64,000 nucleotides of DNA from Dillenia suffruticosa (Eukaryota; Streptophyta; Magnoliopsida; Dilleniales; Dilleniaceae): NCBI GenBank assembly GCA_033439265.1, contig JAVTVX010000027.1, positions 201,001-265,000 on the forward strand, in the 5' to 3' direction. Of this stretch, positions 1-64,000 are shown in pieces; the first letter of the stretch is position 1, and each line of letters opens with the position of its first letter. The notes under the pieces are model-generated. The model did not search any database, was not told the DNA's origin, and was given only the letters and a program-made list of their open reading frames with translations. The translations under genes were made by a program, and so were the position numbers.

Positions 1-74
1 CACATGTTAAAATGCCAAATTTTCAGGGGGAACAAAAAAAAAAGTAAAGAAGCTTGAACCAAGCCAGATCTTAC

Positions 75-3000
75 CTCTTGGTAACTTCCAACTTAAGAAA
101 AGGTTACGTGCCTGTTCACCAGTAATTTTCCCATCTTTGTCAGTATCTACCTCCACAAATACCTTAGTATACTTCTGAACATCAGATTGAGTCATCTTTG
201 GCCATGGGGATGGACTGGAAATGGAATTCCCAGGCCCAATGGTTCCACTTGAAAAGAAGGCAGTACTGGCTTGAGTTGGGATTTGCTGATTCTGCTTCAG
301 CACTGATTGAGTTTGCTGGATCTGACCACTTGAGGATTGTTGGGCATATGTGCCTTGCAAAGAATCCATTGAGCTTGCACCAACTAATGATTTTGTTGAG
401 ATGGACGGTGCAGGAACAGTGGTTGAAAGTAGTTTGTTTTGTACAGCAGGTGTTGACCCTGATGTTACTAGGCCAAATCCATCTAAAGGTTTGTTGACCT
501 GACTATTTGGAGCTTGTGAAAATGGTGTCGACAGTGAGCTTCCCATTGTACCAGCAAGCCCATCAGTTGAGATGTTTGCATTTGAAGCAGAAAGTCCCAT
601 CATATTTCCTCCTCCAGGCATACCTTGACCAGCAGCATTAAGCTGTGAGCCAGGTGCAGTTGAAAAAGCCATTGCTTGAGGAGTCCTCATAAACTGGTTT
701 TGCTGGGGCAAGAACTGCTGCTGGTTCATGTTTGCATTTGTAAGTACCTGTGGCCCTCTAGGGCCAACGGTATGAGATGCTACTGTAGCAGGACTACCCA
801 GTTGTGGTGGAGCGACAGCAGTAGCATTATGCTGAGGGGCATGTGGTGCTACAAAATTTATCTGGGGAGCAGGAATTTTAGCTGCAGCAGGTCCATAAAG
901 TGCTTTTTTCACTAAATCTGGGGTCAGTTCACGCTTACTCTGAGCCACAGTTACAAGTTTAAGGGCATTATAAAATTCCGCTCGACCAAGGAAACCAATA
1001 CCATTCGGATCAGCATACCTCCATACCTGCACAGAGAATAAAGAAACAAGAAAAACTTTCATATAGATGCCATAGATGAAGCATTGCCACAAAAAAAAAA
1101 AAAAAAAAAAAAAATAGCTTAGTGATAGGAAGAGTATTAAGAAATTAAATAATTATTCCCCCTATCCAATAGCTTAAGCTCTCGACCAACAAATTATTTT
1201 TCAATCTAGCAAAGCAGGACGACTTGAGTTTTGAGTACCACCACCTGAACCCATTCAATATCCACATTATCCAATTTTTCTATATGATGCTGGAGCATCC
1301 AAGGAATTAGAAACAGGGTGCAAGAGAATCTATAAAAAAAAAAAGAGGTTTTCATTTTCTTTTTTTTTTTTTGGTTATTATTAGTTTCGATTCTTTATTT
1401 AGGTTTCTATTTAGGAAGTTTGAATATTTTTGTTTATGATTCTATCTTTTCGGTTAGGAAGTTTTAACTAATTAAAAGACTTTAGTTCAAAATTAGGAGT
1501 TGTCCTAAATAGTATAAAAGGGGGACAACAGTAGTCACTTTTATGATATTATTGTTTTCTCTCTTAATGCAAAATTTTATTTGTGTTTTCTTTTAAACCT
1601 AATTACTTCCTTTTGCTCCAACCACAATCACCCTATTCTATCCCTCACTGTTGAGATCTAATTGCCTCAAACCCTTTGTTGCGTCAAGTGGCATCACAAC
1701 CATTCAAAAAATTGTTCCTGCAATTCAGAAAATTTTGGCATGACATCCCATCCTGTGAATACCATGATAAAGGACATCTTGTAATTATCCTCATGTTCAA
1801 CTAAAATCTCTCGCTTAAATCCTATTATGGTTCAATATCAAGGACTTAGAGAGAGAGACCATAAAAAGAGTTGATCAAATATTCTTGTGCTATTTTGATC
1901 CATCGACTAGGTAAAGAAACATGCATTTAGAAGATTTAGTCAAATTTCTGTTTACTAGTTTCAACTTTGGAGTTATAATTTTTTCAAAGGAAAAATTGTT
2001 GCCAGTAATATCGATTTGTTTGTTCCTTGCATGAAGTAATTGGAAAAATTTTGGTAAAACACTAAATCTCCTGAACCTCTCTTACCAAATGCATTATTAA
2101 TTTTTTTTCTTTTTTTTTACCTTATTTAACACCTAGAAATTGCTATGAAGATTAAGACAACCATTTCAAAAGAGTAAAAGATGTTCTCAATATAAAGATT
2201 AGGCTCTTGACTATACCCTTCATCCTTGTCACACTTTATTGCAATTCATCAATGTCAGGTTCCCAAAAATAAATATTATGATCAGGAGTTTCGCACTACT
2301 CCATCAAACATACTATGAAATGCAATTCAGTATGTCCATGTCATATCAACAAACACTATGGAAAAAGCACACAAAAAATAGATGGAGTTTAAATTCTCTT
2401 TCTTCTTTAGATAAGTAATTTCACATTTACTAGCATCATTTACCTTATTTAGTAGTACCATTTACACAGTTTGGGCTAATGCAAGCAAGCACCCAAAACA
2501 ATCCTTCTCGAATGCTTGTCCCTCATTTTTTAGCGATCTATAGATGTTTCTGATCTTTTTGTTCCTACTTTCTAAACCTTACGATAAACCAGTCACCAAT
2601 GGCTAAGTAACTCGCTTTAACTCCCAAGAAAAAAGAAAAGTCAAAGAGCATTTTGTCCAGAAAAAAAGCTTAAAAGTCTTGTGTGCTCTCCCAGGACAAC
2701 CCTTAGCATGTTGTTTATAGTTAGACCCTTTGAGAGAGTTGAAGCCTCCCTTCTGTATAAACTATAAACTGATGTCTAGGATGCATGTGTTCTCAAATTA
2801 GCAAAAGATAAAAATAAATAAGTCAAAGCCCAAATTTCCAAGAAATCAGTAGCTATGGATCTCTACTCTATAAAGCTGCTGCTTTAGGAGATTCCATATT
2901 TAATCAGAGATCATCTGAAATTTGAGTCCATACACTCAGACAGAAATGCACAATCCTTATCATTTCTGTGAATTTCAACCAAATAGAATTCGCAAGGGGT

Positions 3001-3505
3001 GTACTAGGTTTAGTTTAAGGTTAGAGGAGTTTTCGTAAGCTTTCTATAATGCTTTTTGGCCCCATTTATATTGTTTTGAACTTGCAAACATGTATATTGG
3101 TGTCTGTGCGTGCAAAGGATATCTAAATGGCTTGCTTGGAAGCACCAAGCAAGTACCGCGTGGCCCATGGCTAGCATGAAGTTACGGGTAAGGACACAAA
3201 CAATAGCAGACCTATGAGAATAGGACAGCATTTCAAGCTCTGAAATAGATCCCCAAAAATCCTAAACCAAACAGTGAATTGGAAAATCGAAATGCAACGG
3301 TATCCAATTGAACATACAAGAATAAAGACAAAGGCAAGTAAAGTAGAGAAGAGACCTGAGCGAGAACATGCTTGGGCAAATTGGAACCTTGGAAGAAAGC
3401 AACGGCTTCTGCACCACTGATCCTGCCGTCGTTATCCAAGTCGGCTCTTCTGAAATATGCATCGAAGAGATCCACATTCGGCATCCCCTGGTTTTGCCCC
3501 GCCAT
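75..3505 (-). CDS. EH-domain endocytic adaptor, AtEH1/Pan1-like (TPLATE complex), 5' part
   Basis: Two coding exons are visible: 3505-3356 (50 codons from the ATG) and 1026-75. They are joined over a 2.3-kb intron with GT at 3355 and AG at 1027; a further donor at 74 shows that the gene continues off the window. The 367 residues start with an EH domain (about 10-95) with a canonical EF-hand loop DLDNDGRISGAE and a degenerate second hand (DPNGIGFLGRAEF). A long Gln/Asn/Pro/Ser-rich linker follows, and then the start of a second EH domain with the loop DTDKDGKITGEQ. This order, and the phrase VTVAQSKRELTPDLV after the first EH domain, match plant AtEH1/Pan1, a subunit of the TPLATE adaptor complex. 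That complex acts in clathrin-mediated endocytosis at the plasma membrane, and EH domains bind NPF-type peptides. AtEH2 is the alternative, but the linker phrase favours EH1. No break is seen. Confidence 0.9.
1027..3355 (-). other. Long first intron of the EH1/Pan1-like gene
   Basis: This AT-rich intron is bounded by a GT donor at 3355 and an AG acceptor at 1027. It contains poly-A/T runs (for example 1091-1114). At about 1370-1690 lies a stretch with TATA-like and LTR-like composition followed by a sequence faintly resembling a tRNA primer site (TGGCATCACAACC). That part could be an old solo LTR, but no second copy is present. No coding sequence is recognised. Confidence 0.6.
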
Positions 3506-3855
3506 TTTTCGAAATACTCAAAGACAGCGATCAGGATTTCCAAATGGGGGGCGCCACTCGATCCAAGTTCAAGCAATTTATTGGAGAATCGGAGTGTTCG
3601 ATGTGATTAGAAGAAGGAGAACCATGAAGGGGACCGACATTAGGCTTTCCCCCTTAATTTTATTGAATCCGGAGGATTGATAATACGTGGATTGGATCGG
3701 ATGAAGTGGGATAAGATGAGAGTGTAATACAGGTCCAAATTCACAAACCCGAATCTGATCTTATTCAATTTGGACTGTGATTCTTTCAATTGGAACACAA
3801 ACTCACAATTACCGCAGCGCGGCACAGCAATTGATGAAAACCCAATCACAAGAGA

Positions 3856-3857
<2 letters not shown>

Positions 3858-3889
<32 letters not shown>

Positions 3890-3918
3890 GGAGAAAGACA
3901 GAGAGCGAGAGAGAGAGC
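3858..3918. repeat. GA/CT microsatellite in the EH1-like leader
   Basis: About 15 GA units are followed by imperfect GA-rich sequence. Read in the sense of the minus-strand gene this is a CT tract upstream of the start codon. Confidence 0.9.
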
Positions 3919-4050
3919 AGAATTCAGATACTAGACCTTTCCTCCCAGTTGCGTTCCCAGCAATCTCAAGCATCAGCCCCATAAACATCTGGCCCGGCCT
4001 GACGATTCAGAAATTACAAATGATGTAAACGACGTCGTCCACTACCACAA

Positions 4051-4058
4051 TTTTTATA
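4051..4058 (-). promoter_or_regulatory. TATA box, probable promoter of the EH1/Pan1-like gene
   Basis: On the minus strand the sequence reads TATAAAAA. It lies 545 bases upstream of the EH1-like ATG. The leader between them contains the CT-rich tract (gene sense) at 3858-3918, a common feature of plant 5' leaders. The transcription start is inferred at about 4020. Confidence 0.45.
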
Positions 4059-6600
4059 CCCTCGATTGTTCCTTTAATTTCATCCAAATGCCATTGAACG
4101 CTTATGGGTTTATCACTCGTCCCCTTCCCTGCCATGAGCTCAATGATGTTCACAATCTCATCTCACGGCATAGCGAAGAAGAGGGCTCGTCCTGAATGAA
4201 ATATAATTTATCAACCAACATTTTATCCATTTTAAAAAGAAGTATAATATAAGAATTAGATTTATCCAATACTTTTTTATCATCTCCCATATAATTATGA
4301 CTATTTCTCTTGTTTTCTATGCTTAAAAAAATTACTAAGTTCATGCATTATTTACGATTGCAATTAGGATAATTTTAATTCAAGGGTCCAAATGATTCAT
4401 CCACCCCGTGCCCTATGTTTTAATTACCAAGTTAAAATAAGATGTGTTTTATGTCTAGTGAAATGTATTCCGTTAGTCAAAAATAAATAAATAAAGAAAT
4501 ATGATTCTCAAATTATATTAAACATATAAAATAATATGAATATGAAAAAATAAATGAATATGAGTTTAATATCATATTAAAGAATGAGGATAATATAATA
4601 ATATGAATTTTAATGATCCATTGTCTTATTAAATTATTAAAATAGATTAGATTTATATAAAAAAACTCATTATCATAAATATAAAAATAATTATTACAAA
4701 TATAAAAATAAATAAAATTGAATATGTATCAAAATTAAATTAATCATTAATTTAAATTTTATACATAATATATTCTAATACCATTACCACAATTTCTTAA
4801 TAAATACATGAGAAAAAGGGTGAGGTAGAGAGGTTATTTTATTATTATTGGTTTCCTTTCCTTGTGATCTCCATGCTAATAAATTTTGCATTTTTATTGG
4901 CATTGAATGGACCCAAAATTTTTATACAAAAAATAAATGTCAATCATCCACTTGAGTAAATTTAACTAAATATTGAAGAGAGATTTGGTATTTTTGTCCC
5001 CAAAAAAAAAAAAAAAACTAATTAAGAAATTAAACAATCATTATTTTTCCAATTATCCATTGCTTCGCCTGCATTGAAGTAGCCATCATCTTAGCAGTTG
5101 ATCGGACAAAACTGAATTTCTATTTCTTCTCCTCCTCGAAGATTTGCTTATGCCACTGATAAGAGAGAGGCATTTCAGAAAAATGTATATGTATATATAT
5201 ATGAATTTTACACAAAAGAATTTACATTATTATATTTATAAAATTTTTAATAAAAAATATATATAATTTCAATTTAAACCAAATTTAGCTTGTAAAAGAT
5301 TTAAAAAGTTTAACATGGAACTCCTATATTTTTGTTTTTCGGAAATACATTCAAATAATCAAATTATAGAATATAGAAGCTATATCATGGCCTTCTATTA
5401 TCTTGGTGGGATATGGATAATAAGTTCGCCTTAATAATAGTAATTATAAATCAAATTAAATATTTTATGGAAGATTTTCTATGGTTATAAGTAACAAAAA
5501 AATAAAAATAACAAAAGTGCTCATATCATCACTTTTCTTAAGAAAAAATTAAGTAATTAATATAATTAAATTTAAAATAATAAATAAAAGATTTTAAGTG
5601 TCATAAAAAAAATAAATGTTAGAAGCATTTGATTGTATAATTTTAAAGGGAATTGGAACTTGAATCCAAATATATATTAACCACCAAACCTAATGTTGGG
5701 TATTAAGAAACACAGGCAACTAATCTAACCACAAGTCAGCAAATTATGAAGTGCCCACACACTCACCCTCCCCCCAACACAAACAACAACAAAATGCGTG
5801 TTCATCATCAACACATCTTTTGCATATTAAGCAAGTTTTCCACTTTTGCCATATTACCCATATTTGGGATTAAATAGAAGGATATTCAATGGCTCAGACT
5901 CTATAAAAAAAAAAAAAAAAAAAAAATCAAACTCCAAAACTTCTTAGGCTAAAGGAAGCAAAGGGTTTTTGTTTTTAGTGATCTTGAAAGAGAAAGGAAA
6001 AGAGGAAGCAAACAGGGCAGTTGGGTTGGGTCTGCCCTGGGTGATCATTTCCTCCAACTACATCTATCTTTGACTTCGTCTCGATCTTAGTCTCAATTTC
6101 AATCTTTATTATTTTTAAAAGAACAATATAATGATATAAATTATCCTCCTTTAATATAATAATTTCATATTCAAATCTTTATTAATAATAAAAAAAAAAT
6201 CTCAATCCCCGTCTCGCTCTCTCTGGGTTGATCTGTCCACCCCACCAAACCCCACACCAGACCGCAGAGGGAGCATTTTCCCCAAAGCGAAAGGCGCCCA
6301 CGAGCTGCAAGGGCAAAAAGGGCAACTCACTCACGCCCACTAGCTGCTCTCTGCTTTTTTATTTTAAGGTAATTATATTTTGCATTTGGCAATCGGGCGT
6401 TGGGTTATACCTTTTCTCTCTTTCCTTAAAAAATAAAAAAGGAAAAAAGAAAAGGACAAAGACTGAAAACACAAAACAGAGAGAGAGAAACTCCGCGGTG
6501 GAGAGGTCTTGTCCTACATGCCACAAATATTAACATTTAACAGTCTCCTTCTCAGGTGGAATAGCAAATCAATCCCAAAATCCCATTTTTTCTCACACAC
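4059..6600. other. AT-rich intergenic region between divergent EH1-like and SRPK genes
   Basis: This is the shared upstream region of two divergently transcribed genes. It is very AT-rich, with several poly-A runs (5002-5015, 5905-5926). No coding sequence, RNA gene or transposon ends could be recognised. The 3' part from about 6200 is richer in GC and probably holds the SRPK promoter. Confidence 0.5.
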
Positions 6601-6605
6601 ACACA

Positions 6606-6623
6606 CTCTCTCTCTCTCTCTCA
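6606..6623. repeat. CT microsatellite in the SRPK 5' leader
   Basis: A short CA run passes into a CT run about 140 bases upstream of the SRPK start codon, in the sense orientation of the gene. It is a typical plant leader pyrimidine tract. Confidence 0.7.
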
Positions 6624-6708
6624 CATCTGCAACAAATCACAAAAGCATCGATCAACAACGAAAGAAGGATCATATTTTGACCCTTGAGAATTCAAAAAAT
6701 ATTAATGA

Positions 6709-10060
<3,352 letters not shown>

Positions 10061-10900
10061 GGAATGGATGAAAAATTTTGATACAGCTGCTTTCTTTGAC
10101 AGCCGTCCATTCCTTGCAACCTGTATGAATTTGCTAGTTTTCTTTCCCTCTCTCTCTCTCTCTCTCTCTTTCTTTTTGGGGGTTTGATAGAAATTCCAAT
10201 AGGTGTCAATTTTTTCAATCAAAATGTAAATTAGAGATTATAATTGTGAGGAAATGATATAAGCGAGAAATTTGAAAGAAGACCTGTGAATTTTATGCTG
10301 TCCGTTCCCATCCCTTACCCCCTCTTGCCGCACCAGTGATTATGGGAAGGGCCATTATTTTTCAAAGGATGCTTCTGACATACAAAAGTAACTCGATGAA
10401 AGCTAGGTGACAGCTGTTGAGCTTAGTGTGGAAGTCATGCCATGTGCGTTGTGTTTGGGGAAAACACCTTTACATGTAATGTATCAGGTCGGGTATTTGG
10501 TTTTCTTTTTAAATTAGTAGTTCCATTTTGCCATACCGTTTGTTTCTTGCTTGTCTATGCAGGCCAGGGCATGTCTGGCTTGGCCATGTCCATAAGAGTT
10601 ATCTCCCTTTCTAAAGTGCAGCAAATGCTATTTTATTATTCAAGTCCGCAAAATCTGGAGATGAGGGAACGCCGGTCTTTGTCCTACTTTAGAAATTAGC
10701 TGTGCGACCGCTACAATAAAAATGATGTGATGCGCATACCACACCTAGGTAGAAATAGAAGTAGGATCGTAAATACAAGAATTGTGTCTCCGCCGTCTTT
10801 CACATTAGTGTTATTGGTCGATAAAAATCGGATATCGATATATAAAAATAAATAAATAAATAAACAAATATATATACTAGGAGGGTTCTAACAACATAAG
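10061..10900 (+). other. SRPK 3' UTR and downstream flank
   Basis: The 3' UTR begins after the stop at 10060 and includes a CT microsatellite at 10146-10169. No single poly-A site stands out; AT-rich candidates occur at about 10215-10260 and an AATAAAAATG stretch near 10714. The short open frame at 10442-10699 resembles no known protein. Confidence 0.5.
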
Positions 10901-10914
10901 ATGCGGCCTTAGCC

Positions 10915-13200
10915 TAAATTTTTTTTTCTTTCTTTTTCTTGTGTGCATTATAATTATTAAAAAAAAATAATAAAGAGTGAAAAAAAAGTAAAAAAGAAAA
11001 AGAAGAAACTAAAAAAAAAAATAGTAAAAAAAAAGGGAATAGTGGGAAATGGGTAACAAAGGAACAAAAAAAAAATGAGTGAAAAAAAAAGAATGGTGAA
11101 GAATGAAAAAAAATAAAAAAAGAAGAAGAAGAAGAAATCCAAAAAAAGTTTAAAAAAAAAAAAGAGGAAGGATTAAGGGTGAAAATAAAAAGAAGCAAAA
11201 AAAAAAAAGCAAAGAAAAAGATAAAAACAAAAGGGTAAATGATGAAAAAAAACCCCAAAAAAAGCAACAGTAGTAAACTGTTTCCATCCAAGGTGACAAT
11301 TCCTCCCACCTCCCCCTCCCCCTCCCCCTCCCCACTTATTTTTTTTAAAAAAAAAATCTTGAATGGTGGTAGTTGTACATGCGCACAGTTTTTTTATCAG
11401 ATGATATTTTAGTAAATTAAATAATCAAAAAAGTCCAAAAATAAGGAAATGACTCGAAAAAAACCAAATTGCACCAAAAGGCATCAAAAGGAGGAGGGAC
11501 TTCCAAAGAGAGTTGTGAAAAAAGTAAAACTCACAAAAAAAAGCAGAGAGAAGAGAAGAGATAAATTAATAAAGAAAAAATGGTGAAGGAAGAAAAAAAA
11601 AGAAGTAGAAAAAAAAAAGAATAGTAACCCAAAAAAAAGTGAAAAAAAAGAAAAGTGAAAGCTGGAAAAAAAGAAAAGTAAAATAAAAAAAAAGAATCAG
11701 AAGAGACCCAAAAAAAGAAAAAAAAAACGGAAGGTGAAGAGTAGAAAAAAAAAAGAAATAGTAACAAATCAGTAATAGTGGAACTCAAAAGAAAAGAAGT
11801 AAAATAATGGTGGAGGGTGAAAAAAAGTAATAAAAAAAAGATGGGTAAATGGTGAAAAAAAAAAGAAAAAAGGGAACAGTAGCAAACTGTTCCCATCCGA
11901 GTTAGCAATCCCTTCCACCCTCTCCCCACTTGTTTTTTTATATATGGTTAAGAAATATTAAAATTAAGATTATAGAAGAAACCCAAAAAAAAAAAAAGAG
12001 GGAACAATTATCTACCGTTCCCATCCAAGGTGTTACTTCCTCCCCCTCCCCCACTTGTTTTTTATTTTAGAAGAAAAAAGAAAGAAACCCTGAAAAAAGA
12101 AAAAAAAAAAAAAAAGGAGGGAACAGTGTGCTACTGTTCCCAACCGACGTTGCACGCCCTCCCACACCGCCTTCCCCACTTGTTTCTTTCTATAATAGTA
12201 AGATTATTATTATTATTATTATTAATTAAGAAGATTAAGAAAAATTAATATTAAGATAAAATATATATATAAAGTGAAGGATGGAAGAAAAGAGTAAAAA
12301 AGTAAAGAAGAAATAAAAAAAAGAATAGTAACAAACCGAAAACAATGAAAACAAAAAAAAAATGAAAAAAAAAAGCGTGAAGGGTGAAAAAGAAAAAAGA
12401 AACAAAAAAAAAAGAAGAAACCCAAAAAAAAGTAAAAAAAAAAAGATGGGAAGGGAGGAGAGTGAAAAAAAAGAAATAAGAAAAGGAAAAAGAAACCCCA
12501 AAAAAAGAAATAAAAAAAAAAAGAAAACAGTAGCTAACTGTTCCCATCCAATGTGGCATTCCCTCCTACTCCCCTCTCCCCACGAGTGATGAGTGGGAAA
12601 AAAAACAAAAAAGAAAAAGAAGAAAAGAAGTAAAAAAAAATGAACAATAGTAAATCGGTAACATGAAATCCAAAAAAAATGGAGTGAAAAAAAAAATGTG
12701 AAAGGTGAAAAAAAAGAAAGAAAAGGTAAATAGGTGAAAAAAAAAAGAAGTAAAAAAATAGAAATAGTAGCAAATCAATAACAGTAAAACTCGAAAAAAA
12801 AAGGAGTCAAAAAAAGAAAAGTGAAAAAAAGAAGTAAAAAACAAAGCAAAAAAAAGGTAAATAGATGAAAAAAAAAAGAAGTAAAAAGAAAATAGTAACA
12901 AACCGGTAACTGTGGAATCCAAACAAAAAAGAGTGAAAAAAAATGAAAGGTGGGAAAAAAAAAGAAGTAAAAAAAGAAGAAGAAATCCAAAAAAAAGTAT
13001 AAGAAAATGGGGGAAGGGTGAAAAAAAAAAGTTAAAAAAAAACGAAGAAAAAAAAGAATAAATTGGTGAAAAATAAGAAAAAAGAAAAAAGAAAAAGAAA
13101 CCCAAGAAAGGGAGAAAAAAAAAAGAGAGAAAACAGTTATACAATCTAACGTGACACATCCTCCCGCAATCTCCCGCAATCCCTCCCCCACACGTTCTTT
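10915..13200. repeat. Purine/A-rich array with recurring hairpin cassettes
   Basis: The plus strand is almost pure A and G for 2.3 kb, made of short variable phrases such as GTGAAAAAAAAGAAGTAAAAA and GAAACCCAAAAAAAG. The run is interrupted by GC-rich cassettes of about 65 bases at about 11262, 11872, 12000, 12119 and 12526, with a worn copy at about 13128. Each good cassette holds a hairpin (AACAGT, 5-base loop, ACTGTT), then CCATCCAA and a C/T-rich tail ending CCCCACTTGTTTTTT. A second recurrent phrase resembling AATAGTAACAAATCAGTAA occurs near 11758, 12326, 12646, 12766 and 12891. It looks like an imperfect tandem expansion of a small unit, possibly from a non-autonomous transposon. The long Phe-rich open frames on the minus strand are by-products of the TTTTC composition. 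No protein is supported. Confidence 0.75.
11872..11894. repeat. Best-preserved hairpin of the purine array
   Basis: A perfect 9-base stem GGGAACAGT / ACTGTTCCC with loop AGCAA. The same stem with a different loop (GTGCT) occurs at 12119-12141. Shorter versions occur at 11266-11282, 12000-12022 and 12526-12542. The stem is kept while the loops differ. Confidence 0.85.
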
Positions 13201-13290
13201 TCTATAATACTAAGAGATAAGATATATTGTTATTTAGCCGTTGTTTAACTAACACGATCACTTTTGAGGTTATCACGAGAGGCTTTTCAA

Positions 13291-13295
13291 GTCTT
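13291..13295 (+). repeat. Target-site duplication of the copia element, left copy
   Basis: GTCTT immediately precedes the TGTTG terminus of the 5' LTR. It is matched by GTCTT at 20621-20625 after the 3' LTR. Confidence 0.9.
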
Positions 13296-13915
13296 TGTTG
13301 GATTATTAATCCAACGTTGGGTTTATATGTTAAAATAATTATGTATTGCATATTGTCAAACCCATTAGATAAACTCATATGAAAGTGATCTGGTAAATTT
13401 GAAAAATTCAGTAATTTGAGTTTAACTATCTCAAAGGATATGGAAATAAATAAATGTGTAGATACCAATTGACATTTACTATTTATAATGGGTTAAATAG
13501 GGAATGTTTAAGGGTGACTTAAGAATAGCATCAAAGTTACCTAAATTCATGTGAATCATGTAAGATAACTTGAATAAGCTAAATAAGCAAATTTCAATTA
13601 TGAATGTAGAAATAAAGTCATCTCTACAACTATAAATAAGAGTTATAGTTCCTGGATCAGTGAATTACTCTTCTCTCTTATACTCCCATCATATAGAGAG
13701 ATTTTGTGAGAATATATTTGACCTGCAAGGCCGTGGCCGGGATTCTGCCCAGACGAAGGTCGGATCAAGTTTGTATTCTATTCAGTTTTCGGTTATGGAG
13801 TCAGGTACACTTCCATCCAACTTGAATTTCAATTTTAGTTCTTGAGTTTTGATTCCGATAATTTAACACGATATTTGGCATATTTTTTTTTTGCATCAAG
13901 TAATTTTTCCCAACA
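13296..13915 (+). repeat. 5' LTR of the copia element
   Basis: 620 bases, TGTTG...CAACA. A TATA-like sequence (CTATAAATAAG) near 13629-13639 lies in the expected promoter position. It is about 94% identical to the 3' LTR over the first 205 bases compared by eye. Confidence 0.93.
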
Positions 13916-13917
13916 AG

Positions 13918-13930
13918 TGGTATCAGAGTC
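13918..13930 (+). other. Primer-binding site of the copia element
   Basis: TGGTATCAGAGTC, two bases after the 5' LTR, matches the 3' end of initiator methionine tRNA in complement, the usual primer for plant copia elements, apart from late positions. Confidence 0.9.
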
Positions 13931-14031
13931 TCTTGTGTTTGAATCATCGGGATTTTTTTTTGTATATTTAAGATTTACTATGATTTTAGTATTTTATGAA
14001 TTCTTTTTTGATATTTTGGTTTTCGGCAAAA

Positions 14032-14067
<36 letters not shown>

Positions 14068-15536
14068 TCAAGTTTTTGTTTTTTTTTGTGGATTTTAATA
14101 AAAGAAAATGTTATGAAAATTTTTTATTTAAAGTCGACATCTAGTGTTTCCAAAAAAAAAATTAGGAAAATTTTTTATCAAAATCAACATTCGGTGCTTC
14201 AAAAAAAAAGGAATAAATTGTACTCTCGAGATTGCAAGAGCATGGCAAATACTTTTGGCACATATATATATATATTTTAAGGAAGTTAATTTTTCTTTTA
14301 AAAAAAGTTACCTTTTTTTTTTCAAGAATCTTTAATATCTATAATTTTCTTAGGCAAATATTTTTTTTAAGGAAGTTGACCTTTTTTTTGGGGTCCTATG
14401 CACTTAAAAAAACAATTTAAATAAAACTTTTGTTTTGGGAAATAAAAAAAAAACGAAATCTTCAGATTTTAGTTTCCTTTTTTTTTTAAAGAATGATATC
14501 CCAATTTCAGAATAAAACTTTCAGATTCTAATACTATAAAACTTTTCTTTTATTATAAATCCACGTCACATAAGAATTAAGGTATGGGTCATTTTGAGGC
14601 CAAATAGAACCGACTTTGGGTGTAAAAAGTTTTGAAACTCATTGAACTCAATTGAACCCATTTTCATCCTTATCATTCTTTACTGTCTCTTTTATATTCA
14701 AAACTGGTCATTCTTTTAGTATGCGATGGCATGATATGTCTAGGAAAGTTCTGTCAACTAAACAGGGATAAATCTAAAGTTGGCTGGTTCTTAAGCAGTT
14801 TTACAAGAACTCACCACCTACCTGGAAACTTTCCTTGTGTCCTCTGCTACAAAATGGGGATTGGCCAAGTTTTGAATCAGTTGTCGGAAAAAAGTTAAAA
14901 ACTTTGATTTTATGCCGACAACGAACGTATAGGGATGGAAAAGAAAGATGATGGAAACAGATTTAATAAAATTGAGTTTCCTTTTTTCGGGCCCAATTTA
15001 AAGTTTATAAGATTAGGCTTTAAATGGCCAAATTCTTAAGATATTGAGTCCATCAGGATAAAATTGAATCTTTTTTCAATTCCGGATATTATTCAAATAT
15101 GAGTATGGTTTTGTATATATTTCGAGATACATTAATTGAACCAATATGTCATCAAAGTGATCTCTTTTGTGGATATTAATTTATTTTTGAGATATAAAAA
15201 GTTGTGTGTATGCAATTCATGTGGATACCGATCGACCCAAAGGAATGTCCGTATTTGACGAAATTGCATGTGCACATTGTGGTAATAAATGCGTGACAAT
15301 TTTTCGGTTTTTTTCATGTGATCAATTCATCAGCCCAAAGGAAGATAGTTGATTGACATACTCTTGTTGTCAGTGTTTGATTACTACATTCAGATGCCAT
15401 TTACAAATTAATTATTTTGTCCAAAGATAAAATATTAATGGAGTTATCGGTATCTTATGATAGGAATTTCTCATATTTGAATTTATTTGCTTTTAAAGTT
15501 TCATTTGAGTATATATATTGATCATCGTTCTCTATT

Positions 15537-16355
15537 TTGACAGTTAACACTATTTCCACCAACATCAATACCCAACTCAACTCTATTCCCATGTTGAATG
15601 ACTTAAATTTCAAATCATGGCGAGAAAATCTTTTGATTGTGCTCAGGGTTATGGATATGGACTTTGCGTTACGGACCGATTGTCCTCCTCCAGTTACAGA
15701 TAAGAGTACCTCTGATGACAAGAGGGAGTTTGAAAGGTGGGAGAGGTCGAACCGCATTAGTCTCATGATCATGAAGAAGGCTATCCCAGAAAGTTTTCGG
15801 GGCACTATATCTGATACTATTGCTATAGCTAAGGACTTCATTGCTGATATTGAGAAAAGATTTGCCAAGAATGAAAAGTCAAAAATAGGTACGCTTTTGG
15901 TAAGTCTTGTGTCAATGAAGTATAAAGGTCAAGGCAATATTAGAGAATACATCATGGAGATGTCTCATATCGCTTCAAAGTTAAGAGCACTCAAGCTTGA
16001 CCTCTCTGAAGACTTGCTTGTGCATTTGGTTTTAATATCTCTTCCAGGATAGTTTAATTAGTTTAAAGTGAACTATAATTGTCAGAAATAGACTTGGTCT
16101 CTTAATGAGCTTATCTCTCACTGTGTCCAAGAAGAGGAAAGGTTGAAGCGAGATCGGATAGAAAGTGCTCACCTAGTCTCGACCAAAGGCAAGAAAAGGA
16201 AGCCCGCTAAGGATGCTGTAAGTACGACACCTCAGAAGAAGCAACAAAAGGTACTGAGTGAACTGGAAAAGAAGGGATGCTTCTTTTGTGGTGCTGAGGG
16301 ACATAAAAAAGAAGGAGTGTATCAATTATCATGCTTGGCGTGCAAAGAAAGGTAT
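15537..16355 (+). pseudogene. Copia gag remnant
   Basis: The frame encodes a capsid-like protein (LNDLNFKSWRENLLIVL; KSKIGTLLVSLVSMKYKGQG; IREYIMEMSHIASKLRALKL), typical of plant copia Gag. It has no ATG at its start, a stop after SLPG at about 16050, and another shortly after. Downstream lies a CCHC zinc knuckle (CFFCGAEGH...), broken by a frameshift within a run of A and G at about 16310, so that its last cysteine is in another frame. The product would have packaged element RNA. Confidence 0.85.
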
Positions 16356-19300
16356 GCCTCTGTCTTTAGTTTGTTCTGAGATTAATTTAATTTTAGTACC
16401 AGGACACACTTGGTGGTTAGATTCCGCTGCAACCACTCACATCAGTGTGTCCATGCATGGTTGCCTAAATTACCGACTGTCAAATGATGGTGAAAGATAC
16501 ATTTATGTAGGTGACGGCAATAAGCTTCCAGTTGAGGCCATATGAAGGTTTAGATTATTGTTAAGGATCGGATTCTTTTTGGATCTGCATGAAACATTTA
16601 TTGTACAGTCTTTTAGACGAAATTTGATTTATATTGCTGTATTGGATAAATTTGGTTTTACTTGTTCTTTTAAAAATGAGAAAGTTAGTTTGTTTCTTGA
16701 TTCAAAATTAGTTGGTTCCGGTTCTTTATTAGGATCCGATAATCTTTATTTACTTGATACTGTGACTTGTTTTAATGAATCTCTGCATACTGGTACTCGA
16801 AATGTAAGGCACAAATTAACCAACGAGAATTCCTCCTCGTTGTGGCACAAAAGATGAGGTCATATCTCCAGACAGAGAATAAAGAGAATTGTGTCAGAAG
16901 GAATTCTTAATTCCCTTGATTTAACAGACTTTGACGTTTGTGTAAATTGTATAAAGGGAAAACAAACTAATAAAAGGGATTATGAGGCCAAAAGGACTTC
17001 AGGCGTCTTAGAATTGATTCATATGAATATCTGTGGACCATTCCTTTCGGTTTTTTGGAATGGTCAATGATTTTTTATCACGTTCATAGACGATTATTCA
17101 AGATATGGCTACATTTATCTCTTTACATAAACGTCCCAATCTTTGGATATGTTCAAAATTTATAAAGCTGAAGTTGAAAACCAACTCGGCAAACAAATTA
17201 AGAAAGTCAGATCTGATCGTGGTGGAGAATACTACGGCAGAAATGATGGATCAAGTGAACAGCGTTCAGAACCGTTTGCTCACTTCCTAGAGGAATGCGG
17301 TATCGTCCCAAAATATACCATGCATGGCTCACCCGCCATGAATGGTGTTGCTGAAAGATGAAACAGGACTCTTCAGGATATGGTAAAAAGCATGATTGCT
17401 CATTCTGCCTTACCTGAGTCACTCTGGGGAGAGGCACTGAAGACTGTAGCATACCTTCTCAACAGGGTTCCTACTAAGGTAACTACCAAAACCCCCTACG
17501 AACTTTGGACTGGCAGACGTCCTACTGTGAAGCATCTGTGCGTTTGGGGTTGTCCAGCTAAGGCTAGACCTTTTAGGCCCAATGAAAGGAAACTGGATAC
17601 TAAGACAGTTAGTTGCTATTTTATAGGATACTCTGAAAAATCTAAGGGGTACAAATTTTATGATCCCACAAATAAGATCATTTTTGAGTCGAGAAATGCT
17701 TGGTTTTTTGAGAATGTTGAGTTTGCGGGGGAAGATATGGTTAGAGACATTGTCTTTCAAGAGGAATATATTAATATTTTCACAGGTGTTATTGAACTTG
17801 ACCAGGTTTCTATCCCCAATCCTATTCAAAACACAATAGAGTTAGACAATATTGGAGAACCCTCCAATTCCGAAAAACAAACTCTACCACCTCAAGAACC
17901 TATGCTATTAAGAAGATCCACTAGAGAAAGAAGAAATGCAATTCCGGATGATTATGTTGTATTTCTTCATGAACATGATGTTGACATTGGAGTGATGGAA
18001 GATGATCCGATCAACTTCCATCAAGCCATTGAATGTTGTAACTCTCAAAAGTGGATCGATACTGTGAATGAGGAGATAAAGTCCATGAAGGACAATGACG
18101 TTTGGGATCTTGTCCCATTGCTTGAAAGAGCAAAACCCATTGGTTGTAAATGGAAATTTAAAACCAAAAGGGATTCGAAAGGTAATGTGGAGAGATATAA
18201 AGTTCGTCTTGTCGCAAAAGGTTTCACACCGAAAGAAAGCATTGATTATAAAGAGATTTTCTCTCCAGTTTTTTCGAAAGACTCTTTTAGGATTATAATG
18301 GCGTTAGTGGCACATTTTGATCTTGAGTTACACCAAATGAATGTAAAGACGGCATTTCTCAATGGTGACATTGATGAAACGATCTATATGTTACAACCAG
18401 AAAACTTTGTGTCGTGAGATCCAAAGAATATGGTTTGCAAACTTAAAAAATCTATCTATGGACTCAAGCAAGTATCTCGACAATGGTATTTTAAATTTCA
18501 TCAAATAATCATCTCCTTTGGTTTTGAGATCAATTTAGTTGATGAATGTATATACCATAAGTTCTGTAGGAGTAAATATATTTTTCTGGTTTTATATGTC
18601 GATAACATATTGCTTGCCAGTAACGATAAAGACCTATTATATGAAACTAAGATCTTTCTCACAAAGAAATTTGAGATGAAAGATCTTGGAGAAAGTTCTT
18701 TCGTATTGGGCATTCAGATACATCGAGATCGTTCTCAAGGTATTCTGCAATTGTCCCAAAAGGGATATATTGAAAATGGATATATTGAAAAGGTCTTAAC
18801 GAGATATGACATGCAAAATTGTAAACCTGGTGATACCCCTGTATTTAAAGGAGACAAATTTAGTCTCAAACAGTGTCCCCAAAATGATATTGAGAAACGG
18901 GAAATACAGAAGATTCCTTATGCATCAGCAGTAGGAAGTCTGATGTATGCTCAGGTATGTACGTGTCCAGATATTGCGTACATTACAGAAATGTTGGGCA
19001 AATACTTAAGTAATTCTGGAATGGACCATTGAAAATCTGTCAAACGAGTCTTGCGGTATCTACAGAGAACGAAGGAATATATGCTCACGTATCAAAGGTC
19101 GAAACGGCTTGAGATTACTGGGAATACTAACTCCGACTTTGCGGGATGTCAAGATAGCATGAAGTCTACAACAGGCTATATCTACATGCTAGCGGGAGGA
19201 GCCGTTTCTTGGAAGAGTGTTAAACAATCTCTTATAGCATCTTCCACAATGGCGGCAGAATTCATAACGTGTCATGAAGCATCCAACCATGGCATATGGC

Positions 19301-19602
19301 TGCGAAATTTTGTCACGGGACTGCGGATAGTAGATAGCATTGATAAATCACTCAAATTATTTTGTGACAACAAATCGGCAGTCCTCTATTCCAATAACAA
19401 CAAGAGTTTGACAAAGTCCAAACACATAGACATCAAGTTCCTGGTTGTTAAAGAAAGAGTACAGAGTGGTCAGATGTCTATAGAACATATAGGAATAAAC
19501 TCCATGATTGCGGATTCACTTACAAAGGGTTTGCCACCCAAAGTATTCCTTGAGCATGTTGCTCGTATGGGCGTAATGCCACTTGAAGACATACAATTTT
19601 AG
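16356..19602 (+). pseudogene. Copia pol remnant (protease, integrase, reverse transcriptase, RNase H)
   Basis: In order there is a protease with WWLDSAATTHIS (Gly of the active-site triad changed to Ala) at about 16413. A GAG-pre-integrase motif SSLWHKR follows near 16830. The integrase core shows IDDYSRYGYI and VRSDRGGEY (16980-17350). The long open frame 17380-18417 covers the integrase end and the start of reverse transcriptase. The frame 18430-19032 has YVDN where YVDD is required. RNase H (19051-19602) shows CDNKSAV and KHIDIK. In-frame stops occur after WHKR, near 17070 and 17130, at 17359, at 18415 and at 19030. The element is dead on several independent grounds. Confidence 0.92.
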
Positions 19603-19984
19603 TGGGAGTTTGTAAATCATAAATGCTCTATTGATATAAATATTGAGTTACTACAGTTAAATTCTGCCGAAATAAAGATTCAGCCTTTTTTATTCACTTT
19701 GATTTGGTATGATCTCACTAAAGAGAACCAGTTGGAAATAGACATGTTAAAGATCACATTGCATGACATTTCCATGCTACGCATCCATATCATAATCTAT
19801 GTCATTTGGTTATATCAATTTACGTGACCATTGAAGGTTGAGTTACGAAATTACAACAAAAGCCGCCTTGATCCTAAGTTGATATGATTAATGGACAGGA
19901 TTGATTGTAAATATATTTCAGTATTGGCAGAGAAGTTGAACTCATTCAGTTATTTAGCAATTACATAATTATAAAATCTCACAT

Positions 19985-20002
19985 ATAGCCCAAGTGAGAG
20001 AT
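19985..20002 (+). other. Polypurine tract of the copia element
   Basis: The sequence ATAGCCCAAGTGAGAGAT abuts the 3' LTR start TGTTG at 20003, the position where plus-strand synthesis is primed. Confidence 0.75.
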
Positions 20003-20620
20003 TGTTGAATTATTAATCCAACGTTGGGCTTATATGTTAATATAATTATGTATTGCATACTGTCAAACCCATAAGATAAGCCCATATGAAAGTGATCTGG
20101 TAAATTTAAAAAATTCAGTAATTTGGGTTTAAATATCTCAAAGGATATCGAAATAAATAAATGTGTAGATACCAATGGACATTTACTATTTATGATGGGT
20201 TAAATAGGGAATGTTTAAGGGTGACTTAAGAATAGCATGAAAGTTACCTAAATTCATGTGAATCAGGTAAGGTAACTTGAATAAACTAAATAGGCAAATT
20301 CCAATTATGAATTTAGAAATAAAATCATCCCTACAACTATAAATAAGGGTTATGGTCCCTGCGTCAGTGAATTACTTTTCTCCCTAATACTCCAATCATA
20401 TAAAGAGATTTTGTGAGAATACATTTGACCTGGAAGGCCGTGGCCGGGATTCTGTCCAGACGAAGGTCGGATCAAGTTTGTATTATATTCAGTTTCCGGC
20501 TATGGAGTTAGGTACACTTCCATCCAACTTGAATTTCAGTTTTAGTTTTTGAGTTTTGATTCCGATGATTTAACACGATATTTAGCATATTTTTTTTGTT
20601 TCAAGTAATTTTTCCCAACA
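20003..20620 (+). repeat. 3' LTR of the copia element
   Basis: 618 bases, TGTTG...CAACA, collinear with 13296-13915. It is followed by the GTCTT target duplication (20621-20625). Confidence 0.93.
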
Positions 20621-22362
20621 GTCTTGCCCCCTTTGTCTTGAGAGAGTGCATTCTATACAGTAATCTTCGTCCCGCAATCCAAACACAAAATAGGAGTAGG
20701 ACCAACCCCCCAAAAAAAATGATGATCCCTCTATTAGAAGAGAGAAATGGGTTGGACACATCTTTTTAAGCAATCCAATCTTTGTTATAATTACAGACTT
20801 CCAAATTGCAAACAAATCCGATTTCTCTCTCCTTTTCTTCCCCCTTTTTTTTTAACTCGAATTTGAAACATTTTACAAAAGAGAAAAGAGAACGGATTCC
20901 TCATAGCATAAATAGAAGAGAAAATTTTATATATAACGAAAAACTGTAATTAATAGCATACATACACCTGCCGGATTCAGCTATTCCTTTCTTAGTCATC
21001 TAATCCATGCAATGCGTACCAAGTTTTGGCTTTTGCAGTTCTAAGCTCTATCAATAAGGATAAAAAACACAGAGGGAAAGAAAATAAGATGGAAGCAAAC
21101 TATGGGGAGTGTAGACTACAAGTAGCGGACTGCAGTAGTCAGAGCGCTAATGTACTTCCCATTTTAATGCATACATAGAGTTTGCCACGCTATTCCATCT
21201 GGGCGTTTCTCAACCGTAAACAAGCAACACGACTATGCTTTGTCAACATAAATGAATTATAGGCCCTTTGGCATGGCTTGAATCTTATGAATTCAATTTG
21301 ATTTTACATGGCCCAAAAGCCGATTAATTTGCGACATGAACTCAAGGCCTAATGAATAAAATATACTAAATTTTGCCGAGGCACATCATTTACACGGTAT
21401 GCGTCCATCTTTCTCGAAGTATGGCGACTAGATCTTTGTGTTACAAAAAAAAAATGACGACTAGATCTTTCTCGATAGCTGCCCGATTGACGAGAAATGA
21501 AATTTTTGAATACTCATCGATAAGAAAAGTAGTTCCCTCATCAATTGAAACTTTCTTTGACCGACAAAACTTTAAATCCCTTAAAATTTCGTTTGATACC
21601 CATGAATTTCAGGATACCTCTTTAAGGAAGCTAGAATTTTAGTGTCTCGGATGTATACGAGACTCACACAGGTAAGCTATATATATACATATATATTATT
21701 AACCAAACCGAGCAAATAAGTCCTCTTTCTCTCAAAACTTACACAAAACACACAAGGCATATAGAGCTTTTTTTTCAGTTTGTTTTCTCTTTTTCTGAAA
21801 ACCGCTCTTTAACTTGAGTATCAAAGTTTTTCCCATCAAAGCATCCTCCAACGGCTTGTTGCAGGTCCTATCAATCAAGATCAACAAACGACTAGTTATC
21901 CCACTTGAGTTAGCAGAGCTATCATATGTGGAGACGAAACCCACATCCAATAAATTAATTAGAGATGGATTCTTAAATAGTTGTGAGACTGATCAAGATA
22001 GATGTTCCATTTTTTCCACCATCTTCTAAGGCTAGTTAGGGAATGCAAAGCCCTAATGAGAGGAAGCTTGGCATGTAAGTTAGCCATAACCATAGGGAGG
22101 TCAACCGTTGAGCAAATTGGTTTGCCGACTTTGTTCCTCTTTTTTAAAAGAGTCTAACTTTGTTACACTCTGCTATGTACTAGCTTAGTGTTCTTTTGCC
22201 AAGGGACCTATTACAGGTGTTAATTCAAATATTTAGACTATTGCTATTTTGAACTTCTATCCATGTAGTTGGGGTTTTTTTTACTAAAATGTTATAATTT
22301 TGGTTTAAAATTATTAAAATGACAGTTTTTTTCCCAAATGTACTAATATGACATTTGGAGAA

Positions 22363-22380
22363 CGCGACATTAGTGTCGCG
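22363..22380. repeat. Palindrome CGCGACA-TTAG-TGTCGCG
   Basis: A perfect 7-base inverted repeat with a 4-base loop, preceded by GGAGAA and followed by a second half-site (CACGACACC). It is related to the palindrome at 22791-22808, in which each CG has become TG or CA. Confidence 0.8.
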
Positions 22381-22790
22381 CTTCCAAAACACGACACCAT
22401 TCCTTTTTTAAAAAAAATGCTTTAAATGTCACAATTTGGGATCGTGACATCAACGGTTTAAAAGCAAAACCCTAAGTTCTTTTCTCGTTCTCTCCTTCGA
22501 TCACCTCACTTTGTCTCTCTCAAGCAGCAGAATCCTAAAAAAAACCTCATTCTCTCCTTTGGCCACAACACCAATGAAGTGTCAAGAACTTAGATTGCTT
22601 TCGTGCGAAATCCACATTTGGTCTCCTTCCATGCAGACAATTATAAATTTATTTTTCAGTTTCTTCGAATCCAGGGTTTAGTAAAGATGTTGATGATCTT
22701 TTCATGTGGATCTATAAGAAAGCATGATGATATTAGGGTTAGGATTGTTTGTCTATTCTTCGCCCTTTTTTTCTGTTCATGTGGATAGAA

Positions 22791-22808
22791 TGTGACATAG
22801 ATGTCACA
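22791..22808. repeat. Palindrome TGTGACA-TAGA-TGTCACA
   Basis: The same stem and loop size as at 22363-22380, but with CpG changed to TpG/CpA on both arms. It is followed by TTCCCAGAGCATGACATC, which parallels CTTCCAAAACACGACACC after the first copy. The two are therefore diverged copies of one repeat. Confidence 0.75.
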
Positions 22809-23282
22809 TTCCCAGAGCATGACATCATGGATTTATTTTCTTTTTTACAAAAAATAATTGAAAAACAGTGATATCGCCTCCAAATATGATATCAATACAT
22901 TTGGAAGGAAAAAAAAACTATATCATTTTAACAATTTTAAGCCAAAATTGAAACATTTTGATAAAAAGCCTTACATAGTTGGCTTTGCCCCCCCGGACCA
23001 AAATGGAAAAGCAAACGAGTGTACTTTTAACAAAAGAAAAATGATGAGGGTAAGCTCAAGTTTTTGGGGCCGTTTGGGAGTCGGTGAGTGACTCGGCATA
23101 TAGTCTCCAAATCTAAAGTCAACATCATATATTTGAACACAATCTAATTATTCAAAATTACGGATCCCTTGAAATTTTGCCGTCTCATGGCATAGTCCGA
23201 TGTGTAATTGGATGAGAGATCCATTCGTTGAGTGTTGATCCTATCTTCCATCCACATGAAAAGGGGCTCAGCTTTGGTCTTT

Positions 23283-23515
23283 TGTCATAACCCAACTCTA
23301 AAGAGTAGTGTGAGAGAGTAGAGAGATAGAGAGATTTTAATACAATTTCATTTCATTCAATTTTCAATATATGTCTTGATATTACTATTTATACTATATT
23401 TACTAACTATTTAATTCCTTCCACAACTACTAACTAATCTATTAATTACTAATTAATTTATTAACTATTAATTAATATTTCTAACTATAATTAACTACTA
23501 ACCATAGTTGTTGCA
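23283..23515 (-). repeat. Terminal repeat A of the short gypsy-derived element (3' LTR on the minus strand)
   Basis: 233 bases, TGTCATAACCC...GTTGTTGCA on the plus strand. It is shorter than its partner because it lacks the expanded GA-rich segment present at 24225-24340. Confidence 0.75.
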
Positions 23516-24191
23516 ATACTTCCCCCTTTGAAGATATTCTTGTCCTCAATGATAGAAAACCAAGAATTGAGATTTTGAATTCATGAATCTTGAACTAAAT
23601 CTTACATTTGTATTAAAGATAAGGTAATAGATATGAACAATAGATGTGACTGAGTTGGGGAGATTAGTGGGAGAAAAGTGGAGACAAGAGAGTTTGAAGA
23701 AACTTTTCTTGAAATTCATTTCAATGAAGGATTTTGTTCGACTATTGCCAGAAATTCAATCTTTTGAGGGGTTGATAAAGACTCACCATTAACAACTTCT
23801 TTCTTAGACATCCAAAACTTTTTATCTACCCTTAACTTTTTTTCACTAGGGGTATGTAGAATGAAAGATTTAAAATATATTTCAATACCTTGTTTTTCCA
23901 TAAATTTTAACATTGTTTCTTTTGACATTTTCCTTTGCTGATATCCGATTTCTTTTCATTTTATTGCTCCTTTTCTGTCAAAGTTTTGATATTCTTATCA
24001 ATACCAAACATTTTTAATAGAATGTTAAATTTGTCATCAATGTGTGTCATGAGAGTGTCCATCCTTTTATTATGTTTCTCCTATTTTTTTCTTCCATTCT
24101 TACCTACGAAACTCTTGTTCTTTTTTTATTTTTCAAACCAATTATATTTTGTTATTGATTATATCAAGAATCATACACTATAATATTAATT

Positions 24192-24518
24192 TGTCACAAT
24201 TCAACTCTAAAAAGTGGTAAAAAGATAGGGAGAGAAAAATTGGAAAGAGAAAGATAGAAAGAGGGATAGAAAGAGGGAAAGACTAGAGAGAAGGAGATAG
24301 AGAGGAAGAGAGAATACAAATAGAGAGAAAGAAAGATTTTAATACAATTTTAGTCCATTCAATAACCAATACATATTTTGATATTACTACTTATACTATA
24401 TTTACTAACTATTTAACCACTTTCACTAACTACTAACCAATCTATTAATTACTAACTAATATATTATCTACTAACTAATATTTCTAATTATGATTAATTT
24501 TTAACTATAGTTGTTACA
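24192..24518 (-). repeat. Terminal repeat B of the short gypsy-derived element (5' LTR on the minus strand)
   Basis: 327 bases, TGTCACAATTCAACTC...GTTGTTACA on the plus strand. It is collinear with 23283-23515 apart from an extra GA-rich stretch. Confidence 0.75.
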
Positions 24519-24776
24519 TCTTTCTTAAAAGTGTCATTCTATGGCCTCTCACAATTTGTATGAACCTTTATACTTTGAGCCCAACGTTCAGGTGCCAATG
24601 GACCTAGCAACAAGGAACATGTCATAGTCCTAACCAAGAAGGAAGGATTGTGCCTAAGTCTTCAAGTTTTATAAAGAAATAGGAGACAAAATATATGAAG
24701 GGCAGTGTATGCGTGGGTTCTGAGCTGCATTAAACTAATGGAGTAGTTGGTATTTATTAGAAATAGGTTAAGAGAA

Positions 24777-24823
24777 GGGAGGAAGGAATGAGATTGCTAG
24801 AGGAGAGGTGGGAGAGAGAGAGA

Positions 24824-24903
<80 letters not shown>

Positions 24904-24925
24904 AGAAGAAGAAGAAGAAGAAGAA
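24777..24925. repeat. Long GA then GAA microsatellite
   Basis: An almost uninterrupted GA tract (24829-24900) is followed directly by eight GAA units. It lies inside the LTR of the degraded gypsy element. Confidence 0.95.
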
Positions 24926-25235
24926 ACTGAGAAGGAAGACTTATTCATTTATTTTCATGGCTACTACTAACCAACATACATCTATTTATACATTCCCAAG
25001 ATTAACTACCCCAACAACTACTGCAGGTAGGATTTAGTTGTATAACTAACTTTTGGAACTAACTGCTCACTAGCCGTTAGTTTCCAAAAGTTAGATGTGG
25101 TGACAATTTTCTCTTTTTGAAAAAAAAAATCCTTGTCCTCAATCATTGAAGGTTGGAAATTGAGTTTTGATAAAATCTAAGTTCTCTCATGTTAATTTTT
25201 CTAAACTAAGGTTAACCCATTTAATCAACACATGT

Positions 25236-26142
25236 CACTACTAAAAAACACGCCATCAGTGATGAAAAATTACTGACGGAAAAAATTCATCAGTATTTGT
25301 AACAGATTAGCGAGAGAAATTAGCAATGGAAATATTTTTGTTGCTAATCCGTTGCTATAGTGGTCAACAGTAAAAAAAAAAATCTATAAATCTATCAGCG
25401 ACGGAGTACCGACGGAATTTTTAGTGACAAAATTTTCGTCGTTAATCCGTCGGTATAGTTATGAAGGGTAAAAAAATAAAAAATAAATAAATATAAGTAT
25501 CAGCGACGGATTAGCGATAGATTACCGATGGAAATTTTAGCGATAGATTTTTTTAAAATTTTTTATTTTATATTTTTTATTTAATAATTCTTTTTTCTTT
25601 TCTTTTTATTTTATTCTGTAGAAAAATAATATTATTTTATTTTTTTAAAATTTTGTAATATTTTATTTTAAGTTAAAATTTTATTATTTTATAATAAATT
25701 ATCATTTTAAATTATTTTTTTATTATTAAAAAAAGTGAGATAAAGATAACAAGTAAAAAAAATAGAACAAGAGAATTCATTGTGGTGTAGTGGTTGTGGT
25801 GTTATTAAGATTTTGTTTCTACACAGATTCGAAACTTATTGAAGGCGGCTTAAGGAATTTTAGGCATATTAAAGCAACAGCACACGGGCAGGCAGGCGGG
25901 GGCCGGGCGGGCTAGTGCATGGGTAGGGTGCGTGGAGCCGCTTGTATTTGCCTGAGAACTCAAAAATCAGCGATGGATTTTTTTCGTCGTTAATATGAAC
26001 GACAGATAGTATTCCGTTGCTAATATTTAGGGGGTGGCTTTTAGCGACGGAAAAAATCTTTCGTTGATACCCTTCACCGATCGATTTTTTACTTTAAGCG
26101 ATAGATTTTTTTATCGCTGATGGCGTGTTTTCTAATAGTATG
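25236..26142. mobile_element. Non-autonomous CACTA-like (EnSpm) DNA transposon
   Basis: The left end is CACTACTAAAAAACACGCC followed by ATCAGTGATG. The right end, in reverse complement, is CATACTATTAGAAAACACGCC followed by ATCAGCGATA. The shared terminal sequence and a 3-base direct repeat TGT on both sides (25233-25235 and 26143-26145) fit the CACTA superfamily. Many subterminal repeats built on CGACGGATTAGCGACGG occur in both orientations (25320-25560 and 25980-26110), as in EnSpm elements. No transposase is present. The middle is AT-rich and then holds a G-rich segment (25885-25945). It is inserted in the 3' region of the gypsy element and so is younger than it. Confidence 0.82.
25783..25835 (+). 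other. tRNA-like pol III promoter boxes (SINE-like head) inside the CACTA-like element
   Basis: TGGTGTAGTGG (25783-25793) resembles a tRNA A box and AGATTCGAAAC (25825-25835) a B box. The spacing of about 42 bases is as in tRNA genes and tRNA-derived SINEs. The intervening sequence does not fold into a convincing tRNA, so this is not called as a tRNA gene. It may be a captured SINE head. Confidence 0.4.
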
Positions 26143-26679
26143 TGTCACAGACCTATTATTTCTCTATATGGCTTTTCTTTTGAGCACTGCCTCTAGTTCA
26201 ACTAGAACCTGCTTATCTAAGCCTATTAGTTGTAAATGCGGCATTGCAGAGTTGTTAGGACCCAACTTCTTTTTTAGCAAAGAGACATAGAATACTGAAT
26301 GTATTTTGGAACCAAGTGGTAGCTATAGTTTGTAGGCAACTTTCCCAATTTTTGCAATTATTTTGAAAGTCTATAAAACTTAGATAATAGTTTCAGTTGC
26401 TTGCATATTTCTATTGACTGCTGTCGATAAAGATGTAGTTTTTAGTACACCATGTCTCTAATTTGAAACTTCCTTTCTATTATGTTTTTCTCAACATACA
26501 ACTTCATTATGTTATGTGCTTTATGTAAATGGTCTCGCAAGATCTGAACCATAGCTCGTTTATTCTTGATGAACTCTCCCGTAATGGGTGTGACTAAATC
26601 AGCATATAGACCCATAGGTATTTGTTAGGGTTGGTATCCATACAAGGGCACTTAGACAGCTTAGCAAAGAGTTGATGTT

Positions 26680-27040
26680 GCTTCAGGGTTTGAAGGACTA
26701 TTTTAAGTCTTGTGCATGGGTATAAATGTAGGGGTTGTAAACTAAAATATCATCAAAAAAATACCAAAGCAAACTTCCTCAAACAAAGCGGAAATATGCG
26801 GTTCATCAGAGATTGAAAAATGGCTGGAGTATTAGTTAATCCAAAAGGTATAACTAGAAACTCAAAATGGCCATGATATGTTTCGAAAGCTATCTTCTCT
26901 ATATCACAAGGTTTCACCTTAATCTGGTGGTATCCTACTCTAAGGTCTATCTTAGAAAAGACTTTGGAGCCATGAAGTTCATCCAAAATCTCATCTTTGT
27001 TGGGAATTGGATATCTATCTTTGATGATTAAGAGATTCAT
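26680..27040 (-). pseudogene. Gypsy reverse transcriptase remnant
   Basis: It contains [31 protein letters not shown] and [18 protein letters not shown], all gypsy RT blocks. The catalytic FFDDIL block is reached through a run of T where one extra base shifts the frame (about 26755). The domain then stops abruptly near 26645, where sequence resembling the integrase C-terminus begins. Confidence 0.88.
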
Positions 27041-27521
27041 TTGTCTATAATCGACACAAAATTTTCTTGTTCCATCTTTTTTCTGGACTAATAGAACTGG
27101 GGAAGCAAAAGGGTTAGTACTGTTGCAATTACTTCAGGTACTTCCAAGCCTTCCTGATCAGGTTTTATTTGTAAGTTCATGCAGTTTTGGAATTGCTGTT
27201 GTCTGAACTTCCTTGTGGCCTTCCCCTAACCAATTTAATTAATGGTTGTTTCAATTTTTTTTTCCAAAATAATTTCATTTCCATCACTAAAAACCTTGAC
27301 CTGCAATCTCTTAAAATCAAAGGTAATTGGACTGTAATTATATATCCAATCTACCCCTATATTACATCTCATCTGCCTAAAATTATTACTCTTAAATTAA
27401 AAGAGAAAGTATACCTTTGGAAGGCCCATTTAACATTGCTTACTTTTGCAATGTTGTTAATCTTACTTCCATCTGCAATTTCTGCTTGCAGCATCTCTAC
27501 TCATTCAGCTAGTAGCTTGAG

Positions 27522-27932
27522 TTATGTAGCTAACCTTTGGTGGATGAAGCTATTAGAGCTTCCTGTATCTACTATGATAGAGACTACCAGCCCACATAGT
27601 GTTCCTTGTAAAGCTATCATGTGCTTGTGCATGGAGTTGGACAATGCGCACAAGGAAACCTTGACAACTCCATCAGCCTCCATTTGTTCTCTGCATCTTT
27701 CTCCTATTTCTCCATCAATTGGTTCACCTTCTTCTTTATCTTCTGCAGCTAGTATGAAGTTTAAATGTTTAGGTTTACACCTGTGTCTAGGACTGAATCT
27801 TTCCCCACATTTGAAGTACAGATTGTTATCTCTTCTGTATTGTCCTTCTTGAGGTGTTAGTCTTTTCCAATGGTTTTCAAAAGGACCGCTACCATGTAGG
27901 TTTTTGTTCACTTTGGTGGTGGAAGGAAGCAT
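27522..27932 (-). pseudogene. Gypsy gag end and aspartic protease remnant
   Basis: The frame holds a zinc-knuckle-like segment (LYFKCGERFSPRHRCKPKH) in which the first Cys is replaced by Tyr. The retroviral-type protease motif IIVDTGSSNSFI follows, with the catalytic DTG intact. It is part of the degraded gypsy element, upstream of the reverse transcriptase in element sense. Confidence 0.85.
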
Positions 27933-28340
27933 GGAACTAAGGCCTCCAGAGTTCTTACCTCTTGCATTTCCTCCTCCAATGTTCTAATGTTTCTGTGTTC
28001 CTATCCTTCCCCTTCTAGCTATTTCTAATGACTGCTCATGTAAGCTACCATTTCGAATGCTTGAAAGAGAGATGTGGGCTTCATCATCCTTAATATTGGT
28101 TTAATCTCTTCCTTGACCCCACTTATAAAGCTTGAAATGAAGTATGACTAAGAAAGTTGGTGATTTTTATGGAGCATTAGAGACCAAGTCTCTTTAAATT
28201 TCTCCTAGTACTCTCCTATAGAAATGTTGTTGCAGCTTAGTAAATTCCTCCACTTCATCTTGTAGTCTTTAATCTCAAATCTCTAACATAATAGACCAGA
28301 AAACTCTTCTCGTTCTAAATCTTTTTTAATTTTTTTTAGT

Positions 28341-30200
28341 TCCTGATACTAAATTTCTACTTTTCCTTTTGGGTATATTTCTATTGTTTCAACTTTTTGA
28401 TGGTCGGATATCTGGTATACTGCAAAAAACTTATTACATTTCCTTATCTACATGTGTGGATTGACACATGAGAAGAGAGGAAGCTCAACTCTAGATGGGT
28501 TTGGCATCATGCTCCGTGGTTGAGGATCTCTTTTATTGGAGTAAGCCAGGGGCAATTTTCCCAATTGAGGGTGATGCTTGCTTTGATGATTCAACTACTA
28601 GTGGGAATTCCCGGGGGGCAATTTTCCCAATCCAATCCAGGACAACGCAAACATCAAAGTTGTGATCAATGAATCATTCCCCCTCCTCCCACCCCCCCCC
28701 CCCCCAAACCACAAAAAAGAGAACACTGAGATTGTCACCCCTAATTCTGCATCAAAATAGAATTTAACAGTGGAAGTCTAAGCCAGCAGCATTGCATGAA
28801 CATAATTTGAAGGATGACTTGAATCAGCAACAGCGCAAATGGAATCTTTGAAGTTCCAGAAGAAAGATAGAGGATTTCATAACTTTTTTGTGCAGCGACC
28901 AAACATGCTCCATCAAAAAGGCAGCAAAAATTGTAAAATTGAAAGGCCTCCACCTGCTAACTTTTCTAAGAATTTTCCAAACCCCTTGGCCTTAGACTCA
29001 TTTTGACTTTGAGATTCAAGAAGACCTTACTGACTATCCTCGTATCCATCTTATCACTCAATTTTCTCTTTCCTGCTTGAATAAAGAGAGCCATGATCCT
29101 AAAGCATTGCATTTCGCACCCATAAAATGAAGAGATTCTCCACCTGAACACATACAAAGAATTTGATAAATTAACATGCCTTTCAGCTCTTGGCACTTCC
29201 ATGGTGAGAAAGCTGTTCTGAGTATATATTGATTTGCCAACCAACAAAAGCATTTCAAAGGATAATAGGAAGTAAAAACTGATTTATGCAACAAAATTGA
29301 TCAAGAATAGCATATCCATAAAAGATAAGGGACTGACTCCGTAAGAACAGGCAAAAAAAGTGTCCAGATTTTACATACAGATATCAAACATAAAAGAACC
29401 AATGATATATGAAAGAAGACCACCATTATTCAGCCTCGTGATCACCATTATTACATATCATTTTACAAACAGCATCTTCAAGATCAGCTATTGACTCTGC
29501 TTCCTAACACTAGCTCTCACTGAATTGAGCCTGTCACCACCAACAAAATTTTCACACATGGTTAATTAAGTGCAAATATTCTAAAGTCATTAAATGAAAT
29601 TAGAGAACAGAAAATTAAAACATAATCTCATAATAAACCATCGAACAAGTCACTGCAAAAGTAGCAAAAACGAATAAATTATGGATGATCTGCAGCAACA
29701 TAAGGTGGGAATCACTTGCTCAAATCTTTACAATATGAATTTATTGTGTAAGGCATCATACCCATCCCCATAAAACTAATATCCCAGACACCATAAATCA
29801 GGTTTCTACATAGTTGATAATTAGACCTAACAGTTCCGTCACGCAACAGGAAATGACCAATTTCAAGCCTCCATCTGTGTTTTCCTTTGTCATAATTTCT
29901 TTTAGCACTCCCCCCCCCCAACAGGTAGTTTAATCTAGTTACAACCAAGAGTGAACAAAACTGGTATTACTGGCAAAATGAGCAGAAAGAACATGGAGAA
30001 CCAGCGAAATATTACTCCCATCCCCACATGAGATTGCATAAAGAGCATAATATGTTTCAAGGTTCTGTGCCAGATAGAGGCAGTGCTCTATTGTCTCCGG
30101 ACATGAAGTGCTTCCAAGTTATAAGACATCTTAGAGTACATCATAGCAAAAAAGAGTTCTATGCAACATCAGGGAATAGCAAAGGACAGTTAAAGCAACA

Positions 30201-30233
<33 letters not shown>

Positions 30234-30303
30234 TGAGCAACAATCCCTACCTCAGCAACCAACTCCTACATTGGTAGCCGCTGATCAAGACAGCATCTGG
30301 CAA
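28341..30303. other. Flank between gypsy remnant and unknown gene, 3' side of the latter
   Basis: No gene is recognised. GGGGCAATTTTCCCAAT occurs twice (about 28549 and 28616), close to a run of 14 C (28692-28705). A run of T9 followed by about 21 G lies at 30203-30232. Part of this interval is probably the 3' UTR of the unknown gene ending at 30304. Minus-strand open frames at 28966-29294 are not supported by any family resemblance. Confidence 0.45.
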
Positions 30304-31374
30304 CTACGACTGCATGATTTTATTTTGTTTGATGCAATGCGGTCCCGAGATCTCTTGACATTTCCTTATTGATGTCGGCTCAACAGCCACAACACCATTG
30401 CTTGAAGGCTCAGCTGAAGATATATGCACCTTGCTCCTGCTTTGTTTTCCCAATGTTTTGTCAGAAAACATAGAGTTTCTAAATTCATGCTCCTCGTTAG
30501 GGTTTGCTCGATCCTTAATGGTGCAAATACTAAGAGGCAACTTCTTTTGTTTGATCCTTCCCTTCTTTCTGCCAATAATGACCATACTATCTACCACATC
30601 ACCATTTTTCTCCTTTGAATAATCCATTCCGAATTCCTCAGTTTCAGTTTCCGATTGGTCAGATCTATTACAATTAGAAGCCTCCCCATTTTCCCCCATT
30701 ATAAATGCTTCAGAATCCACCTTGGAATGTGGAGAAGCCCCGTTGCATGGGGAATAAGGATTTCCCTCCAAAACTTCGGCTCGAGCTAAAAATTTAGTTT
30801 TTCCAAAGGAGGAGAAGCCTTTAAGCTTCTTATGCCTCTTTGAATCAGACCCTGAACAATTCTTTGAGATTCTAGGAGAACTGTTCATAGCTCTATGCAG
30901 TGTCCTGGCTAATTCTTCATCGGTTTTGTTATTCTCAACAGGTCGGTGCTTCATGTACAAGGCATGAACCGGGATGTGCTTCTTCATCTTATTCTTCTTC
31001 AGATATCGGTCTCCAGAGGCAGCCTCTGCCTCATCCAGGACCTCTAACGCGTTCTTGGCAGCTGCAATAGCATTGGCCGCAATAGCAGCCTTCTCTTCAG
31101 CAGCTGCTTTTGCAGCCTTGGCCGCCTTGACAGCAGCAGCAGCCGCTTTCTTAGAAGCCTCCACGATCTCCTCCGGGGAAAGATTAGGGTTACTCAAATA
31201 AGAAGTCAATAGACTGTTAAGACGACCATCGAAATCACTGGGAACAGAAGATAGCAAAGACATCCGAAACGAATCATGGGAAACCTGTTTCTTCAAACCG
31301 GCAAGAAGTCGCTTGCGGGGCGGCAAAAGGACATCCGCATCCAAGTGATTAATGTCACAGATGTTATCCTCCAT
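30304..31374 (-). CDS. Conserved plant protein of unknown function, Ala/Lys-rich
   Basis: A single coding exon gives 356 residues with a clean ATG. The N-terminus DINHLDADVLLPPRKRLLAG is followed by a helical Ala/Lys-rich segment (about 67-115, EEIVEASKKAAAAAVKAAKA and on) that may form a coiled coil. The rest is Ser/Lys-rich and low in order, with several basic clusters that could direct the protein to the nucleus. I do not recognise a catalytic domain. Its place between SRPK and MLH3 matches At4g35510 (paralogue At2g17540), of unknown role; this identity is inferred from gene order. A 5' UTR intron is likely: donor GTACTT at 31813, acceptor CAG at 31383-31385. The plus-strand Ala-rich frame at 30974-31201 is its shadow. 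Confidence 0.82.
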   Translation of the reverse strand: MEDNICDINHLDADVLLPPRKRLLAGLKKQVSHDSFRMSLLSSVPSDFDGRLNSLLTSYLSNPNLSPEEIVEASKKAAAAAVKAAKAAKAAAEEKAAIAANAIAAAKNALEVLDEAEAASGDRYLKKNKMKKHIPVHALYMKHRPVENNKTDEELARTLHRAMNSSPRISKNCSGSDSKRHKKLKGFSSFGKTKFLARAEVLEGNPYSPCNGASPHSKVDSEAFIMGENGEASNCNRSDQSETETEEFGMDYSKEKNGDVVDSMVIIGRKKGRIKQKKLPLSICTIKDRANPNEEHEFRNSMFSDKTLGKQSRSKVHISSAEPSSNGVVAVEPTSIRKCQEISGPHCIKQNKIMQS

Positions 31375-31382
31375 TACTAAAA

Positions 31383-31813
31383 CTGTAAACCTAAACCCTC
31401 AAAATGGTAAATCTTGGCCTACATGGATGAATTGAATGTTGCGACTAAAATCACGGGAAAGAAACACCAACAAACAAATCTGAATCCCACCTAAAATTCA
31501 ACCATGTAAAAACGAAATCAAATATACAGGAAGCCCTAGAAATGAAATTTTTAAAGCAATAGAATTATGAAACCAAAACGGGGAAGATGCATGCATGGAA
31601 TCCAAAGTAGGGTAGAAACGTTGGAGTTAACCAAGATAGGGGGAATTCTTCCTAGTACATGCGAAGAAAAGGAATTAGGGCTGTTTATAAAGTGGATTCA
31701 AGGAAATCCAAATGAATTTCGAAGCGCCATACCCGATGGGGCATGCTTATAATCGTACGACGGAGAGATCAAAGAAAACAAAGATACGAAACGGAATTGA
31801 CGTAGTTAAGTAC
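31383..31813 (-). other. 5' UTR intron of the unknown gene
   Basis: The donor TTACAG|GTACTT at 31814/31813 and acceptor TTTACAG|TTTTAG at 31383/31382 on the minus strand bracket 431 bases. The acceptor is only 8 bases upstream of the ATG. Confidence 0.6.
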
Positions 31814-31886
31814 CTGTAACCCGACAGAGGCTTTTGCAGAGGAGAGAGAGACGGACAGAAGCCAAGTTGGGAGTTAGGGTTTGGTC

Positions 31887-31916
31887 TGAGAGAGAGAGAG
31901 AGGGAGAGAGAGAGAT
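31887..31916. repeat. GA/CT microsatellite in the leader of the unknown gene
   Basis: A GA run interrupted by one GGGA. In the sense of the minus-strand gene it is a CT-rich leader tract. Confidence 0.85.
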
Positions 31917-31979
31917 CGTCGCAGCAATGGGAGTCAGGAAGAGAGAGAAGAGAATTTGAAGATGTGATTATTTATTTTG

Positions 31980-31991
31980 TATATATAGATA
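31980..31991 (-). promoter_or_regulatory. TATA box of the unknown gene
   Basis: The minus strand reads CTATATATAC. It lies about 30 bases upstream of the presumed leader exon (31814 to about 31950). That leader carries a CT tract in gene sense (31887-31916). Confidence 0.45.
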
Positions 31992-33690
31992 AATAACTTA
32001 ATTTTTTTTGGGATAAATATGTAAATAAAAGTGTGAGAGGAGAGAGAACTTCGATTGGTTGTGATTGTAGAGAGAAAGAAACCCAACACTTCCCCATCCC
32101 AATCTCCCCCCCGCCCCACTACCTCACAGATCCCGTGATCTCATCTCACTTCCTTTTTCCATTTACTGCCCTCACCCTCAACTCGCCAAAACTAAACTGC
32201 CCTCCCCACGCTTTAAACCCTTCTTTTTTCCCCCTTTTCTTTGTTTAATTTAAATAATTAGTAATTACTATGACTGTCATTGTCGATATCATCCACCTTT
32301 GAGTTTGTGTCTAATTTCTTCAGAGTTTAATTTTGATGATAAAAATTAATTCTAATTTTGTAAAAATTATAAATGAATCGAATAATTTCACCTAATAATA
32401 ATAACTACTCTTAAATTATAAATCCAAAATTATTTTAGTCGTTTTAAATAATAAAGTTTAGGGAAATTTCATATTCACTTTTTTTCTTTCAATTTCAAAC
32501 TATTTTGGTTGAACTATTTTTTTTTTTTTTTCCTTTAATACTGCTTGAGGTTTATAAGAATCATTGCATTACATGAGTTTGTTGAGTTCCATTTAATTGA
32601 AATTATTTAGAAACCTTTAATTTATCATAAACAGTATGTAAAAAAAAAATACACACACACACACACACACATAAAATATGAGCTTATCTTATATTATATC
32701 AAGAAATTGCAAGACTTAAAAGTTATAAGGGATTTTTTTTTTTTTTTTTTTATCACAATAGAAAAAATGAAATAATAGATTTTCTCCTAAAATATAATTT
32801 GACTTGCGGACCCATTTGTAATTTTAGGATTTCTTTAAAGTCGAAAGTTATCATTTATTAGACTTACGTATCAAATGCTCAATCCAATTAATTTTGCAGC
32901 ATCTATCCCTTTTCTTTAAAAGTAGAATCTTATTGTAATATATTTTTCTTTCATTTCACTTATATATGAACACCGTTGATTGACATAATTCATATCTTTG
33001 TATACCTACATGACATTTTTATCGAATTTTAGTAAAAAAAAAATAAAAAAAAAAATAGTATGATTTCAAAAAAAGCTATGGTCATTATAAGGTGAGAATT
33101 TCAAATTATAGATTAATATCTATTTTTAAATAAATATAAATATTGAGTCGCTACAATCACCATTAGGGGTTCAAAACCAAAACCCATGGGCCTAAATATC
33201 TTATCTTCATCTTTGTAATATATATATTTAAAATAATAAGATTGACATCACATACCAGAAGAAAACTACTTAATAAGTTATCTCTCTCTCTCAAATTTGT
33301 CTTTTTTATTTTTCTCATCTTTCTAAAAATAATACCTTTTTTTTTTTGACAAAAATGCATCCACAGTATCATTGATGTTTTATAGAATATCTATGTTATG
33401 CAAAAATACCATTATTTTATTTATTTGCATTTTCATTTTTTGTTATTTATCTGTTTAAATCTTCTAACTCTATATGAAAAAAGAAAAAAATATCTCCAAG
33501 TAAAATTCAGATAACAAATTTGTTAAAACTTATTTTTTATTTTATTTTATGTAATCTTTTATTTTTTATTTTTTTATGTATGACACAATAAACTACATTA
33601 ATTTATTTATTTTATAAAAAAAAAAAAAAAGGAAGAGAAACGAAAGAGGCAATGTCATCATAGGGGGCGATAGCCCAATTCCCCACTCCA
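31992..33690. other. AT-rich intergenic region
   Basis: Nothing coding is recognised. It has poly-T and poly-A runs (32518-32531, 32731-32750, 33616-33630) and a CA microsatellite (32650-32671). It is probably spacer with the upstream promoter of the unknown gene at its left end. Confidence 0.5.
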
Positions 33691-33699
33691 AGCCCTTGA

Positions 33700-34382
33700 T
33701 TTGTTCATCGAGCCTCACACCCACTTGCTGAGGTGGGAGATTCTCCGGCTTAGTAGAGACTGGGCTAATGCCTTCCTGTGCAGCACCGAGCCAAATCCTA
33801 GGAACATCTCTCGGGTGAAATGGCTCCCTCCTAACCCAGGTATGATCAAGCTCAACTCTGATGATGCGGTGTCTAAGTCCTCCAGGAAAGCTGGTGCTGG
33901 TGGCCTTCTTAGGAGAGAAGACGGCAGCTGGCTTAAGGGATACACTATCAACATTGGGAGTGTGGATGTCCTCACAACGGAGCTCTGGGGTCTGAGAGAA
34001 AGCCTCAAGCTGGCTAAAGCCTTACGAATTGAGCAACTTCAAGTTGAAGTGGATAACTCTTCCCTTATGAATCTTTTAGCTCTCGAAAAGCACAGAAACC
34101 ATCCCCTTCTTTTAATTTGCGCGGAATGCAAAGACCTACTATTAGAGTTAGGGGTCAATCATGTCTCGCATGTTTTTAGATTTTTAGAGAATTAAATAGA
34201 TGTATCGACCTCTTGGCCAAGCTGGGTTTCAGTTCTTCCATTGGAGTCAGAGTCCTGGACCACCCGCCTCAACAGCTGGCTCCCCTGCTACTTGATGATC
34301 TGTTTGGCGAAGGCTCCCTTAGGAGCATTGTCCCCAGTCCTAGCCGCGTTAGGCATTGGGGCGTTTGGCATTGGGTGTTGTA
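33700..34382 (+). pseudogene. LINE-type RNase H domain relic
   Basis: The frame 33701-34195 encodes a plant non-LTR-element RNase H domain: VKWLPPNPGMIKLNSDDAV, KAGAGGLLRREDGSWLKGY, LTTELWGLRESLKLAKAL and VEVDNSSLMNLL. These hold the expected Asp, Glu and Asp metal ligands. After HVFRF the conserved end (RCIDLLAKLGFSSS and following) is in another frame, reached by a shift near 34190, and it stops at about 34380. No reverse transcriptase or endonuclease precedes it, so it is a 5'-truncated LINE tail or an orphan domain copy. Confidence 0.8.
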
Positions 34383-34570
34383 GGCTTTGTTGCTTTTGCT
34401 TGCTTGATATTTCCTTCCTTTACGTACCTTTTGATGGCTATACCTAACTTTACCCATAAATGCCTTGCAACCTTTTTCTTTTTCTTTTCCAAAAATAATT
34501 TTTCTCACGGCTCCCCAAAAAAAGAAACCAAAAAAAACAAAAAATGGAAAACTTTGTCTTTGAAGTGGAG

Positions 34571-34577
34571 TATAAAT
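34571..34577 (+). promoter_or_regulatory. TATA box ahead of the MLH3 pseudogene
   Basis: TATAAAT lies about 460 bases upstream of the decayed MLH3 ATG and is followed by a CT run (34620-34635). The promoter remnant sits directly next to the LINE relic. Confidence 0.4.
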
Positions 34578-35036
34578 AAGGTGCGGGTCTGGGGTTCCTA
34601 GCAAGGCCCGGTCAGGTGCATCTCTCTCTCTCTCCCCGATTGAGTTTCTTGTTTCCTTTCCTAATCAAACCCTTATACAGCGATTTTCTGTGTTTCTTGA
34701 TCCCCACGTTTTCCTTTTTCTTTTATTTTATTTTATGCTCAGTTCTTTGTTATGGGTCTTGCAGGGGTATTGTGAAATGCCCCTCTTCCACCTTCTTTCT
34801 CCATTTCTAGCCGAGCAATAATGATTACTCCCAGTTAATCCTTCAATCATTTCGAAATCCATTCTTGTCAAGGCTAACGGTAAGGGTTTTCCCTCCCCCA
34901 CCACATTTTTTTACTTATTACATTTGCTATTCATGCTCTACTAGTTTTGATTGTCTAGTACATGCTACCTTACCTACAATTAGAATTGCATGTTGTTGTA
35001 CAATTGCTTTCTGTTTCTCTTTCAGCTTTGCATACA

Positions 35037-38000
35037 ATGCGGAGCATTAAGCCCTTGCCCTAGGCTGTCCAAGTGCTGTACATTCCAGCATTCTTCGTCC
35101 TCACTTCTCTAGGATCGTTGAAGATCTCATTTTCAACTGTTTGGATGCTGCAGCTACCAAGGTAATCAGCTTTCTCCCTTGGGTTCGGATACGATTTACT
35201 AACTAGTCCTTTGTTTGAAACCATTACTTTGGGGTTCAGGCCCAAAACACCTATGCCTACCCGCTTCAACAGTTTGTACTAACTTGGGTATATCAATCAA
35301 TGTTTGGCCCTACTTATATTTTGGCAGTCCACATATATATTTTCAGGTGCTTGTCTCGATGGTGGTTGGGACCTGCTATGTCAAAGTTGCTGATAATGGT
35401 CAGTCTATGTCTCCTTTTGCATGGGGTTCCAACACTTTAAATATTGAACCTTACTGTAACTTATAGTTATACTTTTGCACGTTCCCAAGATGGATTGGTT
35501 TTGTTGGGGGAAAAACATGGTATGCCTTTATCCATTATCATTTACTTCCCAGAACTTATCTTATGCAGTGATCGAGAATTTAACTGAGAGGATCAACCTG
35601 TTTTTATGGCCTTTTCATCTGTATGAAGTAAATAGTAGTGGGAAGAGACTGAACTGGTTATAGTTTCCTAGGCATTCCATAAACTCGCACTCACTAGGCA
35701 AACAATGTTCTTTTATTAGTTATAGATCCATAAATGTGGGAATTGTTTCAACAGAACAAAACCAAAGACGGAAAGTGCTGTCCTGCCTTGTTCGCCTGCT
35801 TAGGCTTTTGTGCATGCCTTTCAATAGTAATGAGGCATTCATAGGGTATTGGTTGCAATATAAACCTGCCCTTGAAGAAGACACCAAGACCATTTCATTT
35901 AGCGTTAACCATCCTGCATTCAATCACAAGGTAATACCTTGGAATGCGCCTCACAAGGTTCTGAATTTCTGTGGAGTGGTAGATGTGTCACAATGTTTTA
36001 TGTTAACAGCAACGTCAAAATCTCAACATTGGACCAGTGTGTTGCAACTAATGAAATCTTTGGTTTCCGTGGACAAGCATTGGGTTCCATTTATGATGTT
36101 TCCTTACTAGAAATCCTAACAGAAGTTCATGGGTGGCCAAATGGATATCACAAGGTTATTAAGGCAAGTTTTGCTATTAATCTTTTAACTACAAGAGATC
36201 TCTTACTATCCAGGTGCACTATATTTGCAAGTTGTAGTAAACTTCATCAGATCATCAGGGCTGCAAGTCGGTGCATCTAGGAATTGATGACACTAGAAAA
36301 AAAAGTTGGCAAACAGGTAAGACATTTTAATAGTGGTTTCAGTTTGTACTATGTCATTTACTCGCATGACACTTGTAGACACTTACATAAAAAGAAACAT
36401 GCTCAGTATACATTGTCCTATTAAAATTACACAAAGAAACTGCTGTGTCAATATTTGCATCTTTCCTTGCCCCACACATTTTTTTTTTTTTTGTGATTGC
36501 TTAGTATGAGCTAGATGAACAAAATGCAAGCATCTAAGTCAATCGCTTTAAGACCTCAGGCATCTCATCTTTATGTTTAAGGAAAAAGAAAAAAAAAAGG
36601 AAAATTTTAGCATCTGATCTGGTATATGATATGACGCTGCCTTTTGATGACTAAAAATGCATCGTATCCTCAGTATCTCAGTTTCTTTCTTCCATGCTTT
36701 ATATGCAAAATGCATTGATATCAAGATCTATACTACTATCAGAGGATTAGCATTAGTTTCTGCACATGCAACTGTATATCAAAAACTAATGCAGACACAA
36801 TTCATCTTGGCATATGCTTTGGCAATCAGTTAAAGTGAGCATGTGCTATCGAAGGATTTTCGTTGCTTTCTTGAATATGACTCTGCTTCACACATCTTGT
36901 GTGAATTTTCTTGAAATTAGCATTTTCCGTTTAGCCGTTGACCATTTACAGATTTACCGGATGCTAAATGTCTTACTGCAAAGGCAGCATATCTGTTCTC
37001 TCTTTGGTTTTGATATACTAGAAAAGCACATAATAGTACGCTTTTTTTTTAAATCTTTGAATTTTTCCTCATTTAATTATTGTAAGAGACTTATTTTACA
37101 GCCAACCAGTTCAAAGGAAGCACATGCAGTCCAGATCCCATCTTTTAGCAAATTGTTCCTTGTACGATCTTAAAATTTATATATCTCAATTAAGCTGCAA
37201 AAAATAGCACATAATGCTGGCATAGTTTTGCTCCAATTGACCCTGGATGCATTATCAAATCTGTAGCCCCAAGAAGGTCTCAGATGCAATCAAGAAATGT
37301 GTACCAAGGATTGCCTTTGTTCACTTAATGGTTTCCTACAAACTTATTGATGTTGACAGGTATGTGCTTGCTAAAACTGTATGATGTTGACTGATTCTTT
37401 TTACAAGCCTTATTAATTTGAGATATATCATTTCACTTCAGCGAGGATGAGCTGCTGTGCACAAACCTTGCTCTTCTCCCTCTGGCGCTAATGGCAAGTA
37501 ACTTTGGGAGTGATGTTACCAGTTCATTGCAAGCATTGGAAATTTCTGATGGTGGATTAAAGCTTTCAGGATACATTTCTACTTCTTGCAATTCCTCATC
37601 TCTGAAGGTGGGTTGATCCCTTATATTGGAGGAGCAGAAGTGGGTGTATATATTTGCTTGTGCACAAGTGGGTGTTGTTCTTTCTGCTGGGAGTTGAGGG
37701 AGTATCTTTTAAGTTATCCTTCACGTGGTAAACTTGGTTGTAACTAGCCTCAAATGGACAAAACTTCACACTCGCCAAAGCGTAATCTTGTTTCGAACTT
37801 TGACATTAACTAATGGAAATGGATGAATCATGAATCTAAGCCAAAAGCTGTCCCTTAATGCCTGCAAAGAGTTCCCTGCATTCCTGGTGAACTTTAAGGT
37901 GTTTTGGTTTATCTTAGATAAGCCTACATTGGCAACATTTTTATCATTGTTTACTTTCTCAAAACATATTCCATTATCTGTTCGTACCTTGGCCATCTTT

Positions 38001-39224
38001 CTTTGATAGTCCTCTCTTAAACCCTCCCCAGACCCTACAGTGGCAGGAGCCTTGTGCATGGGCTGCCCCTTTCATCCTTGAGAATGACAGCAGTAATTGC
38101 TTTTGGGACTACTAAATACTTATAGAATCTATTGTAACAAGATCAAGAATTTCATTTGGCACTTGTGCATGTATGCAGTAACCGAGGTAGCAATGCAGTC
38201 TGCCCATAATTCATCTCCTTGAATTGTTGTAGAGGTACCATGCATACTTGGTGTAAATTTGTCTGATATAGATCTCTTGGAATTTATGGAACAGGTAAAT
38301 TGAAGGGAATCTTTTTATTTCAAATCAAAATGCATTTTGTTTTGTGTATCTGTGGGTTTATCTTTATTAACCTTCAAGTGTGTGCTCATGTTGGGGCAGT
38401 GAATCCTTCGTTGCCCATTCATCCTTTTTTGATTTTTGCTGCTTAATGCTGGCTGACTTGGTGTTTCTTGCAATGTACAAGCTTTCTGACTCAGGTGGAT
38501 TGTCAGTGATACCACCATCTGTTCATCGAATTCTTAATAACAAGGCTCGCAGAGGTATAATCTTTAGTTTCTTCAAAAGTTTCAGTTTTTTGTTGGAATG
38601 GGGGATCCCTTGCTGGTGTATATGTGCAAAAATTCAAAAGCAACTTGGATGGGAAAAGCTTAGTTCAATTTATGTCACGAGATTGCTTGGCCTTCCAACA
38701 ATCGAAACAACAGTTTTTCAGAGTCTCTGTTTTCTCTTTCAGTGCCGAGTTTCTGTCTAGGAAGAATTGTCTCTTCAGGCTTTTATAAATTTTGCCCAGT
38801 CAAGTTCGAGTTTAGGTGCAAAAATGTTCGAATCAAGTTCGTGTTTAGGTGCAATAATGTTTGGGGACAGATTCTTACCTTCAGAATATTCCCTTATATT
38901 GGAGGAGCAGAAGCAAACCTCTGTTTCCAAGTGAGTTGAATGATATTTGGCTTTTATTATTATTATTTTTTTTTGCTTAGTTTGGTAGAGTGTGGAGATT
39001 GACGGAGATTTTTTTTGGATTTGGGATATATTTTTGTTTAGTGTGCTCGTGGGCGACCCACAACCGTGCCTCTTGTCAACTTGGGGGCATTGCGGAAAGA
39101 GATCACTAAGCTTGAACTAGGAAATGGTTGTGGTTCGAATGATTTGTTTCATGGATTACGTCACCACGAAGCCAGTATCGAGTGTTCAGCTCAGTGTCTA
39201 GCCATTGCCAAAGGTCAGTATTGA
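35037..39224 (+). pseudogene. MLH3: Decayed DNA mismatch-repair gene MLH3
   Basis: Introns and exon order are kept, so this is not a retrocopy. Exon remnants resembling MLH3 lie at 35037-35161 (MRSIKPLP then TAG at codon 9, and a one-base shift before SAVHSSILRPHFSRIVEDL), 35347-35398 (VVGTCYVKVADNG) and 35491-35518 (DGLVLLGEKH). Next come about 36034-36163 (EIFGFRGQALGSIYDVSLLE), 36259-36316, about 37102-37134, 37265-37359 (SPKKVSDAIKKCVPRIAFVH) and 37442-37607. C-terminal exons lie at about 38232-38294 (VPCILGVNLSDIDLLEFM), 38481-38554, 38870-38929 and 39042-39224 (GRPTTVPLVNLGALRKEI). The large middle coding part is absent, and with it the expected DQHAxxE endonuclease region. MLH3 normally pairs with MLH1 in meiotic crossover resolution and repair. 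With a stop at codon 9, a frameshift and the central loss, no functional protein is possible. Confidence 0.9.
37608..38231 (+). other. Foreign or rearranged segment in place of the MLH3 central exon
   Basis: It begins with a 23-base sequence (37618-37640) identical to part of a C-terminal MLH3 exon at 38890-38912. It continues with sequence not recognised as MLH3. On the minus strand 38059-37766 is open but resembles no family with confidence. The segment probably records a deletion repaired with filler DNA or a transposon insertion. Confidence 0.5.
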
Positions 39225-39603
39225 TGGATAGCGAAAACAAAAGAGAGGTATGGTTGTAAAATTTTCCACAATTCTATGTAGTCAAGACTCAAGAAAAAAT
39301 GGTTGGTATGATAAAATCTTATAAATTCTCTTATCTTTGTATATATTGATATATAACCATCACATCAATCAAAATGGAAATATAGATTCGTGTTTGTTTC
39401 ATTCAACACTACCTTTTGCTCACTACCAATTTTTTCCTTTTTTAGCTCTGAATTTGCCATCAGGTTGCAATAAGGGGTTCTGACAGCCAAATGCATCTAA
39501 TCACCACCCAAACCAGTTGGTGAAACCGCGGAGTGAATGTCCACTGGAGTACCCCACCAATCAATCAATTAATGAATTCCTTTTTACAAAACAACTGCCC
39601 TTT

Positions 39604-39640
<37 letters not shown>

Positions 39641-40465
39641 GTTTCCCACGTGCTGATGGAAATCATCGGATATAATCCAGCAGAACACTCTCACAACCGA
39701 GTACTACTTGCAAGCATAGACAGAACAGGTCTGGTCTAGGTACATTTTGCCAAGACTTCCATTCCATGGCCATAACTGAAATTCATGAACAGAAAATCTT
39801 TTTAACTCTAGTCTATAAGAATATAGAAAACACCAAAAAGAAGGGGTTCAGCTTTAAACGCCATAAATGTCATATTCATGCAGCCAGTCCCCCCTCCCTT
39901 TTTCCTGCAACTCCAAAAACTCCCAGCATCACTCAAAAGGACACAAGCATCCGATGCTGCTACGTCAATTGTTGTCCATGGTATGTTCATCTTAAGCCGT
40001 TCATGTATCCTTGCCGTAAAGATTGCAGAGGGTTTCCAGTGGCAACACAGCTTCTGTTTGACATGGAACAGTGCAGACAATATGAGCACATCATCTACTC
40101 ATGCTGTACCCTTCTGCCTGCTGATATGGATTGAAGCTTCCCGGCACTTCCATCTTTCCTACCAGGTATTCATTTCCTGCAATGACCAATTTCACAGGTG
40201 AAGTTTAAACCTAACAGAGCTTATTTCTCCTTAATCTAACTGATAGTAAAGATGATTTATGGCTACTTTGCTTGCTAAGGAAAGCTTTATTATAAAACCA
40301 TTTAATTTGATAATGCTGGTTCTGCTTGAGATGAGGGGAACTTAAATTCAGCTACAGCTCTATCAGATTCAATGTGTCTGCAAACGGGAAATTTTGAGGC
40401 ATATGACAAGCAGAATGTTTAAGCAAGGAACCAAAGAAATGGTGAATATCATTGCAGCTTTTAAG
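39225..40465. other. Spacer between the MLH3 pseudogene and WOX13
   Basis: It holds a GA microsatellite (39606-39635) and no recognised gene. The right part is probably the 3' UTR of the minus-strand WOX13 gene. The plus-strand frames at 39766-40201 show no family resemblance. Confidence 0.5.
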
Positions 40466-41901
40466 CTACGTACTTGGATTTGAGAGGATGTTTTCATAGA
40501 AAGATAATGGTTTTATAGTGGAGGCATTGGATGGAATCGTTGGCTCCACTTTGTTGCACTGTGGTTCCAAGGAGTGATGAATCTCTGAGCTTTGAAAGCA
40601 CATATCTTCGGCTCTTGGAACAACATTTTGTTGGGAAAGGAGATTTCCAGGCTTGGTCTTTTTGTCCTTGGGTGACTCAACCTCGGTCTCCACTTCAGAC
40701 TCAGCATTGTTGTTTGGGGTGTTAACAACTTGCTTCCTTTTCGATCGAGCACGCCTGTTCTGAAACCAGTTATACACATTTGATTCATTTATTTGGCCAT
40801 GTTGACTCAATTCACAAGTTATCTCTTTGATCTTCTCCCTGCTTGGGGTCCCATTCCCTTGTTCAAATATACGCTCCAGAATCTGAAGCTGTGTAGCTGT
40901 TGGAGTCCATCGTTGTCTTGCAGTAATTTTCTGTCCAGCAGATGTCATTAACGGATCACAATACAAATTTCCAAGCCGGACTCCTGAAAGAGCAACGTAG
41001 GATTAAGCAAAAGGAAGGCTATTAAAAAAAAAAAGAATCTCGGTTAAAACTAACCTATACATTAATTCATTCTTCAATTTAATTAATCAAAGGGTCTTTT
41101 GTTGTGTTATGATTAAGATAACTCTTGTTAATGCATTTGTATTGAATGTTATTAGAAAAAAGAACCAGTAGACAATATTTTGAATTATTTATTGGTTCTC
41201 AAGGAGTTACAACGTATATTTGTAGAATGATGATAAACATGGATACGAAACATGACTAATATGGAAACTAGATATCCCCTAGAATCAAAACATTCTGAAC
41301 TATTTCCGAAAATACTGAATTTTGATATTCCTTAACATATGCAAATGAGAACGAATAGGAAAAGATAAGGGGAAGATCACATTTTCTTGCAATGTTCATT
41401 ACCTACCAGTGATAAAAAATTCAAAATGGGAAAAGAAAAGGGCCATATTTTCAATCATTCCCAACTGGGTTAATAATGGACTGGTTCAAAAGATGAAAAG
41501 AAGTGGGACAATCTGCGGCATTGGAGTAGTTGGTTCTAACAGAATAATCTTGTAAGCTACAAGACAAAATCCAAAAAGCCACTTCACTTGGGAACACTAA
41601 TAATGGAGACATGGGAAAAATTGAAAAGAAAGCAACAAAATTTATGGTTCCGTGTTTGCCAGAACCCCTAAAACAGTAAAACCCTAGAAACTCAACCAGA
41701 GATGTTTAGTCGGAACAGAATGAAGACCATACCACACACCCACAAACAAATTACACACAATTTTCAAAAAATACTAATTACCCCAAAAGCACCGACTGAA
41801 ATCATAAAAAGTAACACCAAAACAAGGCAAAAGTAAACTCATTAAATTAAGAGAGAAACGGTTTGATGCGTGCAATCGCCATTGATGCAATTTTTACAAA
41901 A

Positions 41902-41958
<57 letters not shown>

Positions 41959-42283
41959 CAGCACCTGCGAGATCTTGTTGAGCAGTGATAGCTTTGTGCA
42001 TCTCAACAAGTTGTTCACAGATGGTGGCATAAACAGCAATCTGCGTGCGGAGGATTTCCATTTGCTCATCAGTCATGACCTTGACGTACAATACACCTCC
42101 TCCTCCTCCTCCTCCTCCTCCTCCATTCACATGCTGTTGTGGTTGATCTTCAGCTTGTAACTGTTGTTGATTTTGCTGCTTCTGATGATGATCCCACTCC
42201 TCCATTACCATTTCCTTCTTCCCTCCTTGTTCTCTTTCTCCTCCTCTCACCGCTCCTACATCCGCACCCAAACCCACACCCAT
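40466..42283 (-). CDS. WOX13: WUSCHEL-related homeobox transcription factor, WOX13 clade
   Basis: Two exons, 42283-41965 and 40983-40466, are joined by a GT-AG intron (41964-40984) and encode up to 278 residues. The N-terminal part holds the WOX13-clade block [20 protein letters not shown] followed by a Cys-Glu-Gln motif and AQQDLAG. After the junction come LYCDPLMTS and the homeodomain, from [20 protein letters not shown] to [17 protein letters not shown]. The acidic [15 protein letters not shown] and [10 protein letters not shown] follow, as in Arabidopsis WOX13. It is a nuclear DNA-binding regulator; WOX13 genes are linked to organ development and cell reprogramming. The first ATG (42283) adds 24 residues not seen in relatives. 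The ATG at 42211 (MVMEEWDHH) or 42205 is a likely true start and has a better context. A poly-Gly run of 10 residues is encoded by the TCC repeat at 42095-42124. No breaks are seen. Confidence 0.93.
41903..41954. repeat. GA/CT microsatellite next to the WOX13 intron donor
   Basis: About 25 GA units lie 9 bases inside the intron from the donor at 41964. In gene sense it is a CT tract, so length changes could affect donor use. Confidence 0.95.
42095..42124. repeat. TCC trinucleotide repeat coding for WOX13 poly-Gly
   Basis: Ten TCC units encode a glycine run in WOX13 on the minus strand. The repeat is in frame, so its length can vary without breaking the gene. Confidence 0.9.
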
Positions 42284-43472
42284 ATATTAGTAATAATATT
42301 CTCTCCCTCTTCTCATATTTCTCTCCCTTTCTCTCTCTCTCGAAAAAGGAAAAAGGAAGTAAACAAAGTCAGTGGTTGGAAGAAGAAGGATAAAAGGAAA
42401 GAGAAGTCATTTAAGAACAAAAAAGGGAAAGACAACACAAAACGGTACAGTAGGACCATAAATAGAAGGGAAGGATTGGGCAATGAGACATATTCATTCC
42501 CAAAAAAAACAAAAAAAAAAAAAAAAACTAAGACAAATGGATGGGAAGGGATGCGCACTTTAGGGGTCACCTCCCGCACCCCCCCTCCCCCGCCCAAAGC
42601 CCAAAAAAAAAAAAAAAAGTGTTCCATGTGCATCTTTTTTCCTTTTTTTTTTTCTTTTCGACCTTTTTTTCCCTCTTTTTAAAGAGAATTATATTTATTT
42701 ATTTTTCAAATCTCCATAATTACCATAGACAAAATGAGATACAAAATAAATAATTGGTAGTTTTTGAAAAACTCGGGGAAAAGAAGGCCCCTTAATTTAA
42801 ATAAATGCAAATTTATTTGAGAGATAAAATTATTACAAACAAGTAGGACTGAGATATAAAATGCTAATTTTTCAAAAAGAAAGAAAGGAAAAAAAAAAAA
42901 AAAAGAATGGTCCCCCGTCTAAGACTCAAAAAACGCAGTAGAATCCAAAACGTGGAGGACAAGTTGATTGACCCTTTAACAAACAATAAGGGTACACTAC
43001 AAGAGTCGCAGCAGCCTCCCGGGAGAGTTTCACACACACTACCATCACGTAGGAGTAGGACTGGACTTGGAGAAGAGAGAGAAGCGATGTTCTCTCTCTC
43101 TGGGTGCCCTTCTATCGGGGAAGTTGAATTTATATTGCCCAAGTTTTCAATCTAAAAATTTATTGATTAAATAAATTGAGTGAGTTTAAACGAAATAAAA
43201 TTTTCGAGTGACAGTATGGGACAACTGATACATATCATGTGATTGCTTAATGCAAAATGAAATGAAATGAATTCCAACTTAGTTCATTGCTAAGAGATGC
43301 AATCTTTAACTGATATTTATGCAAGAAAAGAGAAAGTGGGTTTTCTTTTTAAATTTCTTCTTTGTATTAAAATGGGGTGTTTGGTGCAAAAGCATGGATA
43401 AGATTGAAGATTGGACACATTGGTCCGCCATGCCTTTTCTTTCTATGCACGTTAATTAAAGGATACCTTCAA

Positions 43473-43503
<31 letters not shown>

Positions 43504-46454
43504 ATTCCCTCCTCCTCGTCATATACTTCATCATTTGATCGGGCCCCATAAAGAAAAATCTGAATGGGAGAGAGTCCTTTATCGGATACATAGCAAAAGC
43601 AGCTTATGATAAAAGGAGATGGGAGTACATCATTTTTAAGAATGTTTTCTTTTGGTGTAGTTTTTTGTCGAGTTATCGGCTGCTGAAAGGTCATTACACA
43701 AAGATTTTCCACCAATACAACCATTTTATAGCCAGCACAGTTGGGAAAACCTGAATTAAGACTCAACTTGTCTAAATTAAAATCTTTTTTTTTTAATTAT
43801 TGTAATATATTTTGATTAAAGTGAAGATCCCTAATCTCAATTGAATGAATTTCAACTTTGTCAAATGTATCCTTAATATATTTTAACATAGAGTTTAATT
43901 TGTGAAAACCTCTCGGTTCTCAAACTTGCAGTAATTTCATAACATTGCTTTTGCGTCTACATAAATTTTTGAATTTCGGCATAGATGCAAACTTAAATGA
44001 CACTAGCTCAACACCCAAAAAAAAATTAAAAAATTAAAAAATTAACTAATTCAATATTGAATTTCCCTCTTATCTAAACCTACTGCCAGTTGATATGCAT
44101 ATAATTTTTTTCCTCGTCTATCATGCCGTTGTCCAATGAACAGGAAATTTCATATCTTCTTTAAATAATAGTTAAAATAATAAAGATTTTAATGTGGGTA
44201 TAGGTTTATTAGTTATGTCAAAAGTTATAATTTAATCATATAAGACTAAAAGCATTAATAAAGCTATATTATATATTGAATTGTTTATTCTTTAATGCAA
44301 CTTGGGTTACTTTAGTTAATGCCTGGACCAGAGGAGAACCCATTTGGGGTCCCACTCCCAACCTAAAGAGAAAGACGTTGCTGGATCCCAAAGGTGAATT
44401 TGAGGCCCACCAAGAGTACTAAAGTTGCAAAACCAATCTCCAAGCTATTCAGCTGGAATACCTGTTTTTCCTTTGTCTCCAATGTGTGTGCGCGCTGCAA
44501 TTTCTGCAGGGCTGGCAGACCTTTATGGGGCGGGGGGGGGGGGAGGGGAGAGGACAGGAATGCTCGTCAAACATCATCATCAATAGAACTAAAGGAATGC
44601 ACGATTGCAAGTTACAAACGTACAACTCTGCAAATTTTGGCACTGACAACACAAAATTTAGTCCAGACTCCAGAGAGACACATCATACGTATTATTAACA
44701 CTGCCAAGTCAATAATGACCAATCATTGACTGAATGGGTGAGTAATTAGTTGGAGCTCTACTCTCCCCAAGACACACTAATATTAACTATGTCCGTAGAA
44801 ATCCTCGAATAAATAAAGACAAAAGAAGGGGGGTTCCATGTGCGTTATCTGTACTTAGCACAAAACAAGGACACGTTAGACGAATAAGTCAATTAATTGG
44901 GAATTTGCGCATGTTACATGCATGTGATGCCCTCCATTAAAAAAAAAAAAAAAAACCACAATAAAGAGAAGATGAGATGTCTATCAATCTCTCTTATTGA
45001 CTAAATGGGTGGATTTATAATGATGATGCTCTTTATGTTGAAATTGGAAAGGAGGTGTTTGGATTTTGGTCCTAGTAAAGATAAAGAAGAATGGTACGAT
45101 CATGGTGGACAAAATGAATGTTGTTTCTTGACCTAATTATGCCACCCCCCTTGATTGGACCATCTGTTGAACCTCAATATATATATTTTAAACCATTCAC
45201 ACAAGCCGGTGTCTAAGGTTTAGAGAAGGTAATTGCCATTGTCAACATATTTGCATGGCCGACATGCACGTGCTGCCCTCCCATCTCCATTTCCATCTCC
45301 CACCGTCAACCGGTCAGGTCAAGAATTGAGGCCACACCCTGCGCCCCACTTCTTGCCCCACATTCCTCCACCTTTCCTTTCCATGTTCCCATTCTCTGCT
45401 CACTTCCATTTTCCCTTTTTTTTAATCAGTCCCACATTTTTTCCTCTGGTCTTGATGGATGATATAAAATTTAATTAACCCCTGCGAAATGCCATCATAA
45501 ATATTCATTCTTAGTCTTTGGCTATTGTACTGGTTCAGAGGTTTAATTGTGTAACTCAAAATGTGGAATTGGATGTATTTGTGTTTCTACGACAAACATC
45601 AACAGAAAATGGACCGAGCAATTTATTGTTTAGTATTTTATGTTGAACTAGAGATATTTTTCAATACAAAAGACCACGGTAGTGTCGAGGAGACTCCCAA
45701 GTTCCAATTCAACTAAAGTTTAGAAGCAGAAGAACAGCTATCTATATTAAAAACTCAAATTTAAATGTAGTATTATTAAATATTTTATTTTTATGTATTG
45801 AATAAAGAGTTTAAATTCCGATACACACCAAGTTCCTTAAAACACACGGTAGGCCGGGAACGGATTTTGGGCCCCAAGTTTTGCCTCATGGCAGAGTAAT
45901 CACTTTGGACGCCCTTCTACTACTACTACTATAAAAACATCAAACAATTTGGTATACCTAACCTGACCCCCATTAACTCCCTGCCTTTTATCCATCTGTT
46001 GTTGAACAATATTAGAGACTATGAACTTCCCGAGCAATTTTTGGCTTTGACAATTTTTATTACACTTTTGTCCTGTTGGGAGGCACCCTTACCTTTGAAG
46101 ATTATTATAGGACCTGAGAGAAAAGGTATTTCATAAACTTTGTACATTCAAACATGTAGTGACAAATTTCTCAAACACCATATATCAGAAACCAACTATT
46201 AGGAAAATCTTTACCTTTATAATTCGTATACACCTACGTTGTTGTTGCCCAAAATTCACCAACCCCAAGATATACATCAAACACTAAACAAACCCAACCC
46301 AACCCACTCAACCTCACCAACCCCCCCCCCCCTCCCCACATTGCCATTCAACCCTTGCGGTTCAACTTTCAGCTTCCCTGTGCTGTGAAGAATTTGCAGT
46401 CAAGAATGGCCCACAATTGAGTCATTTCATTTTCCAATATCTATACATTCAGCA
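42284..46454. other. Large intergenic region between WOX13 and the TRM locus
   Basis: It contains the WOX13 upstream region (left). Repeats include poly-A runs (42603-42618, 42890-42904), a CT microsatellite (43480-43503), G runs (44532-44543), a C run (46319-46332) and CCCAA repeats (about 46285-46310). Small open frames were inspected, including 42864-43142 minus and 43452-43766 minus. None resembles a protein family, and several overlap simple repeats. Confidence 0.5.
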
Positions 46455-49400
46455 TTACACCTGCATATCATTTACCACACCTTCAATCAAATCTCCCATA
46501 ATGAGACATCCCATCTCTCTTCCAAGATTGTTGACATCCTCATTTATCAACCCTGACCATGGGAATGATCTCAGATCCTGTGCCACCAAATTGCCTAGTG
46601 AATGGTGTGCTTCCACTGTTGGAGGGTATAATTAAACCCTGACCTTCTGCCACACCAAATCCAATAACTTTTTCCCTTTCGGCAGAGAGAATGTGCTCGA
46701 ACCGATTACCTTTCTCCTTAATTTAGAAATAGGCAAAGTTAAAGCTGGCCCAAGTATTGCAGATAGTGCCTCATTCGGTAAGTCAACTAACAACTTGTGC
46801 TCCGCATCCCCTCGGTCATCTTTTTCTTTGTACAATTTTCTGTAAGTTTCTTCCACTTCTTCATAAATACAATTGCTTATTGGCTTTGTAAGTGAGTCCA
46901 ATCTCGAGAAAGATACATCAGCTGATCCATTGTACAAACCAGATGCAACAAGGAGATCGCGTATGTAAGTTCCAGCTTGGTCCTCCAACTCATCCATCTC
47001 AGTCACCTCTATGATTGTTGTGTTCTCTGAAGCATTGAACTCTAGTTGGTTCACTTGCCTTCGCAGCTCTGTACAATCAAGTGAAATAGGATATCATTGA
47101 CATTAGTGTAAGGAGAAAAATCAGAGGGCAAGAAGTAGCATGGTAAAAACTAAAATACAAAAATCAAATAGAAATGGTTATTAAATCGAGCCTGCCAGAG
47201 TTAAAGAATTGTCAAATATAATTATCCAAATCTTGCAGTAACAGGGTGCTGGGTCCAAGGAATAAATGCAAAATTAAAAACAAAAGATTTTCACTTGCCT
47301 AACAGCTGTGTTGCTAAAAGATTATTGTGGATATCAGTTTAAAGCTTCCATATAGCATACAATACGATTACACACAAGAGCATAAGCACATGACAGGTTT
47401 TCGTTGGGCAACTCCAAAAACTAGCATTGGCATAAGTTTAAGTGCCTAAACATGTGTAGAAACTGCAAAAAGCTCCATGTCTATTATGGAACATGATGGC
47501 AAAACCTGTGGCTATGCCAGCAGAAAACAATGTAGCATGCAGCTTGTATGGGTGTGCATAAAGCCACAACTATACTAGTGGTGAAGGCTGCGCCTCAAAA
47601 TAATTTTTGCATGAAATCAAAGCCGTACACATCTACCACCCTGGCATATACTTTAAAACCTATCATACAATCAATAATGCTTTAAAAGGCAAGGTTTCTT
47701 CATACCATTCAGATTGGAGTTGATCTCTCTAAAGACTTGAGGCACACAATAATCTTCCACCATAGTCGTATCTGATGATATTGGGCTGAAATGATCTCCC
47801 GGCCTCAGGAGCTCTTCCTGTGCACTGCTGCAAATAGACGCAGGGCTTGGAGGCACTTCTGTAAAGTTTTCCTGAAGCGATATGAAAGAGCATATGATTG
47901 ATTACACCTTAACAGGATTAAAGAACCAGTCTAGGACACCATTCTATAGATAAGAAATTGTAATTCTTACAGTTCTATCACCAAGATTCATCACAACTGT
48001 TAGTCCACTAATCAGGTCTTTTGTGGAATCGAGTTCAATGCATTGTGTTTCATTTGCCACCTGAAGCTTGTGGCGAAACAGCCTCCCTCTAAGAGGGAAG
48101 GAGTATCTTAAATTGGTTACCTTTTCTTTAAAATTGAACTTTTCTTTCTTCTTTCTTTTCACATCAACCAGAACACCGTCCACAGATTCATGCTTCCTTC
48201 TGATGTGGGCGCCAGTTATGATGTGACGGTCCTCCAAAAGAAGCTTTCCAAATGATGTCCCTGTTACTGGGGCTGACAAGGATCTTATAAGGTTCCTAGG
48301 TGATGTTTCTCCATGGAAGATCCCATTGTCCTCAGGCCCATGTCTGAAAGATCCAGTTTGCATTTCAGACTCACCTTTTGTGTAATATAAGTACCTCACA
48401 TGCTTCCCAATTTCTTGTCGTTTGTTTCTTTCAACATCTAACATTGAAGGCCTTGAACTGCCACCAACAACTGTGGGCGTGTCCAAGTATGTTTCCCTCT
48501 TTAAAACATTCTTCAGTCTATCTGACAAGAATCTCCTGGTATCGCTATCAATGTAATCTGGAGAAATAGGTCCATCGAACTGAATCTCACTTCTATAAGA
48601 CCTTGTTGATTCTGAACGAGGCAAATTCACCCCCAAGTCCCTGCTAACACTTTCTCTGACCCGCTTTGCTATATGCTGTGCTATTTGCTTGGGATCTGAT
48701 GCTTTCTCATGAAAATGTGTCCCAATACCAGCCCCTCTCACTACTTCGCCCCTTTTAAAAGCTTTTCCTTGTATCTCACGCTTTAGTCTTTCCTTCACCT
48801 CCTCAAGAATATCTTCTATGCTCCCTCTGTCTCTTGAAGTTTCTGTATAGTTGACTCCAGAGTCATCAAAATAGGCAACCCTATCATAGCCGGGTTTCAG
48901 GATCACTATCCTGGTTGGAGCAGGATATCTACCTAAGTTGCTGTCAGAATTCTGCAGGGAGAATTGATCAAGATCTGCATCTATGGTTTTTCTACCTGGA
49001 AGTAAAGCATCCTCGTCAGCAGAAGATGATCCCAGTTTATGTCCACGAGGTTCTAAACTAGCATTTTGAAGTAACCTTACTTTTACCAAGTGATCCTTGG
49101 ATTCTGAAGATGTCTCCATTTCTCTACTTTGCCTCGAAGTAGCAGAGAGAGTTTTTTTTTCCTTGTTGAGGTCTTCTTGAGCTAGCAACTGGCTGGAAAC
49201 ACTTTCCAGTCCAACAACTTTTGAACATTCTCGAAGCCTAGCAGCTTGGCATGCTTCAAATTCTTTCTTAAATTTCTGCAATTCCTCTTCTTGAGGATGC
49301 TTTCAAGGCTTTGATTTTCCATACCTACTGTTTTGACCATCAAGTTCCTTGTCTTTATTATGATCAAATGGGTCGGGCGTCATTACTCTGGACAAATCTG

Positions 49401-50567
49401 TGTCAAAAGAGATATGGCCAACTGATTGACTTCGAGTTCGTTCTTTCCTTGACACTATGGTTTCTGAGATTCCATTTCTTTTGTCAGTTGATTGAACGAT
49501 TTGTTTGTCATCTATTGGTATCATATCCACCCCCATCAACCATGCCACAATGCCCCATGCATTATGTCTTGTGTTAGGTGATTTTGCTATCTCCTCATTT
49601 ATCAATTTCTCCATTGAAGCCTCAGTTGAGTTGCATCTGTTTTTCACCCAGTCCTGTTTCACTTGATAAGAATACTGAAAGTTCAAAGAAAAAATTAAAC
49701 GAAGTCAATACACAAAGATGCACAAGCATCACACACAGATTGCTAAACAGAAGTCAATTTTCTAAACAAGATTTTACAGTAACTAGAGTTTTCAATAGAG
49801 GCTGGCAAAAATAATTAATGGATGGCCAATGTTTTATGCAAAAATAGCAATAGTGTTTGTCTGTCAGGCAAATAACAGGTGAAAGGAAATAATATGGAGC
49901 AAACTACAGCACAGATACATGAGTGTGGGCTATAATTAAGCCCTATTCTGTCACAGAGGCAATCAATTACCACCATTAAAACAAGAACAAATTACAAAGA
50001 GAAAGAGGAGCATTTCCATAAAACATAGGACTATTCCAAAAGCAGACGGACAATCAGTTACAAGTAACAACTTAGAGCTAAAAGATGGCTCCACAATCAA
50101 TGAGTGCTTCTCCTATTTCAAATCAATACAAGTCCATATTTTCTTCAAGAACCCTCCTAGACAGACTAGTCTAAGCACCTTCTCATAGAATCACACCAAA
50201 GAAACTGATCTCCACATTGATCTAAATAAAGCTTCTGCAGGAGAAAAAATCAACCAATCCGGTACCCCTAGATCTTGCTACAAAGCATGCAGACTCCAAA
50301 AATTTGCAAGTTTGTCTTGGTAAAGGTTTTGACCTCTTTGAAGATCTTGGGCGGTTAGACAAAGAAATTTATCATAAGAACCGCAATCATCTGAAGAATT
50401 GAATCTACAAGGTTCTTTGTAAACAAGAGAAATTATTAACTAGAGAACAGTATATTAAGAATAATAGGGAAAAAAGAGGGGGGGGGAAATCTTCAAATGT
50501 CATAAAGTCACAGGACATGTCAAAGACTTACTGGTATACTGTCTTGTATAGCACAATAGTTCTGCAT
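46455..50567 (-). pseudogene. TRM (DUF4378) microtubule-organising protein gene with two in-frame stops
   Basis: Coding exons are 50567-50532 (MQNYCAIQDSIP), 49674-47971, 47871-47706 and 47068-46455, with good splice sites and matching phases. The protein shows a degenerate DUF3741-like segment (AWGIVAWLMGVDMIP, about 51-65), EEELQKFKKEFEACQAARL, and a C-terminal DUF4378 region starting near MDELEDQAGTYIRDLL. TGA interrupts at 49305-49303 (codon 136), before HPQEEELQKFKK. TAA interrupts at 46634-46632. Beyond it the same frame continues with the family's conserved end (SLGNLVAQDLRSFPWSGL then NNLGREMGCLIMGDLIE) to a final TAA at 46457-46455. TRM proteins recruit TON1 to cortical microtubules. 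From gene order it matches At2g17550 (TRM26). Both stops are one C-to-T or G-to-A change from a sense codon. Confidence 0.82.
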
Positions 50568-53060
50568 TGTCACAACTGGCAGCTCTAAACTATTTCAAGG
50601 TGTTTCCAGGCCTGCAAGAGTAATTGAATCATAAAATTTTCATTTCTGAGTTCTGAGTTTTAATGAATGAATTGAACTTGAAAAATGACTACTTGAGTAA
50701 TGTCATAATGTTTTTGGCATGGTTCTACAGTTTACAGTGGCTCTTCAGAATGGAAGATTGCATAAAACAATTGGAAAATGGGCAGCGCAAGGAGCAGCTT
50801 CATTTAACAGCCTCATTGATCAAGATAATACCCCAATTACTACAAATGATTTTTCTTCCTTCATCAAAAAGGCCATAGAAACATAGCCAGTAATTCAAAT
50901 AGGAAAACACCATAGACCCAGATAGTTATTGACGGAAGCAGCCATAAAGAAGGCTTTGACCATGAAACTAGCAAGCTACGTTAAATGTCTGCAAGTTCAA
51001 TGAAATGCAGATGTTCTGTAGGATCTGAAATAGGACAAATCTAAAGGTTAAACTTTTATGCATGGCCTCTCCAGACCAGTTGCACTACTCTCAGAATGGA
51101 AAGTAGTACCGACCACCTCCATGTCTCATAATTTTTCTTGTCATGTTTCCTTGGTTAGAGTCAAAAATTGGAATAAGCCTCCCATGCAGCCAGTGTGCCC
51201 ACCCAAAAGTTATTGTTTCTTTCGTACTGCATCCAACTCACATCACATTTAAACCAAACTGTTTATTTTTTATCCACAGAAGATGCTGCCAAAATCTTGA
51301 TATTTTCCCTGCATCCAATGAATGACACAGTCCCATAAAAAAGTCTATATATGAATCAATAAAATATATAAAATAGTCAACTAAATCAAATATTATCAGA
51401 ACGCTGATCACTAGTATGCATCTTGTGTATAAATAAGCAACAAAGATCCCCCCCGGGGGGGGCCTCAAAACAGGTAAATAAATAAAAGGAGCAAGACAAC
51501 AAAAGAAGAAAGTTGGAAATGAGAAATCTGACACACAAGGGATCAATAACCAACAGAGGAGTTTGATCACAGGTATTTAAGCAAATAGGTCTAGAAAGTC
51601 AGAGAACCATGCAGTCTACCTGTAAGATAGTAGAAAGGATCAGTATCCATAACACATCCCTGGTGCTAAACTATCATAAATCCAATGCAAAAATTTTGCT
51701 TCCCATATACCATCAACTCTAAACTTCTACTCTAGAAGTTCTGAATCATTTAATTCATAGAACTCTAGTATCACTTCCATACCTTTGGAGAGTCCACTAT
51801 ATAATTATTTAGAAGCTACATGTAAGTGCATTTAATCAACCGACCACTTCTTAGACCATTAGATGAACGCCCAAAATCTGCTAGGCTATCATAGAGGTCA
51901 TGCATCAAAAATAAATAAATAAATAAAATAAAATAAATAATAAGAATTAGAGGAATCAGAAAAGGCTTTGGCGTTGGGGCCCTGCTAGACTGGTATGTGG
52001 GTGTCATAAGCCAATCTCAAAGCATGTGAGGAAAAAGCTACAAAAGCAACTTTGCAACCAAGAATGTATAGAAATATGGCAGAATGCAGATGTGGGGGCA
52101 AATGCAAGATTTACAAAAAATCATGCAAGAAGTTTGCAGACAAAGATTGAAGACAATGAAAAAATATCTTCAGAGATAATTGATCAAATCCCGTTTAACA
52201 AACAAAAGCAAACAACCAAAGAAACACATTACCAAAATACCAATATTGAAGCAAAGCATACACCCAAGAGTCCTTTGTACCATGACTTCAAATAATGGGC
52301 AGCAAAGGTATAAACGTGACGGCAACAAAGAGGGGTTGATCAAGTCAACCCAGTCACAATTCAAATGGACAAGGAAATTGGATAAAAATATGATTCATTA
52401 AATTTAATAAAGCGGGTATATAAATCCGAAATTCATGCTAAATTGACGTAAGAGCCAAATATTCAACAACCATCACTCAATTAATCAACCACCCAAATTC
52501 TCCTAACGGGAAAAAAGAAGCAAACCTTTTGATTAAAATTTCAAACTTTAAGTTTAGAAGTTGAAACTGAAATTTTACCTAATCCACAACTCCTCCAAAC
52601 AAACAGTAGACATGAAAAAAAAAACAAAAAAAAAAAAAAAAAAAAAAGCGGGCGGGATTGAATTCCTTATCCCAAATTTAGCCAAAACATTCCATCACAA
52701 CCTTAAAAAAAAAATAATAATAATAATAAAATAAAAATAAAAATAAAGGAAGAAGAAGAAGAAATCAAAATCTTTCCGGGATTTTACAAGCAAAATTCAC
52801 CAAATCAACCGCATAGTCCACAACTTGGAAAGATCTAACAACACCAACAAGCTAAAACTAAATAAGGAAAGGGGAGTTTGAATTCAGAAAGCAACAATGA
52901 CCAAATAGAAGAAATGGAAATGAAGAAGAGAGAAAGCACCTTGAGAGGAAACAGAGGAGCCTAAATTTCGTCAGAAAAAGAATCAAATCGTAATGAGCAG
53001 AGAAGCATGGGACAAAGTTGAACAAAGACAGTTAAAAGACGCGAGAATCGAGAGGAGGAT
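50532..53060 (-). other. 5' leader exons and 2.3-kb leader intron of the TRM locus
   Basis: An exon 50611-50532 carries the ATG (50567). A leader intron runs from donor GTGCTT at 52939 to acceptor TTGCAG at 50612. The first exon is 52940 to about 53060. The intron is AT-rich with poly-A runs (52613-52646), a C6G8 block (51450-51463) and no recognised gene. Confidence 0.6.
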
Positions 53061-53245
53061 TTTTGAAATGAGTTGGAATTGTAAGTTTGTAACCTTAGAA
53101 TTATTAATAATGAAGAGATCAATAAAGGGGGGGCTTTAGCTTTTCAGGTTATTAGTAGGGGGGGGAAGCCCCTTGTTTCCTGGCTGGGCAGGGTGTTGTG
53201 CAATCATATGACCACTCCACAACGGAGAGAGAGAACAGAAAGCGA

Positions 53246-53247
<2 letters not shown>

Positions 53248-53286
<39 letters not shown>
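53248..53286. repeat. CT microsatellite upstream of the TRM locus
   Basis: About 19 CT units on the plus strand, so GA in the sense of the minus-strand TRM gene. Confidence 0.95.
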
Positions 53287-53290
<4 letters not shown>

Positions 53291-56200
53291 CAACGAGCCT
53301 TTTAATTATTCCCTTTGTACCTCCCTCGACAGTAAAATACAGACACAGAATGTGAGATACGGGAGGGCAGTTTCGTCATATTGAGTGCGTCGACGCTTGC
53401 TTCTTCAACTGTTTCGAGTGGTGAGCAGTGGACGACCAAGAATGAGAGATTGTAGTATTTTGCAAATGCAAGACAGTTTTTCAGAGGACAAATGCGGAGA
53501 AAAGGGCGATAGGAGAAAGAAATAGCGGAGCATTTGTTAAAGAGGCCACGGGAAAGGCCAATGGACAAAGAAGGTGAAGGTGGGTATAGATGAACCAAGA
53601 GTCACGCAGGTACTACGTATCCAACAAAAGCATAAACTTGTCATGTGTACTACCAAATCACGTATGATATTAGTTGCGTGGTCAGATACTTTTTTGTTCA
53701 TTCAAAAACTATACTTGAGTTATATTTATCTAAATTATTTTTATATTATTGTATCTACTCTTACCTTGCGAGAAGGGTTTACTACCATGTCTTGCCCTAC
53801 ATTGTTCCAACAAGGCATCTTTTCGTGTCCAAGGATGTTAATCTGACTATAACTCACACATACGTAACCTACCTAGGACATGGGACGAAGAGAATTGGGG
53901 TTTAGAGTTGGGTTTGCTTTGATCCTGGATAGGAACAACTCATGTAGATACATGAAAGAGAGAGATTTTTTTTTTGGGGGGGGGGGGGGGGCTTACAAAA
54001 ACTTGTCACATTATTTCGGGGTTGTAGAAGTGTGTTAACGAGAATGATGTGAAAAGCGTGTGCCCATGGGCTTTTGAGAACCCTCCTAGATTTGAGGAAC
54101 AAAGGGAGAGACCATCACAAACACATTGGGTTGGGGCTGTAAAGTAAGGGCGAAGATGGGGACCAATGTTTGTCTAGGCTCCTCCTATGGTTCATAAAGG
54201 GCAGACACCTAGTATCCTCGGACCCCAACAAAGTTCGATCTCAATCATATGGTCTTCCACATCGAATACCCTACTCCTCCAATCTATTTACTAATATTTG
54301 TTGAGTATGGAAAACTTTTATTTGTAATTCTATTGGTCGAATAAAGTAAACCTATAGCACGGACACGTGATCAAATTTCTTAAGACAAGTTGCAGCTCAT
54401 TCGCATGGATCTGTGGGCTTTGGTCAAACTGTTGAAATGAGTTTATAGGACACTAGCAAGTACTAAAAGGTTTTTGTGCATTTCTATCCTGCGTAGCTAT
54501 AGCTGTGCCCGACATATTTTTCGACGACGGACGACCACGACGATAATAATAATAAATTTATCATATGACATTCGGAGTTTAGCTTCCTTTAGAGCTTACT
54601 TTTGTCCCACCCTTCGTAACAAAATAATAATAATTATAAATTTAATTCAGTAATTTAAGTAAATAAATAAATACAAATTACTGTACTTATTTTCTCATAG
54701 AAATCTGATCTAACTTTTCTCAAACTTTATATTATGAGTGAATGAAGACTTTGAGATGTAAAAAGAAGGGGAATGAGGAGGAATTAGATTTTTTTTCTTT
54801 GGTATAATAATCACAATTAAGCTTCTAAGTTCAAAAGATGTGGTGGTGTTGGTAAATGAGTAGTCGAATAATGGCACACACAACAAGACATTGGCATCTT
54901 CACCACCAAAGAAAAAAAAAAAGAAAGGCAATCAAGACATTGGCATGGATGAATTGGGCCAGACCAAGACCAAGAAATTTATGAATCTTTTTTTTTATTA
55001 TTATTGTATAAGAATTCAAATATGAAATTATTAAATTGAGACTTATATCACTAAATTGTTCTCTTATAAACAAATTTAAGAATCTTGCTCAATCATTTTC
55101 TACTCTCCCTTTGAGAACAATATGGCCCGATCCAAAATGATAAGCATGTCACATTTCGAGTTAAACTAGCCAAGATTTCGTTTCTTTTTTTTTTTTCCTT
55201 TACCATATTTCAATTCAATCAATTTGAATACCTATAAAAATTTTATCAAAGAGAGACTTTTTAGAGTAATCTTTTTTATACCCAAGTTTCGAATCAAAAA
55301 CTTAATTAAATAATTTGATATCTTATCTCATTAGATTGACTATCCGTAAATGGATTTCATGATTCCCGTCATCCACTCTCTGTTATGCTCAAGTGGGTTT
55401 GCAACATTAAAAATTGAAATCATATGAGATATGGTTTCTATTACATTTTAATTACTCTAGACTATGAATGGTAAGGGAAAAAAATCAAAAGGAAAATCTT
55501 GAGAGTAATGCTCTCTATTTTTTTTTTTTTTTTTTTTGGCCAAGATTCATTTTCATTTAATTTTAGAGATAAAGAATCTTCACAGTTTTCATGAACTTTT
55601 GTAGGTTTGAAACGCCATCTTCCAATTTTGAGTTTTTCTCTTTAAGAAGAAGATCATAGTAAATCAATTATATTAAAGAAAAAGAGTAAATAAAATGCCA
55701 AATTATAGTTAGTCCTTGAATTATGATCCAAATTTTAAATTAAGTCATTAGGGTTTTGTCTGCCCTTGAACTTTGGAAATTAGGAAGAAGTAAGTATTTT
55801 AAATGAAAAACAATTTATGTGGCCATTGTTTTGTGTACTTCGAAAATATTATTTTTAAATGGAAATTATTTGGATGCAAAATATGCCTACTTGATACTTT
55901 TCTCGGCCTTTTGCAAAGATAAAAAAAAAAAAAAAAAAAGCATGCCTAGTTGCCAAAAAAGAAAAATCAAGAATATAAGTAAATAAATTAATCAAGTGAA
56001 AAAGTGGTTTGGAGAGTTTCTCTACTCCACAGTTAGTCAACATGGGACCCGGTTCATCAAGGTTGAGCAAAGGTGAAGGAAGATTCCCCCCCCCCCCCCC
56101 CCCCCGAGCTCACCCGGCCTGCCTCAGTCACAAGCTCACCATCTTTTATTAACAACAATTGTGATAATTACCAAGATTTTTAAGTCTAATAGTTAGAAAT

Positions 56201-56400
56201 TCAATATTAAAAATTAAAATAAATTTTAGACTATAATTTCAGAAATAGAGATGTATATTTTAGGTAAATAAAAAAGATTTGATTCCGAACCGTAAATGTC
56301 AAAAAGAATATTTGAAAAAAGGAAAATGGGAAGTTAGTTAAAAAAGGAGGAGCGCGTGAAGAAAAAATAGAAAAAAAATATATATATATATTGCACCCAC

Positions 56401-56426
56401 CCAACCCAACCCAACCCAACCCAACC
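56401..56426. repeat. CCAAC pentamer repeat
   Basis: Five CCAAC units, followed by CGGGTGAGGGT. The complementary GTTGG runs give four or more G blocks and could form a G-quadruplex. It lies about 400 bases upstream of the tomosyn-like TATA box. Confidence 0.85.
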
Positions 56427-56762
56427 GGGTGAGGGTACAGTACAGGAGAAGATGATGATGGCCCACGTGTTGTTTGGCAACTCGTTCAAAACAAGTCACC
56501 GTCATGATTAACCTTTGGTTGTGGGGTCCATGCCCGACGTCTCCCTCTAATCTCGTGCCACACACATCTAAGTGAATACTCTACTCGATCATCTGACGGT
56601 AGGGACTCACCGGATCATTCCCTGCCTCCGAAATCTTAGAAAGAGAGGGAGAGAGAGAGGGAGGGGGGGTTTTCATTTGTCGGTTCGGGTGAGGTGGACA
56701 AGGACATAAAGTCAAGATCGTCAAAAGCACAAGAAAATTAGTAATGTCACCTAACCAGAGTC

Positions 56763-56768
56763 CACGTG
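56763..56768 (+). promoter_or_regulatory. G-box near the tomosyn-like promoter
   Basis: CACGTG in TCCACGTGTA lies 43 bases upstream of the TATA box. A second CACGTG is at 56464-56469. G-boxes bind bHLH and bZIP factors. Confidence 0.5.
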
Positions 56769-56810
56769 TACGCCTGCTATTATCCGATCAGATCCATATC
56801 GCATTGTCTT

Positions 56811-56817
56811 TATAAAA
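56811..56817 (+). promoter_or_regulatory. TATA box of the tomosyn-like gene
   Basis: TATAAAA lies 191 bases upstream of the ATG at 57008. A start of transcription near 56845 would give a leader of about 160 bases. Confidence 0.65.
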
Positions 56818-57007
56818 ACGCTCCATTTTTTATTATTCTTACATTTTTCAAAAGAAGAAAGAAACTGTAATCGACCGTTCTCTCTAAGGCAGCAAAGTAT
56901 TCTGATTTAGTGCCGGCGATTCTCTCAAAGCACAGCCTATTGTTTGGTTCTTCTTCTTCTTCTCGCCATTTCTCGATTTTCGGAGTTACGGACCAGAGTA
57001 TTGCTTC

Positions 57008-57115
57008 ATGTTCGTGAAAAGGCTCGTCGACAAGGCTACCAGCAAGAAGGTCCATTCTTCATTTACACTTCTCTCCTCTTGTCCTTTCTTGATTAACAGG
57101 AACGTGAAGTCTGCT

Positions 57116-57158
<43 letters not shown>

Positions 57159-60100
57159 ATAGGTTCCACTTTGCACTTCTGATTTTTATCTCCTTTCTCT
57201 TTCTGTGTGCGTGGCAAACTGTTTCCTTGTGATTGGGATTGGGATCGGGATTGGGATTGGGTTGGGGGATGCAAAAATGATTATTTCAACTAGGACAATT
57301 CTTCACCTTTTCTTCTTCATTTTTTTTAAATTTTTTTCAGAAAAATAAAAATATCAAATTAAATTTGTGGTACAAGGAAAGAATCTTTGATCATTGCTTC
57401 TAGAAATTGATAGGGGCAGGACTGATGTTGACCAATGCGCTCTACTAGTTCTGCTTGCAGTTTCTAAGGGTTTATTAGCTCTCATGCCGATAAAGGATCA
57501 TATGAATAAATAGGCATTCTACTTTTGATTCACCGCATCTCAATCTAAGATTTCTAATGTCACCACTCCAATCTCATTTTATAAACAGAACTGCATCAAA
57601 ATTATTTTCTGGGAAAATAATTAACCATATCATTTATACAAATTGTTGTTTATGATCCCTTTTTCATCATCAGCATTATATTACAAAAAAAAAAAGAAAA
57701 TCTTTGCTTTTAATTTGAATTAGTCATCCGCAACGAACAATTTAGGGAGAGAATAATATGCAGCTTTATATAGGAGACAAAAGAGGGCCTATAATTAGGA
57801 AAAACCCATAACACTATTGTCTACCCATATTTGGCCATGCAAAGTTGCTGAAATTCCTTTAGAGTATACACCGTAATAGCCCACTGCCATATGCATGATG
57901 TGGGCGTCTTAATTAATCTGCTGAAGTGGCTTCCGGACATGATTCTCCATCCCAGTCAATAACATACAAAACCAGAAACTAACCCTTTTTCTTTTGCTTT
58001 ATGCTTTATCTGTTCAAGCAAGGTTTATCGGCCTAATGTATCATTACATCGCCTGAGCATCACCTAAGTAATTAAATGGGCTCCAACAAGTCCTACATTA
58101 GCGAAGATTCTTTCACATTTAGGTGTACATAAGATGATCGCTTTTGTCTAGTAATCAAAAGTTTCAAATAAATACTCTCTCTCGCGCTCTCTCTCTCTCT
58201 CTCTCTCAAAATATCTTGTTACCACTTCTTTTGCAGCCTGGAGGAAGTTCAGACAGTCTGAAACCTGAAGATTTGGACCCGCGCTTGGTTTTCCATTATG
58301 GGATCCCATCCAGTTCGATGTTGTTGGCCTATGACTCAGTTCAGGAAATTCTTGCGATTTCCACCAAGTAAGTACCATTAGCTATTTGGCTAGTTCTTGT
58401 CAACTAGGTCACCAAGTCGGTGTTTCTAGTAATTCTCATAGGCATGGCAAGGACACCAGATGCTTTCCCATAGCTTGCTGCTTGTACATTATCTCTTAAT
58501 TTTACTGGCTTGACTTTGCTTTGTAAAAAAGATTAAGCTTTTGTAACTTTACAGTTTTTGCCAAGGTCCCCCCCTATGGACATGATCAATCATTTATAAA
58601 GGTCTAATTTGAAGTGGCATGTATCTGTATGATGGCATGTGCATGCAACTAGGGGAAAAATTAGTTGGTGGCCAAGTTTCATGGACAGTGAAACAGAAGC
58701 ATATTAACCTTGCTGTTTGCATGACCATGCACATTGCTTCTAATGAGAACAATGTGAGAAATTTAGGATTATATGATTTACTATCTTTGATATTGGATAC
58801 GATGGACAAAGGGGATAATGATGCTATATTTTCAGAGATGGAGGTATCAAGTTACTTGGGAAAGATAACTCACAGGTTCTTCTGGAATCTGATGATGCAG
58901 CTCCAAGCAAGTTTCTTCAGGTTTTAGTTGACACGTTGAGTCTTCTATTTTTCTATTATGCTTCATTTACATATTTCTTATATTGGCTGTTCTGTCTCGT
59001 TTCCTTTTACCACAGTTTTTAGAGAACCAAGGAATTCTTTTAAATGTGACACTGAAAAACAACATTGAGGCAAGTCATTCCTGTAAGCTTATTGCTTTTG
59101 CTCCACAACAGTCTCCTTGATTGTAAAGCATATATTGCATTTGCAGTACATATATGGTGATGGAAATTGCACAGAAACTTAATTGTCACATATTTGTTGC
59201 TCAGATTTGGGACATAAGCAGGAAGACTTTGTCTCATGTGCACATTTTCAAGGAAGAGATCACCTCCTGCAGTATCCTGCAACATGGTCTTTATATGTGA
59301 GTATATTGTACCTTCAAATCAACATAATAACACCTTGACAAATAAAATCAAACAGGCCTCAATGGAATCCAGAACCGCTTAATCTTGTGAAAATGTGTAC
59401 CCTTTGTGTTAGGATTAGGGAATAACAACAGATTATGTAATGGCAGGTATGTTGGAGATTCCGGGGGTAATGTTTCGGTTTTGAAGCTTAATCAAGGCCA
59501 GCTTGATCTTGTGAAAATGAGTTACAGAATACCTGTGTCAGCATCTCATGGTACAATATACTTGCTCACACTTGTTTCTAGACCAAATACTCACGCAGTT
59601 GTTTAACCCTGACTGAATCAATTCTAAAATATTGGCAACCCTGTTTGACCATAATGCCACCTCAAGAAAAAAAAAAAATCTGTTAACTAATAATTATGTT
59701 TTATTTCAATACATTTTGGGAACATATATTGCCTAAAGTAGCATTTTGTGATTCCAAGGACTTGCAAGATATTCTTTTGATTAGTGTATCGTACTATACT
59801 CCTTCACTTATTATATCATTGCATCATTGCCCTCCAGGGAATACAACTGAAGTTGCAGGTGATGCTTCTATTGTGCAGATACTACCACAACCAACGGCTG
59901 AGAGTAAGAGGTAGTTACTTTTATTTGGTCTTTTCCACACCGGTTACGCCACATGAGGCTACTCCTGAAATTGCTCTAGCTGCTACACCCTTACATTACA
60001 AACTCCTCTCTGAATCTATATCAACTGTTAGTTGTTGCCTTTGCCTATTTCCACATTGCACCTGACAGTGCCTTTGCTGCCCTGACAATAAGAAACTAGA

Positions 60101-63100
60101 GCATGCTTTTCACCTCCTTGTTATAACTCGTAAGGCAACTTCCCATGCTGAAAGTTAGATTGAAAAGTGTAAGAAACCAGTGCAATAAATTTTATCTAAT
60201 CATCCGAATGAACTCATTCCATCTAGGAGATTGCTTTTGCTACCAATATTACTATGTGCAAGAGGGGATCTTACATTCAGAAAGAAGCAATCTTCTTCTA
60301 TGCATGATAAAAACTGATCTCGTCACAGTTGGTTCTGTTGGGAAACTAGCAAGATAATGGTTACTCTGATCTCACACCTGTCAACCATGTTAACTTCTAT
60401 ACTTTTATCCTGAATATGTCAACTAAGTTGGGATTATTTGGGAAATATGCATCATTTTTTATGTACTTATGAGGTCCAAATTAAGGTTAGAAAAAAATGG
60501 TTAGCATGAATATTTTCTTGTTTGTGGGACCTATCACCTGAAAAATATTGTTCATGCCTTTTATGAAGACAATTCTTGTTATTTTTACAAATTGCATTGC
60601 CAATACATTTTTGTTCTCTCCGTTGTGTAAATGCTTATTTAACCTGCACTTATTGACAAGCAGAGTTCTTATAGTATTTGGAGATGGGCTGATAACGCTA
60701 TGGGCAATCCGAGAAAGCCAACCGGTTTTCACTACCGGTGAGAGCTCGTTCCAGTTACCTAGTCAAAGTCTTGAAAGAAAGAAAGTAACTTCAGCATGCT
60801 GGGGATGCCCCACTGGGACTAAAGTGGTACTTGGATACAGCAATGGAGAAATCCTAATTTGGCCTGTCCTTCCAGCCCCAAATGCTAGTGCAGAATTAGC
60901 AATTGAGAAAGAACCATGTTCTGTGCAAAATGCTCCTATTTGTAAACTCAATCTTGGATATAAGGTGGACAAGGTTCCTATAGCTTTGTTGAAGTGGGCT
61001 TATGTGGATGGGAAGGCAAGTCGGCTATATGTAATGGGTGCCTCTGACTTCACATCTGTAAACTTGTTGCAGGTATCTGAGTAGTTGGCTATATGTTTGT
61101 CCTTATGTTAAAAAACTCCTTTGGTAAACGGTTGTGTGTGTGGCTTTCATAAGCATCTATCCTAACCCCATTCTTGCTTGAAGATTCCTTTTGTTTCGCA
61201 CATCACAGTCTGCTCACTTAACTTGACATAACCTTTGCTAATTTAGAGGGACGTCACACTCATTTTAACAAATATAAGTAACTTCCTGGAACATCCTTAT
61301 ATTGGTTCTGCATTCTGGCCATCTGGGTTTTAATTTTATTTTCCTCATAAATATTTATCTGGTATCTTCTAGTGAAAAGTTCTAGTTTAAATTTGGCAGG
61401 TGATAATATTGAATGAACAAACAGAATCTCGTACAATTAAGCTGGGACTTCATCTTCCTGAGCGATGCCTTGACATGGAAATTGTTTCAATCACCAATGT
61501 TCAAAACAAGCATAAACAAGATCTTCTCCTTGTTGTTGGAAAATCAGGTCACATTTATGTCTATGATGATCATGGTATTGAAAAATACCTATCTCAGTCC
61601 CAGTCTAAGTCTTCCCCATCTCTCCCAAAGGAGGTAGTAGTCAAGCTGCCATTTCTTGATTCATGCATTGCTTCAGCAACATTGACCACGGGCAACTCAC
61701 ATTTGTCATCTTTGGTGGATGAGGTAAGTCGTGGACAAGTTCTCATTGGTGGAACTCAATTAACTAAGCTCTTGAGTTATGCCATAATCTTCATTCCCTA
61801 AACACTTAGCTTTGTGCTTTGCTGGTCATGCAGGATTACATTCTCCTGGCAAAAAGTGTTCCACCTCTTCTTCCAGCCGAAATCAAGTCAAGAGATGGAA
61901 CTCACTTGATTTCAATGCATTTCTCAGGGTTTTCAACAATAAGAAACTTGTATATTACGGGGCACAGTGATGGAGCAATTAATTTTTGGGATGCATCATC
62001 TCCTTGTTTGCTTCCTATTTTTTCGTTGAAACAGCAGGTAAGAGCTTATTTTACAGTGTATATTGTCATTATATCCATTTACTTGTTGCACGTCAGACGA
62101 CACTCCATGGCTACTCTCATCTTTGAACTTATCATCAACTTCAGCAAGAGTGAACATGGATCAGGGATATGTGAACAAGCAGGGGCAATGTGCTACTACT
62201 TGAAACTTGAGAGAATATTGTTAAAAGGTCTTATGTGATTTTTATGCATGAATGCATATATTTATTTGCAAGTCATTAGCAGGGAAAGGGTAAAAAGCAT
62301 CCATAAGATGCAACTCTTGATAGCTACCAGTTAGATAAGATAGAAATAGTAGGAAGACCATCTTTGTTGATTTTCACCTGTTTATGTCATCTTTTAACTA
62401 AGTTTTTGAATCAATTGCACCATACTATCTTTTAAATTTCATCAGTATTTTCTTGGAGATTGTATGGTGTTTGGTGCTAATATTTCGGTTCTTATGATTT
62501 CCAGAGTGAAGATAATTTCTCTTTAAGTGGCATACCAGTAACAGCATTGTATTCTGATATCAACTCGAGGCTTCTTATTTCCGGAGATCAGGATGGGACA
62601 GTAAAGCATTCATCTCTTAGAGATTTAAGATATAATATCCTTAGCTGTGTATATGTCAGAGTTGTCTTACTTCTGCCTTTTTTATGTGCAGGTTCGCATC
62701 TTTAAATTTAAACCTGAGCCCTTTGCTTCAGATAATGCATTCTTATCTCTACAAGGTAATCTTAAGGTCAACATATTGTAGCCTCTAATTCGATTGTTCC
62801 CTGCTAATTTACTATTAGGTAGTAAAACAGAATAGGTTTGTATTCTTATGCTTCTAACTAGTCTAGATAGACCATAAGATTTCATAGCAGGAACCTAGAA
62901 TGAGTAGACCAAATGATAAACTCCAACTCGGCACAATTTCATTGATTATTTTAAAGTCTGTAACATAATCTTTTATCATTTTTTAACCAATGAAACTGTG
63001 CTTTGTTGTTAAAATTATGTGATTCGCTCATAGATGCTTCATATGACAGCAACAAAATTTCCAAAACTAACAACTTATCCAATCCCTTTCTTAATTTAGG

Positions 63101-63913
63101 ATACAACCTTAATTTTAGCTTTCCGAATTTTTTGTGTTTTTAGGAGGTTCAAAGAGGAGAAGCAGTCACATTATCCAAAGCATACAAGTTATAAAGGTTA
63201 ATGGAGCTGTCCTTTGCATAAACCTGAATCGAAACTCTAGACATCTTGTAGTAGGGACTGATCAAGGATATGTAAGTCCATCCATCCTCAATTTTCAGAT
63301 TCACTCATTGGAGTTTCTTTCGGCCCAAGGACTTTCAACTTTCTGATATCTGTCTTTTTTTTTCTCCGTACAGGTTTCAGTAATTGACTTAGCAGGCCCC
63401 ACAGTACTGTATCAAAAACATATTACAAGTGAACTCTCCACTGCTGTTGTCTCAGTTGAGTTCGAAACTTGCACTTTGCATGGTTTTGAGAGAAATGTTC
63501 TAATAGTCGCAACCAAGGATTCTTCAGTTTTGGCTGTTGATAGTGACACAGGAGATACACTAACTACAAGCATGGTCCATCCCAAGAAGCGGTCAAGGGC
63601 CTTGTTCATGCAGATACTGGGTAATCATACATCTTACCCTTCAGATATTTATAGTTTCCTTATCTTGAAGAGATATTGCCAGTGAGCAAGTAAATTCCAT
63701 CTGCCTCTTCCTAGAAAGCCAACAGTTTCCTGATATTGCAATAATTTACTTGAGGGAAACTTCTGCTGACATTGTACAGATGGACAGAGTGCATCCAGTA
63801 AAGGACCAAGTATGTCAGATGAACCAGACTTGAGCAAGGGCAACTCTAAGCAGCTATTGCTTCTATGTTCCGAGAAAGCTGCCTATGTTTATTCATTAAT
63901 GCAAGTTATCCAG
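57008..63913 (+). CDS. Tomosyn/Lgl-like WD40 protein (DAW1-like), 5' part
   Basis: Fifteen coding exons are visible: 57008-57049, 58237-58367, 58836-58920, 59016-59069, 59205-59296, 59447-59550, 59838-59910, 60664-61072, 61400-61723, 61834-62037, 62505-62600, 62692-62755, 63144-63271, 63374-63620 and 63780-63913. Phases agree throughout and no stop occurs; the window ends exactly at the next acceptor (CAG, 63998-64000). The start MFVKRLVDKATSKK and LDPRLVFHYGIPSSS match plant tomosyn-like proteins, best At4g35560 (DAW1, pollen-expressed). WD40-type repeats include IEIWDISRKTLSHVHIFKEE, RVLIVFGDGLITLWAIRE, YITGHSDGAINFWDASS and LLISGDQDGTVRIFKF. Animal and yeast relatives bind SNAREs and regulate exocytosis. 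The C-terminal SNARE-like part lies outside the window. Exon 4 ends at a GC donor (59070). Confidence 0.92.
57120..57157. repeat. CT microsatellite in tomosyn-like intron 1
   Basis: About 18 CT units in gene sense, 70 bases into intron 1. Confidence 0.95.
57231..57266. repeat. GATTGG/GGGATT repeat in tomosyn-like intron 1
   Basis: Five imperfect GATTGG units (one GATCGG) followed by GTTGGGGG. The regular G3 blocks on the sense strand could form a G-quadruplex in DNA or in the pre-mRNA. Confidence 0.8.
58177..58207. repeat. CT microsatellite near the exon 2 acceptor of the tomosyn-like gene
   Basis: A CT tract (with one CGC interruption) ends about 30 bases upstream of the acceptor at 58236. 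It may act as an extended polypyrimidine tract. Confidence 0.85.
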
Positions 63914-64000
63914 GTAGTCATTGCTGCTATTTCAGAGGCATCAATAAATTTAGTGATTTAAGTAATAATGTTTGTTCTTTTTCACCTTTTCTTGTCTCAG

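Follow-up and report, generated by a model that had tools for sequence, protein, structure and literature searches.

In flowering plants, MLH3 and MLH1 together form MutL-gamma. In Arabidopsis, the available part of PMC11920794 indicates that MLH3 may limit its complex and that its misexpression lowers crossovers and fertility. Meiotic duplicates are said to revert fast to one copy (Lloyd et al. 2014, as cited in the available sections of PMC6813927), although those sections themselves report no such loss of meiotic duplicates in wheat. In Arabidopsis, templated fillers count as a hallmark of joining by polymerase theta (PMC10923293). Literature searches for angiosperm MLH3 duplicates or pseudogenes listed nothing to the point, and no genome paper on the Dilleniales was listed by title.

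The locus described here, a decayed MLH3, lies in a stretch of 64,000 nucleotides of the Dillenia suffruticosa genome (C27:201001-265000; hereafter "the window", numbered from its first letter). It resembles the fractionated homeologues of Lloyd et al. 2014 (as far as they are described in the available sections of PMC6813927) in that one collinear meiotic copy is dead and the other, here on contig C12, is open and constrained; unlike those homeologues, the dead copy can still be read and the order of its lesions partly recovered. The C12 copy, like flowering-plant MLH3 in general, has an N-terminal ATPase part, an endonuclease motif and a C-terminal end, whereas the window copy amounts to about 30% of the protein and is without the endonuclease motif.

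Identity and Exon Map of the Decayed MLH3

Pieces of MLH3 were located by reading positions 35000-39300 in three frames and by tblastn with the MLH3 of Dillenia turbinata, and they stand far above chance. Among the best 120 of 174 relatives of the locus, the named ones were mostly plant MLH3, the top full-length relative was the MLH3 of D. turbinata (P0001; E 3.1e-89), and the N-terminal pieces agreed with it at 69% (58% for the runner-up). The N-terminal pieces also matched bacterial MutL, MLH1 and PMS2 (16 distinct sequences at E ≤ 0.001, best 1.7e-10), and the first PDB match of the C-terminal pieces was yeast MLH3 (3 sequences at E ≤ 1, best 9e-8); the locus is nearer to MLH3 than to MLH1, PMS1 or MutL. 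In a tree of 22 rows (the window copy and 21 hand-picked from the 120 listed of 174), the window copy and D. turbinata MLH3 formed a clade with 100/100 support and end branches of 0.23 and 0.059, respectively. No MutL family was found by Pfam hmmscan in the joined window pieces, and a MutL_C family search of the whole genome gave no match, the intact C12 copy included, a silence that is probably due to the short exons.

The decayed gene spans positions 35037-39218 and retains exons 1-8 and 22-25, in order and with introns present, and it lacks exons 9-21 (Table 1). Lesions were called by aligning the window copy exon by exon to the intact C12 copy, in which codon 9 reads CAG where the window has TAG; the GC donor of exon 4 is common to both copies. 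Across the aligned bases the two copies agree at 1005 of 1137 exon positions and 2510 of 2990 intron positions. The earlier note had read this locus as a pseudogene with a start at 35037, a TAG at codon 9, a frameshift in exon 1, ordered exon remnants with their introns and a missing middle region, and the alignment confirmed each of these points, adding ruined splice sites and further frameshifts. An open frame running from the N-terminal ATPase part through the MutL C-terminal part is found in the C12 copy and not in the window copy, in which the endonuclease motif falls in the deleted stretch. The locus has the features of a duplicated pseudogene: its introns are kept and its flanks are homologous to those of the intact copy. 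The sequence just 5' of its start aligns to that copy (34621 on, 82%). A processed or stray copy was rejected on the strength of the introns and flanks, both of which match those on C12. Further exon remnants upstream of 38235, suggested by a weak tblastn match, were likewise rejected, because the corresponding stretch of the C12 copy is intronic.

Table 1. Features of the window around the decayed MLH3 and their counterparts on C12.
Feature	Position in window	Strand	Remarks
Protein kinase exon (SRPK in the earlier note)	8349..9146	+	second copy C12:136289-137011
Upstream neighbour, open ORF like AT4G35510	30304..31374	-	second copy C12:142834-143901
Exon 1	35037..35161	+	ATG 35037; TAG at codon 9 (35061-35063); 1-nt deletion near 35072; counterpart C12:149321-149446; tblastn
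Exon 2 remnant	35347..35398	+	splice sites intact
Exon 3 remnant	35481..35519	+	9-nt deletion; acceptor cag changed to cac
Exon 4 remnant	36010..36163	+	frameshifting 1-nt deletion; GC donor
Exon 5 remnant	36259..36316	+	+1/-1 indels that cancel (read by eye; the alignment itself is of equal length)
Exon 6 remnant	37077..37134	+	acceptor tag changed to taa; donor gt changed to at
Exon 7 remnant	37267..37359	+	
Exon 8 remnant	37442..37607	+	compensated indels within (read by eye); donor intact
Filler at deletion junction	37620..37640	+	21 nt; exact copy of 38893-38913; 24 nt exact with TCC overlap
Exon 22 remnant	38235..38294	+	
Exon 23 remnant	38482..38554	+	
Exon 24 remnant	38849..38930	+	frameshifting 4-nt deletion; contains filler template 38893-38913
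Exon 25 remnant	39042..39218	+	stop TAG of intact copy changed to CAG
Downstream neighbour, homeodomain exon (WOX13 in the earlier note)	40466..40966	-	second copy C12:160047-160511

Both copies read GFRGQAL (window 36010-36163, C12:150419-150573), and D. turbinata also has Q. The Q stands, unlike in flowering-plant MLH3, in place of the E of GFRGEAL, which we take to be an ATPase motif; this residue (98) is invariantly E in the outgroup MLH3 sequences (at least 8 of 9 rows filled). An RNase H-like (RVT_3) fragment at 33701-34195, about 0.85 kb 5' of the start of the dead gene, has no match above 60 bits in the C12 block.

An Open MLH3 Copy on C12

The genome searched comprises 596 Mb in 37 contigs. 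With D. turbinata MLH3 as query, 36 matches at E ≤ 10 were obtained, 33 of them on C12:149321-158745 or at the window locus on C27; the remaining three, all weak, lie on C20 (two) and C17 (one) and are by their motifs presumably PMS1 and MLH1. The DNA of the broken copy gave six matches, all on C27 itself or C12 (3 of 3 candidates scored), so that the whole-genome protein and DNA searches found two copies of MLH3 only. The predicted C12 gene has 25 exons and encodes 1264 amino acids, with a terminal stop and no internal stop or frameshift. Spliced alignment gave 24 exons when guided by D. turbinata MLH3 and 25 when guided by a Davidia protein, and the two models disagree at several of the small-exon borders, some of which are uncertain. 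At residue 1047 the predicted protein carries DQHAADERIRLEE, an endonuclease motif whose general form in MLH3 we take to be DQHA(X)2E(X)4E. It is identical to D. turbinata MLH3 at 1141 of 1243 aligned residues (102 differ). Judged from these features, the C12 copy would be the working gene and the window locus would be silent. Directly after the stop codon of the intact gene its last exon is partly duplicated in tandem (C12:158600-158780), and an intron of this copy holds a tandem repeat of about 62 bp (C12:149866-149941) that is single in the window (35526-35587).

The search of the genome with the MLH3 protein, which the earlier note had proposed as the way to choose between fractionation and gene loss, thus returned an open copy in a paralogous block, and the window locus is not a unitary pseudogene. 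A lineage that has lost MLH3 and makes its crossovers without it, the second of these alternatives, agrees with the death of the window copy, but it is refuted by an open gene of 25 exons with its motif and its constraint, and a close relative of that gene is annotated in D. turbinata; we give this reading practically no credence.

Collinear Blocks and Neighbouring Genes

The window was compared by blastn with C12:100001-220000, together with the stretch just upstream of the window, and matches above 60 bits were kept. They form one collinear series of about 54 kb, from C27:199220 to window position 52228 against C12:124222-170000, with the gene order EH/EF-hand gene, kinase, AT4G35510-like gene, MLH3, homeodomain gene and DUF4378 gene. 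There are two collinear blocks, as expected of homeologues, one with an open and one with a broken MLH3, and the fractionation that the earlier note had offered as one of its two alternatives is borne out by the open gene in the duplicated block. Past C12:170000 no blastn match above 60 bits was found (C12 searched to 220000), and C12:170001-175000 reads N.

Pairwise dS between C27 and C12 is 0.193 for MLH3, near that of five of the seven neighbouring ORFs (0.134-0.197: kinase 0.134, AT4G35510-like gene 0.197, homeodomain gene 0.195, two pieces of the DUF4378 gene 0.163 and 0.167); two are higher, a third piece of the DUF4378 gene (0.284) and the EH ORF, the value of which (0.317) is given no weight as its alignment enters non-coding sequence (one stop, 64% identity). 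Misassembly, or placement of a C12 allele on another contig, is highly improbable in the light of these values, because allelic dS is usually far under the 0.19 or so seen here, the adjacent genes are also present twice at similar divergence, the blocks differ by large insertions, and in D. turbinata the AT4G35510-like gene likewise lies on two contigs.

A genome search with the AT4G35510-like gene gave two matches (7 of 7 candidates scored), and the closest named relative of this gene is from D. turbinata (P0121, 95%; best 120 relatives listed). Its order relative to MLH3 is present in both blocks, and the two genes have close locus tags in Canavalia (VNO77_40485/40483), Sarracenia (U1Q18_039969/039964) and Diplodiscus (Ditri18aG0126500/0126700), three pairs noticed in two lists of relatives rather than counted systematically, which lends independent support to an ancestral gene order. 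Of the suggestion that the window holds the ancestral locus and not a stray copy, the ancestral neighbours stand; the implied contrast with the other copy does not, since the C12 gene sits among the same neighbours.

In the interval from the kinase to the AT4G35510-like gene, the window has a large insertion (10820-20959) without a C12 match above 60 bits, and the ORFs at 15537-19602 within it presumably encode a Copia-like polyprotein. For the tomosyn-like exon at 60548-61084 no close second copy was found in the genome, the only match being one of 31% on C35; its counterpart place on C12 would fall at or past the N stretch.

A Large Deletion with a Templated Filler

Homology to C12 stops at window position 37619 (C12:152013) and restarts at 37641 (C12:156946), so that 4,932 bp of the intact copy (C12:152014-156945), holding exons 9-21, are replaced by 21 nt. 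The template of this filler lies in exon 24, about 1.27 kb away, and a detail new to this locus is that its middle was removed by one 4.9-kb deletion with an exon 24-templated filler. The filler has both of the bases that separate the broken exon 24 from the intact one in this stretch (codons 1195 and 1198; L1198 is invariant among the outgroups). Since these two bases are specific to the pseudogene, the deletion is later than both substitutions, barring a subsequent conversion that equalised filler and exon 24, and the gene was drifting already when its middle was lost.

A templated insertion of at least 6 nt with microhomology marks a theta end-joining scar, and both occur here, as the 21-nt filler and an overlap of 3 nt on its left side. 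With the polymerase-theta deletions of Arabidopsis, as described in the available part of PMC10923293, the junction has in common the kilobase size of the deletion, the one-sided microhomology of 3 nt and the filler templated nearby; unlike those cases the scar is natural and old and lies in an already decaying gene, and its form suggests polymerase theta as the likely repair enzyme.

Timing of the Loss and Constraint on the Two Copies

When a tree was built for the AT4G35510-like gene from 9 rows (the window copy, the C12 copy and 7 hand-picked from 120 listed), the window copy grouped with a D. turbinata contig of 21,980,876 bases (100/100), and C12 and a D. turbinata contig of 23,501,000 bases stood beside that pair without further grouping, from which it follows that the duplication predates the split of D. 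suffruticosa and D. turbinata. The latter species has the gene on both of these contigs and an intact MLH3 on the one of 23,501,000 bases, which fits retention of MLH3 by the same block in both species. This MLH3 was the only row named Dillenia in two MLH3 protein searches (120 of 174 listed, and 118 of 118), and no annotated MLH3 remnant of D. turbinata appeared under that name among the 118 rows, many rows being nameless.

The two D. suffruticosa copies differ at 62 of 359 codons. The count excludes codons next to the indels in exons 5 and 8. Polarised with 9 hand-picked outgroup proteins, 39 of the changes fall on the broken lineage and 7 on the intact one; the other 16, the stop at codon 9 among them, were unplaced. 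Positions invariant among the outgroups are changed at 36 of 167 in the broken copy and at 11 in the intact one, and the ratio of nonsynonymous to synonymous changes, for the resolved share, is about 0.74 on the broken lineage and 0.13 on the intact one. The share of the time since duplication that the broken copy spent under constraint comes to about 0.30 (from -0.13 to 0.58 on bootstrapping), so that loss immediately after duplication also fits.

These figures bear on whether the window copy could still be of use, be it by encoding a short protein from its N-terminal part, by giving rise to a regulatory RNA or by acting as an MLH1 decoy. The alignable sequence 5' of its start and the greater likeness of exons than of introns would agree with such a role, but the excess in exons would be expected from constraint on the other copy together with a past functional spell, and the early stop, the several frameshifts and lost splice sites, the changes at outgroup-invariant positions and the high nonsynonymous ratio all argue against it; we judge a residual use very improbable.

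Extent of the Duplication and the Fate of PMS1

PMS1 on C20 (24238001-24244000) has a partner on C17 (22958455-22960084) of which the 5' part only is present, in four pieces of 69-87%. Its exon 1 has an in-frame stop, and no match to the later exons was found within the 9 kb read on C17 (22957001-22966000); the DNA search that revealed it gave 53 matches, mostly repeats (40 of 306 candidates scored). In both MutL genes, MLH3 and PMS1, one copy has decayed. An exon part of MLH1 (C17 at 13.03 Mb) matched only itself among the matches listed (64, filled with repeats; 40 of 269 candidates scored).

A segmental origin of the two blocks accords with a collinearity traced over about 54 kb only and not seen past C12:170000, and the loci lie near contig starts (C27 0.2 Mb, C12 0.13 Mb), where subtelomeric exchange would be conceivable. 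It is nonetheless rather unlikely, as a partner of the unrelated PMS1 (C20 at 24.24 Mb) lies on C17 at 22.96 Mb with a similar degree of divergence, and D. turbinata keeps both AT4G35510-like copies on different contigs. Similar divergence at two unlinked loci favours duplication of the whole genome, which the two block pairs (C27/C12 and C20/C17) make the likely origin.

Discussion

With high confidence we read the locus as a case of fractionation. Two MLH3 genes in collinear blocks arose by a duplication that was most likely genome-wide and common to D. turbinata; of the two, the C12 copy probably stayed functional and constrained. The C27 copy would have been freed of constraint about a third into the time since duplication, with a wide error, and then gathered point mutations and small indels. 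At some later point, after two of these changes, a single event of double-strand-break repair removed exons 9-21 with the endonuclease motif, leaving a filler derived from exon 24 in the manner of polymerase-theta end joining. As such the case adds one more instance of a familiar process, ordinary fractionation.

Why a single MLH3 was retained may be a matter of dosage, an idea suggested by analogy with Arabidopsis, where MLH3 may be limiting (available part of PMC11920794). A stronger version, in which loss of second copies of both MLH3 and PMS1 was favoured because a cut in MutL dosage settled meiosis after genome doubling in Dilleniaceae, MLH3 first drifting and then being gutted, is speculative, and we consider it improbable.

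The striking possibility of a plant without MLH3 is removed. What remains in the window is a readable fossil of a crossover gene, one that may be sensitive to dosage, on its way back to a single copy in the Dilleniales, and the order of its lesions could feed a wider survey of the rate at which meiotic duplicates die.
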